Positions 1 through 64,000 of a stretch of 64,000 bases of DNA are shown here, piece by piece (position 1 is the stretch's first letter; every line of letters begins with the position of its first letter). The position numbers and the translations under genes were made by a program. Source of the stretch: Leuctra nigra (Eukaryota > Arthropoda > Insecta > Plecoptera > Leuctridae); NCBI GenBank assembly GCA_934045905.1, contig OW203768.1, positions 30,409,060 through 30,473,059 of the forward strand, in the 5' to 3' direction. The notes beneath the pieces were generated by a model. That model was not told where the DNA came from, did not search any database, and worked only from the letters and a program-made list of their open reading frames with translations.

Positions 1-2090
1 AACAATATTACGTTCGATACGTCGGCAGTAGTGATGATGTCGTCTGGTTTGTTTACTTCCGCGTAAACAAGTGGATGGCGTTGACTCTTGCGTAGTGTGT
101 CCCGTGAACTCCAGTCCACCAGCAGAATGAAATGACTGGATATGTCACCTCCTTCAGATGCGATGCGATGATGTCGTCTAATAACCCCTTGGTTACCAGG
201 ACGTCCAGCAGTCCGTGCACAAGGAGTGACCTCCTCGAGCAGTTGGATCAAGTTGGCTCAGGCTGATGACGTTCGTGGCTGCAGACTCGTCGGTTTCTCC
301 CGGAGTTGCAATTCACTAACTTTTATACTTTAACATTTACTGACTTTAATGTTGAAACTGTTCAGTTGATCACTTGTAACTTGAAATTGTCTTAATGCGA
401 TATTATTTGCCTCAGCATTAGGCTTGAAGTTTGAATTTACTGGGTTGACGTTTATACAAAAATGTTATTTTAATGTTTACCTTCGATCACATCGGCACTG
501 TCTCGCTGAAATTATACTATGTTGTGTGCACAAGGCTTCACGGTTCGCGAGGCAGGTCTCACTGCTCTGAGAAAACTCCGACTGATGATGTTTGGCTGGT
601 AGCCTGACGTTTTATACCCTCTGACATCGTTTTCCCTCCAAAGAATCTGATTGGTTGGTTTCGTACACGTGATAGCTAATTTTAGACATTCTGTCATTTC
701 TAAAGCCCGCGAAACGACTTTCTTTCTGCACGAAGGCCCATGCTTTTCTAGGAATCACTGAAAACTAGTCTGGCTGACTGGTTTTTGTAGCGTTATCACA
801 ATGACTGGTTCACTTGTTATTACGTGGTGACATCACAATTTAGGTAAGGTCACATACTTTTTATATGGATTCACTCACTTTCTTGATATAATTGCACATT
901 GTTAAACTTATTTGATTGCTCGTTATATTTTTGTCTATATTTTGATTGCTGTTGAATTTTAAAGATTGTAAGTTTACATAATGATTCTAATTAATTACTT
1001 TGTGTTCAGTTAACCTTGACTCTAAGAATGCCATGCTACAAGCTTGTTCATTCTTTAAACCTATTTCAAGCAAACATTATTATTTTTAAAGTTAATTTTC
1101 TAACCTAGATAGGCCAACTTGTTACAACTTGATTCGGTGAAATGTTAATCCATATGGACATTTTTAATTTTTTGCTTCGTTAATTAGTAATATAGTTGAT
1201 TTTTGGTTAAAAATTGTATATTTTTTTGCCTCGCTGGGTGCCGTGAAATTTAATTTTAAAAATGTGACAAGTGATAACCCTAAGTTTGTCTTTTATCTAA
1301 TAGCGATTAAAATTTGAGATCAATTGGTTCACGGGTTTGGTCTCCAATCGTATCGGAAAAGTAATTGTTTTGAACGGTTTTGTTGAATAACCGGCTCCTA
1401 ATTAACAAGGCAGGAAGCAAAAATTAAAAAGTGCTACTAATATACAATCAGACTGATCATGTGAACATTATATCAAAGTTACACCCACTTATGAAACATT
1501 TTTTTCTCTCTCAATTTTCTAAAACGGCCGAGCTCTTGTATCACCTTAAATCATTGGTCTGTGTTCAATACAATCTCAAATGTCCTCCCTATCCTTTCAA
1601 AGTCCACAACAGCTCTCTTCTTCGCAATAAATACAGGCCATAAATCAACCCAATCATACCTGGAAGACATATGTGTAAACTTGTTCAACAGAATATATCC
1701 CTTGATCCGAGTTGAAGCGTTCCTGGACTCTTCAGGAATAAAGGGAATGAAGAATGGGATGTTCCCTAAGGAGCCGAGGGATATTGCCAGGCGATCCTAT
1801 CAATGAGATGTATTAGATCAAGTCGGGAATGGATGCTGGAGGAAGCTTTTATCGAATAGCAAGTTGTTCTTTTCATTCCAAGTCTTTATTTATTATACCA
1901 ATGCACCAGGACATGAAAATTATCCAATGCGGGATACAATCATGATTAGAAATGAGTTTGGATTGAAAACGGCCAGTGGAGTCAGGATGATAGGAATGGA
2001 TTCGTGAAATGAGAAAAATATTCTTCATCATCATCATTCAGTCCATTCTCCTTGGAGATATCAAACACTCATCAGTGCATTGCGTCTTAT
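1..2090. other. No recognisable gene
   Basis: AT-rich sequence apart from a moderately GC-richer first 300 bases. Short open frames occur (for example on the minus strand over roughly 1-250 and on the plus strand at 1431-1806), but I recognise no protein family, splice structure or repeat boundary in them. Treated as intergenic or unidentified repeat. Confidence 0.5.
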
Positions 2091-2097
2091 GTCCGAC

Positions 2098-2210
2098 TGG
2101 CCGAGTAGCTCAGATGGTAAAGCTTTTCTCCGGAAAATAAGAAGTCCAAGGTTCGAGCCCCTGTTTTGCTGGATGTTTTTCATTACGAACATCCATTTTT
2201 TTTTTTTATT
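2098..2210 (+). mobile_element. tRNA-derived SINE-like fragment
   Basis: A tRNA-like head carries an A-box-like stretch (TAGCTCAGATGG, about 2106-2117) and a B-box-like stretch (GGTTCGAGCCCC, about 2150-2161), the spacing expected for an internal RNA polymerase III promoter. There is no convincing acceptor stem or CCA-ready 3' end. A T-run follows at about 2196-2208. The combination fits a tRNA-derived SINE or tRNA pseudogene better than a working tRNA. Family not recognised. Confidence 0.5.
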
Positions 2211-2329
2211 ATCACATATTTATTTACATTTATAAACACTTAATTCCACACTAGGTAGAGTAAAAATTTCTTATAGGCTAAATACATTTAGTAATGCCGG
2301 CTAGCCAGGCCTGTCACATTTGTCTTCCT

Positions 2330-2460
2330 TCTCATCCTCCTCCCCTCCTTCCTTTTTTCTTCTTGTTCTTCTTCTCCTTCTTCTTATTCTTCTTCTTCTC
2401 CTCCGTCTTTTTCTTCTTCATCCTCATCCTCCTCTACTACCTCCACTTTAGTAACTATTT
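2330..2460 (+). repeat. CTT/CTCC-rich polypyrimidine tract
   Basis: Imperfect TTC/CTT/CTCCTC low-complexity sequence. It lies at the 3' end of the LINE fragment on the other strand and, read through on that strand, produces the artificial Glu/Asp-rich tail of its open frame. Confidence 0.75.
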
Positions 2461-3127
2461 GTTCCCATAATTCTTGATTTTCCCACAAATGTTTCCTTTC
2501 AACTACTTCCCATCTTTCACCTCGTTCCTCAACATCTCTTTTCACCTGTTCAATCCATCTATCTCTTGGCCTCCCAACTTTTCTTTTACCTTCCACATAC
2601 TTTCCAAATTCACTTTTGGCTCTTCTACTGTCTTTCATTCTCTTAAGTTTACCAAACCACCTCAGTCTTTCTCGCCCAATTTTGAACCCAATACTCTCCA
2701 CACCCATCTTCTTCCTTATCACCATACTTCTTACATGTTCCTTCATCGATATATTTGCCATTCCTCTCACGAACTTCATCTCTTCTGCTTGTACCATACT
2801 CTCCTCCTTCCATCCCAAATTCCACGTCACCGCCCCATAACATAATATCGGTAAAAAATATTGCTTGTATAATACTAATTTAAATTTAAGTGGTAAATCC
2901 CTATTCCATACTAATTTTCTAACTTTTTGATAAAACCCGTCTGCTTTCTGTATTCTTCTTTTAACTTCTTTCGAACACTTTCCGTCTTTTGTAACCAAAC
3001 TTCCTAGATAACTAAAATCTTCTACTTGTTTAATATCTTTTCCATCCAATTTCAAACCATTTCTTACAAGCCCATTTTTCTTCTTCTCCAAAACCAAATA
3101 TTCACTCTTCTCACTACTAATCTTCAT
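2384..3127 (-). pseudogene. Non-LTR retrotransposon ORF2, C-terminal fragment (RTE/L1-like)
   Basis: About 247 codons on the minus strand match the C-terminal part of a LINE reverse transcriptase polyprotein: the thumb-like block FSYLGSLVTKDGKCSKEV, then KVRKLVWNRDLPLKFK, LPILCYGAVTW, and the terminal block RLRWFGKLKRM ... GKRKVGRPRDRWIEQV. These conserved blocks lie downstream of the catalytic YxDD, which is absent, so the copy is 5'-truncated and cannot move by itself. The last ~25 codons are Glu/Asp-rich because the frame reads into a polypyrimidine microsatellite. The exact clade (RTE, L1 or a relative) is not settled by this fragment. The first in-frame ATG at 3127 is only the first Met after truncation, not a true start. 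Confidence 0.85.
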
Positions 3128-4981
3128 TCCATATTATCTTTTATATTCCATACGTCATAAAATCAATGGAATCAAAATAAAGGAAATATTTAAATAATCA
3201 TTTCGTGGTCTTGGAGGATACTGTCTATTAAGTCCACTTTATTAAAAAACGTGTTTTTTATATTAAAAAAATTAGAGAAAATAATCGCTTTATAAGAAAT
3301 AAATTTTTCAAGTTCTGGGTGTGTTCAGAAACCAGTAAATTCAGTAAAGGAGAAAATATGATAAACAAGTAAAATAACAAAATAAAGCTCACATTTGTGT
3401 GAACCTTCGAGGTTTTTCTATTTGTTTTGGTACTTCTCCTTGGGTATCCACCAATAATAAGATCGCCATTATCTCAGGTCGACATTTGTGGACATAGTCC
3501 GTTTCTCCTCCAAGCTCGCGATTAATCGACTACAAATAATAATTATAATTATTAGCACATCACCTCCTGTCAATAATTTATTTGAATTAGATGTCACTGA
3601 TCGATTGAATACATACATTCGCTCGTGCTTTCACAAACTCTTATGTTTTGTTTGTTTGTTTGTCAACGCTTTTCTCCTACATAATCTCAAAGAGCTGAAC
3701 TCTTCACAGAATCAAGTTCCACAGAATGTGGAGCAGCACTGAACATGAATGTAGTTATATCTAAAGAAGCTGATCTTGATGGTTTGCACATTACGTTTAT
3801 AACTACCTACCCTCAAAGAGAAGACTTTTCCGTTATTACGGGAATTAAAAGTAATTACACTTTAAAAGTGCCATCATTTCTCAGAAGATTCAACGTTTTC
3901 TTTGCTTTTGCTTCAATAGATTTTGACACGTTTTTAACACACATGATTCCTTTGAAATAACTTTATCTCTACTTATTAAAATCATTGTTTGATTTCCCAA
4001 ATATTTATATTTGTGTATAACCTACGAAGGAATTTTGGGGCTGTTGACAGCATACGGGGAAATGTTTACACCAAATCAGTCCAACGTCAAATTACTTTGT
4101 GACTCTTGTCTCCAACAGATAAGTTCCAATTACAACTTCAAGTTAAACTGATTGCAATTTGCTTGAATTGGTTGCGATTAGTTGTTCTAAATTGATCAAA
4201 TCTAACCAATTTAGATAGAAACCAACAGGAATTCTCATCGAAACTGCCTAGAAGTCGGTAAGCCTATCGAGCAGAGCATTAGCGTACACGTCGACAAATT
4301 GCATTTTCATTGCATTTACAAAATCGCAACACTTAAAACCATTTCCAAATAACACTTGGTACCATTATAATAATTGCTGTGGATGTTTTTATATTTGAAT
4401 TGCTTCGAAAGTTCCATCCTCAAAAATGTTATAACTTCATTGCTGCTCTACACATTTAATTTTTGTTCGAGTTCGTTGGGGAACACTATCCTGTTCACAG
4501 TGTAATCGGGTACAAAATCAACACTAGAACAACCAAGGCAATCATATTCTACACAGAAATGGTGTTTATTTTATTGAACTTATCACGAATAAATGTGGAT
4601 ATAAACCGAGGATTAACCAAGAAAGTTAATATAAAACCTCTTTGGGATTAATATTATAAACTGCACTGAATGTTTAACAATAACAGAGGAAATTTAGAGT
4701 AAACTTGCAGTATCCATTAAAGTAAATAACACGACATAACATTAATGCCACTTCAGGTTTCCAGAATGAGGTCACGATTCTTAATTGAAACACATTCTGG
4801 AGTTTTAAGATATTCACATGTATTGCACTGAAGTTTTCCATTTGTAATGCTTTTATGAATGCAAAAGTCCACACACATTGGATAGTCAGGATAGATGTGG
4901 GAATCGAAAAATAAGGGTACATATGAATTGAAATTTTAGCTATAATTAGATGATTAGATTTTTAAATTTTGTCTTCGTATA
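3128..4981. other. No recognisable gene
   Basis: AT-rich sequence. Short open frames at 3488-3960 and 4463-4651 show no family resemblance, no splice context and no codon bias I can defend. No terminal repeats seen. Confidence 0.5.
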
Positions 4982-5766
4982 TTGAGCGAGCGAAGCGAGC
5001 GACTCCTCTTGGCTTCTTTGGCACAGACTTCTGTTTTTTTTGTATTTTTTTCTGTTACTAACCGTTACACAGGTCACAATGTTTCTTCGATCGATTTGAA
5101 ATTTTGCACACATGTAGAGACAACCTTTTCTGTTTGCAGACCCTAATTTTTTTGAAATCCATTCATTGGTTAAAATTTAAATAAACATATTCTACTGATA
5201 GGTTGAAAAATGAAAATGTTTTTCGATAAATCTGATCAAACTCATATTTTGGCTATACAGGTCAGAGTTTTTCTTTGATCGATCTGAAATTTTGCACACA
5301 TGTAAAACCAACCTTCTCTGTTTGCAGACCATATTTTTTTGAAATCCATTCATTGGGTAAAATTTAAATAAATATGTCCTGATGGGCTGAAAAATGAAAG
5401 CGGTCTTTGATAATTCTGATCAAACCCATATTTTGCATGATCAATAATACCAACATTTTACAAAATTTCATCCCAATCAGTTAAGAACGTATGAGCTTAT
5501 TGACATTTTTAATATAGTAATGAAGTATCGAAATAAATGTTTTCTAGTGCCAATTGAATTGAATATGATTTGCTAAATTTACCAGGGTGCTTATAGATGA
5601 TATTTTCAAGTTTCGATGAAAAGCATATACTGTTTTGTTGATTGAGTGATAATATTTCAATTCAATATGGATGTATATAATTTCTGTGCGTTGTGTACGC
5701 ATTTCGGTTCGAGAATTTTTAGGTACCCGTACTCACTCATCAACGCTTTACTGAGCGTTTTCCTAG
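4982..5766 (+). mobile_element. Helentron/HINE-like non-autonomous element, copy 1
   Basis: Starts TTGAGCGAGCGAAGCGAGCG and ends in a hairpin-forming segment (CGCTCATCAACG near 5744, diverged, then GAGCG) followed by TTTTCCTAG at 5766, with a host T next. The same ends recur at 22873-25491, 48255-49364 and 52679-53190. A GC-rich 5' end, a 3' hairpin about ten bases before CTAG, no target duplication and insertion before T are hallmarks of rolling-circle Helitron/Helentron elements. Interior is AT-rich and non-coding, with a shared block reading GAAATTTTGCACACATGT. Confidence 0.75.
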
Positions 5767-5827
5767 TAAGTAATCAGAACGGTCAAATGTATAGTATCAA
5801 CGGCCTTAATTGGTTGCAAATCAAAAT

Positions 5828-6090
5828 ATGAACAAAATGATCAACTACAAATTTTGCATAGTCATTGGGACCAGACACATGTCATGAACCTCAAGAGGTT
5901 ATTGCCATTGACATTTTACGTAGGTATATTTTATGTTCGACGTTTTAAAATATTCAGATTTATACCAAAAAAAAACGTTATCACTGCTCCTTTAACCCAT
6001 ATCTCTATTTCCAAGGTCTATTATAGTGCAGCAATATCCATTCAATTCGAAGTCTCGCTTATCAACGCGTTACACAGAGCGTTTTTCTTG
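5828..6090 (+). mobile_element. Helentron/HINE-like 3' fragment
   Basis: Contains an interior block like the other copies (AAATTTTGCATAGTCATTGG) and a 3' end with the hairpin TATCAACGCGTTACACAGAG followed by GCGTTTTTCTTG, a diverged version of the CTAG terminus, again followed by T. No 5' end seen. Confidence 0.55.
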
Positions 6091-6952
6091 TGGCATTACA
6101 CAGAGAATCTCTGACATTTCATACGAAACATCGAGCATTATTATATCATCCCATATACTTGGGTGGATAAGAATTGTCCTTACTTACGTACTAAGTCATT
6201 TTGCATGACCCAGTTATTTATTTTCCACTTTTCTCATCCCTCTATTCCTCCGCAAAGCGACGCCTTGCAAATGAAGTGTTAAGCGGTGCACTTTATGGCG
6301 TCGATACGATGTTTTGGCGCCGGGACGCCGTCATCTGTTCTACTTGTCCCTGATCTCGATCCCACTCCACGACAGAGGAAGGCGGGAATGATGACGTCAC
6401 ACCTGCCTCCAGGTAGAAGCAAATTGCGCTCGACAGAGTGTTACACGAGAGTTTAATTATTGAAAAGTGGAGCGTTGAGAACTTTTATGCGACATGATTT
6501 GAAGAATTAGAGTTAATAGCTTTGTTACGTCGTTTCGAGTTGAGAGATGTGTGTACCCTGGGCTATATTCAAAACGCGTCATACTCATTAAGAGAGAAGA
6601 TTGAACGTATAAACGAATATTATATAAGGACTCTCATGGATTATTTGGATCGTCATACGCGTTCAATCAATCGATCTAGAATTTGCACACTCCTAATGCT
6701 ATGAGCGGTCATATGTTTAGTTTTTGTACAAGATCCTGTGATTGGTTGAATATGAAATTGGAACCGATTGCTGATTAATTTCAAATTTTGTATGGTCATT
6801 ATTGGTTCCAACATTTTCGGAGCTTTTTCAACATTTTCAGACAAATCTGCTTAGAACTAAATGAGTAATTGACATTTACGAACATTTTAATATGCTTGTT
6901 TTAAAATATAGTCAAATGTATTCAAAGAAATTTCTAAGAAATTATCTCTTTT
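6091..6952. other. No gene; diverged interspersed-repeat sequence
   Basis: Includes a GC-richer patch at 6240-6420 with no recognised coding. At about 6700-6890 the wording (TTTCAAATTTTGTATGGTCA, then a run of ACATTTTC) resembles the interior of the Helentron-like copies, so part of this is probably an old copy without ends. Confidence 0.4.
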
Positions 6953-7106
6953 GCCGGGTCCACATAGACCGTTTTTGCGTTTTGCGTTTTCCATTTTTTT
7001 CTATTGAACAATCACAAGTCTGCCGTGAGCGGATACTGAACTTATGATTGGTCGTAAGAAAAAAAACGAAAAACGCGAATCGCAAAACGGTCTATGTGGA
7101 CCCGGC
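6953..7106. mobile_element. Foldback MITE (154 bp)
   Basis: Near-perfect terminal inverted repeats: GCCGGGTCCACATAGACCGT at the left end and its complement ACGGTCTATGTGGACCCGGC at the right. The arms continue inward as degenerate GCGTTTTGCG/CGCAAAACG sequence. No coding capacity. Flanks share only a few T residues, so the target duplication is unclear. Confidence 0.85.
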
Positions 7107-7217
7107 TTTACTCCATTGATGAATTTAGGTAAATTGGTTTTAAATCATTGACTAAAGCCTGGTTAAATATAACCAGAGCCAGTTGTTTGTGGTGATTGTT
7201 TGTGTGCGCGAACGAGC

Positions 7218-7449
7218 GGCAATACTCAACCAAGGTCAACCAACCCCCTATCACTAGCTCCCACTAGCGAGACTCGGCGCGTGCGCATGCGCACACATTT
7301 TCAAGGTCATGTAGATGCGTCATTCCATGCTCAGGCAATACTCAACCAAGGTCAACCAACCCCCTATCACTAGCTCCCACTAGCGAGACTCGGCGCGTGC
7401 GCATGCGCACACATTTTCAAGGTCATGTAGATGCGTCATTCCATGCTCA
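7218..7449. repeat. 116-bp tandem duplication (two copies)
   Basis: 7218-7333 and 7334-7449 are essentially identical direct copies. Each contains the palindrome GTGCGCATGCGCAC and the string ACTCGGCGCGTGC. The identity implies a recent duplication. Confidence 0.95.
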
Positions 7450-8117
7450 GCAGCCAACCAGCTGGCACCCCCATACACTCTTTGGCTAGCACTGACAGCT
7501 GACGTACAAAGAAAACAGTGCGATTATTTCTATTTCGTGGTACTTTAGACACAGATCGAGGAAATTTTCGTGGAATATATACTCGGAATCGGAAAATGTT
7601 GCAAAACACATGTTTGGGACAAAATCGCGTGAAATCGCGAGAATTCGTCAATATCGCGTCAAAACACAAATTTCGCGAAAATTCGCGAGAATAAGATACA
7701 TATATTTGGAATCAGGAGTGTATGAAACGTAAAGATATGACAGAAAATTCATGTTTCTAAACATTTCGCGTTTATCGCGGAAACCATAAATAACTGGCCC
7801 TGATAACCTAATTTGTAAATAACCACAGAAAGTCCATATTCTCGAGTTGCACACTTTTGTGATGATCTAATCAAGCTCTATCAATTGCCATTTGACTTAA
7901 GTCAACTTATACAGTTAAATTGAAGTAATCTCTTACACAATGACTCAATGTCACTATTACAAATATGTTTGGATGAAAGCAGAAATACTGGTTTTCAAGA
8001 ATTATTAAAATTAACTTCCGTGCTTCTGCCTCCCATGTACAGATATGTATTGTCTAGAAGTAAGTGCCGGCGGCGTTTCAATGCAATGAATAGTTTAAGC
8101 TTAACAACAGTTACGTC
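7450..8117. other. No recognisable gene; TCGCG-rich patch
   Basis: Between about 7620 and 7790 the pentamer TCGCG/CGCGA occurs at least seven times, including TCGCGAGAATT and TTCGCGAGAATA, in otherwise AT-rich sequence. No coding recognised. This could be a promoter-like motif cluster or degenerate repeat. Confidence 0.4.
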
Positions 8118-8124
8118 GTAGTAG

Positions 8125-9500
8125 CATAGAGGTAAGAAGGGTTGGGTAGAGAAGTCATGCCCATAAGACTGTATCTGTAGAGCCACCGAGCGAGGATGGT
8201 TAGTTCCGTGGTCCCTCCCAGTAAGGCGCTAACGACTAAAATCACTGTTTTTCTTCCCCCCCTAGTTCAGACCCGAATTTACCCTGAAGGCAGACTCAGG
8301 TGCTGCTACTAGTGGCGTTCCAATGAAGTTCTGCCTTCTTACTGCCCTACCTGGACCGGCTGATAGCCTGGGGGGAGGAAGTAGGACAATGGGTCTATTT
8401 TAAAACTTCCCTTCCAAATCACATGGTCCAGGTAGCAAACATTTTGTTTCCTTCAGTCTTCAGTGAAAGAAAAATATAAACTCATTTTAGATTTTGTCCT
8501 AAAATATTTGTTCGAATTAATTATTGTAATTATTTGACACTGTTTTGTTTAACAATTAAAAATTAGGTATATAATAAAATACTTGTTACATCATTCATAA
8601 CTAAGTCATAACATTGCATTGGACATGACTTCAGAATTTAAATTGATAAAGCCGACAATACATTTTTAAATCTCTAATTTTTTTAGGAATGTCAATGTAT
8701 GAGGTATTCGTTGCACTTCTATATGACTTTTTGAAATAACTTTTTAAATTAAATATCAATTGGTAAAGCGTATGATAGAATAAATATAATAATATTCACG
8801 AGACAAGAGTGAGCCACAGGTTATGACGCATGAAACATTACGTCTCGTCTTACTTGTTCAACAATGTAAACAATATATTATAACAGTCATGCGCTATGGT
8901 TGGTTTCATTAAAATAAAGAGATAATCGGATTTAAATCGGGCTATCTTTATTAATTCATTTTTCCGAAATAGAAAAACAATAAAGATCCACGTAACTGAT
9001 CAACTATTCTCACATTTTGCTAAATTACACGCATTTTTCTTCACCTCAAACAGCATTTCTCGGTGTCTGGCGAAAAGTCGCATTCAACGTTTCTACTAAG
9101 AGATTAATTATTTATCGTTCACAAGACAAGAAGAAAATTAATATCAACCTGCCAAGTGAACAATTCAAGTGACCCTTAATTCGTGTGTACAAACAAACTC
9201 AATACTTCGTATTGCGTCTTGAACTCCCACGCGCGGCAACTTTATTTGAAGCACTCGCCGAATTTGAACAAAAATCACTTCACCATCGATACAGACAAGC
9301 TGATAAAGTAAACAACTTATCACACCAAATGATAAGTGACTTATGCTCCCCCGCAACATAAGTCACCCGCGGTCACATTGTCGGTTTGACGAGATGACAA
9401 ACCGAGAAAGAGACCGCGACATGGCCTGTGGGTGTTGATTGGTGGGGGGGGGGGGGGGGGGAGGGGGGGGGGGCACCAGCAGCATACCCTAATCACCCTG
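8125..9500 (+). repeat. Left terminal inverted repeat of the 5.5-kb element
   Basis: Matches the reverse complement of 12300-13644 over about 1.35 kb with scattered substitutions and small indels, for example a ~21-bp segment near 13130-13150 that is missing on the left. It ends near a G homopolymer (about 9447-9471). Confidence 0.85.
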
Positions 9501-10420
9501 ATGATCATCCATTAATTTACAATATAAGTGTGATCAGTCATGATAAGTGTTGGGTAAGTCACTTTCAACGAACATTTTGAAAGTTCAGTTCATTTCAAAT
9601 TTGATGAATTTTTTCTTCAGAATGACTATGCAAATTGGAGTTCTTAGAAAAGTAGACACCTAAGTTCATTTATAAGTCATTTAATGAATGATAGATGTTA
9701 AAATGTGTAGGTGCATGTAACATTGTTACACCGTTACAAGGACACCCGGTAGATGATCATAAATTTAATTAATTATAAAAAAATAAAAAGTAACGCGATT
9801 TTTTCAAATGCTGCTTTTCCAACACTTTTTCTAATGTAGAATTTAGTTTAAAATCTAGTAGTAAGTAAATAAAAATAATTGAAACTATTTATGGTGGCTT
9901 AAAGTACATGGGTAGGTTCTAATTTACAATTTGAATTGCACAGATGAGAAGGCCATAAAAAACTAGAACGGCTAACTTGGCTTTTTTGTTGTAAGTGGGC
10001 ATGCCGAAAATGCCAAAATTTTTCACATTTGTTAGTATGTTATTCTCAAAATATGTATTCCAGATCCAGACTGTTCTCACCCGTTCGAAGACTATTCTGT
10101 AGACTCAAAAAGATTTCAGTTTTTAAAATATACTTTTTATGTCATCATATTCATTGAATACGAATGAACACATTGGTTTCATTGAATTCTCTCTAGCTTC
10201 TATTTTGCTATTGATACGTGCCAGTTCCCATAAATCAACATGATGATTTGGAAAACAACTTATGCACGTATTGATAAATGTTCCAATAACCACGATGAAT
10301 TTATTATTCCTAAAATGAGGTAAAAAAGTATTTACTTATCATTACTTGAATATCTGATGCAGGTATGGCGGCAAGCCTCAATACGAGGATGTCACTGTCA
10401 ACTGAATGAGAATTAAACAT

Positions 10421-10940
10421 CCGATCGCTAATTCACGGATAAATCACTTGTCTCGTGAATATTATTTTATTTACTCTATCATACGCTTTACCAATTGATA
10501 TTTAATTTAAAAAAGTTATTTCAAAATTCATATAGAAGTACAACGAATACCTCATAAATTGACATTCCTAAAAAAATTAGTGATTTAAAAATGTATTGTC
10601 GACTTTTTTCATCCATTAACATTTTTGAGTCTTGTCCAATGCTAAGGAACACCGCCAATGGTAATGTAATGAATGATGTAACAAGTACTTTATTAAATAA
10701 TTTTTAATTGTTTCAAATAGGAGGACCAAGTCAGTAAGTTCAAATAATTACAAATATTCGAACACATCGGACACAAATCGAAAATGAGTTTATATTTTCT
10801 TTCACTGAAGGAAACAAATGTTTGCTACCTGGTCAATGTGAGTTCGAAGGGAGGTTTTAAAATAGACCCATTGTCCTACTTCCTCCCCCCAGGCTATCAG
10901 CCGGTTCAGTCAGGGCAGTAAGAAGGCGGAACTTCTCGGT
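10421..10940 (-). repeat. Internal, truncated copy of the TIR
   Basis: Same orientation as the right TIR (compare 12935-13437), sharing CATACGCTTTACCAATTGAT and CCTCCCCCCAGGCTATCAGC. It stops abruptly at GAACTT, where sequence typical of the left TIR interior (CTCGGTGTCTGGCGAAAA) begins. This is the fusion point of the two element copies. Confidence 0.8.
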
Positions 10941-12299
10941 GTCTGGCGAAAATTCCACTTTCATTGTTTCCACTACGAGATAGACAAGCTGATAAAGTAA
11001 ACAAACAACTTATCACAACAAATGATAAGTGATCCGTTCGATTAGAATGATATGTTCCCCCGCAATATAAGTCACCCGGGGTAACATTGTAAAGATTGGA
11101 CTAATTAAAAGTATCAAGCCGAGAGAGATAGAGGAAGTGACCGCGGAGTGCCAGGGATGATGGTGAGAGGGGGGGGGGGGAGTACCATCAACATACCCTC
11201 ATGAATGATAATTAATTTACAATACAAGTGAGATCAGTCATATGATCAGTGTTGGGGAAGTCACTTTGAAACGAACAATTTGAAATTCAGTTCACTTCCA
11301 ATTTTATGAACTTTTACAAAGTTCGAGATGATTCAAGTTCTGTCTGTTCTTCAGACATGGCTGTGCAAATTGAAGTTCTTAGAAAAGTGCATACGATCTT
11401 ATAAGCCCTTTAATGATACACGTTAAAATGTGTAGGAGCATGCAACATGTTGCACCGCTACAAGGAAACCCTTTCAATGGTCATACAATTATTTTTTAAT
11501 TTTAATGAAGTAATTTATTATTTAGGTATTCATCAACCGTATAAATTATGTATTATAAGTTACTATTCAGTGTTCAAAAAATGGTTGTACTGACAGAACT
11601 GACTTTAATAGTGATATTCAGATAAATTTTAGCTGAACAATTAAAAACCGTAAAAATGTGGGCGCGTCCATTTAAAAACAGTTGTCGTAAAAAGTAACGC
11701 GACTTTTTCAAATGTTCCTTTTCCTACACTTTTTCTAATGTAGAATTTAGTTTAAAATCAAGGAGTAATCTTTGTGATCTCTAAACTGGTTATGATGGTT
11801 TAAAACTACTAATTTACAAATTGAATTGCACAGATGACATTTATTTAAAAATTAAAATGAATATGGTGTCTGACTGAATCAATGACTTTCTGTGGGAAAC
11901 TAAAAGGATAAAATCGAAAAATTGCTTTGGTTTCGACAGACTTTGCGGCGACATCGTTTTTATACCTGTCTCTGATTTCCTGTGAATTCCTCGGACGGCC
12001 AAGTTGCTTCCTTTTGTTGTAAGTAGTGGGCGTGTCGTAACGTCTCCCATTTGTTAGTGTTTGTTAGTTTTCTCAAAATATGTTTTCCAGACTGTTTCGC
12101 TCCTGTTCGAAGATAATTGTTAATAGATTCAAAAAGATTTAAGTTTTTAAAATAAACTTTTTATTCTATCATATTCATTGACTATACGAATGGACACATT
12201 GAATTCAGCGAAGCGACACTATACAACTCCATGATTGAATACTCTGGCTTCTATTTTGCTGTTTTTTAGTTACAACAATTCTACTTAATGGTTAATTAT

Positions 12300-13644
12300 T
12301 AATCATAATCACCATTATTAGGGTATGTAGCTGGTGACCACTCCATCACACCACCCTCTCAAGCCCTGTCGCGGTCATTTTCTCGGTTTGTCATCTCGTC
12401 AAACCAACAAAGTAACCGCGGGTGTTATGATAAGTGCGGAGGAGCATAAGTAACTTATCATTTGTTCTATCGAATGGTGAAGTGAATTTTGTTCAAATTC
12501 GGCGCGTGCTTCAAATAAAGTTGCCGCGCGTGGGAGTTCTGGACGCAATATTATGAAATTGATATTGAGTTTGTTTGTACTGAATCATTCACTACTTGGC
12601 AGGCAGGTTGTTATTATTTTTATTCTTGGCGTGTGAAGGATAAATACATCTCTTAGTGGAAACGTTGAATGTTGAATTTTCGCCAGACACCGAGAAATGA
12701 TGTTTGAAGTGAAGAAAAATGCTGTTATTATTTAAAATTTCAGAATAGTTGATCAGTTACGTGGATTTTTTTTTATTTCGGAAAAATTATTCAATGAATA
12801 TAAACTGAATTAAATCCGATTATTTTAATATTTAAATAAAACAGAGCATGACATCAGAGCTATACGACATTTGTATCTTTATTGAAATAAAGTAAGACGA
12901 GACGTAATGTTTCATGCGTCATAATCTGTGGCTCACTCTTGTCTCGTGAATATTATTATATTTATTCTATCATACGCTTTACCAATTGATATTTAATTTA
13001 AAAAGTTATTTAAAAAAGTCATATAGAAGTGCAACGAATACCACATAAATTGACATTCCTAAAAAAATTAGAGATTTAAAATGTATTGTCGGCGTTTTTA
13101 TCAATTTAAATTCTGAAGTCATGTCCAATGCTAAGGAACACCGCCAATGGTATAATGTTATGACTTAGTTATGAATGATGTAACAAGTATTTCAATATAT
13201 ACCTAATTTTTAATTGTTAAACAAAACAGTGTCAAATAATTACAATAATTAATTCGAACAAATATTTTAGGACAAAATCTAAAATGAGTTTATATTTTTC
13301 TTTCACTGAAGACTGAAGGAAACAAAATGTTTGCTACCTGGACCATGTGATTTGGAAGGGAAGTTTTAAAATAGACCCATTGTCCTACTTCCTCCCCCCA
13401 GGCTATCAGCCGGTCCAGGTAGGGCAGTAAGAAGGCAGAACTTCATTGGAACGCCACTAGTAGCAGCACCTGAGTCTGCCTTCAGGGTAAATTCGGGTCT
13501 GAACTAGGGGGGGAAGAAAAACAGTGATTTTAGTCGTTAGCGCCTTACTGGGAGGGACCACGGAACTAACCATCCTCGCTCGGTGGCTCTACAGATACAG
13601 TCTTATGGGCATGACTTCTCTACCCAACCCTTCTTACCTCTATG
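12300..13644 (-). repeat. Right terminal inverted repeat of the 5.5-kb element
   Basis: Reverse complement of the left TIR; the outer ~300 bases are essentially identical between arms. Ends at ...CCTCTATG, directly followed by the GTAGTAG target repeat. Confidence 0.85.
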
Positions 13645-13651
13645 GTAGTAG

Positions 13652-14228
13652 GTAATCATTAGTTTGTTGCCAGGTCAATATTTTTCATCAAATAATTGAA
13701 AAACCGTCTTTAAAGTAATTACACTGTTTAACAAAAAGGGATTAGTTTTATCCTGGGCTTATCTTCTCAATTCTCCGCATCAACTAAGCATTTTCCTTGA
13801 CCGACGAAAGATTCCAAGCCTACAGTTGGATCAAGTATAAAGGGTTTCCGAGTCAAAGGGTCTCGACGAAGTCAACGCACCGGGTTCTGTCATCAACGCC
13901 AATGTAGTGTACTTCCTCGGCGGCCTCTCATCCCTAATCCCGAATCTCATTTACCAGAGATGAGCGGATGACGTCGGCTCACTCGCAGAGATCTCCATGG
14001 AAACAGAAGTCGAGATGTTGTTAGACTTTGATAGTTTGATATTCGATTATATTTTAGTCAGTGGTATTATGGGTACTAGAAGCATATTTGCATTTAGAAA
14101 TAAAGTTAAAATATCTTAAAATTAAACACACATTAATATTTATATATATAAATAAGAAACAAAAAAGTATATGTCATTTATGTGTCACAGAGTGTTCAGT
14201 AAGACAGTTATTAGTTATATAAAAAAAA
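13652..14228. other. No recognisable gene
   Basis: Unique-looking sequence between two mobile elements; no open frame of note and no repeat structure seen. Confidence 0.5.
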
Positions 14229-14389
14229 TAATAAATACCAACAGCAATATGAAAAGAAAGCATCGGCTATAAGATGCTATGAAAGCATCTACCAACCCAG
14301 TTGCTAGAGCATCTGACTGGATATCGGAAGGTCGTGGGTTCGAGTCCCACTCGAGAAAAATCTTTTCATATTGCAGTTGGTATTTATTA
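14229..14389 (+). mobile_element. tRNA-like sequence inside a 27-bp inverted repeat
   Basis: The outer arms (ATAAATACCAACAGCAATAT, then GAAAAGA, at about 14231-14257, and their complement ending TTGGTATTTATT at about 14388) flank a tRNA-like core. In the core, TCTGA and TCGGA can form an anticodon stem around the 7-base loop CTGGATA, and GGTTCGAGTCCC is a good B box. The D arm and acceptor stem are not convincing. Most likely a tRNA-derived SINE or a foldback element carrying one. Confidence 0.6.
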
Positions 14390-14560
14390 ACATCCACCTA
14401 TCTGAGGTTATCAGTAAAAACTATATTTCATATAAAAAAAAATTGATAGAGAATATAGAGAATAGAGAATCCGGAATATAGTATAGGAAATTGATGTACC
14501 TATACTTAGATTTGTATCCGTTTTTGTGTCTTTGCAAGAGTAGTATATAATTAATAAATT

Positions 14561-14708
14561 TTAGATGTCTGTTCTTCGGTAGAAGCTCCTTGAGTTGTTT
14601 GTGGTTTTGGCCCTAAAAAGGGCCATTTGCCACAACGTTTCGGCGGCCCGTTTTAGGGCCAAAACCACAAACAACTCAAGGAGCTTTTACCGATGAACCG
14701 ACATCTAA
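14561..14708. repeat. Inverted repeat hairpin (arms ~57 bp)
   Basis: The left arm (TTAGATGTCTGTTCTTCGGT onward, including CTTGAGTTGTTTGTGGTTTT) pairs with the right arm ending CCGACATCTAAT, around a ~35-base loop that itself contains GGGCC/GGCCC. No coding. Probably a small foldback element. Confidence 0.85.
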
Positions 14709-17700
14709 TAACTGCAACGGCTCTCAGACTCTCAGTCAATATAACAAGAATAAAAAATATGAATAGATAATTTGTCGAGTACGAAATCCAAATGAACTGT
14801 GGTAACTTTTCGCAAAACTTTGATTGCCCAAACCACGACGTTATTATCGTGTACAAAATCGAACATTTCACCACAAACCACACGCTGTCTAGAAACCTTC
14901 TTCCACCACTCAATATTGACAAGACGACGAGCTAACTTTCCTAAAAGTTCCACACACGTTTGACAGAAGTTTCCGGCTGAACTTTCAAAGCCCCGAGCTG
15001 CAGAATATGAACAGCTTTACTTCGTCTTGGGGAAATCATTATATACCTTCAAAATCCTCTCCACACGGCCTCAGTTGGGGGATGAAAAGACGATTAAGAA
15101 GATAATCGTCCTTTAAATCTAATCAGCAGTTTGTGAAGAGACGTTTAGACAATTACGAAATACTTGAGTAATGCAATTTTAGAAAGTTTTGAGGGAAACA
15201 AAGTCGTTTTGTCTGTAGGTTTCGTGAGGTTTTATATTACATGAAAGTAGTACCTACTCTTGCTTGCGAAACAAATTTTGAGTAAGAGTCTCAATTTAAG
15301 TCTGAGAAGAAACGGTCGTGAAATGCCAAGAAACTACATTAAATTGTTGTAAATAAGTTTTATATTTTTATGAATCTGTTCAAAATTATTAGAGTTCTCT
15401 AGCAGTAGTGAAGTTAAATGTAGGTTAGTACTTTCTGGCTTAGGATCCAATTTTTCTAGGATCATACTAATAAATAATCAGTTGTATAAAAGCTATAAAC
15501 TAACGAAAAATCGATCGTTTTGAAATGGCATATAAAAAACTAATTTAATGCATTTTGTAAATATGATCTAATTTCATTTATCAGTCTCCTTGAGGGCTAA
15601 TTATTAAAAATTAGTTTCCATATAATTGGATTAATTAATAAGATCAGATGTATACCTAATGTAAAACCAATTTTCATAAAAAACGGTTAATTCGCCTATT
15701 GATGAATGAAACAGGCTAACACATAATATACTTCTTTAAAGTATAACTCATTCCTTATTCCCTCCCCTTTAAGAGGTTCATAACTTACCTACCTCATTGC
15801 ACTACTTCTTATTAGGTATCTTCTTCATCGGATTTGCTTCCTACATCGCCGGAGTAAATTCCCAAGTTCGAACACCCCAGAAGCCTGCAGCTCGGTTCTA
15901 TTATCTTCCATCTCTTGATAGGGTGGGATATTGAGGTCACCACTGTTTGCTGCGATCCCACGGGATCTTATGTGGGAACACGCTTCCGACGAGATTCCTA
16001 TGCTTGCAGCTAATTTCCAAGGATAAAGAGGACTTTGCATCACCCAAGGTGCTTAGATTTACATTGACGGGATCAAAGCCAGTTTGATCCCGTGTTATTA
16101 GCTTATAGCAAGGTCCTTTGATGGTATGTAGAGAATATTTCAGATATGAATTATCTTGGGTAGAATGCTCAAGATATGCATTGTGTTTGTTGCCTAGCTT
16201 GGTTCTTATTACAGACAGATAGATGAAGTGGAGTGGAGTTTGATGAACAAGAATGTTAATTTTTAGCGAAATATGTCTTCAATATTGTTTCAAGATAAGA
16301 ATAGCATTATAAGCTGAGAACGAAATACCCATGCCTCTGCATATATTTCCTTTTTATTTTAATTGGTATTCGTATTTTGTCTTGACCTTATTTGTGTCCC
16401 AGTGGCAATCAGCCTTGAATATCATTCTCTATGTCATTTAATTAACATTTCTTCTTAATGAAAATTTCTTATTCGATTCTCTAGCGTATTCCACACTATT
16501 TTCTCGTAATTTTTTTCATAATTATTCTGTTATGATTCTGTTGTAATATTGAAATACCATTATTGAGCCATAATCCTCTTTCATCTCGTCATCAATTGAT
16601 TGTATTCAGTACGTTACTAGTCAATACAAAGCTACATACAATTAAAAACAGATTTGAATAATACATATAAAATTATACAATTAGAGAACTAGTATGTCTG
16701 TTTTACAATGTTGTAAAGTACATAATGTCTGCTCCCTGACCCAAATGTTTTGGAACCAGAATTTGTTCAAATAAAAGTCTAAACGAACAAAAAAGATTAA
16801 TGCTACGTCAAAAGATACATTCAACATTTTGTATAGGCACCGAGTGTTCGCCACGAGTGAGAGAAATTAGCAACATTTGTGGGAAGATCGTCAACTGTTT
16901 TATTTCTCATTGGCCGTGACCTAGCAACCGATCAGATGTCAACAAATGTACTCAAAATATTTCGGAATCAGAAATTAGTCGCGCAAATTAATATTGTGAT
17001 CAGATTCAGTGAAATTGTGAACACTTTGTTGTTAATATTTTGTAGGCGAATAAACATTAGATAAACTTGTGTAAATTTTAAGAATTGATAATGCGTAATA
17101 TGTGCAGCAACATAACATATAACTGCAGCGACTTGGACGCCTTGCCAAAAGGTAAGCTTCCTTCCCACAGATTAGGTGGCTCTGTCTGTACTTTTGCAGT
17201 GCCATCTGTTGTCTAAACACGCTGCCTATTGACTTCTCTTCTTGGATGACTGTGAAAATATAATGAATTTCGTTGCACAGCGATTGAGCACAATATCCAG
17301 ACACCTCCCTACACTCGACATGTACAACTAGGGCAACATTCACTCATAAATACTTGTTAGGACCACATTCACTCCAATATGCGATCACAGCGCTCCAAGC
17401 GTTCTGGAGTGCAACCATCCACTGAGAAGAGTTCTAATATAATCTATGTCTCCAGTACAAATTGACTCTTCAATGTAACAAAAAGCCGTCTATTTCCTAA
17501 AATACAAACACCAATCGAGATGAATTGTATTACTCAGTACCCTACTTTAAAGCATAGTTACGTTATAAAATTATGGTTGGACAAGCCACCTGGGACAGAG
17601 TGTGTAAACGCAAATGAAGTTGGTTCATAAATTGTTCGAATACGTGAAACAACACCGCATTCGAATGTGTATTCACTTTATGAATTGCCTTCGGCTTGTT

Positions 17701-18177
17701 TTGATTTCTTTTCAAAAATTAATAATACTTGCTCCCTGTTGTTTGGTTAAGGTAAATAATTTATTTTTCAATTTTAAAACTCTCAGCACTATCGATTCAA
17801 AAAAGTATTAATGCTTTAAACATAATTAAACAGGTACATTTTGTAACATTCCTGATTTTAAATCCCTAGAGTACCAATGATTGAATATTATCAGCGAGAG
17901 TATTATTTAGACATGTTGTAAGAGTATGACGGAGAAAGTTTACTCCCATGCGATTATCTAACTTGATTTGGCTTGAATACGGTTCGGTTCAATGTTGAAA
18001 CATATGGCTGTGAATCGGATGCAAGCAGAATAGGGAATTTTAGTGTTATAGAATAGGGCCCCTGGACTTTCACTTCTGAAATGTTCGAACCCAGCTGTCG
18101 TCTTTCCGGACTCAAGTTTTCCTCTGAAAGTTCCCATCTAATACCTAGGTCGGCCGCCTCCTTCCCACCATGCTCAC
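14709..18177. other. No recognisable gene
   Basis: About 3.5 kb of AT-rich sequence. An open frame on the minus strand at 15825-16043 and others at 16879-17343 match no family I know. No terminal repeats noticed. It may hold undetected short exons or old repeats. Confidence 0.4.
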
Positions 18178-18181
18178 CAAC

Positions 18182-18239
<58 letters not shown>

Positions 18240-18249
18240 TGTCATCGTT

Positions 18250-18281
<32 letters not shown>

Positions 18282-18367
18282 TGTCATCATCATCGTCATC
18301 ATCATCAACATCGTCATCATCGTCATCATCATCATCATCATCATACTCATCATCATCATCATCATCA

Positions 18368-18430
<63 letters not shown>

Positions 18431-18484
18431 ACGTCATCGTCGCGTCATCGTCATCGTCATCGTCATCGTCTTCGTCATCATCAT
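18178..18484 (+). repeat. TCATCG / TCA microsatellite (~307 bp)
   Basis: Runs of the hexamer TCATCG grade into TCA trinucleotides in the middle and back again. All three plus frames and one minus frame are open over it (poly-Ser, poly-His/Arg, Met-Thr), which is a by-product of the repeat and not evidence of a gene. Confidence 0.95.
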
Positions 18485-19326
18485 TCATCTGTCGCAATTA
18501 GCCTAGTCGCGGAATAGTACGACGTAAACCAGCACATAAAATTAGTTTTTATCTTCCTAAATTCCATGCTCTTTGCCAGGAAATGATTTGACTTTGAGAC
18601 AAGAGAGTCGGCTTCAAAGACATCCCTTGCGACACAAGAAGGATTCTCGTCGTGATTTGGTGTAATTCCAGGCAGCGGCTGCGTAGCGAAGTAATGTTCT
18701 CGCTCGCTAGACTTGGAACGCGCCCAATCTGATGCTCCAGGCAGCGAACATTATGCGTCGAGAAGCCGAGCGCTGCTCTCGAGTAGAAGTGAAGTTCCAG
18801 GCAGGATTCAGGCGGAACGGATGTGGTCAACAAATCAGCGGGCTTTCGGACAACAGGCAGCTAGAACACGAGGCACAATAGTTGGAAAGATGTTCATATC
18901 ACTGGTGTAACTTCCATGTTGCCGCCCCGGCAGTCGCGGGAGCCGTGGGGAGGGGGGGGGGGGGGGGCAAGATTTTGGATTGAATGAATATCATAAATCC
19001 AAAATATCGACAGTCGATTAATGAAAATGTAGTATTGTAAAGAATATAAAATAAGGGACCCTCGTGTTTTAAATAATATTTTGCCTCTACTTTGTCTTAC
19101 CTCCTACAAAATTCCACAGCACGCAACTGGATTTACATATTTCAATAAGTGTCGTAAAATGTTTTTAACAAGATGCACATATTATTTAAAAAATTGCGGT
19201 ATAAGCAATAAAATGTAGGGGGCCCTGAAAAATTGCTATCTGGTGCTGAGATTGAAGTTCTGCCACTGCAGCTGGCTCAGGTAAAAGAGACAAGTGCAAT
19301 GAGGCTCAGAATAGTCTTCGGAAGAG
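18485..19326. other. No recognisable gene
   Basis: Moderately GC-rich at 18650-18930 with the motif TTCCAGGCAG repeated at about 18665 and 18794, and a poly-G run at about 18949-18967. No protein family recognised on either strand. Confidence 0.4.
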
Positions 19327-19944
19327 CACATCCCTTAAAATCTATTAACGATGTTTATTGAAATGTCCATTTGTATTTCGTAGTATGTTATTTTAAACTT
19401 TGCTGAATACAAGAACTAAAAAAAAGTAAGTTTGCTATCAAGTTTCGAATATATTTCCATTTGGCCATATTATGATTGTTCACAGACTGTTTGCAACAAA
19501 CAAATAGTAAACAGTAACAACCAAATAAAAGGGGAGAGTAGAAAAATATTCTTATCATTATTTTGTTAAATCGTGTGGTAACCCGCAATTTTTAAATATA
19601 AATACTTTTATCTTAAGTTAACCAATTATTCACATCCCTTAAAATCTATTAACGATGTTTATTGAAATGCCCATTTGTATTTCGAAGTATGTTATTTTAA
19701 ACTTTGCTGAATACAAGAACTAAAAAAAAGTAAGTTTGCTATCAAGTTTCGAATATATTTCCATTTGGCCATATTATGATTGTTCACAGACTGTTTGCAA
19801 CAAACAAAAACAAACAAATAGTAAACAGTAACAACCAAATAAAAGGGGAGAGTAGAAAAATATTCTTATCATTATTTTGTTAAATCGTGTGGTAACCCGC
19901 AATTTTTAAATATAAATACTTTTATCTTAAGTTAACCAATTATT
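19327..19944. repeat. 304-bp tandem duplication (two copies)
   Basis: 19327-19630 and 19631-19944 are near-identical direct copies beginning CACATCCCTTAAAATC. The second has an extra AAACA-type insertion of about 10 bases (near 19805-19815) in an A/C-rich tract and a couple of substitutions. Confidence 0.95.
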
Positions 19945-21121
19945 TCCCCTTTATGCAATGAGAGCGTAGAATGCACTAAGCATATATATACTCGTATTTC
20001 GGTGGGTCTTCTTCTGCCCATCATATCACAGCAGTATTGTAAATCGATGATTATTGATTGGTGTTCCAATGTTTAATAATGTGGTGTGATTTATTTACAA
20101 TATTAATTTGAAAGAGTGAAATCCACTAAAAAATGGATGGAAAGTGGACCAAAGTGCACCATAATCGTATCATTTTTGAGTGGATTTAACTCATTTTTTT
20201 TTAGCGAGTTCCACTCAATCATATTTAGAGTGTAGGTTTTACCCAAGGATTATACCGAACAAAGCTCGTTATTTTCCATTTTCAAAGCATTTCAAGTGAC
20301 CATCAAGTGTTGGTTTCATCGACCTTGAAATATTCGTTCATTGAAAAGTCGGTGCTGTCCGAAAACATGTGACGTTGACTGTACTTCCAAACCTCGCTTT
20401 GTTAGGAAATAAAGTTTTTCAGAGCAAGCTCGTTTGACATTTCAAATATGTACAAAAGTTTTTTCTTAGCTGTTATCTCGATAAAGAACTAAAATTCGTC
20501 TGAAAACAGCACAATACTCTAAAGACATTTCCTCTCTCACATATATTATACTTCTTGTATAGTACAAAGCCGTTTGATCGTATATGGAATTGACCGCACT
20601 ATTTTCCACTTTTCCCTCATCCATTCTGTTTCTTGTGTGTTTTCTTCCTTCAATGACATTGCTGGCCAGATTTCAAGAAAAACATACATCCTGATGATTT
20701 TTTATTACTCCGCCAGAAGTTCTGGAGCGCATGTGAGATGGAGGCACGTATCTGCAGATGAGTTTATTTATAAGAACAACGCGTCTGGTGGGAATCTGTT
20801 GAGATATGACGTCATCTAAAGTGAAGGTGGGTTAATAAAGTTGGCTGAATTGCATACTGTTTGTGAGAGAATGGGGTTATAGTTATCTCTTCTTATTCCA
20901 TGAGTTTACACATTGTTTATAAGTAAAATATTTTAATGAAGATGATGGCGATAGTCGACTTAAATATGATTTGATTAAAAGTGAGTTAACAATTTAAGAA
21001 TACATTTGCTATTCACCGATTTGGCTCCACATTTTAAAAGGGAGTTTTAGAAGGAAAGGAAATTTTCAATCAACTTTTGTATATTTTATTTTATTTTGTT
21101 ATATTTTTAAATTGAAACATA
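19945..21121. other. No recognisable gene
   Basis: AT-rich; a short region around 20110-20230 has weak internal symmetry around GAGTGGA/TCCACTC. No gene or mobile element assigned. Confidence 0.4.
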
Positions 21122-21469
21122 CGAGACTGATCAAAAAGCTCCAGGACTTCTTGAAATGGCAAATTGACGATTTTTTTTTGAAACGTCATTACCGGAGACG
21201 AGACGTCCCCAAACCCCCAAAAACTAAAGAGACCCACTGAAGAGACCTTCTTTCTGAACAATTTCGCAAATTATCAAAAATTCGCCAAACACAAAAATCT
21301 TGTTTCACCATAACAGCTGCAACTTCACAATAAAGAAGGTTATCGGGAATCTGAAAAAACAGTTGTGCTCAGGAAGAGTCATGCTAAACAATGCTGCCAA
21401 CCGCACCGTTCTCCTACGCTCCATTCCCGCGCAATTCATACAGTCCTGGAACTTTTTCATCAGCTCTCA
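21122..21469. mobile_element. Mariner-like deletion derivative
   Basis: TA dinucleotides flank imperfect ~26-bp inverted repeats: GATCAAAAAGCTCCAGGAC on the left, and on the right GTCCTGGAACTTTTTCATC, which is its near complement. Internally, about 21295-21315 translates to LFHHNS, reminiscent of the HHDNA block of mariner transposases but with the aspartate missing. At ~348 bp it is an internally deleted, inactive relic. Confidence 0.6.
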
Positions 21470-22872
21470 TACCTCTAGGATATTAATCGTGATAGAACGT
21501 TAAGGTAGATCTACTCCACGTGACCTCAAATGCCTTGACAAAGGCCAACCGGCAACCCCATTTTAGTTTCCTGGAAAAGAAGGGTTCCATTCAATAATAT
21601 CTGCGTTGTGTGAGTTGTTACAATTCGGTTTATACAGCAGTGATCACAAAAGATCGCTCTCGATGTTTCATATGACACTGTAATAATGAAAAGGCTTCAC
21701 TGAACTGAAAAGTGGCTGCGAAATACTCAACTCGATATTACGAAAATATTAGGTAAGCAAATACGTGAAATTCTAAATGCTAAAATTAGTATTTATTTTT
21801 CACAACGAATCTTTCCATCTAGTGGAGCGGTCGCTCCACCCAGCCAAGTCGTACCGTACACTCACACTCACTCAACATACCGTAAATGCCTAATAAACTG
21901 AGGAGCAGACCAACCACTTTTACTGTAAGCAACAACATGGCATTTTCGGCCTACTGGATCTTAAAATTGGAAAATCTCACATTGTTGCAAAATATCTTAA
22001 TTTCGAGCTATGGCCCACCCCACCCCATATACCGAATTTGGGAACAATAGGGTATGTCATTTTCGTGCTAGAGGGCCGTGAAATATGTAAAATTACACCA
22101 CTTTCTGATTCTGAAGATGATGATTCTGATGATATCAGGAAACACTGTTGACAGCGCCACAGCCTAAACGGCTGAGCCGATCGATCTGAAATTTTTACCA
22201 TATATGCACTTTTGGCGTCTGATGATACCTTGTCCTTACGAATTTTTTGTGCCACCATTTTGAAACCGGAAGTGACGTCATATCTTAAAAACTGATGGAC
22301 CAATTGGGACGAAACTAGCGCCAAACGATTCGGATGGTCTTCTCAATGAAATATCAATAGTCAAAATAGAAATGTACTTTTACCGAAACCGGAAATGACG
22401 TCATAAAAATGCCAAATTTGAATGAAATCATCTCTTATAACAATAACTACATATTCAGAAGGCTTATAATGTTACATAGCATTTAAAGACACAAATTTTA
22501 GGTGGCAGTGAAGTCAGCCGCCATTTTGAAAACCGGAAGTGATGCCATAACTCGAGAACGGCTGGACCGATTGGAACGAAACTTGCGCTATACTTTATAG
22601 CATATCATTTATGGCATATACATAGTAACAAGCACAACTTTTCTTAGCAACCAAATCAAAAAGGCGTATTTTTTTAAAGGAATTATAGTCTTTGGTTCCA
22701 CAATATATGCTACAAATTGTTAGAATAAACTGAAAAAAGGAATGATATCCCATAAAAAACACTCCGTGTAAAAATACCAGCCAAGTCTCTTCAACTAAAA
22801 AAAAAATAGAAGAAATCTAAAAATTCAGCACTGAAAAGTAGTGATATCAAAAAAAGGCCAAGTCAAAACTTT

Positions 22873-25491
22873 TTGAGCGAGCGAAGCGAGCGACTCCATT
22901 TGGCTCTTTTAGCACGGACCTCTGTTTTTTTTTTTGTTTTTTTTTTTGTTTTTGTTTTTGTATGCTAAAGGAAGCAATGGAAGTCGCACCGTTTCACCGA
23001 TCGACCTGAAATTTTGCACACATGTAAAGACAACCTTCTCTGTTTGCAGACCCAATTTTTTTTTGAAATCCATCCATTGGTTCATTGTTAAAATAAGTAT
23101 CTCCTGATAGCCTAAAAAATGAAAATGGTCTTCGAGAAATGTGATCAAACTCATATTTAGCATGGTCAGTAAGACCAACAATGTCACTTATTTTACAAAT
23201 TTTCAGCTGAATCTGTCAAGAAAGTATGGACTTATTGACATTTTTAATAGCTGTCAGAAATGAAACATTGAAAATGAATGTCTTTCCAATGCAACTGAAT
23301 CTGATTTGCTTTAGGTACAAGAGTGTTTTGATGGTATGTACAGTTTTTTAGTGAAAAGCAGATATTTTTATGTTTATTGAGTTGATCAAATTTGAATAAT
23401 TCAATTTGGATCATAGTTTCCAACAAATCATTTCGAGTTTTTAAGGACCTTGATTGTCTTTTCGTCAATTCGTAGTTCTGATGGCCGTGCCTCCCGTGTT
23501 TCTACTTGGCTGATTTTGCATCCAGGAGGGATTAGAAACATAAGCTCACATTTCAATAATATCATTGAGTGGCGTTTGTTCTCTTTTAGCGTTCACACGT
23601 CATTCCAAATCTCTCCTGCATTTTGCTTCTTTTCGTTGATAATTTTGGCAATTTGGTGTACTTTGTGAAGGTATTAGTAAAATTGAATCGCTTTTAAAGC
23701 ATAGATATTAGGTATCTACAGTTTTTGTCCAGGGGATTGATTATTTCAAATTATTTTCTTCTTGGAAACGTTGGATTTATTCCGTTTCTGAGCTTCTGTC
23801 TAGCCTGACATTTCCTTGAAGGTTGCTATTTTTTTTTGAAAGTTTTGATTCATTCAGTTCAAAACATTACGTTGTCTTATTTTAATTGTGGAACGTTGGA
23901 TTCATTCCGTTTCTAAACTAGGTAGTTTCTATTTTACCTGATCCGTTTTTTGTGTGGAACTTTGATTCCTTTCGCTTATTAGTTGAAAGGTGATTACTTT
24001 ATTTTCATATTTGCGAAGTTTTGTTCAAGATTCATTTCGTAACATTACGACATTGAATACATTACGTCTTTGAGCACACATTTCGTGCATTTCAAACATT
24101 GATCACACAAATATTATTGTACTTTAATTAGGTAGGTACTCTACTTCTTACTTTTTCATTACCTATCTTATCCCTATTTAAACATGCCGAAAAATGGAAA
24201 GACTTCTGCTAGAATGAAAGCCATAAAGGCGAAAAAGCGTCTGCGTGAAATTGAAGATCAAGAAACTGACGAAGCTAAATCTAAAAGGTTGAAACAAAAT
24301 GTCGTTAATAATAAAGCATCAAGGAGCAAAGAGACCCCCGACCAGACTGCTGCAAGGAGATACTCAAACAATCAACGCAATACCCGCTCTCGTGCAGCGG
24401 GTATTGCCGATTGACCGACCAACTAAAAACTTCGCATGGTAATTGGTAGCAACATTTAAGGTATTTTTGCCAATTTTCAGTCTAATTTGTAGTTATTTTC
24501 AAAAGTTTTTGTAATTTTAGGGACATTTTGTGTGTTGGCTGTCAAATTCACGGCGACATCGAATCTTTAGTTCAAGGCAAGGTAGTTAGAGCAGAAAGTT
24601 TCAAACGAAATGAAACTAATAATGACCGTTTAACAGATTGATCTGATATTGTGTACACAGTAATATCATATCATATGAGTGGTCCCAGGTATATTGTTTG
24701 AAGGATATCATGTGATTTTTGAAACTTAACAAGGAACCGTTCAATCAAAGGTTTAATCGATCAACTTAAAACTTAGCAAGGTTATTGGGACCAATATTTT
24801 TGGAAATTTTGGAGATATTTATACAAGTCTGTGACGAAATTCAAGAATTATTGGCTTTTAATGACATTTTCGATAAACATAATTTCGGTTCGAGGTGTTG
24901 CGAGTATCCGTGCTCGCTCATCAACGCGTTACTCAGAGCGTTTTCCTAGTTTTAAGGTCATTTTATTCCATAATCTTGAAAAATGTATACTAAATTGTCA
25001 TCCCTGCCTTCTTTAAGCTTCTGTTCCAAGGCAAGGCCTGTAGAGCAGCCAAGCTATCCACAATGTACAGTAAAATAAAAGCATTTTTGAGCTAGCGCAT
25101 AAAATCGGAAGCAGTACGAAGGCCAAATCCTCTACTTGGTTTAAGTTTAAATAATGTCTTCTTATTGGTCGACAATAAAAATTTTCACATTAAGTTCAAA
25201 TTTTGCATGGTGATCAAGACCAACTTAATATTAAATTTTACATATTGTAAGCCCAATCAGTCAAGTATTAATTGTAATTTTACGAGTTTAGTATGGGATG
25301 TCACAAGAGATTTCTGGGAAGGTATGTAGGTAAGACTTCACGACACAATGGATCTGTTTTTCATCCAGTGTATTATGGAGATTGAAAAATTGCAGAGAAA
25401 ATCGTCTTCTGCCGTGTCGTGCATCGTTTCTATGGGGATGTTGCATGTTCTGTGCTCGCTCATCAACGCGTTACACTGAGCGTTTTCCTAG
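22873..25491 (+). mobile_element. Helentron-like element, long copy with two 3' termini
   Basis: Begins TTGAGCGAGCGAAGCGAGCG and ends with the hairpin CGCTCATCAACGCGTT...GAGCG plus TTTTCCTAG at 25491. It sits in the foldback of repeat family B, whose intact opposite arm (25595-25622) shows the empty site: ...ACTTT joined to TAAAAATTAC. Insertion was therefore between T residues with no target duplication, as expected of Helentrons. A second, complete 3' terminus (hairpin plus CCTAG) lies internally at 24949, so the copy either read through its first end or is two elements in tandem. A Helitron-like N-terminal open frame (24184-24414) lies inside. Confidence 0.75.
24184..24414 (+). pseudogene. 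Possible Helitron/Helentron replicase N-terminal fragment
   Basis: A 76-codon frame starting at ATG 24184: very basic, with MPKNGKTSARMKAIKAKKR, then SRSKETPDQTAARRYSNNQR. Basic, low-complexity N termini with 'ETP.Q.AARR' wording are common in Helitron/PIF1-like helicase proteins, and it lies within a Helentron-like element. No Rep or helicase motif follows; the frame stops at 24412. The assignment rests on resemblance and context only. It could be an unrelated short basic protein. Confidence 0.4.
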
Positions 25492-25808
25492 TAAAAATTA
25501 CTTGGCGCATCGTTTTTCTATGGGATTATAGATATATTTTATGTATAGATGAGTATATTTGATTACCGACCTACTTCTATACTATTTATATGCACGATGC
25601 GCCAAGTAATTTTTAAAAGTTTTGACTTGGCCTTTTTTTGATATCACTACTTTTCAGTGCTGAATTTTTAGATTTCTTCTATTTTTTTTTTAGTTGAAGA
25701 GACTTCGCTGGTATTTTTACACGGAGTGTTTTTTATGGGATATCATATTACACTGCACAAACAGCTCCAAATTGCTTTAATTTTATAAATTGTATTCCTT
25801 TTTGTGAG

Positions 25809-26628
25809 ACGTTCTCCGATGGCCGGGTACCGGATAGCCGGCCTGCTAATTATACCTGTTTTTACTCCATTATGACCTGCCTGTTGGTGCAGTATTGCCG
25901 TCACATGAGATGCACCTGACGTCACGGGGATGAAGGTGGGAAGGGGTTGTCATTGACGCGGTTGAATTTGAACTTATTATTACACCTTGTTAATACATTC
26001 AGCTTGTACGGTTTGTGTGTAAGTGTTGCCATTTGAGAGTTAGTACCTATACTTAGTATGTCAAATAGTGAATCATTTGGATATAGGTTGCATTGCATAT
26101 CAATTTAACTGTGAATTAAATCAAACATATTTACTCAAAAGAAAATAGTAAATTATAACAATATAAATATCTTAGCTTTAAAAACACTTTCTATCATTAC
26201 ATTCTTCAAAACAATTTGATGTGATTATTCTTAAAGTGCGTACCCATTGACGCAAATAGATATTATAGTTGAAAGATTCATAATTATAGTCATAACAAAT
26301 CTCGCATTTGTTGCATCCCATCACCCAATGTTTCTCGAAAGAAACAGTGGGTGATTGGATACAACAAATGTACACTGACTAAATTAATTTTCTGGCTTAA
26401 AACATAAGATTTTTCAAGGGGATTTAGGACAAATAAACACAAAGGATTACGATTAACTTACAAACTCACTATAAGTGCAAAGTGGACATGCAACAAACAA
26501 AGATTCAACCAGTGTTGTAACTATCTAGATACAATAGAAACTTATTAGGTATCTGTATCTGTACCTCGAGACTCGATACAATCTTCATTTTCGCCGGCTA
26601 TCGGGTACCCGGCCATCGGAGACGACCC
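25809..26628. mobile_element. ~820-bp element with ~30-bp terminal inverted repeats
   Basis: The left end carries CCGATGGCCGGGTACC then GGATAGCCGG (25815-25841); the right end carries its complement, CCGGCTATCGGGTACC then CGGCCATCGG (26595-26619). GC-rich ends contrast with an AT-rich interior. No transposase frame. Superfamily unknown; outer limits approximate. Confidence 0.6.
26305..26370. repeat. 66-bp near-perfect palindrome
   Basis: CATTTGTTGCATCCCATCAC at the left pairs with GTGATTGGATACAACAAATG at the right, with only a few mismatches and almost no loop (centre about 26337). It lies inside the TIR-bounded element. Confidence 0.85.
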
Positions 26629-27264
26629 CATTTAAGTTGAGGGCGAAAAAACTTTTTCAATAGTTTGATAGACACGACCTTCTTTATTATGCAGTTTCAT
26701 TTGATTCCATTCTCGTGATTGTAAAAATAATCACTCTTTCATTAAATCATCTTGTATGGAAGGATTAGTAATATGACGTGTGTTTTAATAGAGGGCTGAT
26801 CTTATGAAGTCATCTTATATCCATGTGAAATTGATGATATAATAGGTTAGGCTAGTTCAGGAAAATTTCTGTTCAGAAAATATAAATGTGGAATAGAATG
26901 ATTTTACAAAAATGTGTATTAATAGCCGGTGATTTAGCTCCCTGAATACCAACGCCATTTTATACGTGAGCGACAAAATGGTGGGCAGATTGTGAAATAA
27001 TGTTTCTTAGAATAAAACAATGAGCAATTTAAATTCTAACCACAATGTGAGCCGTTCAGTTCCTCGTGATCATGTTCACAATTAAGAACACATTGTAAAT
27101 GCAAGGCACTGGGATATCTGTGGAACTTTCTCATTACTGTTTTAATATGTTTAGTTTCTCATATGCGTCCTAATGTAACTCGACAGCGTGAACAGATGTC
27201 ATTTACTGCGTTCAGTGAAGACTTCAGACATTCTCATCAGGGCCAAACGAGAACTTAGTCAACT
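26629..27264. other. No recognisable gene
   Basis: AT-rich spacer with no repeat or coding signal recognised. Confidence 0.45.
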
Positions 27265-27714
27265 CAGCGAAGCGAGCGTCACCACTACTCTTATGACACT
27301 TTCTCCGTGCGTTTGTTTTGATATTGTTTTCGTTTGTTTGTGATTTGCCAGCAGAAAACCGTTCAGTACCAATCAATTTGAAATTTTGTACGCACACTAA
27401 TGTCTTTAGAGAGGTCTCGTTGCTTTGAACAGGATTCTGTGATTTTTTTATTGATATTTAAAATGGAACCGTTTTACATACATCAAATTTTGCATGGTCT
27501 TCGGGACAATGATTTTTATATGATGTATTTATGACAATTTTCAGACGAAAGTGTAGTTAATTTCATAAGTTATTGGCATTTTATGTACGTTTTATGATTG
27601 TTTGGAAATATTTGTAATTTTTTTTAAAGAAAATTTCAGATATTTAATCACAGCTTTTTCGACACATTTCGTTTCGGCTGTTTCCAAGGTCCGAAGAGCA
27701 GACATTTGCAAACG

Positions 27715-28302
27715 CACTACTACACACAGTCACGTGACACTACTACACACAGTCACGTTACACTACTACACACAGGGCCGTATTATCCATAAGGCAGCAT
27801 AGGCAGTCTGCCTAGGGCCTACGAAGCTTTTGGGGCCTACGAAAGTGCCAGAAAATTGATTTCAAAGTATCAAAAAACCAAAAAATGCCCTGCGGGGTAG
27901 GTTTGAACATGTGTCCCACCACCCCAAAGTGCCAAATTATAAAAATATTTAATATTCAAACAAAATACACCTCATAACGTCTCAAAATTGATTTCTAAGT
28001 GTCCAAAAACCAAATAACGCCCTGCGGGCCCCCTCACGTCCCCTTTAACCCGTAAAATATTGTTTTCCTTGCCTTGCCCCCACCTTGCAGGACTCCTGCG
28101 GTTGCCCATGCCCATTGTTTTCTTCAGCAAAACACTAAAGATCATTGATCGTCTCCCCGCTTATTATTTTACAAATTAACCACTAGAAATATTAAAATAT
28201 TTCGGACAGGTGGGGAGGGGGGGCTACGAAGCAGTAGGGCCTAGGGCCTACGAAGGTCTTAATACGGCTTTGACTACACACTGTCACGTGACACTACTAC
28301 GC
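27715..28302 (+). repeat. 23-bp minisatellite (3+ units), interrupted
   Basis: Units of CACTACTACACACAGTCACG plus TGA run from 27715. The third unit is split by the hAT insertion and resumes after 28280. Removing one copy of the hAT target duplication restores the third 23-bp unit exactly. The unit contains an E-box-like CACGTG. Confidence 0.85.
27773..28272. mobile_element. Non-autonomous hAT-like element (500 bp)
   Basis: Terminal inverted repeats CAGGGCCGTATTATCC (left) and TCTTAATACGGCTTTG (right). The perfect 8-bp target duplication ACTACACA occurs at 27765-27772 and 28273-28280. An 8-bp duplication with CA..G-type ends is diagnostic of hAT. The interior has sub-terminal GGGCCTACGAAG repeats and no transposase. 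Confidence 0.9.
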
Positions 28303-28336
28303 TCTTCAATGGTTTATACACGGAGCGTTTTCCTAG

Positions 28337-30952
28337 TAAGCATCAGGATCATAATCTGAAAATGAGAAACGGGTTGAACTTTCCACACTAATGAAAGCTG
28401 TTGGAGTTCTGGTGGAAGAGCCAGGGTACAGCCTCAGGAAAACGTGGATTTCTTAATTGGATTTTGTTGAGGCCAGATAGTGGAGTCTGGTCCTGGAGAG
28501 TAAGATCGGGTGCAGCAGCGTTAAGAGAGCTGATGCAACCGTAAACGAGCACGGGATAGTGACGGCATTCAAGGGACCAATGGCTAGAGGCCATACACCA
28601 CAGTTCATTCAATGTTACCTAATGGCAGGTACTTACCAGTGTAGAAGTAGAAATGGGCCAGACGACCTCTCAGACACAGCGTGGCGCGGGTAGGCGTGGC
28701 GAGGAAAGAATTGCATTCAGAGTCCACAGGGAAGAGAATGGAAAAACTTGTGGGAGTCGCACTTCACGCAGATCGTAGAGTATTGTCTAAAACGGTATTG
28801 CTGGAGGTAATATTAAACACACTGTATACTGTAAAAGCGTGGGCGCAGTTGAATTGTAGGTTCACTGTGCTGAGCTAAGAAATGCTGATCGGCAAGGCGA
28901 TGTTGCTGATAGCACTGTACTTGAGTAACTCGAATGACCGCTCGGACGATGTGAACGGTCAGACGTATGGGTAGTAAACTGTGCACCTGCCACCGGTAAA
29001 TCAAATACACTGTGGTAGGCAAAGTATTATTGCGCGGGGATAGGTAAACAGGTAGCGCAATAACAGGGGTGGAAGGAGGGAGGAAAAATAGTTCCAAGAA
29101 CAACTGAGAGGTGAGTCAAGGACAGGGAATGGGCAGGAAACTAATAACTAAACACAAGCGCCTACTCGGCGCGGACAGATTTTGATTTTGAGATTAAATT
29201 GACCTGAAATTTATTCGGATCTTATTGCTTTGTTGAAAACCACAACGATGTCAAAACAAATTACAACTTTTTCTGCAATTTTCCTCATTTTAATGGAAGG
29301 GACAAAATGTGTTCATCGAATAATTTTCTTTTTAAATATTTCACTTAATATTTAGTTCACAAGTGAAATAATTTAACTACATTTTATAATTCTGTCCACG
29401 GACATTGCTGAGTCTAGAAGGGTCTTGGAATCCCCATACCCATACCCATACCCATACCCCCATGTTGAGCTAATTAAGGTACACACATTTCCATTCTAGG
29501 TTCCTACATAAATCACACAAAAGCACAGTTTACATTACTAAGATGGCTCTCGAAAGTTTGAAAAGATTTGTGTGAGGTTTATTTTGAGAGAATTTTAAAT
29601 GTGCAATCTAGATGGCGTTGACGTTGCTCCACTTAAGTGCAAGTTACGCTTCGCATCTTTTAGCATAGCAAGCTGAAAACAACAAAATGGTGCTACAGAA
29701 AATAGCATGTCTAAAACTCGTCTTTATGCTAAGTATCCTACATTTCGAGGAGAAATTTACCATTCTAATTTTATTATTTTTACAAAAGCGAAAGAAGTTT
29801 GGAATAATTCTTCTGTACTGAAGAAGAGTTTGTCTCTATTGATCTTCAAATGCAATTTCGGTGTTCTATTTTACGATTAGCTGAATTTATACAATTATTT
29901 AAATTACGTCTTTGGAGAATAATACTTGGAGAAAAGACTGTCTAGACAACGCTGTGTTTTTGTGAAGCGTATTGATAAGCGAGCACCGGCATGCGCAACA
30001 ACTTTATTTCCTTGCGATTTCTCGTTTCTGTACCACGACGATGTTTAGATTCATGTGTCTTACATTACCAATGAACAGTGCAACGGTGAGAAAGTGTACT
30101 TCGCTAATATTCAGGCACATCTAATGTACTGTATTATTATATAGGGAGGGGCCAGCCAAGACGCTTGTTTTTCTTACAGAAGGAGCTTGGTATCCGAGAT
30201 CCTTGTGCTGACTTATTTACAAAGACTCAATGCAGACAACATTTTAAAAAATTCTATGTATGTCCCTCACATCATTATATATTTATTATACCTACTATTT
30301 GTTTTTGTGATGGAACATGGTTACAAAGAGTGTTGTGAATTCTCATAAGAGGTACTACGAGATCACAAAATAAAGGGAATTTTAAGAAACAATCGCACAG
30401 ACTTGAAATGTTTACCAGAGATCTTTCTATGCAAACTGCAAGATTTTAAATGGTCGTCTGAGTGAGATCAAAGAAAATAAACTGTTTTTTGTTGCAATTG
30501 TTAGGAAAATTTACACAGAACTTTGTACTGCTCAGTAATTCTTAAATTGGCATGTCTGTACCATTGTACCTATTGTATGCTATAGTCAACAGATAAAATA
30601 AATAGAAAAAACTAGTTATTTCCCAGTTTTGCAACATGAAACTAAATTCGAAAAATCTCAATAAAGAATGTTCTTATTCAGTTGAAATGTAAATATTTCA
30701 TTCGCAGTGCTTATATTTTATGCAATACAATGATTGGTTCTTCGTCCTACAACGAACTCAATATCCAACATACAAATGCTGTAAGGGTCAATATTGGGCA
30801 TTATTAACTACGATATTCACCCTTTTGTAAACTACCTCAGTCAGTCTACTTCAATGATATAATATTGACAATTCAATGGACATACACACACTATCTCGCT
30901 GGTACGAACTTATAACCTTACTCGGTCTGTTGAAGTCAAGTTTGTTTTCACA
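28337..30952. other. Spacer upstream of the receptor; no gene recognised
   Basis: A GC-richer patch at 28380-29160 has a strong donor-like GTAAGTACC on the minus strand near 28638, but I cannot connect it to a protein. A CCCATA hexamer repeat (about 5 units) lies at 29432-29460. A diverged Helentron-like 3' hairpin lies on the minus strand near 29965-30000. The arthropod initiator-like TCAGTC at about 30838 is ~110 bases before the receptor ATG and could be its start region. Confidence 0.4.
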
Positions 30953-31097
30953 ATGAATGAGTGGACAGCAAGAATGATTCGGCTAGATTCTGTTTCTCTG
31001 CGGATAAGAATAGTGTTGCAGTTTGTGGAAGACAAGTATAAGATGAAGGAAGGAGAGGGATGTTTTGACTTGATATTGAGCTCTTTGTCATCACTTG
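30953..31097 (+). CDS. Odorant receptor exon 1 (cytoplasmic N terminus)
   Basis: ATG at 30953 opens MNEWTARMIRLDSV and ends FDLILSSLSSL with a split codon (phase 1) at a GTAAGG donor (31098). Joining to exon 2 gives SSLGLWKAQ, the conserved region just before TM1. The start is chosen because it is the first Met of the only frame that splices correctly. Intron 1 (31098-31524) contains nothing recognisable. Confidence 0.85.
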
Positions 31098-31524
31098 GTA
31101 AGGCATGAACGTATACTAAAATATCATTGAGCAATATTGAACTTAAAGTTTCGTTTGATGAGTGTGTACAGATTTTAACCCACAAATTTAGACCATAGAC
31201 CATATTTTCGACACAAATTCAGTCAACATAATGATAAATTATTTTTTTCCTGAATTTTTACAGGATATAATAAATAATGTATTTTGCTGCACAACAATTT
31301 TATTAAAATTCATATGTGGTTTTAATTTAATTGACTAAATGTACACTAGAGTACAAATATAACATAAATCGCAAAGCTAAAGTGATTTTCAATGCATATT
31401 TATTAGGCATCGATATTCAATACTTTATATTTCAAAGCGATTGAATGAAATTATGCCCTCCAGTTGAAATATTATTCGTCAATGTAAAAATTTAATGCTT
31501 AATGCTGGAGTTCACCTTTTCCAG

Positions 31525-31968
31525 GCCTCTGGAAGGCTCAATGCGAACCACCTAACAGGTTAAGAAACATTATTAGAAATACAATCCTCTCATTTATGTT
31601 CATCTTCGGCAACTACTTGTGGATGGTTGCATATCCCATGGGCGTCTACAAGTACATTCACAATGTACTAAACCTTCTGGAACAATTCATAATCGGTTTC
31701 TCTTGGTGGCTGGTAGCTACTAAATGCAGCTGCATCATATTCCAACGCGCTGGTTTCAAGCGGTTGGTCGAGGGAATGGAAAAGATGTTCAAGAGAAGTG
31801 TTCAAGGGTGGTTCAAGGTGACGAGTGGGAACAGAAGATGATGAAGAAGACGCTAATGATGAGTAAACTGATCACTTCAGTGACTCTTGCTTCTGTGCGG
31901 TGGTTTATGGGCAGTATCATGATTCCCATGCTGCTGTACTTCTGGATGAAAAGGGAAATGTTTATTAG
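31525..31968 (+). CDS. Odorant receptor exon 2 (TM1-TM3), with 11-bp frameshifting duplication
   Basis: The acceptor TTCACCTTTTCCAG precedes 31525. The frame reads LWKAQCEPPNRLRN..., a first hydrophobic segment (FMFIFGNYLWMVAY), a second (FIIGFSWWLVATKCSCIIF), then GMEKMFKRSVQ. At 31800-31820 GTTCAAGGGTG is followed by GTTCAAGGTG, a near-perfect tandem duplication that shifts the frame by 11 bases. Past it the family continues in another frame (GDEWEQKMMKKTLMMSKL, then TM3 VRWFMGSIMIPMLLYFW) to a phase-2 GTAACT donor. Intron 2 (31969-32603) holds a poly-G run (about 32250-32262) and no gene. Confidence 0.85.
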
Positions 31969-32603
31969 GTAACTATATCTACATTAAAATAATCTATACA
32001 ACAGTTATATTTTTTTTCTCTAAAAGAAAATCAAATCAAACAATTCGTCGTTGAAATGCAGTGTTATATAAAAAGTCAAAAATTTAGCAAACGATTCAAA
32101 ATATATTTTTAAAATTAAATCTAGGACATTTATAAAATGCTGTTCAATATTGTCCGTATGTAACGAGCTAACATCGATGTGCCATTTTTTATAGCGTATT
32201 TGATAACTACTTTTCAGCAGCGTACTTACTTTTTTTTTTGGAATGAGAGGGGGGGGGGGGGGCGATGGAAGACATTTCTTCTGTTATACAACACAAGGTC
32301 TTCCGGGGATTTTAATTAGTCTTGATATTTACTAGTTGTGACATATTAGCCTAATCTATACGGCCTAATACATGAATGTTTAGGCATATTAGGCCAATAA
32401 TAACATTTCCGAAAATTCTACCTGAATGATGTTGGTGAAGAAACTTTACCTAATACCTGGTAGGTAGTGTGATGTGCCTCTTCATCAACATAGGTACACA
32501 TTCTTATTTCTTAACATATTATTATGTTTCATGGTGTATTTTAAGTCAAATAAAAAATTTAGAAATAGTTTCGATTGACAGTAAATGTATACAATTATTT
32601 CAG

Positions 32604-35600
32604 TGGCTGGTTTCCCTTCGATGAAACAAAATCCCCGTACCTTGAATTCACATTATTCATGTACGGATTTGTCGATGGCGTTGGACTTGTAATGATAGTT
32701 TACTTCGACACATTCATGATGATGCTGCTCATCCAAATCATCGTCCAGCTCCGAGATCTTCGCCACAGTCTGCTGAATATCAGACAGATCGCAGCTGACA
32801 GAGTCGACATCAGACACATGTTCAGACGCAGCGAGGAGAGAACACGAGCAGCCTTGAGATGGAGGACTCTGGTCGGTAGACTACATCATGGCAGTCAAGG
32901 ACAAGTGCAAGGGAGACATTTAGATCAGATGCCAGTGGACAGAGTGGATATCAGACACTTGTTCAGACGCAGCGAGGAGAGAACACGAGCAGCCTTGAGA
33001 TGGAGGACTCTGGTCGGTAGACTACATGGCAGTCAAGGACAAGTGCAAGGGAGACAATTAGATCAGATGCCAGTGGACAGAGTGGATATCAGACACATGT
33101 TCAGACGCAGCGAGGAGAGAACACGAGCAGCCTTTAGGTGGAGGACTCTGGTCGGTAGACTACATCATGGCAGTCAAGGACAAGTGCAAGGGAGACATTT
33201 AGATCAGATGCCAGTGGACAGAGTGGATATCAGACACATGTTCAGACGCAGCGAGGAGAGAACACGAGCAGCCTTTAGGTGGAGGACTCTGGTCGGTAGA
33301 CTACATCATGGCAGTCAAGGACAAGTGCAAGGGAGACATTTAGATCAGATGCCAGTGGACAGAGTGGATATCAGACACATGTTCAGACGCAGCGAGGAGA
33401 GAACACGAGCAGCCTTTAGGTGGAGGACTCTGGTCGGTAGACTACATCATGGCAGTCAAGGACAAGTGCAAGGGAGACATTTAGATCAGATGCCAGTGGA
33501 CAGAGTGGATATCAGACACGTGTTCAGACGCAGCGAGGAGAGAACACGAGCAGCCTTTAGGTGGAGGACTCTGGTCGGTAGACTACATCATGGCAGTCAA
33601 GGACAAGTGCAAGGGAGACATTTAGATCAGATGCCAGTGGACAGAGTCGACATCAGACACATGTTTAGACGTGAGGAGAGAACACGAGCAGCCTTTAGGT
33701 GGAGGACTCTGGTCGGTAGACTACATCATGGCAGTCAAGGACAAGTGCAAGGGAGACATTTAGATCAGATGCCAGTGGACAGAGTGGATATCAGACACTT
33801 GTTCAGACGCAGCGAGGAGAGAACACGAGCAGCCTTTAGGTGGAGGACTCTGGTCGGTAGACTACATCATGGCAGTCAAGGACAAGTGCAAGGGAGACAT
33901 TTAGATCAGATGCCAGTGGACAGAGTGGACATCAGACACATGTTTAGACGTGAGGAGAGACCACGAGCAGCCTTTAGGTGGAGGACTCTGGTCGGTAGAC
34001 TACATGGCAGTCAAGGACAAGTGCAAGGGAGACATTTAGATCAGATGCCAGTTGACAGAGTCGACATCAGACATATGTTTAGACGTGAGGAGAGAACACG
34101 AGCAGCCTTGAGATGGAGGACTCTGGTCGGTAGACTACATGGCAGTCAAGGACAAGTGCAAGGGAGACATTTAGATCAGATGCCAGTGGACAGAGTGGAT
34201 ATCAGACACTTGTTCAGGCGGGAGGAGAGAACACGAGCAGCCTTTAGGTGGAGGACTCTGGTCGGTAGACTACATGGCAGTCAAGGACAAGTGCAAGGGA
34301 GACATTTAGATCAGATGCCAGTTGACAGAGTCGACATCAGACACATGTTCAGACGCAGCGAGGAGAGAACACGAGCAGCCTTAAGGTGGAGGACTCTGGT
34401 CGGTAGACTACATGGCAGTCAAGGACAAGTGCAAGGGAGACATTTAGATCAGATGCCAGTGGACAGAGTGGATATCAGACACTTGTTCAGGCGTGAGGAG
34501 AGAACACGAGCAGCCTTTAGGTGGAGGACTCTGGTCGGTAGACTACATCATGGCAGTCAAGGACAAGTGCAAGGGAGACATTTAGATCAGATGCCAGTTG
34601 ACAGAGTGGATATCAGACACTTGTTCAGGCGTGAGGAGAGAACACGAGCAGCCTTTAGGTGGAGGACTCTGGTCGGTAGACTACATGGCAGTCAAGGACA
34701 AGTGCAAGGGAGACATTTATATCAGATGCCAGTGGACAGAGTGGATATCAGACACTTGTTCAGGCGTGAGGAGAGAACACGAGCAGCCTTTAGGTGGAGG
34801 ACTCTGGTCGGTAGACTACATCATGGCAGTCAAGGACAAGTGCAAGGGAGACATTTAGATCAGATGCCAGTTGACAGAGTGGATATCAGAAACTTGTTCA
34901 GGCGTGAGGAGAGAACATGAGCAGCCTTTAGGTGGAGGACTCTGGTCGGTAGACTACATGGCAGTCAAGGACAAGTGCAAGGGAGACATTTAGATCAGAT
35001 GCCAGTTGACAGAGTGGATATCAGACACATGTTTAGACGTGAGGAGAGAACACGAGCAGCCTTTAGGTGGAGGACTCTGGTCGGTAGACTACATGGCAGT
35101 CAAGGACAAGTGCAAGGGAGACATTTAGATCAGATGCCAGTTGACAGAGTGGATATCAGACACATGTTTAGACGTGAGGAGAGAACACGAGCAGCCTTTA
35201 GGTGGAGGACTCTGGTCGGTAGACTACATGGCAGTCAAGGACAAGTGCAAGGGAGACATTTAGATCAGATGCCAGTTGACAGAGTGGATATCAGACACAT
35301 GTTCAGACGTGAGGAGAGAACACGAGCAGCCTTTAGGTGGAGGACTCTGGTCGGTAGACTACATGGCAGTCAAGGACAAGTGCAAGGGAGACATTTAGAT
35401 CAGATGCCAGTGGACAGAGTGGATATCAGACACATATTTAGACGTGAGAAGAGAACACGAGCAGCCTTTAGGTGGAGGACTCTGGTCGGTAGACTACATG
35501 GCAGTCAAGGACAAGTGCAAGGGAGACATTTAGATCAGATGCCAGTTGACAGATTGGATATCAGACACATGTTAAGACGTGAGGAGAGAACACGAGCAGC

Positions 35601-38600
35601 CTTAAGGTGGAGGACTCTGGTCGGTAGACTACATGGCAGTCAAGGACAAGTGCAAGGGAGACATTTAGATCAGATGCCAGTTGACAGAGTGGATATCAGA
35701 CACATGTTCAGACGTGAGGAGAGAACACGAGCAGCCTTTAGGTGGAGGACTCTGGTCGGTAGACTACATGGCAGTCAAGGACAAGTGCAAGGGAGACATT
35801 TAGATCAGATGCCAGTGGACAGAGTGGATATCAGACACTTGTTCAGACGCAGCGAGGAGAGAACACGAGCAGCCTTATGGTGGAGGACTCTGGTCGGTAG
35901 ACTACATGGCAGTCAAGGACAAGTGCAAGGGAGACATTTAGATCAGATGCCAGTGGGCAGAGTGGATATCAGACACTTGTTCAGACGCAGCGAGGAGAGA
36001 ACACGAGCAGCCTTTAGGTGGAGGACTCTGGTCGGTAGACTACATCATGGCAGTCAAGGACAAGTGCAAGGAAGACATTTAGATCAGATGCCAGTTGACA
36101 GAGTGGATATCAGACACTTGTTCAGACGCAGCGAGGAGAGAACACGAGCAGCCTTTAGGTGGAGGACTCTGGTCGGTAGACTACATGGCAGTCAAGGACA
36201 AGTGCAAGGGAGACATTTAGATCAGATGCCAGTGGACAGAGTGGATATCAGACACATGTTCAGACGCAGCGAGGAGAGAACACGAGCAGCCTTTAGGTGG
36301 AGGACTTTGGTCGGTAGACTACATGGCAGTCAAGGACAAGTGCAAGGGAGACATTTAGATCAGATGCCAGTGGACAGAGTGGATATCAGACACATGTTTA
36401 GACGTGAGGAGAGAACACGAGCAGCCTTGAGATAGAGGACTCTGGTCGGTAGACTACATGGCAGTCAAGGACAAGTGCAAGGGAGACATTTAGATCAGAT
36501 GCCAGTGGACAGAGTGGATATCAGACACTTGTTCAGACGCAGCGAGGAGAGAACACGAGCAGCCTTTAGTTGGAGGACTCTGGTCGGTAGACTACATCAT
36601 GGCAGTCAAGGACAAGTGCAAGGGAGACATTTAGATCTGATGCCAGTGGACAGAGTGGATATCAGACACATGTTTAGACGTGAGGAGAGAACACGAGCAG
36701 CCTTGAGATGGAGGACTCTGGTCGGTAGACTACATGGCAGTCAAGGACAAGTGCAAGGGAGACATTTAGATCAGATGCCAGTGGACAGAGTGGATATCAG
36801 ACACTTGTTCAGACGCAGCGAGGAGAGAACACGAGCAGCCTTTAGGTGGAGGACTCTGGTCGGTAGACTACATGGCAGTCAAGGACAAGTGCAAGGGAGA
36901 CATTTAGATCAGATGCCAGTTGACAGAGTGGATATCAGACACTTGTTCAGACGCAGCGAGGAGAGAACACGACCAGCCTTTAGGTGGAGGACTCTGGTCG
37001 GTAGACTACATGGCAGTCAAGGACAAGTGCAAGGGAGACATTTAGATCAGATGCCAGTTGACAGAGTGGATATCAGACACTTGTTCAGGCGTGAGGAGAG
37101 AACACGAGCAGCCTTTAGGTGGAGGACTCTGGTCGGTAGACTACATGGCAGTCAAGGACAAGTGCAAGGGAGACATTTAGATCAGATGCCAGTGGACAGA
37201 GTGGATATCAGACACTTGTTCAGACGCAGCGAGGAGAGAACACGAGCAGCCTTTAGGTGGAGGACTCTGGTCGGTAGACTACATGGCAGTCAAGGACAAG
37301 TGCAAGGGAGACATTTAGATCAGATGCCAGTGGACAGAGTGGATATCAGACACTTGTTCAGGCGTGAGGAGAGAACACGAGCAGCCTTTAGGTGGAGGAC
37401 TCTGGTCGGTAGACTACATGGCAGTCAAGGACAAGTGCAAGGGAGACATTTAGATCAGATGCCAGTGGACAGAGTGGATATCAGACACTTGTTCAGACGC
37501 AGCGAGGAGAGAACACGAGCAGCCTTTAGGTGGAGGACTCTGGTCGGTAGACTACATGGCAGTCAAGGACAAGTGCAAGGGAGACATTTAGATCAGATGC
37601 CAGTGGACAGAGTCGACATCAGACACATGTTCAGACGCAGCGAGGAGAGAACACGAGCAGCCTTTAGGTGGAGGACTCTGGTCGGTAGACTACATGGCAG
37701 TCAAGGACAAGTGCAAGGGAGACATTTAGATCAGATGCCAGTGGACAGAGTGGATATCAGACACTTGTTCAGGCGTGAGGAGAGAACACGAGCAGCCTTT
37801 AGGTGGAGGACTCTGGTCGGTAGACTACATGGCAGTCAAGGACAAGTGCAAGGGAGACATTTAGATCAGATGCCAGTTAACAGAGTGGATATCAGACACT
37901 TGTTCAGACGCAGCGAGGAGAGAACACGAGCAGCCTTTAGGTGGAGGACTCTGGTCGGTAGACTACATCATGGCAGTCAAGGACAAGTGCAAGGGAGACA
38001 TTTAGATCAGATGCCAGTTGACAGAGTGGATATCAGACACTTGTTTAGACGCAGCGAGGAGAGAACACGAGCAGCCTTTAGGTGGAGGACTCTGGTCGGT
38101 AGACTACATGGCAGTCAAGGACAAGTGCAAGGGAGACATTTAGATCAGATGCCAGTGGACAGAGTGGATATCAGACACTTGTTCAGACGCAGCGAGGAGA
38201 GAACACGAGCAGCCTTTAGGTGGAGGACTCTGGTCGGTAGACTACATCATGGCAGTCAAGGACAAGTGCAAGGGAGACATTTAGATCAGATGCCAGTTGA
38301 CAGAGTGGATATCAGACACATGTTTAGACGTGAGGAGAGAACACGAGCAGCCTTAAGGTGGAGGACTCTGGTCGGTAGACTACATGGCAGTCAAGGACAA
38401 GTGCAAGAGAGACATTTAGATCAGATGCCAGTGGACAGAGTGGATATCAGACACTTGTTCAGACGCAGCGAGGAGAGAACACGAGCAGCCTTTAGGTGGA
38501 GGACTCTGGTCGGTAGACTACATGGCAGTCAAGGACAAGTGCAAGGGAGACATTTAGATCAGATGCCAGTTAACAGAGTGGATATCAGACACTTGTTCAG

Positions 38601-41600
38601 ACGCAGCGAGGAGAGAACACGAGCAGCCTTTAGGTGGAGGACTCTGGTCGGTAGACTACATGGCAGGCAAGGACAAGTGCAAGGGAGACATTTAGATCAG
38701 ATGCCAGTGGACAGAGTGGATATCAGACACTTGTTCAGACGCAGCGAGGAGAGAACACGAGCAGCCTTTAGGTGGAGGACTCTGGTCGGTAGACTACATG
38801 GCAGTCAAGGACAAGTGCAAGGGAGACATTTAGATCAGATGCCAGTTGACAGAGTGGATATCAGACACATGTTCAGACGTGAGGAGAGAACACGAGCAGC
38901 CTTTAGGTGGAGGACTCTGGTCGGTAGACTACATGGCAGTCAAGGACAAGTGCAAGGGAGACATTTAGATCAGATGCCAGTGGACAGAGTGGATATCAGA
39001 CACATATTTAGACGTGAGAAGAGAACACGAGCAGCCTTTAGGTGGAGGACTCTGGTCGGTAGACTACATGGTAGTCAAGGACAAGTGCAAGGGAGACATT
39101 TAGATCAGATGCCAGTTGACAGATTGGATATCAGACACATGTTTAGACGTGAGGAGAGAACACGAGCAGCCTTAAGGTGGAGGACTCTGGTCGGTAGACT
39201 ACATGGCAGTCAAGGACAAGTGCAAGGGAGACATTTAGATCAGATGCCAGTTGACAGAGTGGATATCAGACACATGTTCAGACGTGAGGAGAGAACACGA
39301 GCAGCCTTTAGGTGGAGGACTCTGGTCGGTAGACTACATGGCAGTCAAGGACAAGTGCAAGGGAGACATTTAGATCAGATGCCAGTGGACAGAGTGGATA
39401 TCAGACACTTGTTCAGACGCAGCGAGGAGAGAACACGAGCAGCCTTATGGTGGAGGACTCTGGTCGGTAGACTACATGGCAGTCAAGGACAAGTGCAAGG
39501 GAGACATTTAGATCAGATGCCAGTGGGCAGAGTGGATATCAGACACTTGTTCAGACGCAGCGAGGAGAGAACACGAGCAGCCTTTAGGTGGAGGACTCTG
39601 GTCGGTAGACTACATCATGGCAGTCAAGGACAAGTGCAAGGAAGACATTTAGATCAGATGCCAGTTGACAGAGTGGATATCAGACACTTGTTCAGACGCA
39701 GCGAGGAGAGAACACGAGCAGCCTTTAGGTGGAGGACTCTGGTCGGTAGACTACATGGCAGTCAAGGACAAGTGCAAGGGAGACATTTAGATCAGATGCC
39801 AGTGGACAGAGTGGATATCAGACACATGTTCAGACGCAGCGAGGAGAGAACACGAGCAGCCTTTAGGTGGAGGACTTTGGTCGGTAGACTACATGGCAGT
39901 CAAGGACAAGTGCAAGGGAGACATTTAGATCAGATGCCAGTGGACAGAGTGGATATCAGACACATGTTTAGACGTGAGGAGAGAACACGAGCAGCCTTGA
40001 GATAGAGGACTCTGGTCGGTAGACTACATGGCAGTCAAGGACAAGTGCAAGGGAGACATTTAGATCAGATGCCAGTGGACAGAGTGGATATCAGACACTT
40101 GTTCAGACGCAGCGAGGAGAGAACACGAGCAGCCTTTAGTTGGAGGACTCTGGTCGGTAGACTACATCATGGCAGTCAAGGACAAGTGCAAGGGAGACAT
40201 TTAGATCTGATGCCAGTGGACAGAGTGGATATCAGACACATGTTTAGACGTGAGGAGAGAACACGAGCAGCCTTGAGATGGAGGACTCTGGTCGGTAGAC
40301 TACATGGCAGTCAAGGACAAGTGCAAGGGAGACATTTAGATCAGATGCCAGTGGACAGAGTGGATATCAGACACTTGTTCAGACGCAGCGAGGAGAGAAC
40401 ACGAGCAGCCTTTAGGTGGAGGACTCTGGTCGGTAGACTACATGGCAGTCAAGGACAAGTGCAAGGGAGACATTTAGATCAGATGCCAGTTGACAGAGTG
40501 GATATCAGACACTTGTTCAGACGCAGCGAGGAGAGAACACGACCAGCCTTTAGGTGGAGGACTCTGGTCGGTAGACTACATGGCAGTCAAGGACAAGTGC
40601 AAGGGAGACATTTAGATCAGATGCCAGTTGACAGAGTGGATATCAGACACTTGTTCAGGCGTGAGGAGAGAACACGAGCAGCCTTTAGGTGGAGGACTCT
40701 GGTCGGTAGACTACATGGCAGTCAAGGACAAGTGCAAGGGAGACATTTAGATCAGATGCCAGTGGACAGAGTGGATATCAGACACTTGTTCAGACGCAGC
40801 GAGGAGAGAACACGAGCAGCCTTTAGGTGGAGGACTCTGGTCGGTAGACTACATGGCAGTCAAGGACAAGTGCAAGGGAGACATTTAGATCAGATGCCAG
40901 TGGACAGAGTGGATATCAGACACTTGTTCAGGCGTGAGGAGAGAACACGAGCAGCCTTTAGGTGGAGGACTCTGGTCGGTAGACTACATGGCAGTCAAGG
41001 ACAAGTGCAAGGGAGACATTTAGATCAGATGCCAGTGGACAGAGTGGATATCAGACACTTGTTCAGACGCAGCGAGGAGAGAACACGAGCAGCCTTTAGG
41101 TGGAGGACTCTGGTCGGTAGACTACATGGCAGTCAAGGACAAGTGCAAGGGAGACATTTAGATCAGATGCCAGTGGACAGAGTCGACATCAGACACATGT
41201 TCAGACGCAGCGAGGAGAGAACACGAGCAGCCTTTAGGTGGAGGACTCTGGTCGGTAGACTACATGGCAGTCAAGGACAAGTGCAAGGGAGACATTTAGA
41301 TCAGATGCCAGTGGACAGAGTGGATATCAGACACTTGTTCAGGCGTGAGGAGAGAACACGAGCAGCCTTTAGGTGGAGGACTCTGGTCGGTAGACTACAT
41401 GGCAGTCAAGGACAAGTGCAAGGGAGACATTTAGATCAGATGCCAGTTAACAGAGTGGATATCAGACACTTGTTCAGACGCAGCGAGGAGAGAACACGAG
41501 CAGCCTTTAGGTGGAGGACTCTGGTCGGTAGACTACATCATGGCAGTCAAGGACAAGTGCAAGGGAGACATTTAGATCAGATGCCAGTTGACAGAGTGGA

Positions 41601-44600
41601 TATCAGACACTTGTTTAGACGCAGCGAGGAGAGAACACGAGCAGCCTTTAGGTGGAGGACTCTGGTCGGTAGACTACATGGCAGTCAAGGACAAGTGCAA
41701 GGGAGACATTTAGATCAGATGCCAGTGGACAGAGTGGATATCAGACACTTGTTCAGACGCAGCGAGGAGAGAACACGAGCAGCCTTTAGGTGGAGGACTC
41801 TGGTCGGTAGACTACATCATGGCAGTCAAGGACAAGTGCAAGGGAGACATTTAGATCAGATGCCAGTTGACAGAGTGGATATCAGACACATGTTTAGACG
41901 TGAGGAGAGAACACGAGCAGCCTTAAGGTGGAGGACTCTGGTCGGTAGACTACATGGCAGTCAAGGACAAGTGCAAGAGAGACATTTAGATCAGATGCCA
42001 GTGGACAGAGTGGATATCAGACACTTGTTCAGACGCAGCGAGGAGAGAACACGAGCAGCCTTTAGGTGGAGGACTCTGGTCGGTAGACTACATGGCAGTC
42101 AAGGACAAGTGCAAGGGAGACATTTAGATCAGATGCCAGTTAACAGAGTGGATATCAGACACTTGTTCAGACGCAGCGAGGAGAGAACACGAGCAGCCTT
42201 TAGGTGGAGGACTCTGGTCGGTAGACTACATGGCAGGCAAGGACAAGTGCAAGGGAGACATTTAGATCAGATGCCAGTGGACAGAGTGGATATCAGACAC
42301 TTGTTCAGACGCAGCGAGGAGAGAACACGAGCAGCCTTTAGGTGGAGGACTCTGGTCGGTAGACTACATGGCAGTCAAGGACAAGTGCAAGGGAGACATT
42401 TAGATCAGATGCCAGTGGACAGAGTGGATATCAGACACTTGTTCAGACGCAGCGAGGAGAGAACACGAGCGGCCTTTAGGTGGAGGACTCTGGTCGGTAG
42501 ACTACATGGCAGTCAAGGACAAGTGCAAGGGAGACATTTAGATCAGATGCCAGTGGACAGAGTGGATATCAGACACATGTTCAGACGCAGCGAGGAGAGA
42601 ACACGAGCAGCCTTTAGGTGGAGGACTTTGGTCGGTAGACTACATGGCAGTCAAGGACAAGTGCAAGGGAGACATTTAGATCAGATGCCAGTGGACAGAG
42701 TGGATATCAGACACATGTTTAGACGTGAGGAGAGAACACGAGCAGCCTTGAGATAGAGGACTCTGGTCGGTAGACTACATGGCAGTCAAGGACAAGTGCA
42801 AGGGAGACATTTAGATCAGATGCCAGTGGACAGAGTGGATATCAGACACTTGTTCAGACGCAGCGAGGAGAGAACACGAGCAGCCTTTAGTTGGAGGACT
42901 CTGGTCGGTAGACTACATCATGGCAGTCAAGGACAAGTGCAAGGGAGACATTTAGATCTGATGCCAGTGGACAGAGTGGATATCAGACACATGTTTAGAC
43001 GTGAGGAGAGAACACGAGCAGCCTTGAGATGGAGGACTCTGGTCGGTAGACTACATGGCAGTCAAGGACAAGTGCAAGGGAGACATTTAGATCAGATGCC
43101 AGTGGACAGAGTGGATATCAGACACTTGTTCAGACGCAGCGAGGAGAGAACACGAGCAGCCTTTAGGTGGAGGACTCTGGTCGGTAGACTACATGGCAGT
43201 CAAGGACAAGTGCAAGGGAGACATTTAGATCAGATGCCAGTTGACAGAGTGGATATCAGACACTTGTTCAGACGCAGCGAGGAGAGAACACGACCAGCCT
43301 TTAGGTGGAGGACTCTGGTCGGTAGACTACATGGCAGTCAAGGACAAGTGCAAGGGAGACATTTAGATCAGATGCCAGTTGACAGAGTGGATATCAGACA
43401 CTTGTTCAGGCGTGAGGAGAGAACACGAGCAGCCTTTAGGTGGAGGACTCTGGTCGGTAGACTACATGGCAGTCAAGGACAAGTGCAAGGGAGACATTTA
43501 GATCAGATGCCAGTGGACAGAGTGGATATCAGACACTTGTTCAGACGCAGCGAGGAGAGAACACGAGCAGCCTTTAGGTGGAGGACTCTGGTCGGTAGAC
43601 TACATGGCAGTCAAGGACAAGTGCAAGGGAGACATTTAGATCAGATGCCAGTGGACAGAGTGGATATCAGACACTTGTTCAGGCGTGAGGAGAGAACACG
43701 AGCAGCCTTTAGGTGGAGGACTCTGGTCGGTAGACTACATGGCAGTCAAGGACAAGTGCAAGGGAGACATTTAGATCAGATGCCAGTGGACAGAGTGGAT
43801 ATCAGACACTTGTTCAGACGCAGCGAGGAGAGAACACGAGCAGCCTTTAGGTGGAGGACTCTGGTCGGTAGACTACATGGCAGTCAAGGACAAGTGCAAG
43901 GGAGACATTTAGATCAGATGCCAGTGGACAGAGTCGACATCAGACACATGTTCAGACGCAGCGAGGAGAGAACACGAGCAGCCTTTAGGTGGAGGACTCT
44001 GGTCGGTAGACTACATGGCAGTCAAGGACAAGTGCAAGGGAGACATTTAGATCAGATGCCAGTGGACAGAGTGGATATCAGACACTTGTTCAGGCGTGAG
44101 GAGAGAACACGAGCAGCCTTTAGGTGGAGGACTCTGGTCGGTAGACTACATGGCAGTCAAGGACAAGTGCAAGGGAGACATTTAGATCAGATGCCAGTTA
44201 ACAGAGTGGATATCAGACACTTGTTCAGACGCAGCGAGGAGAGAACACGAGCAGCCTTTAGGTGGAGGACTCTGGTCGGTAGACTACATCATGGCAGTCA
44301 AGGACAAGTGCAAGGGAGACATTTAGATCAGATGCCAGTTGACAGAGTGGATATCAGACACTTGTTTAGACGCAGCGAGGAGAGAACACGAGCAGCCTTT
44401 AGGTGGAGGACTCTGGTCGGTAGACTACATGGCAGTCAAGGACAAGTGCAAGGGAGACATTTAGATCAGATGCCAGTGGACAGAGTGGATATCAGACACT
44501 TGTTCAGACGCAGCGAGGAGAGAACACGAGCAGCCTTTAGGTGGAGGACTCTGGTCGGTAGACTACATCATGGCAGTCAAGGACAAGTGCAAGGGAGACA

Positions 44601-47088
44601 TTTAGATCAGATGCCAGTTGACAGAGTGGATATCAGACACATGTTTAGACGTGAGGAGAGAACACGAGCAGCCTTAAGGTGGAGGACTCTGGTCGGTAGA
44701 CTACATGGCAGTCAAGGACAAGTGCAAGAGAGACATTTAGGTCAGATGCCAGTGGACAGAGTGGATATCAGACACTTGTTCAGACGCAGCGAGGAGAGAA
44801 CACGAGCAGCCTTTAGGTGGAGGACTCTGGTCGGTAGACTACATGGCAGTCAAGGACAAGTGCAAGGGAGACATTTAGATCAGATGCCAGTGGACAGAGT
44901 GGATATCAGACACTTGTTCAGACGCAGCGAGGAGAGAACACGAGCAGCCTTTAGGTGGAGGACTCTGGTCGGTAGACTACATGGCAGGCAAGGACAAGTG
45001 CAAGGGAGACATTTAGATCAGATGCCAGTGGACAGAGTGGATATCAGACACTTGTTCAGACGCAGCGAGGAGAGAACACGAGCAGCCTTTAGGTGGAGGA
45101 CTCTGGTCGGTAGACTACATGGCAGTCAAGGACAAGTGCAAGGGAGACATTTAGATCAGATGCCAGTGGACAGAGTGGATATCAGACACTTGTTCAGACG
45201 CAGCGAGGAGAGAACACGAGCGGCCTTTAGGTGGAGGACTCTGGTCGGTAGACTACATGGCAGTCAAGGACAAGTGCAAGGGAGACATTTAGATCAGATG
45301 CCAGTGGACAGAGTGGATATCAGACACTTGTTCAGACGCAGCGAGGAGAGAACACGAGCAGCCTTTAGGTGGAGGACTCTGGTCGGTAGACTACATGGCA
45401 GTCAAGGACAAGTGCAAGGGAGACATTTAGATCAGATGCCAGTTGACAGAGTCGACATCAGACACTTGTTCAGACGCAGCGAGGAGAGAACACGAGCAGC
45501 CTTTAGGTGGAGGACTCTGGTCGGTAGACTACATGGCAGTCAAGGACAAGTGCAAGGGAGACATTTAGATCAGATGCCAGTTGACAGAGTGGATATCAGA
45601 CACTTGTTCAGGCGTGAGGAGAGAACACGACCAGCCTTGATATGGAGGACTCTGGTCGGTAGACTACATGGCAGTCAAGGACAAGTGCAAGAGAGACATT
45701 TAGATCAGATGCCAGTGGACAGAGTGGATATCAGACACTTGTTCAGACGCAGCGAGGAGAGAACACGAGCAGCCTTTAGGTGGAGGTTTCTGGTCGGTAG
45801 ACTACATGGCAGTCAAGGACAAGTGCAAGGGAGACATTTAGATCAGATGCCAGTGGACAGAGTGGATATCAGACACTTGTTCAGACGCAGCGAGGAGAGA
45901 ACACGAGCAGCCTTTAGGTGGAGGACTCTGGTCGGTGGACTACATGGCAGTCAAGGACAAGTGCAAGGGAGACATTTAGATCAGATGCCAGTGGACAGAG
46001 TGGATATCAGACACTTGTTCAGACGCAGCGAGGAGAGAACACGAGCAGCCTTTAGGTGGAGGACTCTGGTCGGTAGACTACATGGCAGTCAAGGACAAGT
46101 GCAAGGGAAACAGTTAGAACAGATGCCAGTGGACAGAGTGGATATCAGACACTTGTTCAGACGCAGCGAGGAGAGAACACGAGCAGCCTTTAGGTGGAGG
46201 ACTCTGGTCGGTAGTCTACATGGCAGTCAAGGACAAGTGCAAGGGAGACATTTAGATCAGATGCCAGTGGACAGAGTGGATATCAGACACTTGTTCAGAC
46301 GCAGCGAGGAGAGAACACGAGCAGCCTTTAGGTGGAGGACTCTGGTCGGTAGACTACATGGCAGTCAAGGACAAGTGCAAGGGAGACATTTAGATCAGAT
46401 GCCAGTGGACAGAGTGGATATCAGACACTTGTTCAGACGCAGCGAGGAGAGAACACGAGCAGCCTTTAGGTGGAGGACTCTGGTCGGTAGACTACATGGC
46501 AGTCAAGGACAAGTGCAAGGGAGACATTTAGATCAGATGCCAGTGGACAGAGTGGATATCAGACACTTGTTCAGACGCAGCGAGGAGAGAACACGAGCAG
46601 CCTTTAGGTGGAGGACTCTGGTCGGTAGACTACATGGCAGTCAAGGACAAGTGCAAGAGAGACATTTAGATCAGATGCCAGTGGACAGAGTGGATATCAG
46701 ACACTTGTTCAGGCGTGTGGAGAGAACACGACCAGCCTTTAGGTGGAGGACTCTGGTCGGTAGACTACATGGCAGTCAAGGACAAGTGCAAGGGAGACAT
46801 TTAGATCAGATGCCAGTGGACAGAGTGGATATCAGACACTTGTTCAGACGCAGCGAGGAGAGAACACGAGCAGCCTTTAGGTGGAGGACTCTGGTCGGTA
46901 GACTACATGGCAGTCAAGGACAAGTGCAAGGGAGACATTTAGATCAGATGCCAGTTGACAGAGTGGATATCAGACACTTGTTCAGGCGTGAGGAGAGAAC
47001 ACGAGCAGCCTTTAGGTGGAGGACTCTGGTCGGTAGACTACATGGCAGTCAAGGACAAGTGCAAGGGAAACAGTTAGAACAGATGCCC
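32604..47088 (+). CDS. Odorant receptor exon 3 (TM4 plus giant repeat-expanded loop)
   Basis: The acceptor ACAATTATTTCAG precedes 32604; one base completes the split Ser codon. It encodes GWFPFDETKSPYLEF (extracellular loop 2), TM4 (about 32650-32755) and LRDLRHSLLNIRQIA, then enters the 104-unit array at 32797. The frame is continuous for 14.5 kb except for TGA at 34918 and TAG at 36433, 40003 and 42754. It ends ...QLEQMP at 47088 before a GTGAGC donor in phase 0, matching the phase-0 start of exon 4. The donor call is by consensus and phase only; earlier donors within the array are possible. Confidence 0.7.
32797..47088 (+). repeat. Tandem coding minisatellite, ~104 units of 135/138/141 bp
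   Basis: The unit encodes 45-47 residues, starting around DRVDIRH(L/M)FRR and containing EERTRAAFRWRTLVGRL, GSQGQVQG and HLDQMPV. It is strongly basic (about ten Arg). Length variation comes from just two 3-bp differences: CATCATGG versus CATGG (HH/H) and CGCAGCGAGG versus CGTGAGG (RRSEER/RREER), so every unit keeps frame. I counted 27 units before the TAG at 36433, then 26, 20 and 31 in the following segments. Edge units are the most divergent (GRQLDQ in unit 2; GKQLEQ in the last). The other two frames contain a stop in essentially every unit. No known domain recognised. Confidence 0.95.
35205..45321 (+). repeat. Higher-order repeats within the array (3570-bp and 2751-bp spacings)
   Basis: Segment ~35.2-38.85 kb recurs at ~38.85-42.4 kb with an exact 3570-bp offset; the marker unit HIFRREKR is at 35433 and 39003, and TAG at 36433 and 40003. 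Segment ~39.7-42.57 kb recurs with an exact 2751-bp offset up to ~45.32 kb (TAG at 42754). A run of 17 consecutive variant units is thus present three times: 36436-38846, 40006-42416 and 42757-45167. Copies differ by only a few substitutions, for example HMLRR versus HMFRR and VNR versus VDR. Confidence 0.9.
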
Positions 47089-47104
47089 GTGAGCTCTGTT
47101 TTAA

Positions 47105-48135
47105 AAAAGTTATTTAAAAAAGTTATTAAATGCCGATGATCCTCACTTTCATAATGTAAGAAATATTGAACAAGAAATGACTCAATGTATTGAAACGCTT
47201 GAACTCACAAATTGCATTAAAGTTGATAATCGAATTACTGGCCGAAAACTACGAAATGCTATGAGAGAAAAATCATTTCAAGAATGGGTTGATTTGCCAC
47301 ATAAAGGACGTGGAGTGGAAGTATTCAGAGAAACGACAAGAGCCAATAAGTGGTTACACTCTAAGGAGGGACTGTCTTCTTCTCAGTGGATAAATAACAT
47401 CAAGATGTCTGTTAATCTCGCCGCCGTTCGTGCCGTACCAGGAAGATCTTTCGAGAACACCCGTTGCCGTCAACCAGGCTGCAATGAGTATGAAACCCTA
47501 CCTTATGTTCTCGGAGGTTGTCTGAAGGGAGAACTGTTGAGAATTAACAGACACAACACAGTGAGGAGCCTGTTAGCAGACTCGTTCCGAGCAAATAAGT
47601 GGGAGGTACATGAAGAAATTTCTTGTGTTTCGACTACTGGCTCTTTGAAGAGAATAGACATAATAGCCATTCGAAGAGACCGGAAAAAAGTCCTTATTCT
47701 CGACCCAACCATTAGATTCGAGCAAGGGGGATCACAAGCGGAGGACGTGAACAAGGAAAAACAAGATCATTACGTCGATTGCATCCCCGATCTTGCTCAA
47801 AGATACAAAATTAAAGAACAATACTGGAGCGTTACCGGTCTCCTTTTAGGAGCTAGAGCTTCAATTCCGGATTTTTTTACAAAATTTCTTAAATCACATT
47901 TCATTTTTTCTTTGGTTCTCGTAGATCAAATAGTTTTATCAATTTTAAAAGATTCGTCTAGTATATTGCATAATCATTTATATAATAATTCATCTTAGTT
48001 TGTAGGTATATTAAGTCTTTACTTAATTAATATTTGTCACATTTTGTATCCATTAGAATTATACTATTGTAAGCATGCTGGATCCTAGTGGTCATCCTTG
48101 TATTGGACAGCTGTCATTTGTTTTATAATAAATGA
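47105..48135 (+). mobile_element. 5'-truncated R2/R4-type LINE (zinc knuckle + restriction-like endonuclease)
   Basis: The open frame 47177-47998 (readable back to about 47120) is the C-terminal part of a non-LTR retrotransposon that uses a restriction-enzyme-like endonuclease. It has a zinc knuckle, C-x4-C (CRQPGC) then ETLPYVLGGC, in which the usual His is Tyr; HNTVRSLLADSF; and the endonuclease core RIDIIAI...VLILDPTIRFE, with the R/K-x-D...D arrangement (14 residues between the two Asp). The reverse transcriptase is missing. A short 3' UTR follows up to an ATAATAAATG near 48127. It lies wholly inside receptor intron 3, within about 20 bases of both splice sites. The His-to-Tyr change and the truncation argue that it is dead. 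Confidence 0.8.
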
Positions 48136-48148
48136 ATTTCTCTCTCAG

Positions 48149-48219
48149 AAGAGGGAAGTGGACATAGAGATGGAGGCCATCATGAAGGATTGTGAAGATC
48201 GTCATTGTCATCTGATAAG
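48149..48219 (+). CDS. Odorant receptor exon 4 (end of intracellular loop 2)
   Basis: The acceptor TTTCTCTCTCAG precedes 48149; the exon encodes KREVDIEMEAIMKDCEDRHC then HLIR, phase 0 in, phase 2 out (donor GTAATA at 48220). The block I..C..RH.HLIR is the conserved pre-TM5 segment of insect odorant receptors. Confidence 0.9.
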
Positions 48220-48254
48220 GTAATATTGTTATTTGATTTGTTTGCTTTTTATTG

Positions 48255-49364
48255 TCAAGCGAGCGTAGCGAGCGACTCCACTTGAAACTTATGGCTCGAA
48301 TCTCTGTTTTTTTTTTTATCTGTCTGTCTGTGTATTTCGCATTACATTTTAAACGAAGTCATGGATCTGGCCAATTTTTTTCACAAAAGATTCATTACTA
48401 TCCACTGCAGAAACCTAATGATTTTCAGCAAAATCGATCCATTAATTTCATCGGAAACTTGATTTGTAGTTAGTAGTAAGTACTTGGCTTGGCAATATGA
48501 AAGAAACGTCAACTCTGTGTGCCAATAAAACTGGAATTGGTTAACCGACAAATTTTGCAATGCCATTGGCACCAGCATTATAAGTGTATTTTGACAAACC
48601 TTTAATGAACTTTAAGAGTAATATACATTTTACTGACATTTGTATGCTTAATTTGTAATTGCCTGTAGCTATACACGACCGTTTGACCAAACAAATAGTC
48701 TTCTGTAAATCTGATTAAACTCATATTTTGCATGATCATTAAGACCAACATTATCTCTTATTTTACAAATTTTCAGCCCAATCAGTCAAGAACACAATGC
48801 ACTTATTGACATTTTTGATAACTGTCAGAAATGACATATCAAATGAATGTTTCCACTGCCAAATGGATCTGATTTGCTTTATGTAGGAAACAAAGTGTAT
48901 AGATTGCTGTTCTAAAGTTTCAATATTTCAATATTTCAATAGGCCATTTAAAGCCCCATTTACACGGTGCAATTTCTTGAACAACTTCTGTGCCACAGTG
49001 GTTCTGCTCGTGCGCAGTGTCACTTTTGAGATGAAAAAGTGACTCTGCACATGTGCAGAACTTTTGTGGCACAGAAGTTGTTAACGCATGCGCAGATCCC
49101 TATTTTTGGTGTCGTGACGTCACTCCACCCACAGCATTCTCGAAAACACGTTCATTTTTAACATACACACCAAATAGACACTACACACTAGACGGCTGTG
49201 GACCTGTCAGTTTTTTAATCATGCGCACTGACTTTCTTAAATGACCTATTCAATGTGGATGTATATATGTTTCTGTGCGTTTGGTACGGAATACCTGTTG
49301 AAGAATTTACACGTACGTATACCAGTGCTCGCTCATCAACGCGTTACACTGAGCGTTTTCCTAG
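48255..49364 (+). mobile_element. Helentron/HINE-like element in receptor intron 4
   Basis: 5' end TCAAGCGAGCGTAGCGAGCG at about 48255; 3' end GCTCGCTCATCAACGCGTTA, then CACTGAGCG and TTTTCCTAG ending at 49364, followed by T. The interior carries the family block CTCATATTTTGCATGATCAT. A separate foldback (48980-49082) has inserted into, or is carried by, this copy. Confidence 0.75.
48980..49082. repeat. ~103-bp imperfect hairpin inside the intron-4 element
   Basis: AACAACTTCTGTGCCACAG on the left pairs with TGTGGCACAGAAGTTGTT on the right; the inner arms GTCACTTTT and AAAAAGTGAC close the hairpin. Absent from the other Helentron-like copies, so it is probably a small MITE. Confidence 0.8.
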
Positions 49365-49557
49365 TTTAAGAAATTACGGTTTGTTAAACTTTACTTAATA
49401 CATTGTAATGTTCGGGACTTGGTCTCCGGCGGTTCCAGATTCAATTTCCTGCCATACTTCCGTTTCATTAGTGTAGAATATTTTACAACTGTTGAAGAGA
49501 CTTAAATCAATTGTTCTTGCAATTATTCTTGCATAATTAACTTATTCTTCTCTGCAG

Positions 49558-49657
49558 ATACGTGCAAGATTTCAGGAAGCAACTTCAGATCGTTTACTTG
49601 GCTCATACTACATGCAGCTTGATTGTCACTGGATTGATTTTATTGTACATTAGTGTG
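49558..49657 (+). CDS. Odorant receptor exon 5 (TM5)
   Basis: After TTCTTCTCTGCAG; encodes YVQDFRKQLQIVYLAHTTCS then LIVTGLILLYISV (TM5). Phase 2 in, phase 0 out, donor GTAAGC. Confidence 0.9.
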
Positions 49658-49775
49658 GTAAGCCAAGAACAAATATCGTACCTATGAAATGATGCGAAGC
49701 TAATGCTTTAAATAGCATTTTCCTGTTCGAGACGAACTTTCTTCCAAGTTCACAATCTGTTTTGCCTTGTTTCAG

Positions 49776-49880
49776 ATGCCTTCATGGGAAACAAACCGCT
49801 TATATTTTATCATGCTTCTTAATGCTTTCTTAATGGAACTTTTCGCATTGTGTTACTTTTCTGATAAAATTACCGAAGAA
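49776..49880 (+). CDS. Odorant receptor exon 6 (TM6)
   Basis: After CCTTGTTTCAG; 35 codons from MPSWETNRLYFIMLL through ELFALCYFSDKITEE, containing TM6. Phase 0 in and out, donor GTAAGT. Confidence 0.92.
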
Positions 49881-50189
49881 GTAAGTGGATAACTATCTTG
49901 TTCGCTCCAGATGTCAAATCCTTCCATCAAAGGAGTCCAGATCTTTCAACTTTGCCTTTGTCCGTCTCTCCTCCTCCATACACTCTACATTGCCATATCG
50001 AAAAAGTCTTCTTTTTGACAAGAGATCCGTGACTTCATCGTTTCACATCTTTGGTTTCACCAATCTTCTATCCTCATTCCTGATGTGCTTCATTCTTGAA
50101 ACCTTACAGCTCCTCCAATAATTGTTCTGTCGATAATTTCGTTATATTTTGTTCTATTGTTCTAAACAAGTCTTGTCATCATGTTACAG

Positions 50190-50345
50190 AGTTTGCTGGT
50201 GAAGGACGCCATCTTCGACTGTGATTGGTTGGAAGCGTCTGCGAGTTTCAAGCAAGCCATGAGGATCATGATGTCAAGAGCCAATCAGCCGATACTTGTG
50301 AAGATTGGAGGATTTGTTTTACTGTCTTGTGAAACATTCTTCAGT
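50190..50345 (+). CDS. Odorant receptor exon 7 (loop 3 and start of TM7)
   Basis: After ATCATGTTACAG; 52 codons. Contains the family signature AIFDCDWLEAS, SFKQAMRIMMSRANQP and the TM7 start KIGGFVLLSCETFFS, corresponding to the best-conserved C-terminal region of 7tm_6 receptors. Phase 0 in and out, donor GTAAGT. Confidence 0.95.
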
Positions 50346-50634
50346 GTAAGTAGTTAAGAACAATCATAACTTTCCTTTATGCACACTTGGCCAAACTAAA
50401 AACGGGTTGGCTGAAAAATATTTGATGTCATCATCCGATGAAGTCTATGCTAACTAGTCATCTAACTCGAGAAGGTGAGCTCTGATTTCATTGATAATAA
50501 CAAGGATTGATTGTCAAGGAACCTGACCAGCAGCCAATCCGTTTCGTTCAAATTAATGGTGCCAAGTTGACTTAGAAATTAACCGCTGAGAAAAATGAGT
50601 TTAATTAATGAAATATATCGATATTTTTTCACAG

Positions 50635-50700
50635 ATAATAAAGCTCACTTATTCTTATTACATGTCCCTCAATACTGCCATCCACAAAAATATGAAATAA
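50635..50700 (+). CDS. Odorant receptor exon 8 (end of TM7, C terminus)
   Basis: After TATTTTTTCACAG; encodes IIKLTYSYYMSLNTAIHKNM then K and TAA at 50698-50700. The YSYY...LN ending is typical of the family's extracellular C terminus. Confidence 0.93.
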   Translation: MIKLTYSYYMSLNTAIHKNMK

Positions 50701-50829
50701 TTATTGGATGGTAATTATTAATGTGCGCAAATAAGTGAGTTTGAAAGCCATGATTGGAAATGGAAATTGTATTAAACCATTTTGGTCAGCCGCCAACCTC
50801 TGCCGTGAGTGTTTAGACTTTTTACATAT

Positions 50830-52070
50830 TATCAAACCCAGAATTGGTTCTGGGAAAAACATGATGTTTTAATAATTAAAACATCTGAAAAAACATGGGA
50901 ACAAACACAAGCTGTAGCAGAAGAAATGATGGTAAAAATTAAATCTTGGCTCGATCACAATTTACTAACTCTTAATGCCCTAAAGTCCATGTTCATCACT
51001 TTCACCCCTAGGAGTAACGCTCAGCCAACCGCTCTTAACTTGAAAATACATGTATCCGATTGTAACAGAACTAACTGCATATGCCATGAAATAATAAAAT
51101 CAAGCACAATTAGGTATTTGGGTATTATAGTTGACCAGCATTTAAATTGGCAAAATCATATTTCAAGTGTAGTGAGAAAATTAAGAATTACTCTCCCCAA
51201 ATTTTATAATCTTAGGAATGTCCTGAGCACAAATACTCTCCGAATGGTTTATTTCGCACTGGTTCAATCCGTTATACAATATGGAATTACCAGCTGGGGT
51301 GGCGCCTGTAGATCGCATGTAAAGGCAATATGCACTATTCAGAATACAGTCTTAAAAATTATGTATAAGAAAGATAGACGATTTAATACTATTCAGCTTT
51401 ACAATGAGACCAATGTTCTACCGTTAATAAAATTATTTGCAAAGTGTTTAATTAATCATGTTCATGTATATAAGGACCGGAAGGCATCTAATGAACTTAC
51501 AGATTCTACAACTAAAATTTCCACAAGATATAAGACCAATGAAAAATTAATTATTCAAAGAGTCAACTCCAGTTTTGGCCAAAGAAATGGGGCTTTCATT
51601 GGTCCTAAGTTATATAATTCTCTGCCTATTGATATTAGAAACACTTTGGTGTCGTCGTCAGCTTCTTATAAAATCTTTAAATCTAAGTTAAAAGTTTGGA
51701 TATTCAATACGCCTGTCTCATCTTTAAAAAGTATAATTTATGTGATGTAGTTTACCATTTGTATAATTAGCATTTTTTTCAGTTATATAATTAAAAATAC
51801 AATTATACTGATCACAATTGTTTTCAATATAATATCATGACCAATGTAGGGTTGTCTACATCTATATGCTCATTGTAATTAATTGTTTTACATCAGGACT
51901 TTGTATCTTATACCTATATGTTTTCTATTTGTATTTACATTACATTGTTCTAATTTTCCGCATGTACCTCCGCACAGGCCTTGGCTTATGGAGGTGCCAT
52001 GATTTTTATTGTATGACTATGTATGATGTGTGAATATAAAAAATAAATGAAATAAATGAAATAAAAATGT
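50830..52070 (+). mobile_element. 5'-truncated LINE (Jockey/CR1-type) 3' end
   Basis: The open frame to 51750 begins just after where the YADD catalytic box should be (VLIIKTSEKTWEQ) and continues through WLDHNLLTLNALKSMFITF, STIRYLGIIVDQHLNWQNHI, the LR.VYFALVQSVIQYGITSWGG block and a C-terminal NSLPIDIRN. These blocks mark the thumb and C-terminal region of Jockey/CR1-like reverse transcriptases. The 3' UTR ends in a short AATAAATGAA repeat (about 52041-52065), the kind of tail used by such LINEs. It lies about 130 bases after the receptor stop codon. Missing catalytic residues make it inactive. Confidence 0.85.
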
Positions 52071-52678
52071 GGTTCAATTGATTAAAATAAAATAAACTTT
52101 GTTCCGTGTTTATATTTCTGTTTCCTACACAAACAATTTTCTTTTGTGGACCAAATCGCGATTGGAAATGCACTCCAGCTTCCAGCCACGTTCAGTTCTC
52201 TCCTGGACTTGGAATTTCTCTCACGTGACATCATAGAGGTGAAATTATCCTGGCGAGACTGCAGCGACGCCTGCAGATCGACGTGTCTTCAATCAACTCA
52301 GCATTGAAAGGAAAGAAAAAGAAGGAAGACGTCCCAATCGCAATCAGGATTATTTGAATAACGCCTTTTATAAGAAATTCATGTTACTTTTGGATACCTG
52401 AGTATTTTACTTTTTTGTCAGAAAAAGTAATCAATCGATATGACGAGAGAGTAACATTTCGGATCAGAGTTAATACATAGACTGGATTACATGGAACATT
52501 TGTTTGAAATACACTCATTGAGCCACATTTATAATTATTACATTATGTTTTTAACTGAAATTACTGTTCATTCGATAGTTAATTATTTTACTTTTTGTAT
52601 GTAATACAGTTTCCCTATCAAAGGCATGAAGGGCGACTTTAATTACCTCTTTAGCCTGTGTACAATATATTCAGATTT
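52071..52678. other. No recognisable gene
   Basis: Spacer between the LINE tail and the next Helentron-like copy. A short GC-richer part at 52140-52350 shows no recognised coding. Confidence 0.45.
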
Positions 52679-53190
52679 TTGAGCGAGCGAAGCGAGCGAC
52701 TCCTATTGACTCTTTTTACACGGACCTCTGTCTTTTTTTGATTTTTTTTTTGATTTTTTGGCTGCTACCTGGAGCAATAGAAGTCACACCGTTTCACCGA
52801 TCGATCTGAAATTTTGCACATGTAAACACAACCTTCTCTGTTTGCTGATTAATTTGTTTTTGAAATACATTGGTTCATTGGTAAAATAAATATCTCCTGA
52901 TAGGTTGAAAAATGAAAATGGTCTTCGATAAATCTTATCAAACTCATATTTTGCATGGTAATTAAGACCAACATTGTCTCTTATTTTCCAATTTTTCAGC
53001 CCAATCGGTTAAGAATGTATGAACTTATTGACTTTTTTAATAGCTGTCAGAAACTGTTAACGTTTAATCTAGGTTTAATAACGTTAAAACGTTTATTAAT
53101 GTTTTCTTTATGTTAACGCATCTTCGGTTCTATGTTTGCGCACGTGTCCGGTGCTCGCTCATCAACGAGTTTCACGGAGCGTTTTCCTAG
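52679..53190 (+). mobile_element. Helentron/HINE-like element, short copy
   Basis: Starts TTGAGCGAGCGAAGCGAGCG and ends GCTCGCTCATCAACGAGTTT, CACGGAGCG, then TTTTCCTAG at 53190 with T following. The interior matches copy 22873 (TTTCACCGATCGATCTGAAA). At 512 bp it is the most compact complete copy in the window. Confidence 0.8.
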
Positions 53191-56100
53191 TAGATAGAAT
53201 AGCTTGAACAATATAACAATTATTGGCCGGTCTTTATTGTCAAAATAGGTTACCAATAGGAACAATAGGTTGGTATTGTCAAACAACTGAACATTTGTTA
53301 TCAAGCCATCTTGAAGTTTGAATTTTGAATCAGGTCTATGGTTTGCGCTGATCTCCAGAATAATACGAAATCAATCAATTTAGTCCCTTATTGTTTGTTA
53401 ATTGCACAGACTCTATCAGACTATGTCAAGGGCATTGAGTTAGATTGGTTGCTAATGAAAGGAATACGACGCAAAACTGACACAATATCCTGAAACACGG
53501 GGCATGGGAAATAATATGTACACAAAATATGGCAATAATTTATTGGATAAATATAAATTTTAAGTCGTAATAAGTATATTGTATATAATCAGGTATTCCC
53601 GAATGACCTAGCTTTTAGCCTTTAAGTAGACTTCTGACAACTTAATATTTTAAATTGTGTACTTTTACAAGAAAAGGAAAATATTCATGAAACACACAAT
53701 TGGGGCGATTCATACCTTGAAAGTTCCCTGCTACTCATTGTTAACTCCCAGTCATGCTCATATTTTTTTTATAAAGTCTTAAGCATCGTTTAGAAAACTT
53801 GTAAGAAATGTTAAGCAAGACTCAAAATTGTCAAATATACATAAAAATACACAATGGTAAAAAAAAATCCAAAAAGTTTTTGTTGAAATTTGTATGGAAG
53901 CTGCATAATGAATAAAAAGCGTTTACACCATGATCGCTGAAAGTTTTGAAAAGAGAGATCTTTTCAAACTGTTCAATAATTTATGAAACTCTGGAAGTGG
54001 AACTTTTAAAAGCTGAAAAAGCAACAGAATGGCGAGAAACACCTCTAGTTTATCGGGCGAGCGAAGTACTGACTCTTTCACGCAGACAAATGCTTGTCTG
54101 TTTTCTTGCTCGTTTGTGTGTGTTGGTTTGTACACGATCATTACCACATTACTCAACTCTCATTGTTCTAAAAAATACGTTATTTTTAAATGTAAGTAGA
54201 TACAGCTATAATAGAGACTTTAAAAAATGGAAGCAGCCTACCAGTTCGAATATTTTCTATCTTCAATTAGTTATTCATCCTACTTAAATAATTTCAAAGA
54301 GAATAAAATTACAAGAAATGATAACTCATAGTATCTCCTTATGTCCTTCAATCAATACATAAAAATGGAATGATTCATATTTACTTTTAAAAAGCGGATT
54401 GGAAGAATTCCATGAAAATATCGATAAAACCAACCAATCTGAATTTAAACACCCAAATGCGTTATATAGTTTTTTTTGGCAGTTATCATAAATAATATAT
54501 TTATAAAAACGCGGCAACCAAACAAGAATGTTTTTGCTACTGTCAAAAATAATATGCAAAAAAACAGCTTGCCCCGACACTCAAAATTCCACGCGACATT
54601 TTGTATACTCTGATACAAATACTCAATACTCTGATATTTCAAAGTGAAGTGACGCAGAAATAAATTGAAATCAAAATAAATACACACCATTTTTTATAAG
54701 AGAAGTTGAACTGGAGGATGAATGCTGCACGAGGGAGATGTTTACCCATCACGTTTCTAATTTGTGAAATTGGGCCTCTTGGCAACATATTGGATTGGCT
54801 ATAGCACGTAGAGAACATACCGCGTTCCCATGTGGTTAGATAATAGTAAATCCATTGATATTCGAAACATATTTATAGCGCTCATGGCCTAGTTCGAGAT
54901 GGATAGAGGAGATAAGCCGATATTAATTCATACCGTTCATTTTGTAATTAATTTAGAATCGAATACCAATATTTGATATGCTCCGTATGACAAATATGTT
55001 GACATTAACATGCACATTTATTGTTCTCGCTATATTTTAATAAAAAAATAGAAAGTAAATTGGAAGTGGATGCAATTTAGTTGATATAAAACGAGTTTTG
55101 TGAATTATTTTGAGGTAATTTTTGTGTAAATCTGAGTAGGCATTCTTTAAACTAAAACAATGTCTTAGGTATGTACTTTTGCGATTAGGTCCTGGTTCTC
55201 TTATACTTTAATGGTTAAACACTTACAATTGATTTGTCTCCATTTAAGAAAGTCAATTTATATTAAGGAAACGTAGCATGGAACTGACATTATTGCAATA
55301 CAAGCAAATCAAATTATACATATCTGGTATAATCGGAGTTCAGATATCTGTAGGATAGAAATAATGAATTATACCCTAATTATTGAACCAAGTGATCTAA
55401 TTAATTACAGATTTCTAAGTTAATCACAGTTTATTCTCCCAATTGAAACATGTTATAGTTATTCGCCAGATAAAGTAACGAGTGACATGAGCCAATTACC
55501 CTTGATTTCTATAATCCACAGATATCGAGCACATCACAGTGATTATCTGTTAAAAAACACTATAAATCGCAAGCTCACTGCAACCGACGTATAAACACGT
55601 AATCATGAATCACATATCCGCTCTACTTTCCTACCATTGTTCGTCTAATTGCTTCCTCTATGCTGATTCGGACATAAAACACAACTTATATTAGACATCA
55701 ACACGACGCATCGAATAAGTACGGGCCCTTTGTTCTAATAACTGAGATAACGATATATGAAATGATAAATTACCATTTTGCAGTGCTTGAATATATCTAG
55801 GATTAATGCGAGTGATGACGTTATCATTGTTGTGTCGTCAACATTAAAACAACGAAACTGACACCACATAATTCTATTAAAATATGAGTAAAAAGGCTGA
55901 GTTTGCGTCAGTGATTTTAGCTGATGGCGGTGAATGATCAGCCATGTTGTTAGATAATAATGACGTCAGCACGACCACTCGAACATAATTAATTAGTGTT
56001 GATTTAATATTGGATCTAATCGAACTTGTGATTGGTGTTAATCATAATTGCATTGTTATATCAGTGTAAAATATACTTGTAAGACTATTGCAGATAGTAT

Positions 56101-58461
56101 GGACTATTATAAAACATAGGATAAAGATGTTACTTATGCTTTCTTAGTATAACAATACGTCTAGTAAAGTTTTTAAAACAATCCCACTTCTGCCACCATT
56201 TGTATTTTTTTTAGCCTTGCCATACCCAACCATGTAGGTACTTGAAATAATCTAATAAGTCGAATGTTTTAAATTATTCAAACATGTAATTGAGCATGAG
56301 GCAACGGAAGCTCATTGTTAATGGATTCTCAAAATTGTCTGCGTCTTATGACTTTTAAAAATAAAACCCACCGCTGCCACCATTTGTAGACTAGTAATAA
56401 AACGTAAACACAAAATAACCTATAGTACTGAGTTTATCTAGTATGAATAAATAACGATTCTAAGCCATTAAATATTATAGTTCAAACATGAAATGTATCT
56501 GTCGTTGGAAGTGCTACATTTCCCGCCATGCTCTGTGACCTTATTACTGCACTAAGTTTTGCATGCCACTGGCAAAGCTTGAGATAACTTGAATTTCAAC
56601 CAAGAGTACCATTGTCATGTCTGGAGTTTTGATAAATTCCAATATCCAGACTTATTTACATCGTGTCACCAACATCTTTCCACTCACTCAAAATAATAAA
56701 CAAATTAGTAATTCCTTTAATTTACATTCTGTTGAACCAATTAATCTTATTCCGACTCGGAGCTATACCGAAGAAGCTGAGAACTCTCTCCCCCTCTCGG
56801 CGTCGTGCATGCGCCGTCCCGACGCCCTGCCCCGGCGCGACGCCGTGCCCGTGGACGTCGTCAGTCGTACCCTCTGCTCGGCGTGTGTTCGACGTCAGCG
56901 TCGGCGACGTCTCGACGTCCATGGCGTGTGTACGCGCTACTTGAACCGCGAACTCCTAAAGTGGATACGAACGAGTGGTATAATCTGAACTAAACGCACG
57001 ATAATAAATCCACGGGTATGATCTAAATATTAATAATAATAACATATTAAAAAACAACATTTTAATGCATTAATTTATAAACATTTGTCTTTATATGGTA
57101 TGGATTAGCAGTGTAAATGATACTTCAAAATTACACTCTCATTTTTTACCTTATTCTCTTTTTCTTCATTTCACACATTTTTCTATTATTGCTCAGTAAC
57201 TTTCAATAATTTTTTTTTAAACTTATGTTCCATAATAATATCAATTTCCAATCAATTAAATAAATGATATCAATTTAACCATAGACTTAACAAAGTCTAA
57301 AATTATGCAATTAACAATGATTTTTATTCTATTAAAGCGGATGGTTTATTATTTATTTATTTGAATCAAATGTAAGAAATATCTATCTACCTTTAATGAA
57401 ACCAATTACTATAAAGAATACTCACCCAAAGCGTTTATCCACCGGCTCGTTACCTTCAATGCATTATCACTTTCGAGGATACTTTTATCTCTCATTACAA
57501 AAATAAATATTTGAAGATACCATTCATATCTCACCTGCAATCTAAGAAAAGATTATCCGAATATTATAATTAGTTTGAATAATATAACATTCCGCCTTAG
57601 TGTAAACCAACAGAATAGTTAAAATGATAATTATTATTTCGTAAATCATGACAAATGCGTTTACGTTCTGACGCCAATAAACTTGATGCTCTCATTGTAA
57701 GCGCTCACATACGAAACATTCAGGAAATGTTTCTGTTTCAAAGATGTGGATTTCGTAGAAAGTAGGAAAATAAAACATAACACTCGTGCTAATTGTCATC
57801 AATTTCTAGTATATTGCAACCTGACTACATTGAATATCAGGACTATTGTAAGCCGATTCGTTTTCAGGCAATTCTATTCATATCAGTGGATTTATATAGA
57901 GTACACGTTATTACCTGTGAATAAATTAGTTTGCAAACCACAAGATTATGAATATTATTATCTTATATTTTTTTATGTAGGGAACTTAAATTTGGGGTTT
58001 CTGGACGATATGCATAAAAAATGTTTGTGTTCATCTAATTTTTAGAACAGAAAGTTTTACGATAATAATTTAAAAGTTTGATTGAATTTTGATCAAAGTA
58101 CCTACCTAATTCAAGGTTCAAAGTTCGTAATTAACTTATATGTTTACTTTGAGCATCAACAGTAAACATAGTTTGAATAATTTGCTAATGCCGTGGGATA
58201 TGAAATCTATTAGCATATATTCTCCCAATATCAATATGCATGTTATGTTAACAAAAGGTAGTTTCATTTTGACTAGCAGTGAGGAACGCTACTTTTACAC
58301 TAAATACGCTCTGTAACGCGTTGATAAGTGAGCACCGGTATATGACAGACTCGAACCGACGTCGAGATATATTTTGCCAACAGAAAGCAGTACCAGATTC
58401 CATCAATCAATAATCTCTGATTTCATTGATATTAAGTAACAGTCATGTAACGTAAAAATAA
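53191..58461. other. Long AT-rich stretch without a recognised gene
   Basis: About 5.3 kb. A degenerate Helentron-like 5' end (CGGGCGAGCGAAGTACTGAC) lies at 54055. A diverged minus-strand 3' hairpin (TAACGCGTTGATAAGTGAGC) lies at about 58316-58335. One GC-rich island is listed separately. Scattered open frames (53946-54287, 54326-54690, 57746-58045) show no family resemblance. Confidence 0.4.
56780..56990. other. GC-rich, CpG-dense island
   Basis: About 200 bases that are far more GC-rich than the flanks, with many CpGs and repeated GACGTC/GACGTCC/GACGCC motifs. Open frames on both strands are expected from the base composition. It may be a regulatory CpG-rich island, a captured fragment of a GC-rich gene or transposon UTR, or a contaminant-like insertion. 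No protein recognised. Confidence 0.4.
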
Positions 58462-58862
58462 CCCCATAAAAAACACTTCGTGTAAAAATACCAGCCAAGT
58501 CCCTTCAACTAAAAAAAATATATGAAATCTAAAAATTCTGCACTGAAAAGTATTGATATCAAAAAATTTGCCAAGTCAAAACTTTATTTGAAAATCAAAA
58601 AATACTTGGCGCATCGTGTATATAAATAGCTTAGAAGTATAGGCCAGATATAAAATATACATCAAATATACATATACATATAGTATACCTATAATTCTCA
58701 AAAAAATCGATGCGCCAAGTATTTTTTGATTTTCAAATAAAGTTTTGACTTGGCAAATTTTTTGATATCAATACTTTTCAGTGCAGAATTTTTAGATTTC
58801 ATATATTTTTTTTAGTTGAAGAGACTTGGCTGGTATTTTTACACGAAGTGTTTTTTATGGGG
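58462..58862. repeat. Foldback with ~155-bp near-perfect arms
   Basis: 58462-58616 (starting CCCCATAAAAAACACTTCGT and ending ACTTGGCGCATCG) is complementary to about 58708-58862 with a single clear mismatch, around a ~90-base AT-rich loop. Arm identity this high implies recent origin or repair-based homogenisation. Confidence 0.95.
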
Positions 58863-59019
58863 ATATCACTCCTTTTTTTAGTTTATTCTTACAACTTGTG
58901 ACACATATGAAATGAACAATTACTAAATTCTTTTAAAAAAATCGCCATTTACGATTTGGTTACTACTAATGAAAATCTGTTATATATTCATATATAGTCT
59001 TTCGTGAAGAATAGCAAAG

Positions 59020-59900
59020 GTTTCATTACAATCGGTCAACCCAGTTCCGAGATATGGCATACACATCGGTTTTCAAAATGGCTGCTAAACTTACTGCACT
59101 GCCACATAGAATTTATATCTACAATTAATGTGTATCATTTTAGGCTTTCTGAATATGTATTCATTGTATAGAATGGGGAATACAATAATTTTTAAATTTG
59201 AATTACTTCATTTCCGGGCTCATAAATAAGAACATTCTAGTTTGACTGTTCCTATTACATTAAGATGGCCTTCCGAATCATTTGGCGCTAGTTTCGTACT
59301 GATCGGTCTACCAGTTTTCGAGATACGACGTTACTTCCGGTTTCAAAATGGCGGCTGAAATCTCTGACCCCTTGAATTTTAATTTACACATGATAACATC
59401 TTATTATAAGCTGTCTCAAATAGTGTTTATTGTATCAAAATGTAAATTTGTGAGATTTTTCAAATGTGTGACGTCATTTCCGGTTTTGCTATAAGAAACT
59501 GCAAATATTATTGTTGATAATACATAAAGTTGACCGTCTAAATTGTTTGGCGCTGGTTTCGTTCAAATCTATTTAGCCGTTATTAAGATATGATGTCACT
59601 ACCGGTTTCAAAATGGCGGATTCCGGTTGGTTTTATAACAACTCAAATGAGATATCAAAAGTACATACGTTACATAAATATCAAAATAATCGGATCAATC
59701 TTTGTTGCCGAAATGCCAATCGATGTATTTCAAATTTCATGACGTCATTTCCGGTTTCGTTAACATAATTTTTAGTCTTTTGCTACTGATAATGCATATA
59801 GATGACCGTCTGAATCGTTTGGCGCAAATTTCGTTCCAATCAGTTTAGCCGTTGTTGAGATATGACGTCACTTCCGGTTTCAAAATGGCGGCACAAAAAA
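59020..59900 (+). promoter_or_regulatory. Repeated CRE-ETS-YY1-like motif clusters
   Basis: At about 59865-59893 TGACGTCACTTCCGGTTTC runs directly into AAAATGGCGGC: a CRE/ATF palindrome, an ETS core (CCGGAAGT on the other strand) and a YY1-type site within about 30 bases. Diverged versions occur at ~59325 and ~59590, with a weaker one near 59050, about 266 bases apart. Additional TGACGTCATTTCCGG sites lie at ~59469 and ~59739. Motif matches are by consensus recall; any activity is inferred. Confidence 0.45.
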
Positions 59901-60014
59901 TTCATGGGGTGAAGGTTAAATCAGACGCCAAAAGTGCACACGTGGTAAAAATGTGAGATCAATCGGTTCAGCCGTTTAGGCTGTGGCCTTGTTACCGGAT
60001 TTGAATTCCAGGAG

Positions 60015-60074
<60 letters not shown>
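60015..60074 (+). repeat. CTA trinucleotide microsatellite
   Basis: About 20 uninterrupted ACT/CTA units, followed at ~60080 by a short ATT run. Confidence 0.97.
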
Positions 60075-60360
60075 GAGATTATTATTATTATGAAAACCGC
60101 CCTAAAACACTGTTTTCACTGCCCTTGAGCTCGCAAAGGGCGTAACCTATTGGGCCCAAATTTGGTATATGTAGTAGGGTGGGCCATAGCTCGAAATTAA
60201 GATATTTCGCAACAATGTGAGATTTCCCAATTTTAAGATCCAGTAGGCCGAAAATGCCACTTTGATGCTTACAGTAAAAGTGGGTTGCTCCAGCCTTTTT
60301 AAATGAGAGTGTGCGCGCGCCGTACGACTTGGCTGGCGTGGAGCGACCGCTCCACTAGAT

Positions 60361-62395
60361 CCATCAACTGCAAGTGATTGACAGATATTTCGAAATAACG
60401 ACACATTGCGTTGACGTTATTTACCGTTTTAGTTGGGGGAATCGTCAATTAATGTGATAAAATTTTGTTCTTGATGAACATGTAAAATTTGCGCTTGATC
60501 GGAACATTTTGATTTTTCAATTAATAATTAATCAGACTATTTTCAAGAACTATTCCGCTTATTAGACAGGCAACCAGCTCGTACGGAGAAAATGTTTGCG
60601 CTATTTTTATATCAGAAACAGGATAGAAAACGGAGAGCCAAGCCTAAAGATTTCAAAGGACCGCTCACTTCGCTAGTGTATTTTCTTTTAAATTAAAAAC
60701 TAACAATGTACGCTGAAAATTCTGTAATTAATTTACTGTGGCCGACTCATAAAAAACGTTAAGTTGATTATAGAACTTGCAAACTTTCCACAAAATAAAT
60801 CTTCATGATTTTCTTGTTTGAAATTTATAAACTGCTGCGATACTCTCGCATAAAAGTTCTGAATTAAGTTCACACCACACGAGCTTTAAGCTCACGTCGT
60901 AGCTAGAAGAAACCCGTATGGTACAGTTGTACGTGAATGTAGTTTCATCTTGCTTCACTTCGGAGTCAAATTAGATGACCTACATTTTATCTCACTGTGA
61001 ATATTGTGAAGATTGTAACGTGCCCTGAAAGCATTAGGAGTTCGCTTACTTTTCACTTTTCTCTTTGATTCATTTTACACAATAATCATAATTATCGTGC
61101 AACGTTTATGTCATAAATGATCTCAGATGATACTGAAGGGAAAATGCGAGAGAATATTCAAAATGAAAGTAAATTATACGTTTCTTGACAAAGGATATGG
61201 CTAGAGAGATTCTGGAGTATACTTGAATACGTCTTAAAACTCACTGTGACTTAAGAGTTAGTTGACTTGATTTTTTTTTAGAATATACTAGAGCTGCTGT
61301 GAAAAAGATGTTAAGAAAGAAAAATACTGAGGATTCCGCAGCAAAAGCTTTAGGTTTCAAAATACTTAAGCATCAACTGATTCTAAACGAAATCATGATC
61401 CCTATAATAATATGTTCAACAATCTAGTAGGAATAATACATATATGTAGAGGGTTCATTTTAATTGGTGCTTTTATTACGCTGGGTCCACCTTTTTGTAA
61501 GGAGGACATTCCTTTTCAGCGTCGTTTTATTTGTCTATGACAGATCTTATTTTAAGAACTGATTTACAGCAGCTTTCAGATATTAGAACAGTTTTGATAA
61601 TCTTGTTTTTAACAAAAACTACATTTTCAACATTTTCTTCTTCAAAAGCCTCCGCCTTGCGCATTGCGTCAGCGCAAATTGCTTGTGTTTTCGGTGAACG
61701 GAAAGTGGAGACATTTCAAGGAAGTATAAAATGACGATTGCTGGAGCGACCATCCGCATGTTGAGTTGTTATTGCTGTCATAGTGCGTAGAGTGCGTGCA
61801 ATACCGTCACAAAGTCACTGGAGACTTCGAAGACTCCTTCCAGCGAGATGTCCTTCGAGCAGTTTGTGAAAGTTACTTTAATGTAGAGCAATCGATCGAT
61901 ATATACAAAAATATTTTTTCTTGAAATCACAAGTTCAAAAAACGTTTCCCTACATTTCAACTATATTTAAGAACAAAATAAAAATGTCCTGCAATTTTTG
62001 AAACTCCAGTCCAACAATGAGTTTTCAATTTTATGTCATCAGAGGACGAACGCAGCTTTAATATGGGAGGTATAGGAAAATCATTTCGAATTTGGTTTAT
62101 AACTTTTAAAATTGCACACGTTGGTATTAGTTTCAATTTTTTCCTGATAGTATGTTCATATGTCTACCATAAAAAAGATTTTCGTTCAAATCAATCGACA
62201 CAAAAAATAGATCTTCGTTATAGCCTAAAAATTACATTTCTTTTTTCCGCTATAAGACAACATGGTGGAGACAAATCAATTTATCTGAGAAACATGACAA
62301 GCGAAGTGCTTAATTTTTCAGGGATTGTGTTTTTCATGATTATCAATAAGTCACAAAAATTTTAAGTAAATCGGAAACATTGAGGTTATGGTGGT
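60361..62395. other. No recognisable gene
   Basis: AT-rich spacer. Open frames at 61531-61734 and 62033-62365 lack recognisable domains; the latter contains a hydrophobic stretch but no family match. Confidence 0.4.
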
Positions 62396-63059
62396 TCTAC
62401 CTTAAAATTTAGCAGTGTTACAGTTACATTTACTTGCTCAAATTTCTAACAGTGTTACAGCTACATTTACAGGGGATTCAAAAGTAACACCGATACAGTT
62501 ACTTTTCGAACGAAAAGTATCAGTGTTAAGTTACAGTTATACTTTCATATTGACAGCAGTTACTTTCACAGTTACTTTAAATTTACTTGTATTTTTCCTT
62601 TTATTTGTTTACATTTTAAGGGATTAAATTACGTTGTGATTGATAACTGAAGATAGTGAACAGGGCTGACAGGACAAGAAAAAGTCTGGGCATTTTAGAA
62701 GTTTGTTGTGTTTTTATGCCTTCTAGAGCTAATTTTTACCTTTTTTTACTGAATTGGACATTTTACATTATTCAAAGATGAATTAAATGTATCATGTTAC
62801 ATTTCACTAAAGTTACTCAAAATTGTAACGGGATAAAAGTTACAGTTACTATTTTCAATAAAGAATGTAACTGAATACTTGCGATTACAATTACTTCCTT
62901 TTAAAGTTACATGTTACAGTAACTGTTACTTAAAAAAGTAAAATGTTACAAGTAAATGTTACTTTGTAACCCTGATAATGAACACGTTTTAATTTAAAAT
63001 CAAGTTTTTTTGAATTTTGTCCTTACGCTAACGGAACTTTGAAATATCAGATATTATAG
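62396..63059. repeat. TTACAGTTAC-rich degenerate repeat beside assembly gap
   Basis: Variants of GTTACAGTTACTTT occur a dozen or more times between 62410 and 62970, spaced irregularly, and the motif reappears right after the gap (ACAGTTACAGG at 63260). This suggests a short-period repeat that the assembly failed to cross. Confidence 0.6.
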
Positions 63060-63259
63060 NNNNNNNNNNNNNNNNNNNNNNNNNNNNNNNNNNNNNNNNN
63101 NNNNNNNNNNNNNNNNNNNNNNNNNNNNNNNNNNNNNNNNNNNNNNNNNNNNNNNNNNNNNNNNNNNNNNNNNNNNNNNNNNNNNNNNNNNNNNNNNNNN
63201 NNNNNNNNNNNNNNNNNNNNNNNNNNNNNNNNNNNNNNNNNNNNNNNNNNNNNNNNNNN
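63060..63259. other. Assembly gap (200 N)
   Basis: Exactly 200 N characters, so the size is probably arbitrary or estimated. The flanks share TTACAGTTAC-like repeats. Confidence 1.
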
Positions 63260-63436
63260 ACAGTTACAGGTGGCAAGGAATACATAATATAAACTTAACA
63301 CTAATTAACAAATGGAATATGACAGTAAATATAGTACAATACCTAAATATACAAGGATATATAAAATTTAATTAAAGGTAAGGAAATATAGAATTTGAAT
63401 AAATAATTATGTAGGTTAGGTAAGGTATACTTAAAA

Positions 63437-64000
63437 CTAATGTTCATCAATAGATCTTAAAACATTCCTAAACCTTTTCATCGTACAACCCTTCTCAAGC
63501 CCTACCTCAACCACAACACTGTCTAACCCATTCCAATCCCTAATCGTTCTTTGCATGATTCCATTCATTCCTACTTCCGTTTTTGCGTTCCATTCTTTCA
63601 ACTGTCTGCCATGCCTCTTCCTTCCATTTCTTTCCTTTCCAACCAATTTACATCCGAGCTCTTGCCATCCACCAATACTTTTAACCATTCGAAGGAGATT
63701 ACACAAGCGTGAGGATCTCCGCCTGTCCTGCAATGTTTCCCAATTTAAATCTTTCATTAATTCCGAAGGACTTATCCACAACTTTTCCAAAACACCTTTC
63801 TCGTTCCTTACTATTTTCCATTTCTTCATTTCATTTGATACTCTTCTGATACCAATTCTCTGAACCCTTTCCAATAAATCTATTTCATTCTTTTTATGGG
63901 GATCCCAAACGGTACTTCCATACTCTATTATGGGCCTAACCAATGTCTATAGGCTTGATTTTTTACTCCCTTATCAGCATCATTGAGATTTCTCATAACA
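63437..64000 (-). pseudogene. LINE reverse transcriptase C-terminal fragment (CR1/L2/Jockey-like)
   Basis: On the minus strand the blocks LVRPIIEYGSTVWDPH, EIDLLERVQRIGIRRVSN and LNWETLQDRRRSSRL are the conserved post-catalytic region of CR1/L2/Jockey-type reverse transcriptases; the frame ends at 63437. A stop just before the LVRP block, together with upstream continuation in a neighbouring frame (DADKGVKNQAYRH, about 63945-63985), points to a 1-base deletion near 63944. The element continues beyond the window. Inactive as seen. Confidence 0.85.

Follow-up and report, generated by a model that had tools for sequence, protein, structure and literature searches.

A 104-unit coding minisatellite in the loop exon of a most likely dead odorant receptor gene of Leuctra nigra, and in-frame repeats in the same loop of other receptors

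The odorant receptors of insects are ligand-gated channels of compact build. How does one of their coding exons come to hold 14,292 bp of tandem repeats, can the gene that carries them still yield a receptor, and is the case a single one? The window in which we examined these questions is a stretch of 64,000 bp of contig OW203768.1 (assembly GCA_934045905.1).

Identity and exon layout of the receptor gene

The gene exons identified in the window are as follows.

30953..31097, + strand, odorant receptor exon 1, from the start codon to the donor TTG/GTAAGG
31525..31968, + strand, exon 2, frame broken inside (tblastn and paralogue comparison)
32604..32796, + strand, opening part of exon 3, with the TM4 segment and the passage into intracellular loop 2 (ICL2) (alignment to solved receptors and paralogues)
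49558..49657, + strand, TM5 exon
49776..49880, + strand, TM6 exon
50190..50345, + strand, TM7 exon

Joined without the array, the exons match the 7tm_6 profile (PF02949) at 3e-42, with 145.2 bits where 25.8 is the cut-off, and their alignments to the solved receptors OR10 (1.6e-10) and OR28 (3.6e-10) cross the insertion site, where the loop is absent. Paralogues with matching exons are numerous in the same genome: at least 126 matches to the joined protein and at least 150 to one exon 3 used as the query, the window's own being counted in both. Since the genome search scores the best candidates only, locus counts given here are lower bounds. Judged by these matches the window gene is of the insect odorant receptor lineage, as an earlier note on this DNA had it; alignment to the solved receptors and paralogues also places the entry of the array after TM4, in ICL2, where that note had put it. 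The TM and loop names follow what we take to be the topology of the receptor. The first ~90 bp of the TM7 exon show 91-99% DNA identity to other receptor loci among the matches listed. Exon 8 was not located, and of 3,458 candidates from a protein database searched for receptor relatives none reached an E value of 0.001.

The array and the origin of its unit

Tandem Repeats Finder, run on the window, reports a repeat at 32797-47091 with a period of 138, 104.0 copies and 95% matches. Cutting the translation of the array gives 104 units of 141 bp (n=17), 138 bp (n=51), 135 bp (n=35) and 132 bp (n=1); their total length is divisible by 3.

32797..47088, + strand, coding minisatellite of 104 head-to-tail ICL2 segments of 44-47 codons (Tandem Repeats Finder, cut translation)
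32797..32937, + strand, unit 1, aligning without break to the single-copy ICL2 of three paralogues (paralogue alignment)
34918..34920, + strand, in-frame stop TGA, single (array translation)
36433..36435, + strand, in-frame TAG stop, recurring twice, at 40003 and 42754 (array translation)
35575..38846, + strand, multi-unit block, exact 3,272-bp repeat at 39145-42416 (comparison within array)
39721..41989, + strand, multi-unit block, exact 2,269-bp repeat at 42472-44740 (comparison within array)

The earlier description of about 104 head-to-tail units in frame therefore holds, as does the label of coding minisatellite: the units lie inside an exon, in the receptor frame, and the corresponding paralogue exon is single-copy and open.

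Unit 1 shares 80-82% of its DNA, over 79-82 columns, with the paralogues on contigs C11, C1 and C5, in each of which the ICL2 segment is single-copy and uninterrupted within one open exon. None of 14 other exon-3 sequences aligned to that of the window is interrupted at the array position. These alignments show the repeat unit to be the receptor's own ICL2-coding segment, amplified in tandem inside one exon. The earlier note had itself named what would overturn this, an intronic satellite lying beside an ordinary exon with its frame accidental. A unit length divisible by 3 would arise by chance one third of the time, but the exon runs on into unit 1, which aligns with uninterrupted coding sequence in the paralogues, and where the receptor frame contains 4 stops the other two forward frames contain 123 and 281. 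The + strand of the array is moreover 63% purine and, by a simple count, holds no AG with more than 53% pyrimidines upstream, though the real exon-3 acceptor is no better. We consider an intronic satellite scarcely credible. At the left edge of the array a weak microhomology seed is visible, 8 of the 14 final bases matching.

The three TAG codons are a single mutation copied along with blocks of units, and growth to 104 copies proceeded partly through duplication of such multi-kilobase blocks. The exact 3.3-kb and 2.3-kb repeats might instead be false duplications, a shorter array then having been inflated by misassembly. Against this stand the 48 distinct unit sequences, which diverge in a graded manner (mean pairwise identity 97.1%), and a second large array in the same assembly, 71 units of 95 bp in the TM5 exon of the C5 paralogue; we regard an artefact as unlikely. 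Profile matches of the window array to YjeF_N, MCM4_WHD, DUF7742 and Myb were rejected, their scores being summed over repeats and the profiles mostly partial.

The downstream end of the exon

47089..47098, + strand, leftover loop-coding sequence (GTGAGCTCTG), formerly taken for a splice donor (paralogues)
47099-47116, + strand, junction filler beside the R2-type insert
47117..48145, + strand, 5'-truncated R2-type non-LTR retrotransposon in the exon (R2 protein homology, genome copies)
48146..48219, + strand, remainder of the same ancestral exon, ICL2 end, donor AAG/GTAATA (paralogue alignment)

The array had been thought to end its exon at a consensus donor, GTGAGC at 47089, followed by an intron. 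This reading has to be given up. The three paralogues have open coding sequence straight across that point. On a rough donor matrix the site scores 6.79, but there are 20 GAC/GTGAGG sites (7.36) and 101 CTG/GTCGGT sites (5.95) inside the array. Because GTGAGC is loop-coding in the paralogues and the supposed intron is nearly all R2-type insertion, neither the "donor" nor "intron 3" is ancestral; a transposon has been inserted in a formerly continuous exon.

The reading frame of the insert matches R2-type proteins in the PDB at 7e-26 to 4e-06, with the C-terminal region of the R2 protein (9nl2) at 7e-26. Leaving aside the window copy itself, at least 41 matches of 97-100% identity, 33 of them spanning the whole insert, are spread over many contigs, and two copies extend upstream with sequence common to both. 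By its homology and its copies the insert is a recent, multicopy R2-type element truncated 5' at this site. The classic location of R2 is the 28S rDNA, whereas the window copy is 5'-truncated, sits in a receptor exon and has its relatives on many contigs. Splicing between the predicted donor and acceptor would excise the transposon in phase, which makes a spliced product of the window gene conceivable.

State of the window gene

31800-31818, + strand, frameshifting 11-bp tandem duplication, GTTCAAGG twice 11 bp apart (paralogue comparison)

This duplication, absent in the three paralogues compared, breaks the frame of exon 2 and was missed in the earlier exon reading. The window copy is thus damaged in three ways: its frame is shifted, two nonsense mutations account for four stops, and an R2-type element has recently entered the array exon; the intact frame of a working receptor is not found in this assembly, exon 2 and the array both being broken. 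Over 717 bp, dN/dS is 0.20, 0.28 and 0.27 at a dS of 0.45-0.55, and by these ratios the gene is one long constrained in the past. Within the array, 42 single-step variants (three two-step variants were left out) comprise 14 synonymous, 26 non-synonymous and 2 nonsense changes, as expected without selection.

Could the gene nevertheless function, with a giant basic ICL2 or with most of the array spliced out from in-phase GT sites in the units to an acceptor at 48149? The frame is kept over all 104 units, among which there are only two types of indel, each of 3 bp; nearly every unit has a donor-like site (the 101 copies of CTG/GTCGGT, in phase 0); the arrays of other receptors are open in frame; and the rest of the gene has a low dN/dS. 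The exon-2 frameshift upstream of the array, the four stops within it, the recent R2-type copy and the neutral proportions of array variants, stops included, weigh against function, which we hold to be improbable. With an exon-2 frameshift in addition to the array stops, the window copy is most likely dead and no working receptor would come from this haplotype. That verdict applies to the one assembled haplotype; other alleles could be free of the lesions. Of the three options offered earlier, a recent casualty of expansion is the one that the frameshift, stops and R2-type insert fit.

A single-sequence structure prediction of exon 3 with four units gave a mean pLDDT of 58.8, with TM4 a confident helix and the units low-confidence helices joined by linkers; none of the conclusions here draws on it.

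Repeat arrays in the same loop of other receptors

The earlier note knew of no described odorant receptor with such an insertion, yet the case is not unique. Another receptor (7tm_6, 1.6e-33) has an in-frame ICL2 array of 10.9 copies of 36 bp, a 12-aa unit, and a 33-aa (99-bp) repeat occurs in receptor ICL2 at no fewer than 69 loci beyond the window. The latter number comprises 67 loci among the best 150 of 241 matches, clustered by contig, a distance within 4 kb and a common open frame (three rows of contig C12 were merged), together with L056 and L058 from outside the listed matches.

Twenty-four of the 33-aa loci were read. The first twelve are a biased choice, ten having been picked for open-frame length or similarity and L067 and L068 as short-frame examples; the second twelve are a random sample of the 57 listed loci yet unread. 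Receptor exon-3 flanks are present at 22 of the 24, and 20 have a reading frame that stays open all the way from flank to exon end across arrays of 2-29 units, 10 of 12 in the chosen and 10 of 12 in the random group. Eleven of the twelve random arrays have no stop, in a set that is fairer than the chosen one, though small and taken from the best-scoring matches. As for the exceptions, L067 has a stop within the array, L068 and L072 are broken with no recognisable flank, and at L080 the usual end of the exon is missing. Two of the loci, L073 and L079, are almost the same in sequence and may be a single gene that the genome or the assembly contains twice. Wherever the flank is seen, the array begins at the same point, after LLNIR. 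These readings show two further units, of 12 and 33 aa, repeated in frame within ICL2 of other receptors.

Among 112 of the 33-aa units (L067, L068, last units, units of deviating length and multi-step variants excluded) there are 20 synonymous, 54 non-synonymous and no stop variants; the synonymous share is near neutral, and selection on the sequence of these units is therefore without support. In a set of 64 units, last units were kept and three units not of 33 aa and 24 multi-step variants were dropped. That 0 of 75 variants in the 33-aa arrays are stops (P about 0.03) is a biased figure, since the loci had been chosen by the length of their open frames. On these arrays, matches such as Baculo_RING and Microtub_bind were rejected, being repeat-summed scores on mostly partial profiles.

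Possible exchange of cassettes and a proposed mechanism

Between six genes, the 33-aa units have 92.4-96.3% DNA identity, against 94.5-97.2% within genes, while the flanks of the same genes have 25-45% aa and 42-59% DNA identity. Units this similar beside flanks this divergent suggest that 33-aa units have been traded between unlinked receptors. Recent common descent without exchange, only the flanks evolving fast, would account for the shared position after LLNIR; however, the TM4 flank DNA of these six genes is only 42-59% identical where whole units are 92-96% identical, synonymous positions included, and we think descent alone a poor prospect.

The data suggest that ICL2 tolerates repeat cassettes and may trade them. 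In the mechanism that we propose, minisatellites would arise in ICL2 by slippage or unequal exchange and would escape purging because the loop tolerates frame-keeping insertions of widely differing length; 33-aa cassettes would then pass from one receptor to another, unlinked one through ectopic conversion or some comparable exchange. The window gene would have followed the same path with its own unit, losing constraint recently, its array running away and decaying. Its own ICL2 segment was amplified to 104 copies; quite probably the copy is dead, the derelict extreme of a growth of loop repeats that recurs among the receptors and in which cassettes are exchanged. More tentatively, with the chances a little short of even, ICL2 is a landing and growth site where 33-aa cassettes are copied between unlinked receptors, in frame and in 2 to ~30 units, giving dozens of receptors long, rapidly changing basic cytosolic domains, with the window gene as a runaway end point built on its own unit.

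The same cytosolic loop bears arrays built on three units unrelated to one another, of which one occurs at 69 or more loci and hardly differs between receptors that are otherwise divergent. Such a genome makes three questions testable: how much cytosolic mass a receptor-Orco channel tolerates, whether trafficking or gating is tuned by loop-repeat domains, and whether sequence can travel on minisatellites from one gene of a family to another, unlinked one. The window gene is a clear case of an exon-internal 104-unit array in an apparently dead gene.

Relation to known systems

In the dopamine receptor DRD4, the exon-3 VNTR repeats 48 bp of coding sequence within intracellular loop 3 and varies in copy number, at about 2-11 copies. 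Like the present arrays it is an in-frame minisatellite of a seven-helix receptor, placed in a cytosolic loop; it differs in belonging to a single gene for a G-protein-coupled receptor, not an insect-type odorant receptor, and has no family-wide arrays. OR10 (8v00) and OR28 (8v3c), which are of the same family as the window receptor, have no room for a repeat at the aligned insertion site. No arrays of this kind in odorant receptors were found in the titles and abstract openings of the open-licence literature.

The Sp185/333 (SpTransformer) genes of the sea urchin are, in excerpts of their description, a family with several repeat types in a coding exon; they differ in encoding anti-pathogen proteins from tightly clustered genes, with no receptor loop (PMC5491942). 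The mirage minisatellites of amphioxus Adh3 and globin are described, in excerpts of the published account, as exon-grown tandem repeats of variable copy number (3 and 6 units in the globin case), with stronger homogenisation of the interior than of the edges, which span the exon-intron boundary, reportedly leave splicing undisturbed and are proposed as a source of new introns (PMC3087553). From mirages as so described, the window, 33-aa and 12-aa arrays differ in lying inside the exon and in frame, and the window array in its 104 units; the window unit is wholly exonic. The TM5-exon array of the C5 paralogue and the 108-bp TM7-exon arrays also present in the genome fit that description closely: in the 95-bp array and in the 108-bp array read in L041, the unit runs across the exon-intron boundary with the splice signal. 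In the C5 array a short tract (TTGATTTTRTTGT) is common to the intron end and the exon end, a weak likeness noted by eye.

The odorant-receptor gene and its repeat array

The exons at 30953-50345 of the window, joined without the array and across a frameshift, match the insect odorant receptor family (7tm_6, 3e-42) and also the solved receptors OR10 and OR28, as the identification in the earlier note had it; outside these exons no further receptor match below E 1 was found in the window. The array was placed correctly there, at 32797-47088 (14,292 bp, 104 units) in intracellular loop 2 after the TM4 segment. Its units, with a mean pairwise identity of 97.1%, measure 141 bp (17), 138 bp (51), 135 bp (35) and 132 bp (the last unit only), differing by two indel types, a serine codon (65 of 104 units) and a histidine codon (20 of 104). 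None carries a frame-shifting indel, which, on the basis of two indel types, is compatible with early growth of the array under frame constraint. The 42 variants (14 synonymous, 26 non-synonymous and 2 nonsense; expected about 25%, 70% and 4.6%) occur in the proportions expected without selection. Four stops in the receptor frame go back to two mutations: a TGA that occurs once and a TAG in three copies, which sit in exactly repeated unit blocks, 3,272 and 2,269 bp.

A search of the whole genome assembly (536 Mb, 144 contigs; the window array itself absent from the listing) for the unit in other receptors, a check the earlier note had suggested, returned three other matches, all in receptor paralogues. 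In these a single open frame extends, from the TM4 side, across ..LLNIRQIAVARVDVRRMFRRNNEERTRAALRWRALF.. as far as ..KKEVDREMEVIMKNCVDRHVQLLR, and unit 1 of the array aligns continuously to it. The loop is likewise single and uninterrupted in all 14 other exon-3 sequences aligned with that of the window, where it spans about 45-80 residues (by eye) and is weakly conserved; a further receptor (L053) has a far shorter loop. The continuous, single-copy loop of the paralogues shows that the window unit is the receptor's own loop, amplified.

State of the window gene

The exon was thought to end at a donor, GTGAGC at 47089. This site corresponds to coding GTGACA.. in the paralogues, and GT sites of similar donor-like score (by a rough scoring matrix) occur in most units; the exon boundary is corrected here. 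The fragment at 47117-48145 has 41 matches elsewhere, 97-100% identical and 33 of them over the whole length, and its translated frame has matches among R2 retrotransposon proteins (7e-26). Upstream of the point matching 47117, two other copies of the element are alike each other and unlike the window. The near-identical copies, the R2 match and this continuation elsewhere indicate that a truncated R2-type element was recently inserted into a formerly continuous receptor exon. Since element and host sequence together form a candidate acceptor, TTTCTCTCTCAG, a predicted neo-intron restoring phase 0 is possible.

Exon 2 carries a frame-shifting 11-bp tandem duplication that the three paralogues lack. 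Because of this lesion, the stops and the insertion, the window haplotype should make no receptor. Over 717 bp of the remaining gene sequence, comparison with the three paralogues gives dN/dS of 0.20-0.28 at dS 0.45-0.55 (0.48-0.60 between the paralogues themselves), which places the loss as recent on that scale. A recent casualty of runaway expansion was one fate offered in the earlier note; lesions and recent loss agree with it, and to judge from the sequence this assembly most likely shows a dead gene. Exon 2 of the paralogue on contig C11 (L004 8164-8250) also seems frameshifted, tblastn needing two frames.

Loop repeats in other receptors

The array is real, its exon boundary was misplaced, and it is not unique, since loop arrays exist family-wide; its main interest is that it leads to this set. 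No description of family-wide odorant-receptor loop-repeat arrays was found in the literature searched (open-licence titles and abstract openings).

In a receptor at C5:38790865, whose joined exons match 7tm_6 (1.6e-33), the loop holds 10.9 in-frame copies of a 36-bp (12-aa) unit. A survey with one exon 3 as query gave 150 matches, six of which, with long open frames, were read; all six carry a 33-aa (99-bp) repeat of 7-17 units directly after '..LLNIR', followed by the conserved exon end, and the joined exons of one (C8:15423010) match 7tm_6 (1e-31). The 33-aa unit has 241 matches in the assembly. The 150 listed represent 67 loci, spread over 10 contigs, whose open frames reach 1,090 residues; none of the listed matches, which are 42-66 residues in length, contains a stop. 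L056 and L058, both among the six read in the survey, lie outside these, giving at least 69 loci.

Six further loci were chosen and read. Of these first 12, a receptor exon-3 flank is present in 11 and the frame is open to the exon end in 10 (17, 12, 9, 9, 10, 7, 29, 25, 11 and 9 units). In L067, unit 4 of five contains a nonsense codon; L068 (C12:7579000-7581000), possibly a dead receptor, has a 19-copy array with broken frames, to which a 200-bp period fits too. Because ten of the 12 had been picked for length or similarity, a second 12 were drawn at random from 57 listed loci then unread. The receptor flank was again found in 11 of 12, and 10 of 12 run open from flank through array (2 to 15.6 units) to exon end (by eye, printed ends); in L080 the array is open and the usual exon end absent, and L072 has neither flank nor open exon end. 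The array-bearing exons of L073 and L079 (C11:23018100 and 23283300) are near-identical and separated by about 265 kb; as two further listed loci (C11:23065465 and 23334838) form a pair with a spacing of about 269 kb, a duplication, either segmental or introduced in assembly, is likely.

Between the six genes of the exon-3 survey the 33-aa units are on average 92.4-96.3% identical (94.5-97.2% within genes), while residue identity of their TM4 flanks is 25-45% and DNA identity 42-59%. By eye, the shared DNA has a common left edge in all six, some 20 bp upstream of the first unit, and a variable right edge. This pattern of unit and flank would be best explained if the array had been copied from one unlinked receptor to another.

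Arrays seeded by other receptor exons

A paralogue of the window gene on C5 contains 71.1 copies of a 95-bp unit, no multiple of 3, made of the TM5 exon and its splice acceptor; the last copy retains the donor, and the matches to exons 2, 3, 6 and 7 are each unbroken. Several loci have 108-bp arrays built from the start of the TM7 exon. Their unit is the acceptor plus the exon's initial ~90 bp, and in L041, where the full exon was seen, the array lies upstream of it.

Exon-derived arrays in the assembly
C5:35410664-35417422, 95-bp TM5-exon array (L006/L007)
L041 1042-2005 (on C5), 108-bp TM7 array
C4:8877596-8881990, 108-bp TM7 array
C9:3395246-3398698, 108-bp TM7 array
C10:3162259-3164836, 108-bp TM7 array
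C10:3154044-3156405, 108-bp TM7 array

Among 150 listed matches out of 209, DNA identity of the TM7-exon start is 91-99% (95% at C1:53081995, 97% at C10:11078189). Compared with the window gene, the exons 2 next to these two are 36% and 35% identical in residues (gene assigned by position), the range for receptors other than close paralogues being 26-46%. These exon-boundary arrays (95 and 108 bp) resemble the amphioxus 'mirages' (PMC3087553). Similar-looking intronic minisatellites of 64-66 bp occur in two window-gene paralogues (L004 2956-4216; C5:35408462-35410042).

Possible selection on loop arrays

Among the chosen 33-aa loci, themselves picked for open frames, none of 75 single-step variants is a stop (P about 0.03 without constraint; 0/74 in a second count), and 11 of the 12 arrays drawn at random lack stops. 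The non-synonymous share is not reduced; with the few stops, this lends modest support to the view that the open frame seems kept more than the sequence. The in-frame loop arrays all have unit lengths that are multiples of 3 (36, 99 and 132-141 bp), whereas elsewhere in receptor genes lengths are freer: 95 bp, 108 bp with a stop inside the unit, and 64-66 bp in introns. The difference would fit selection for which repeats can be kept within the loop.

Other features of the window

A 313-codon open frame in the receptor's next intron (50809-51750, +) looks like the terminal part of a non-LTR reverse transcriptase; a profile search with it gave no match above cut-off. About fifty TCATCG copies lie in a GC-raised stretch at 18182-18484, and a 116-bp exact tandem duplication lies at 7218-7450.
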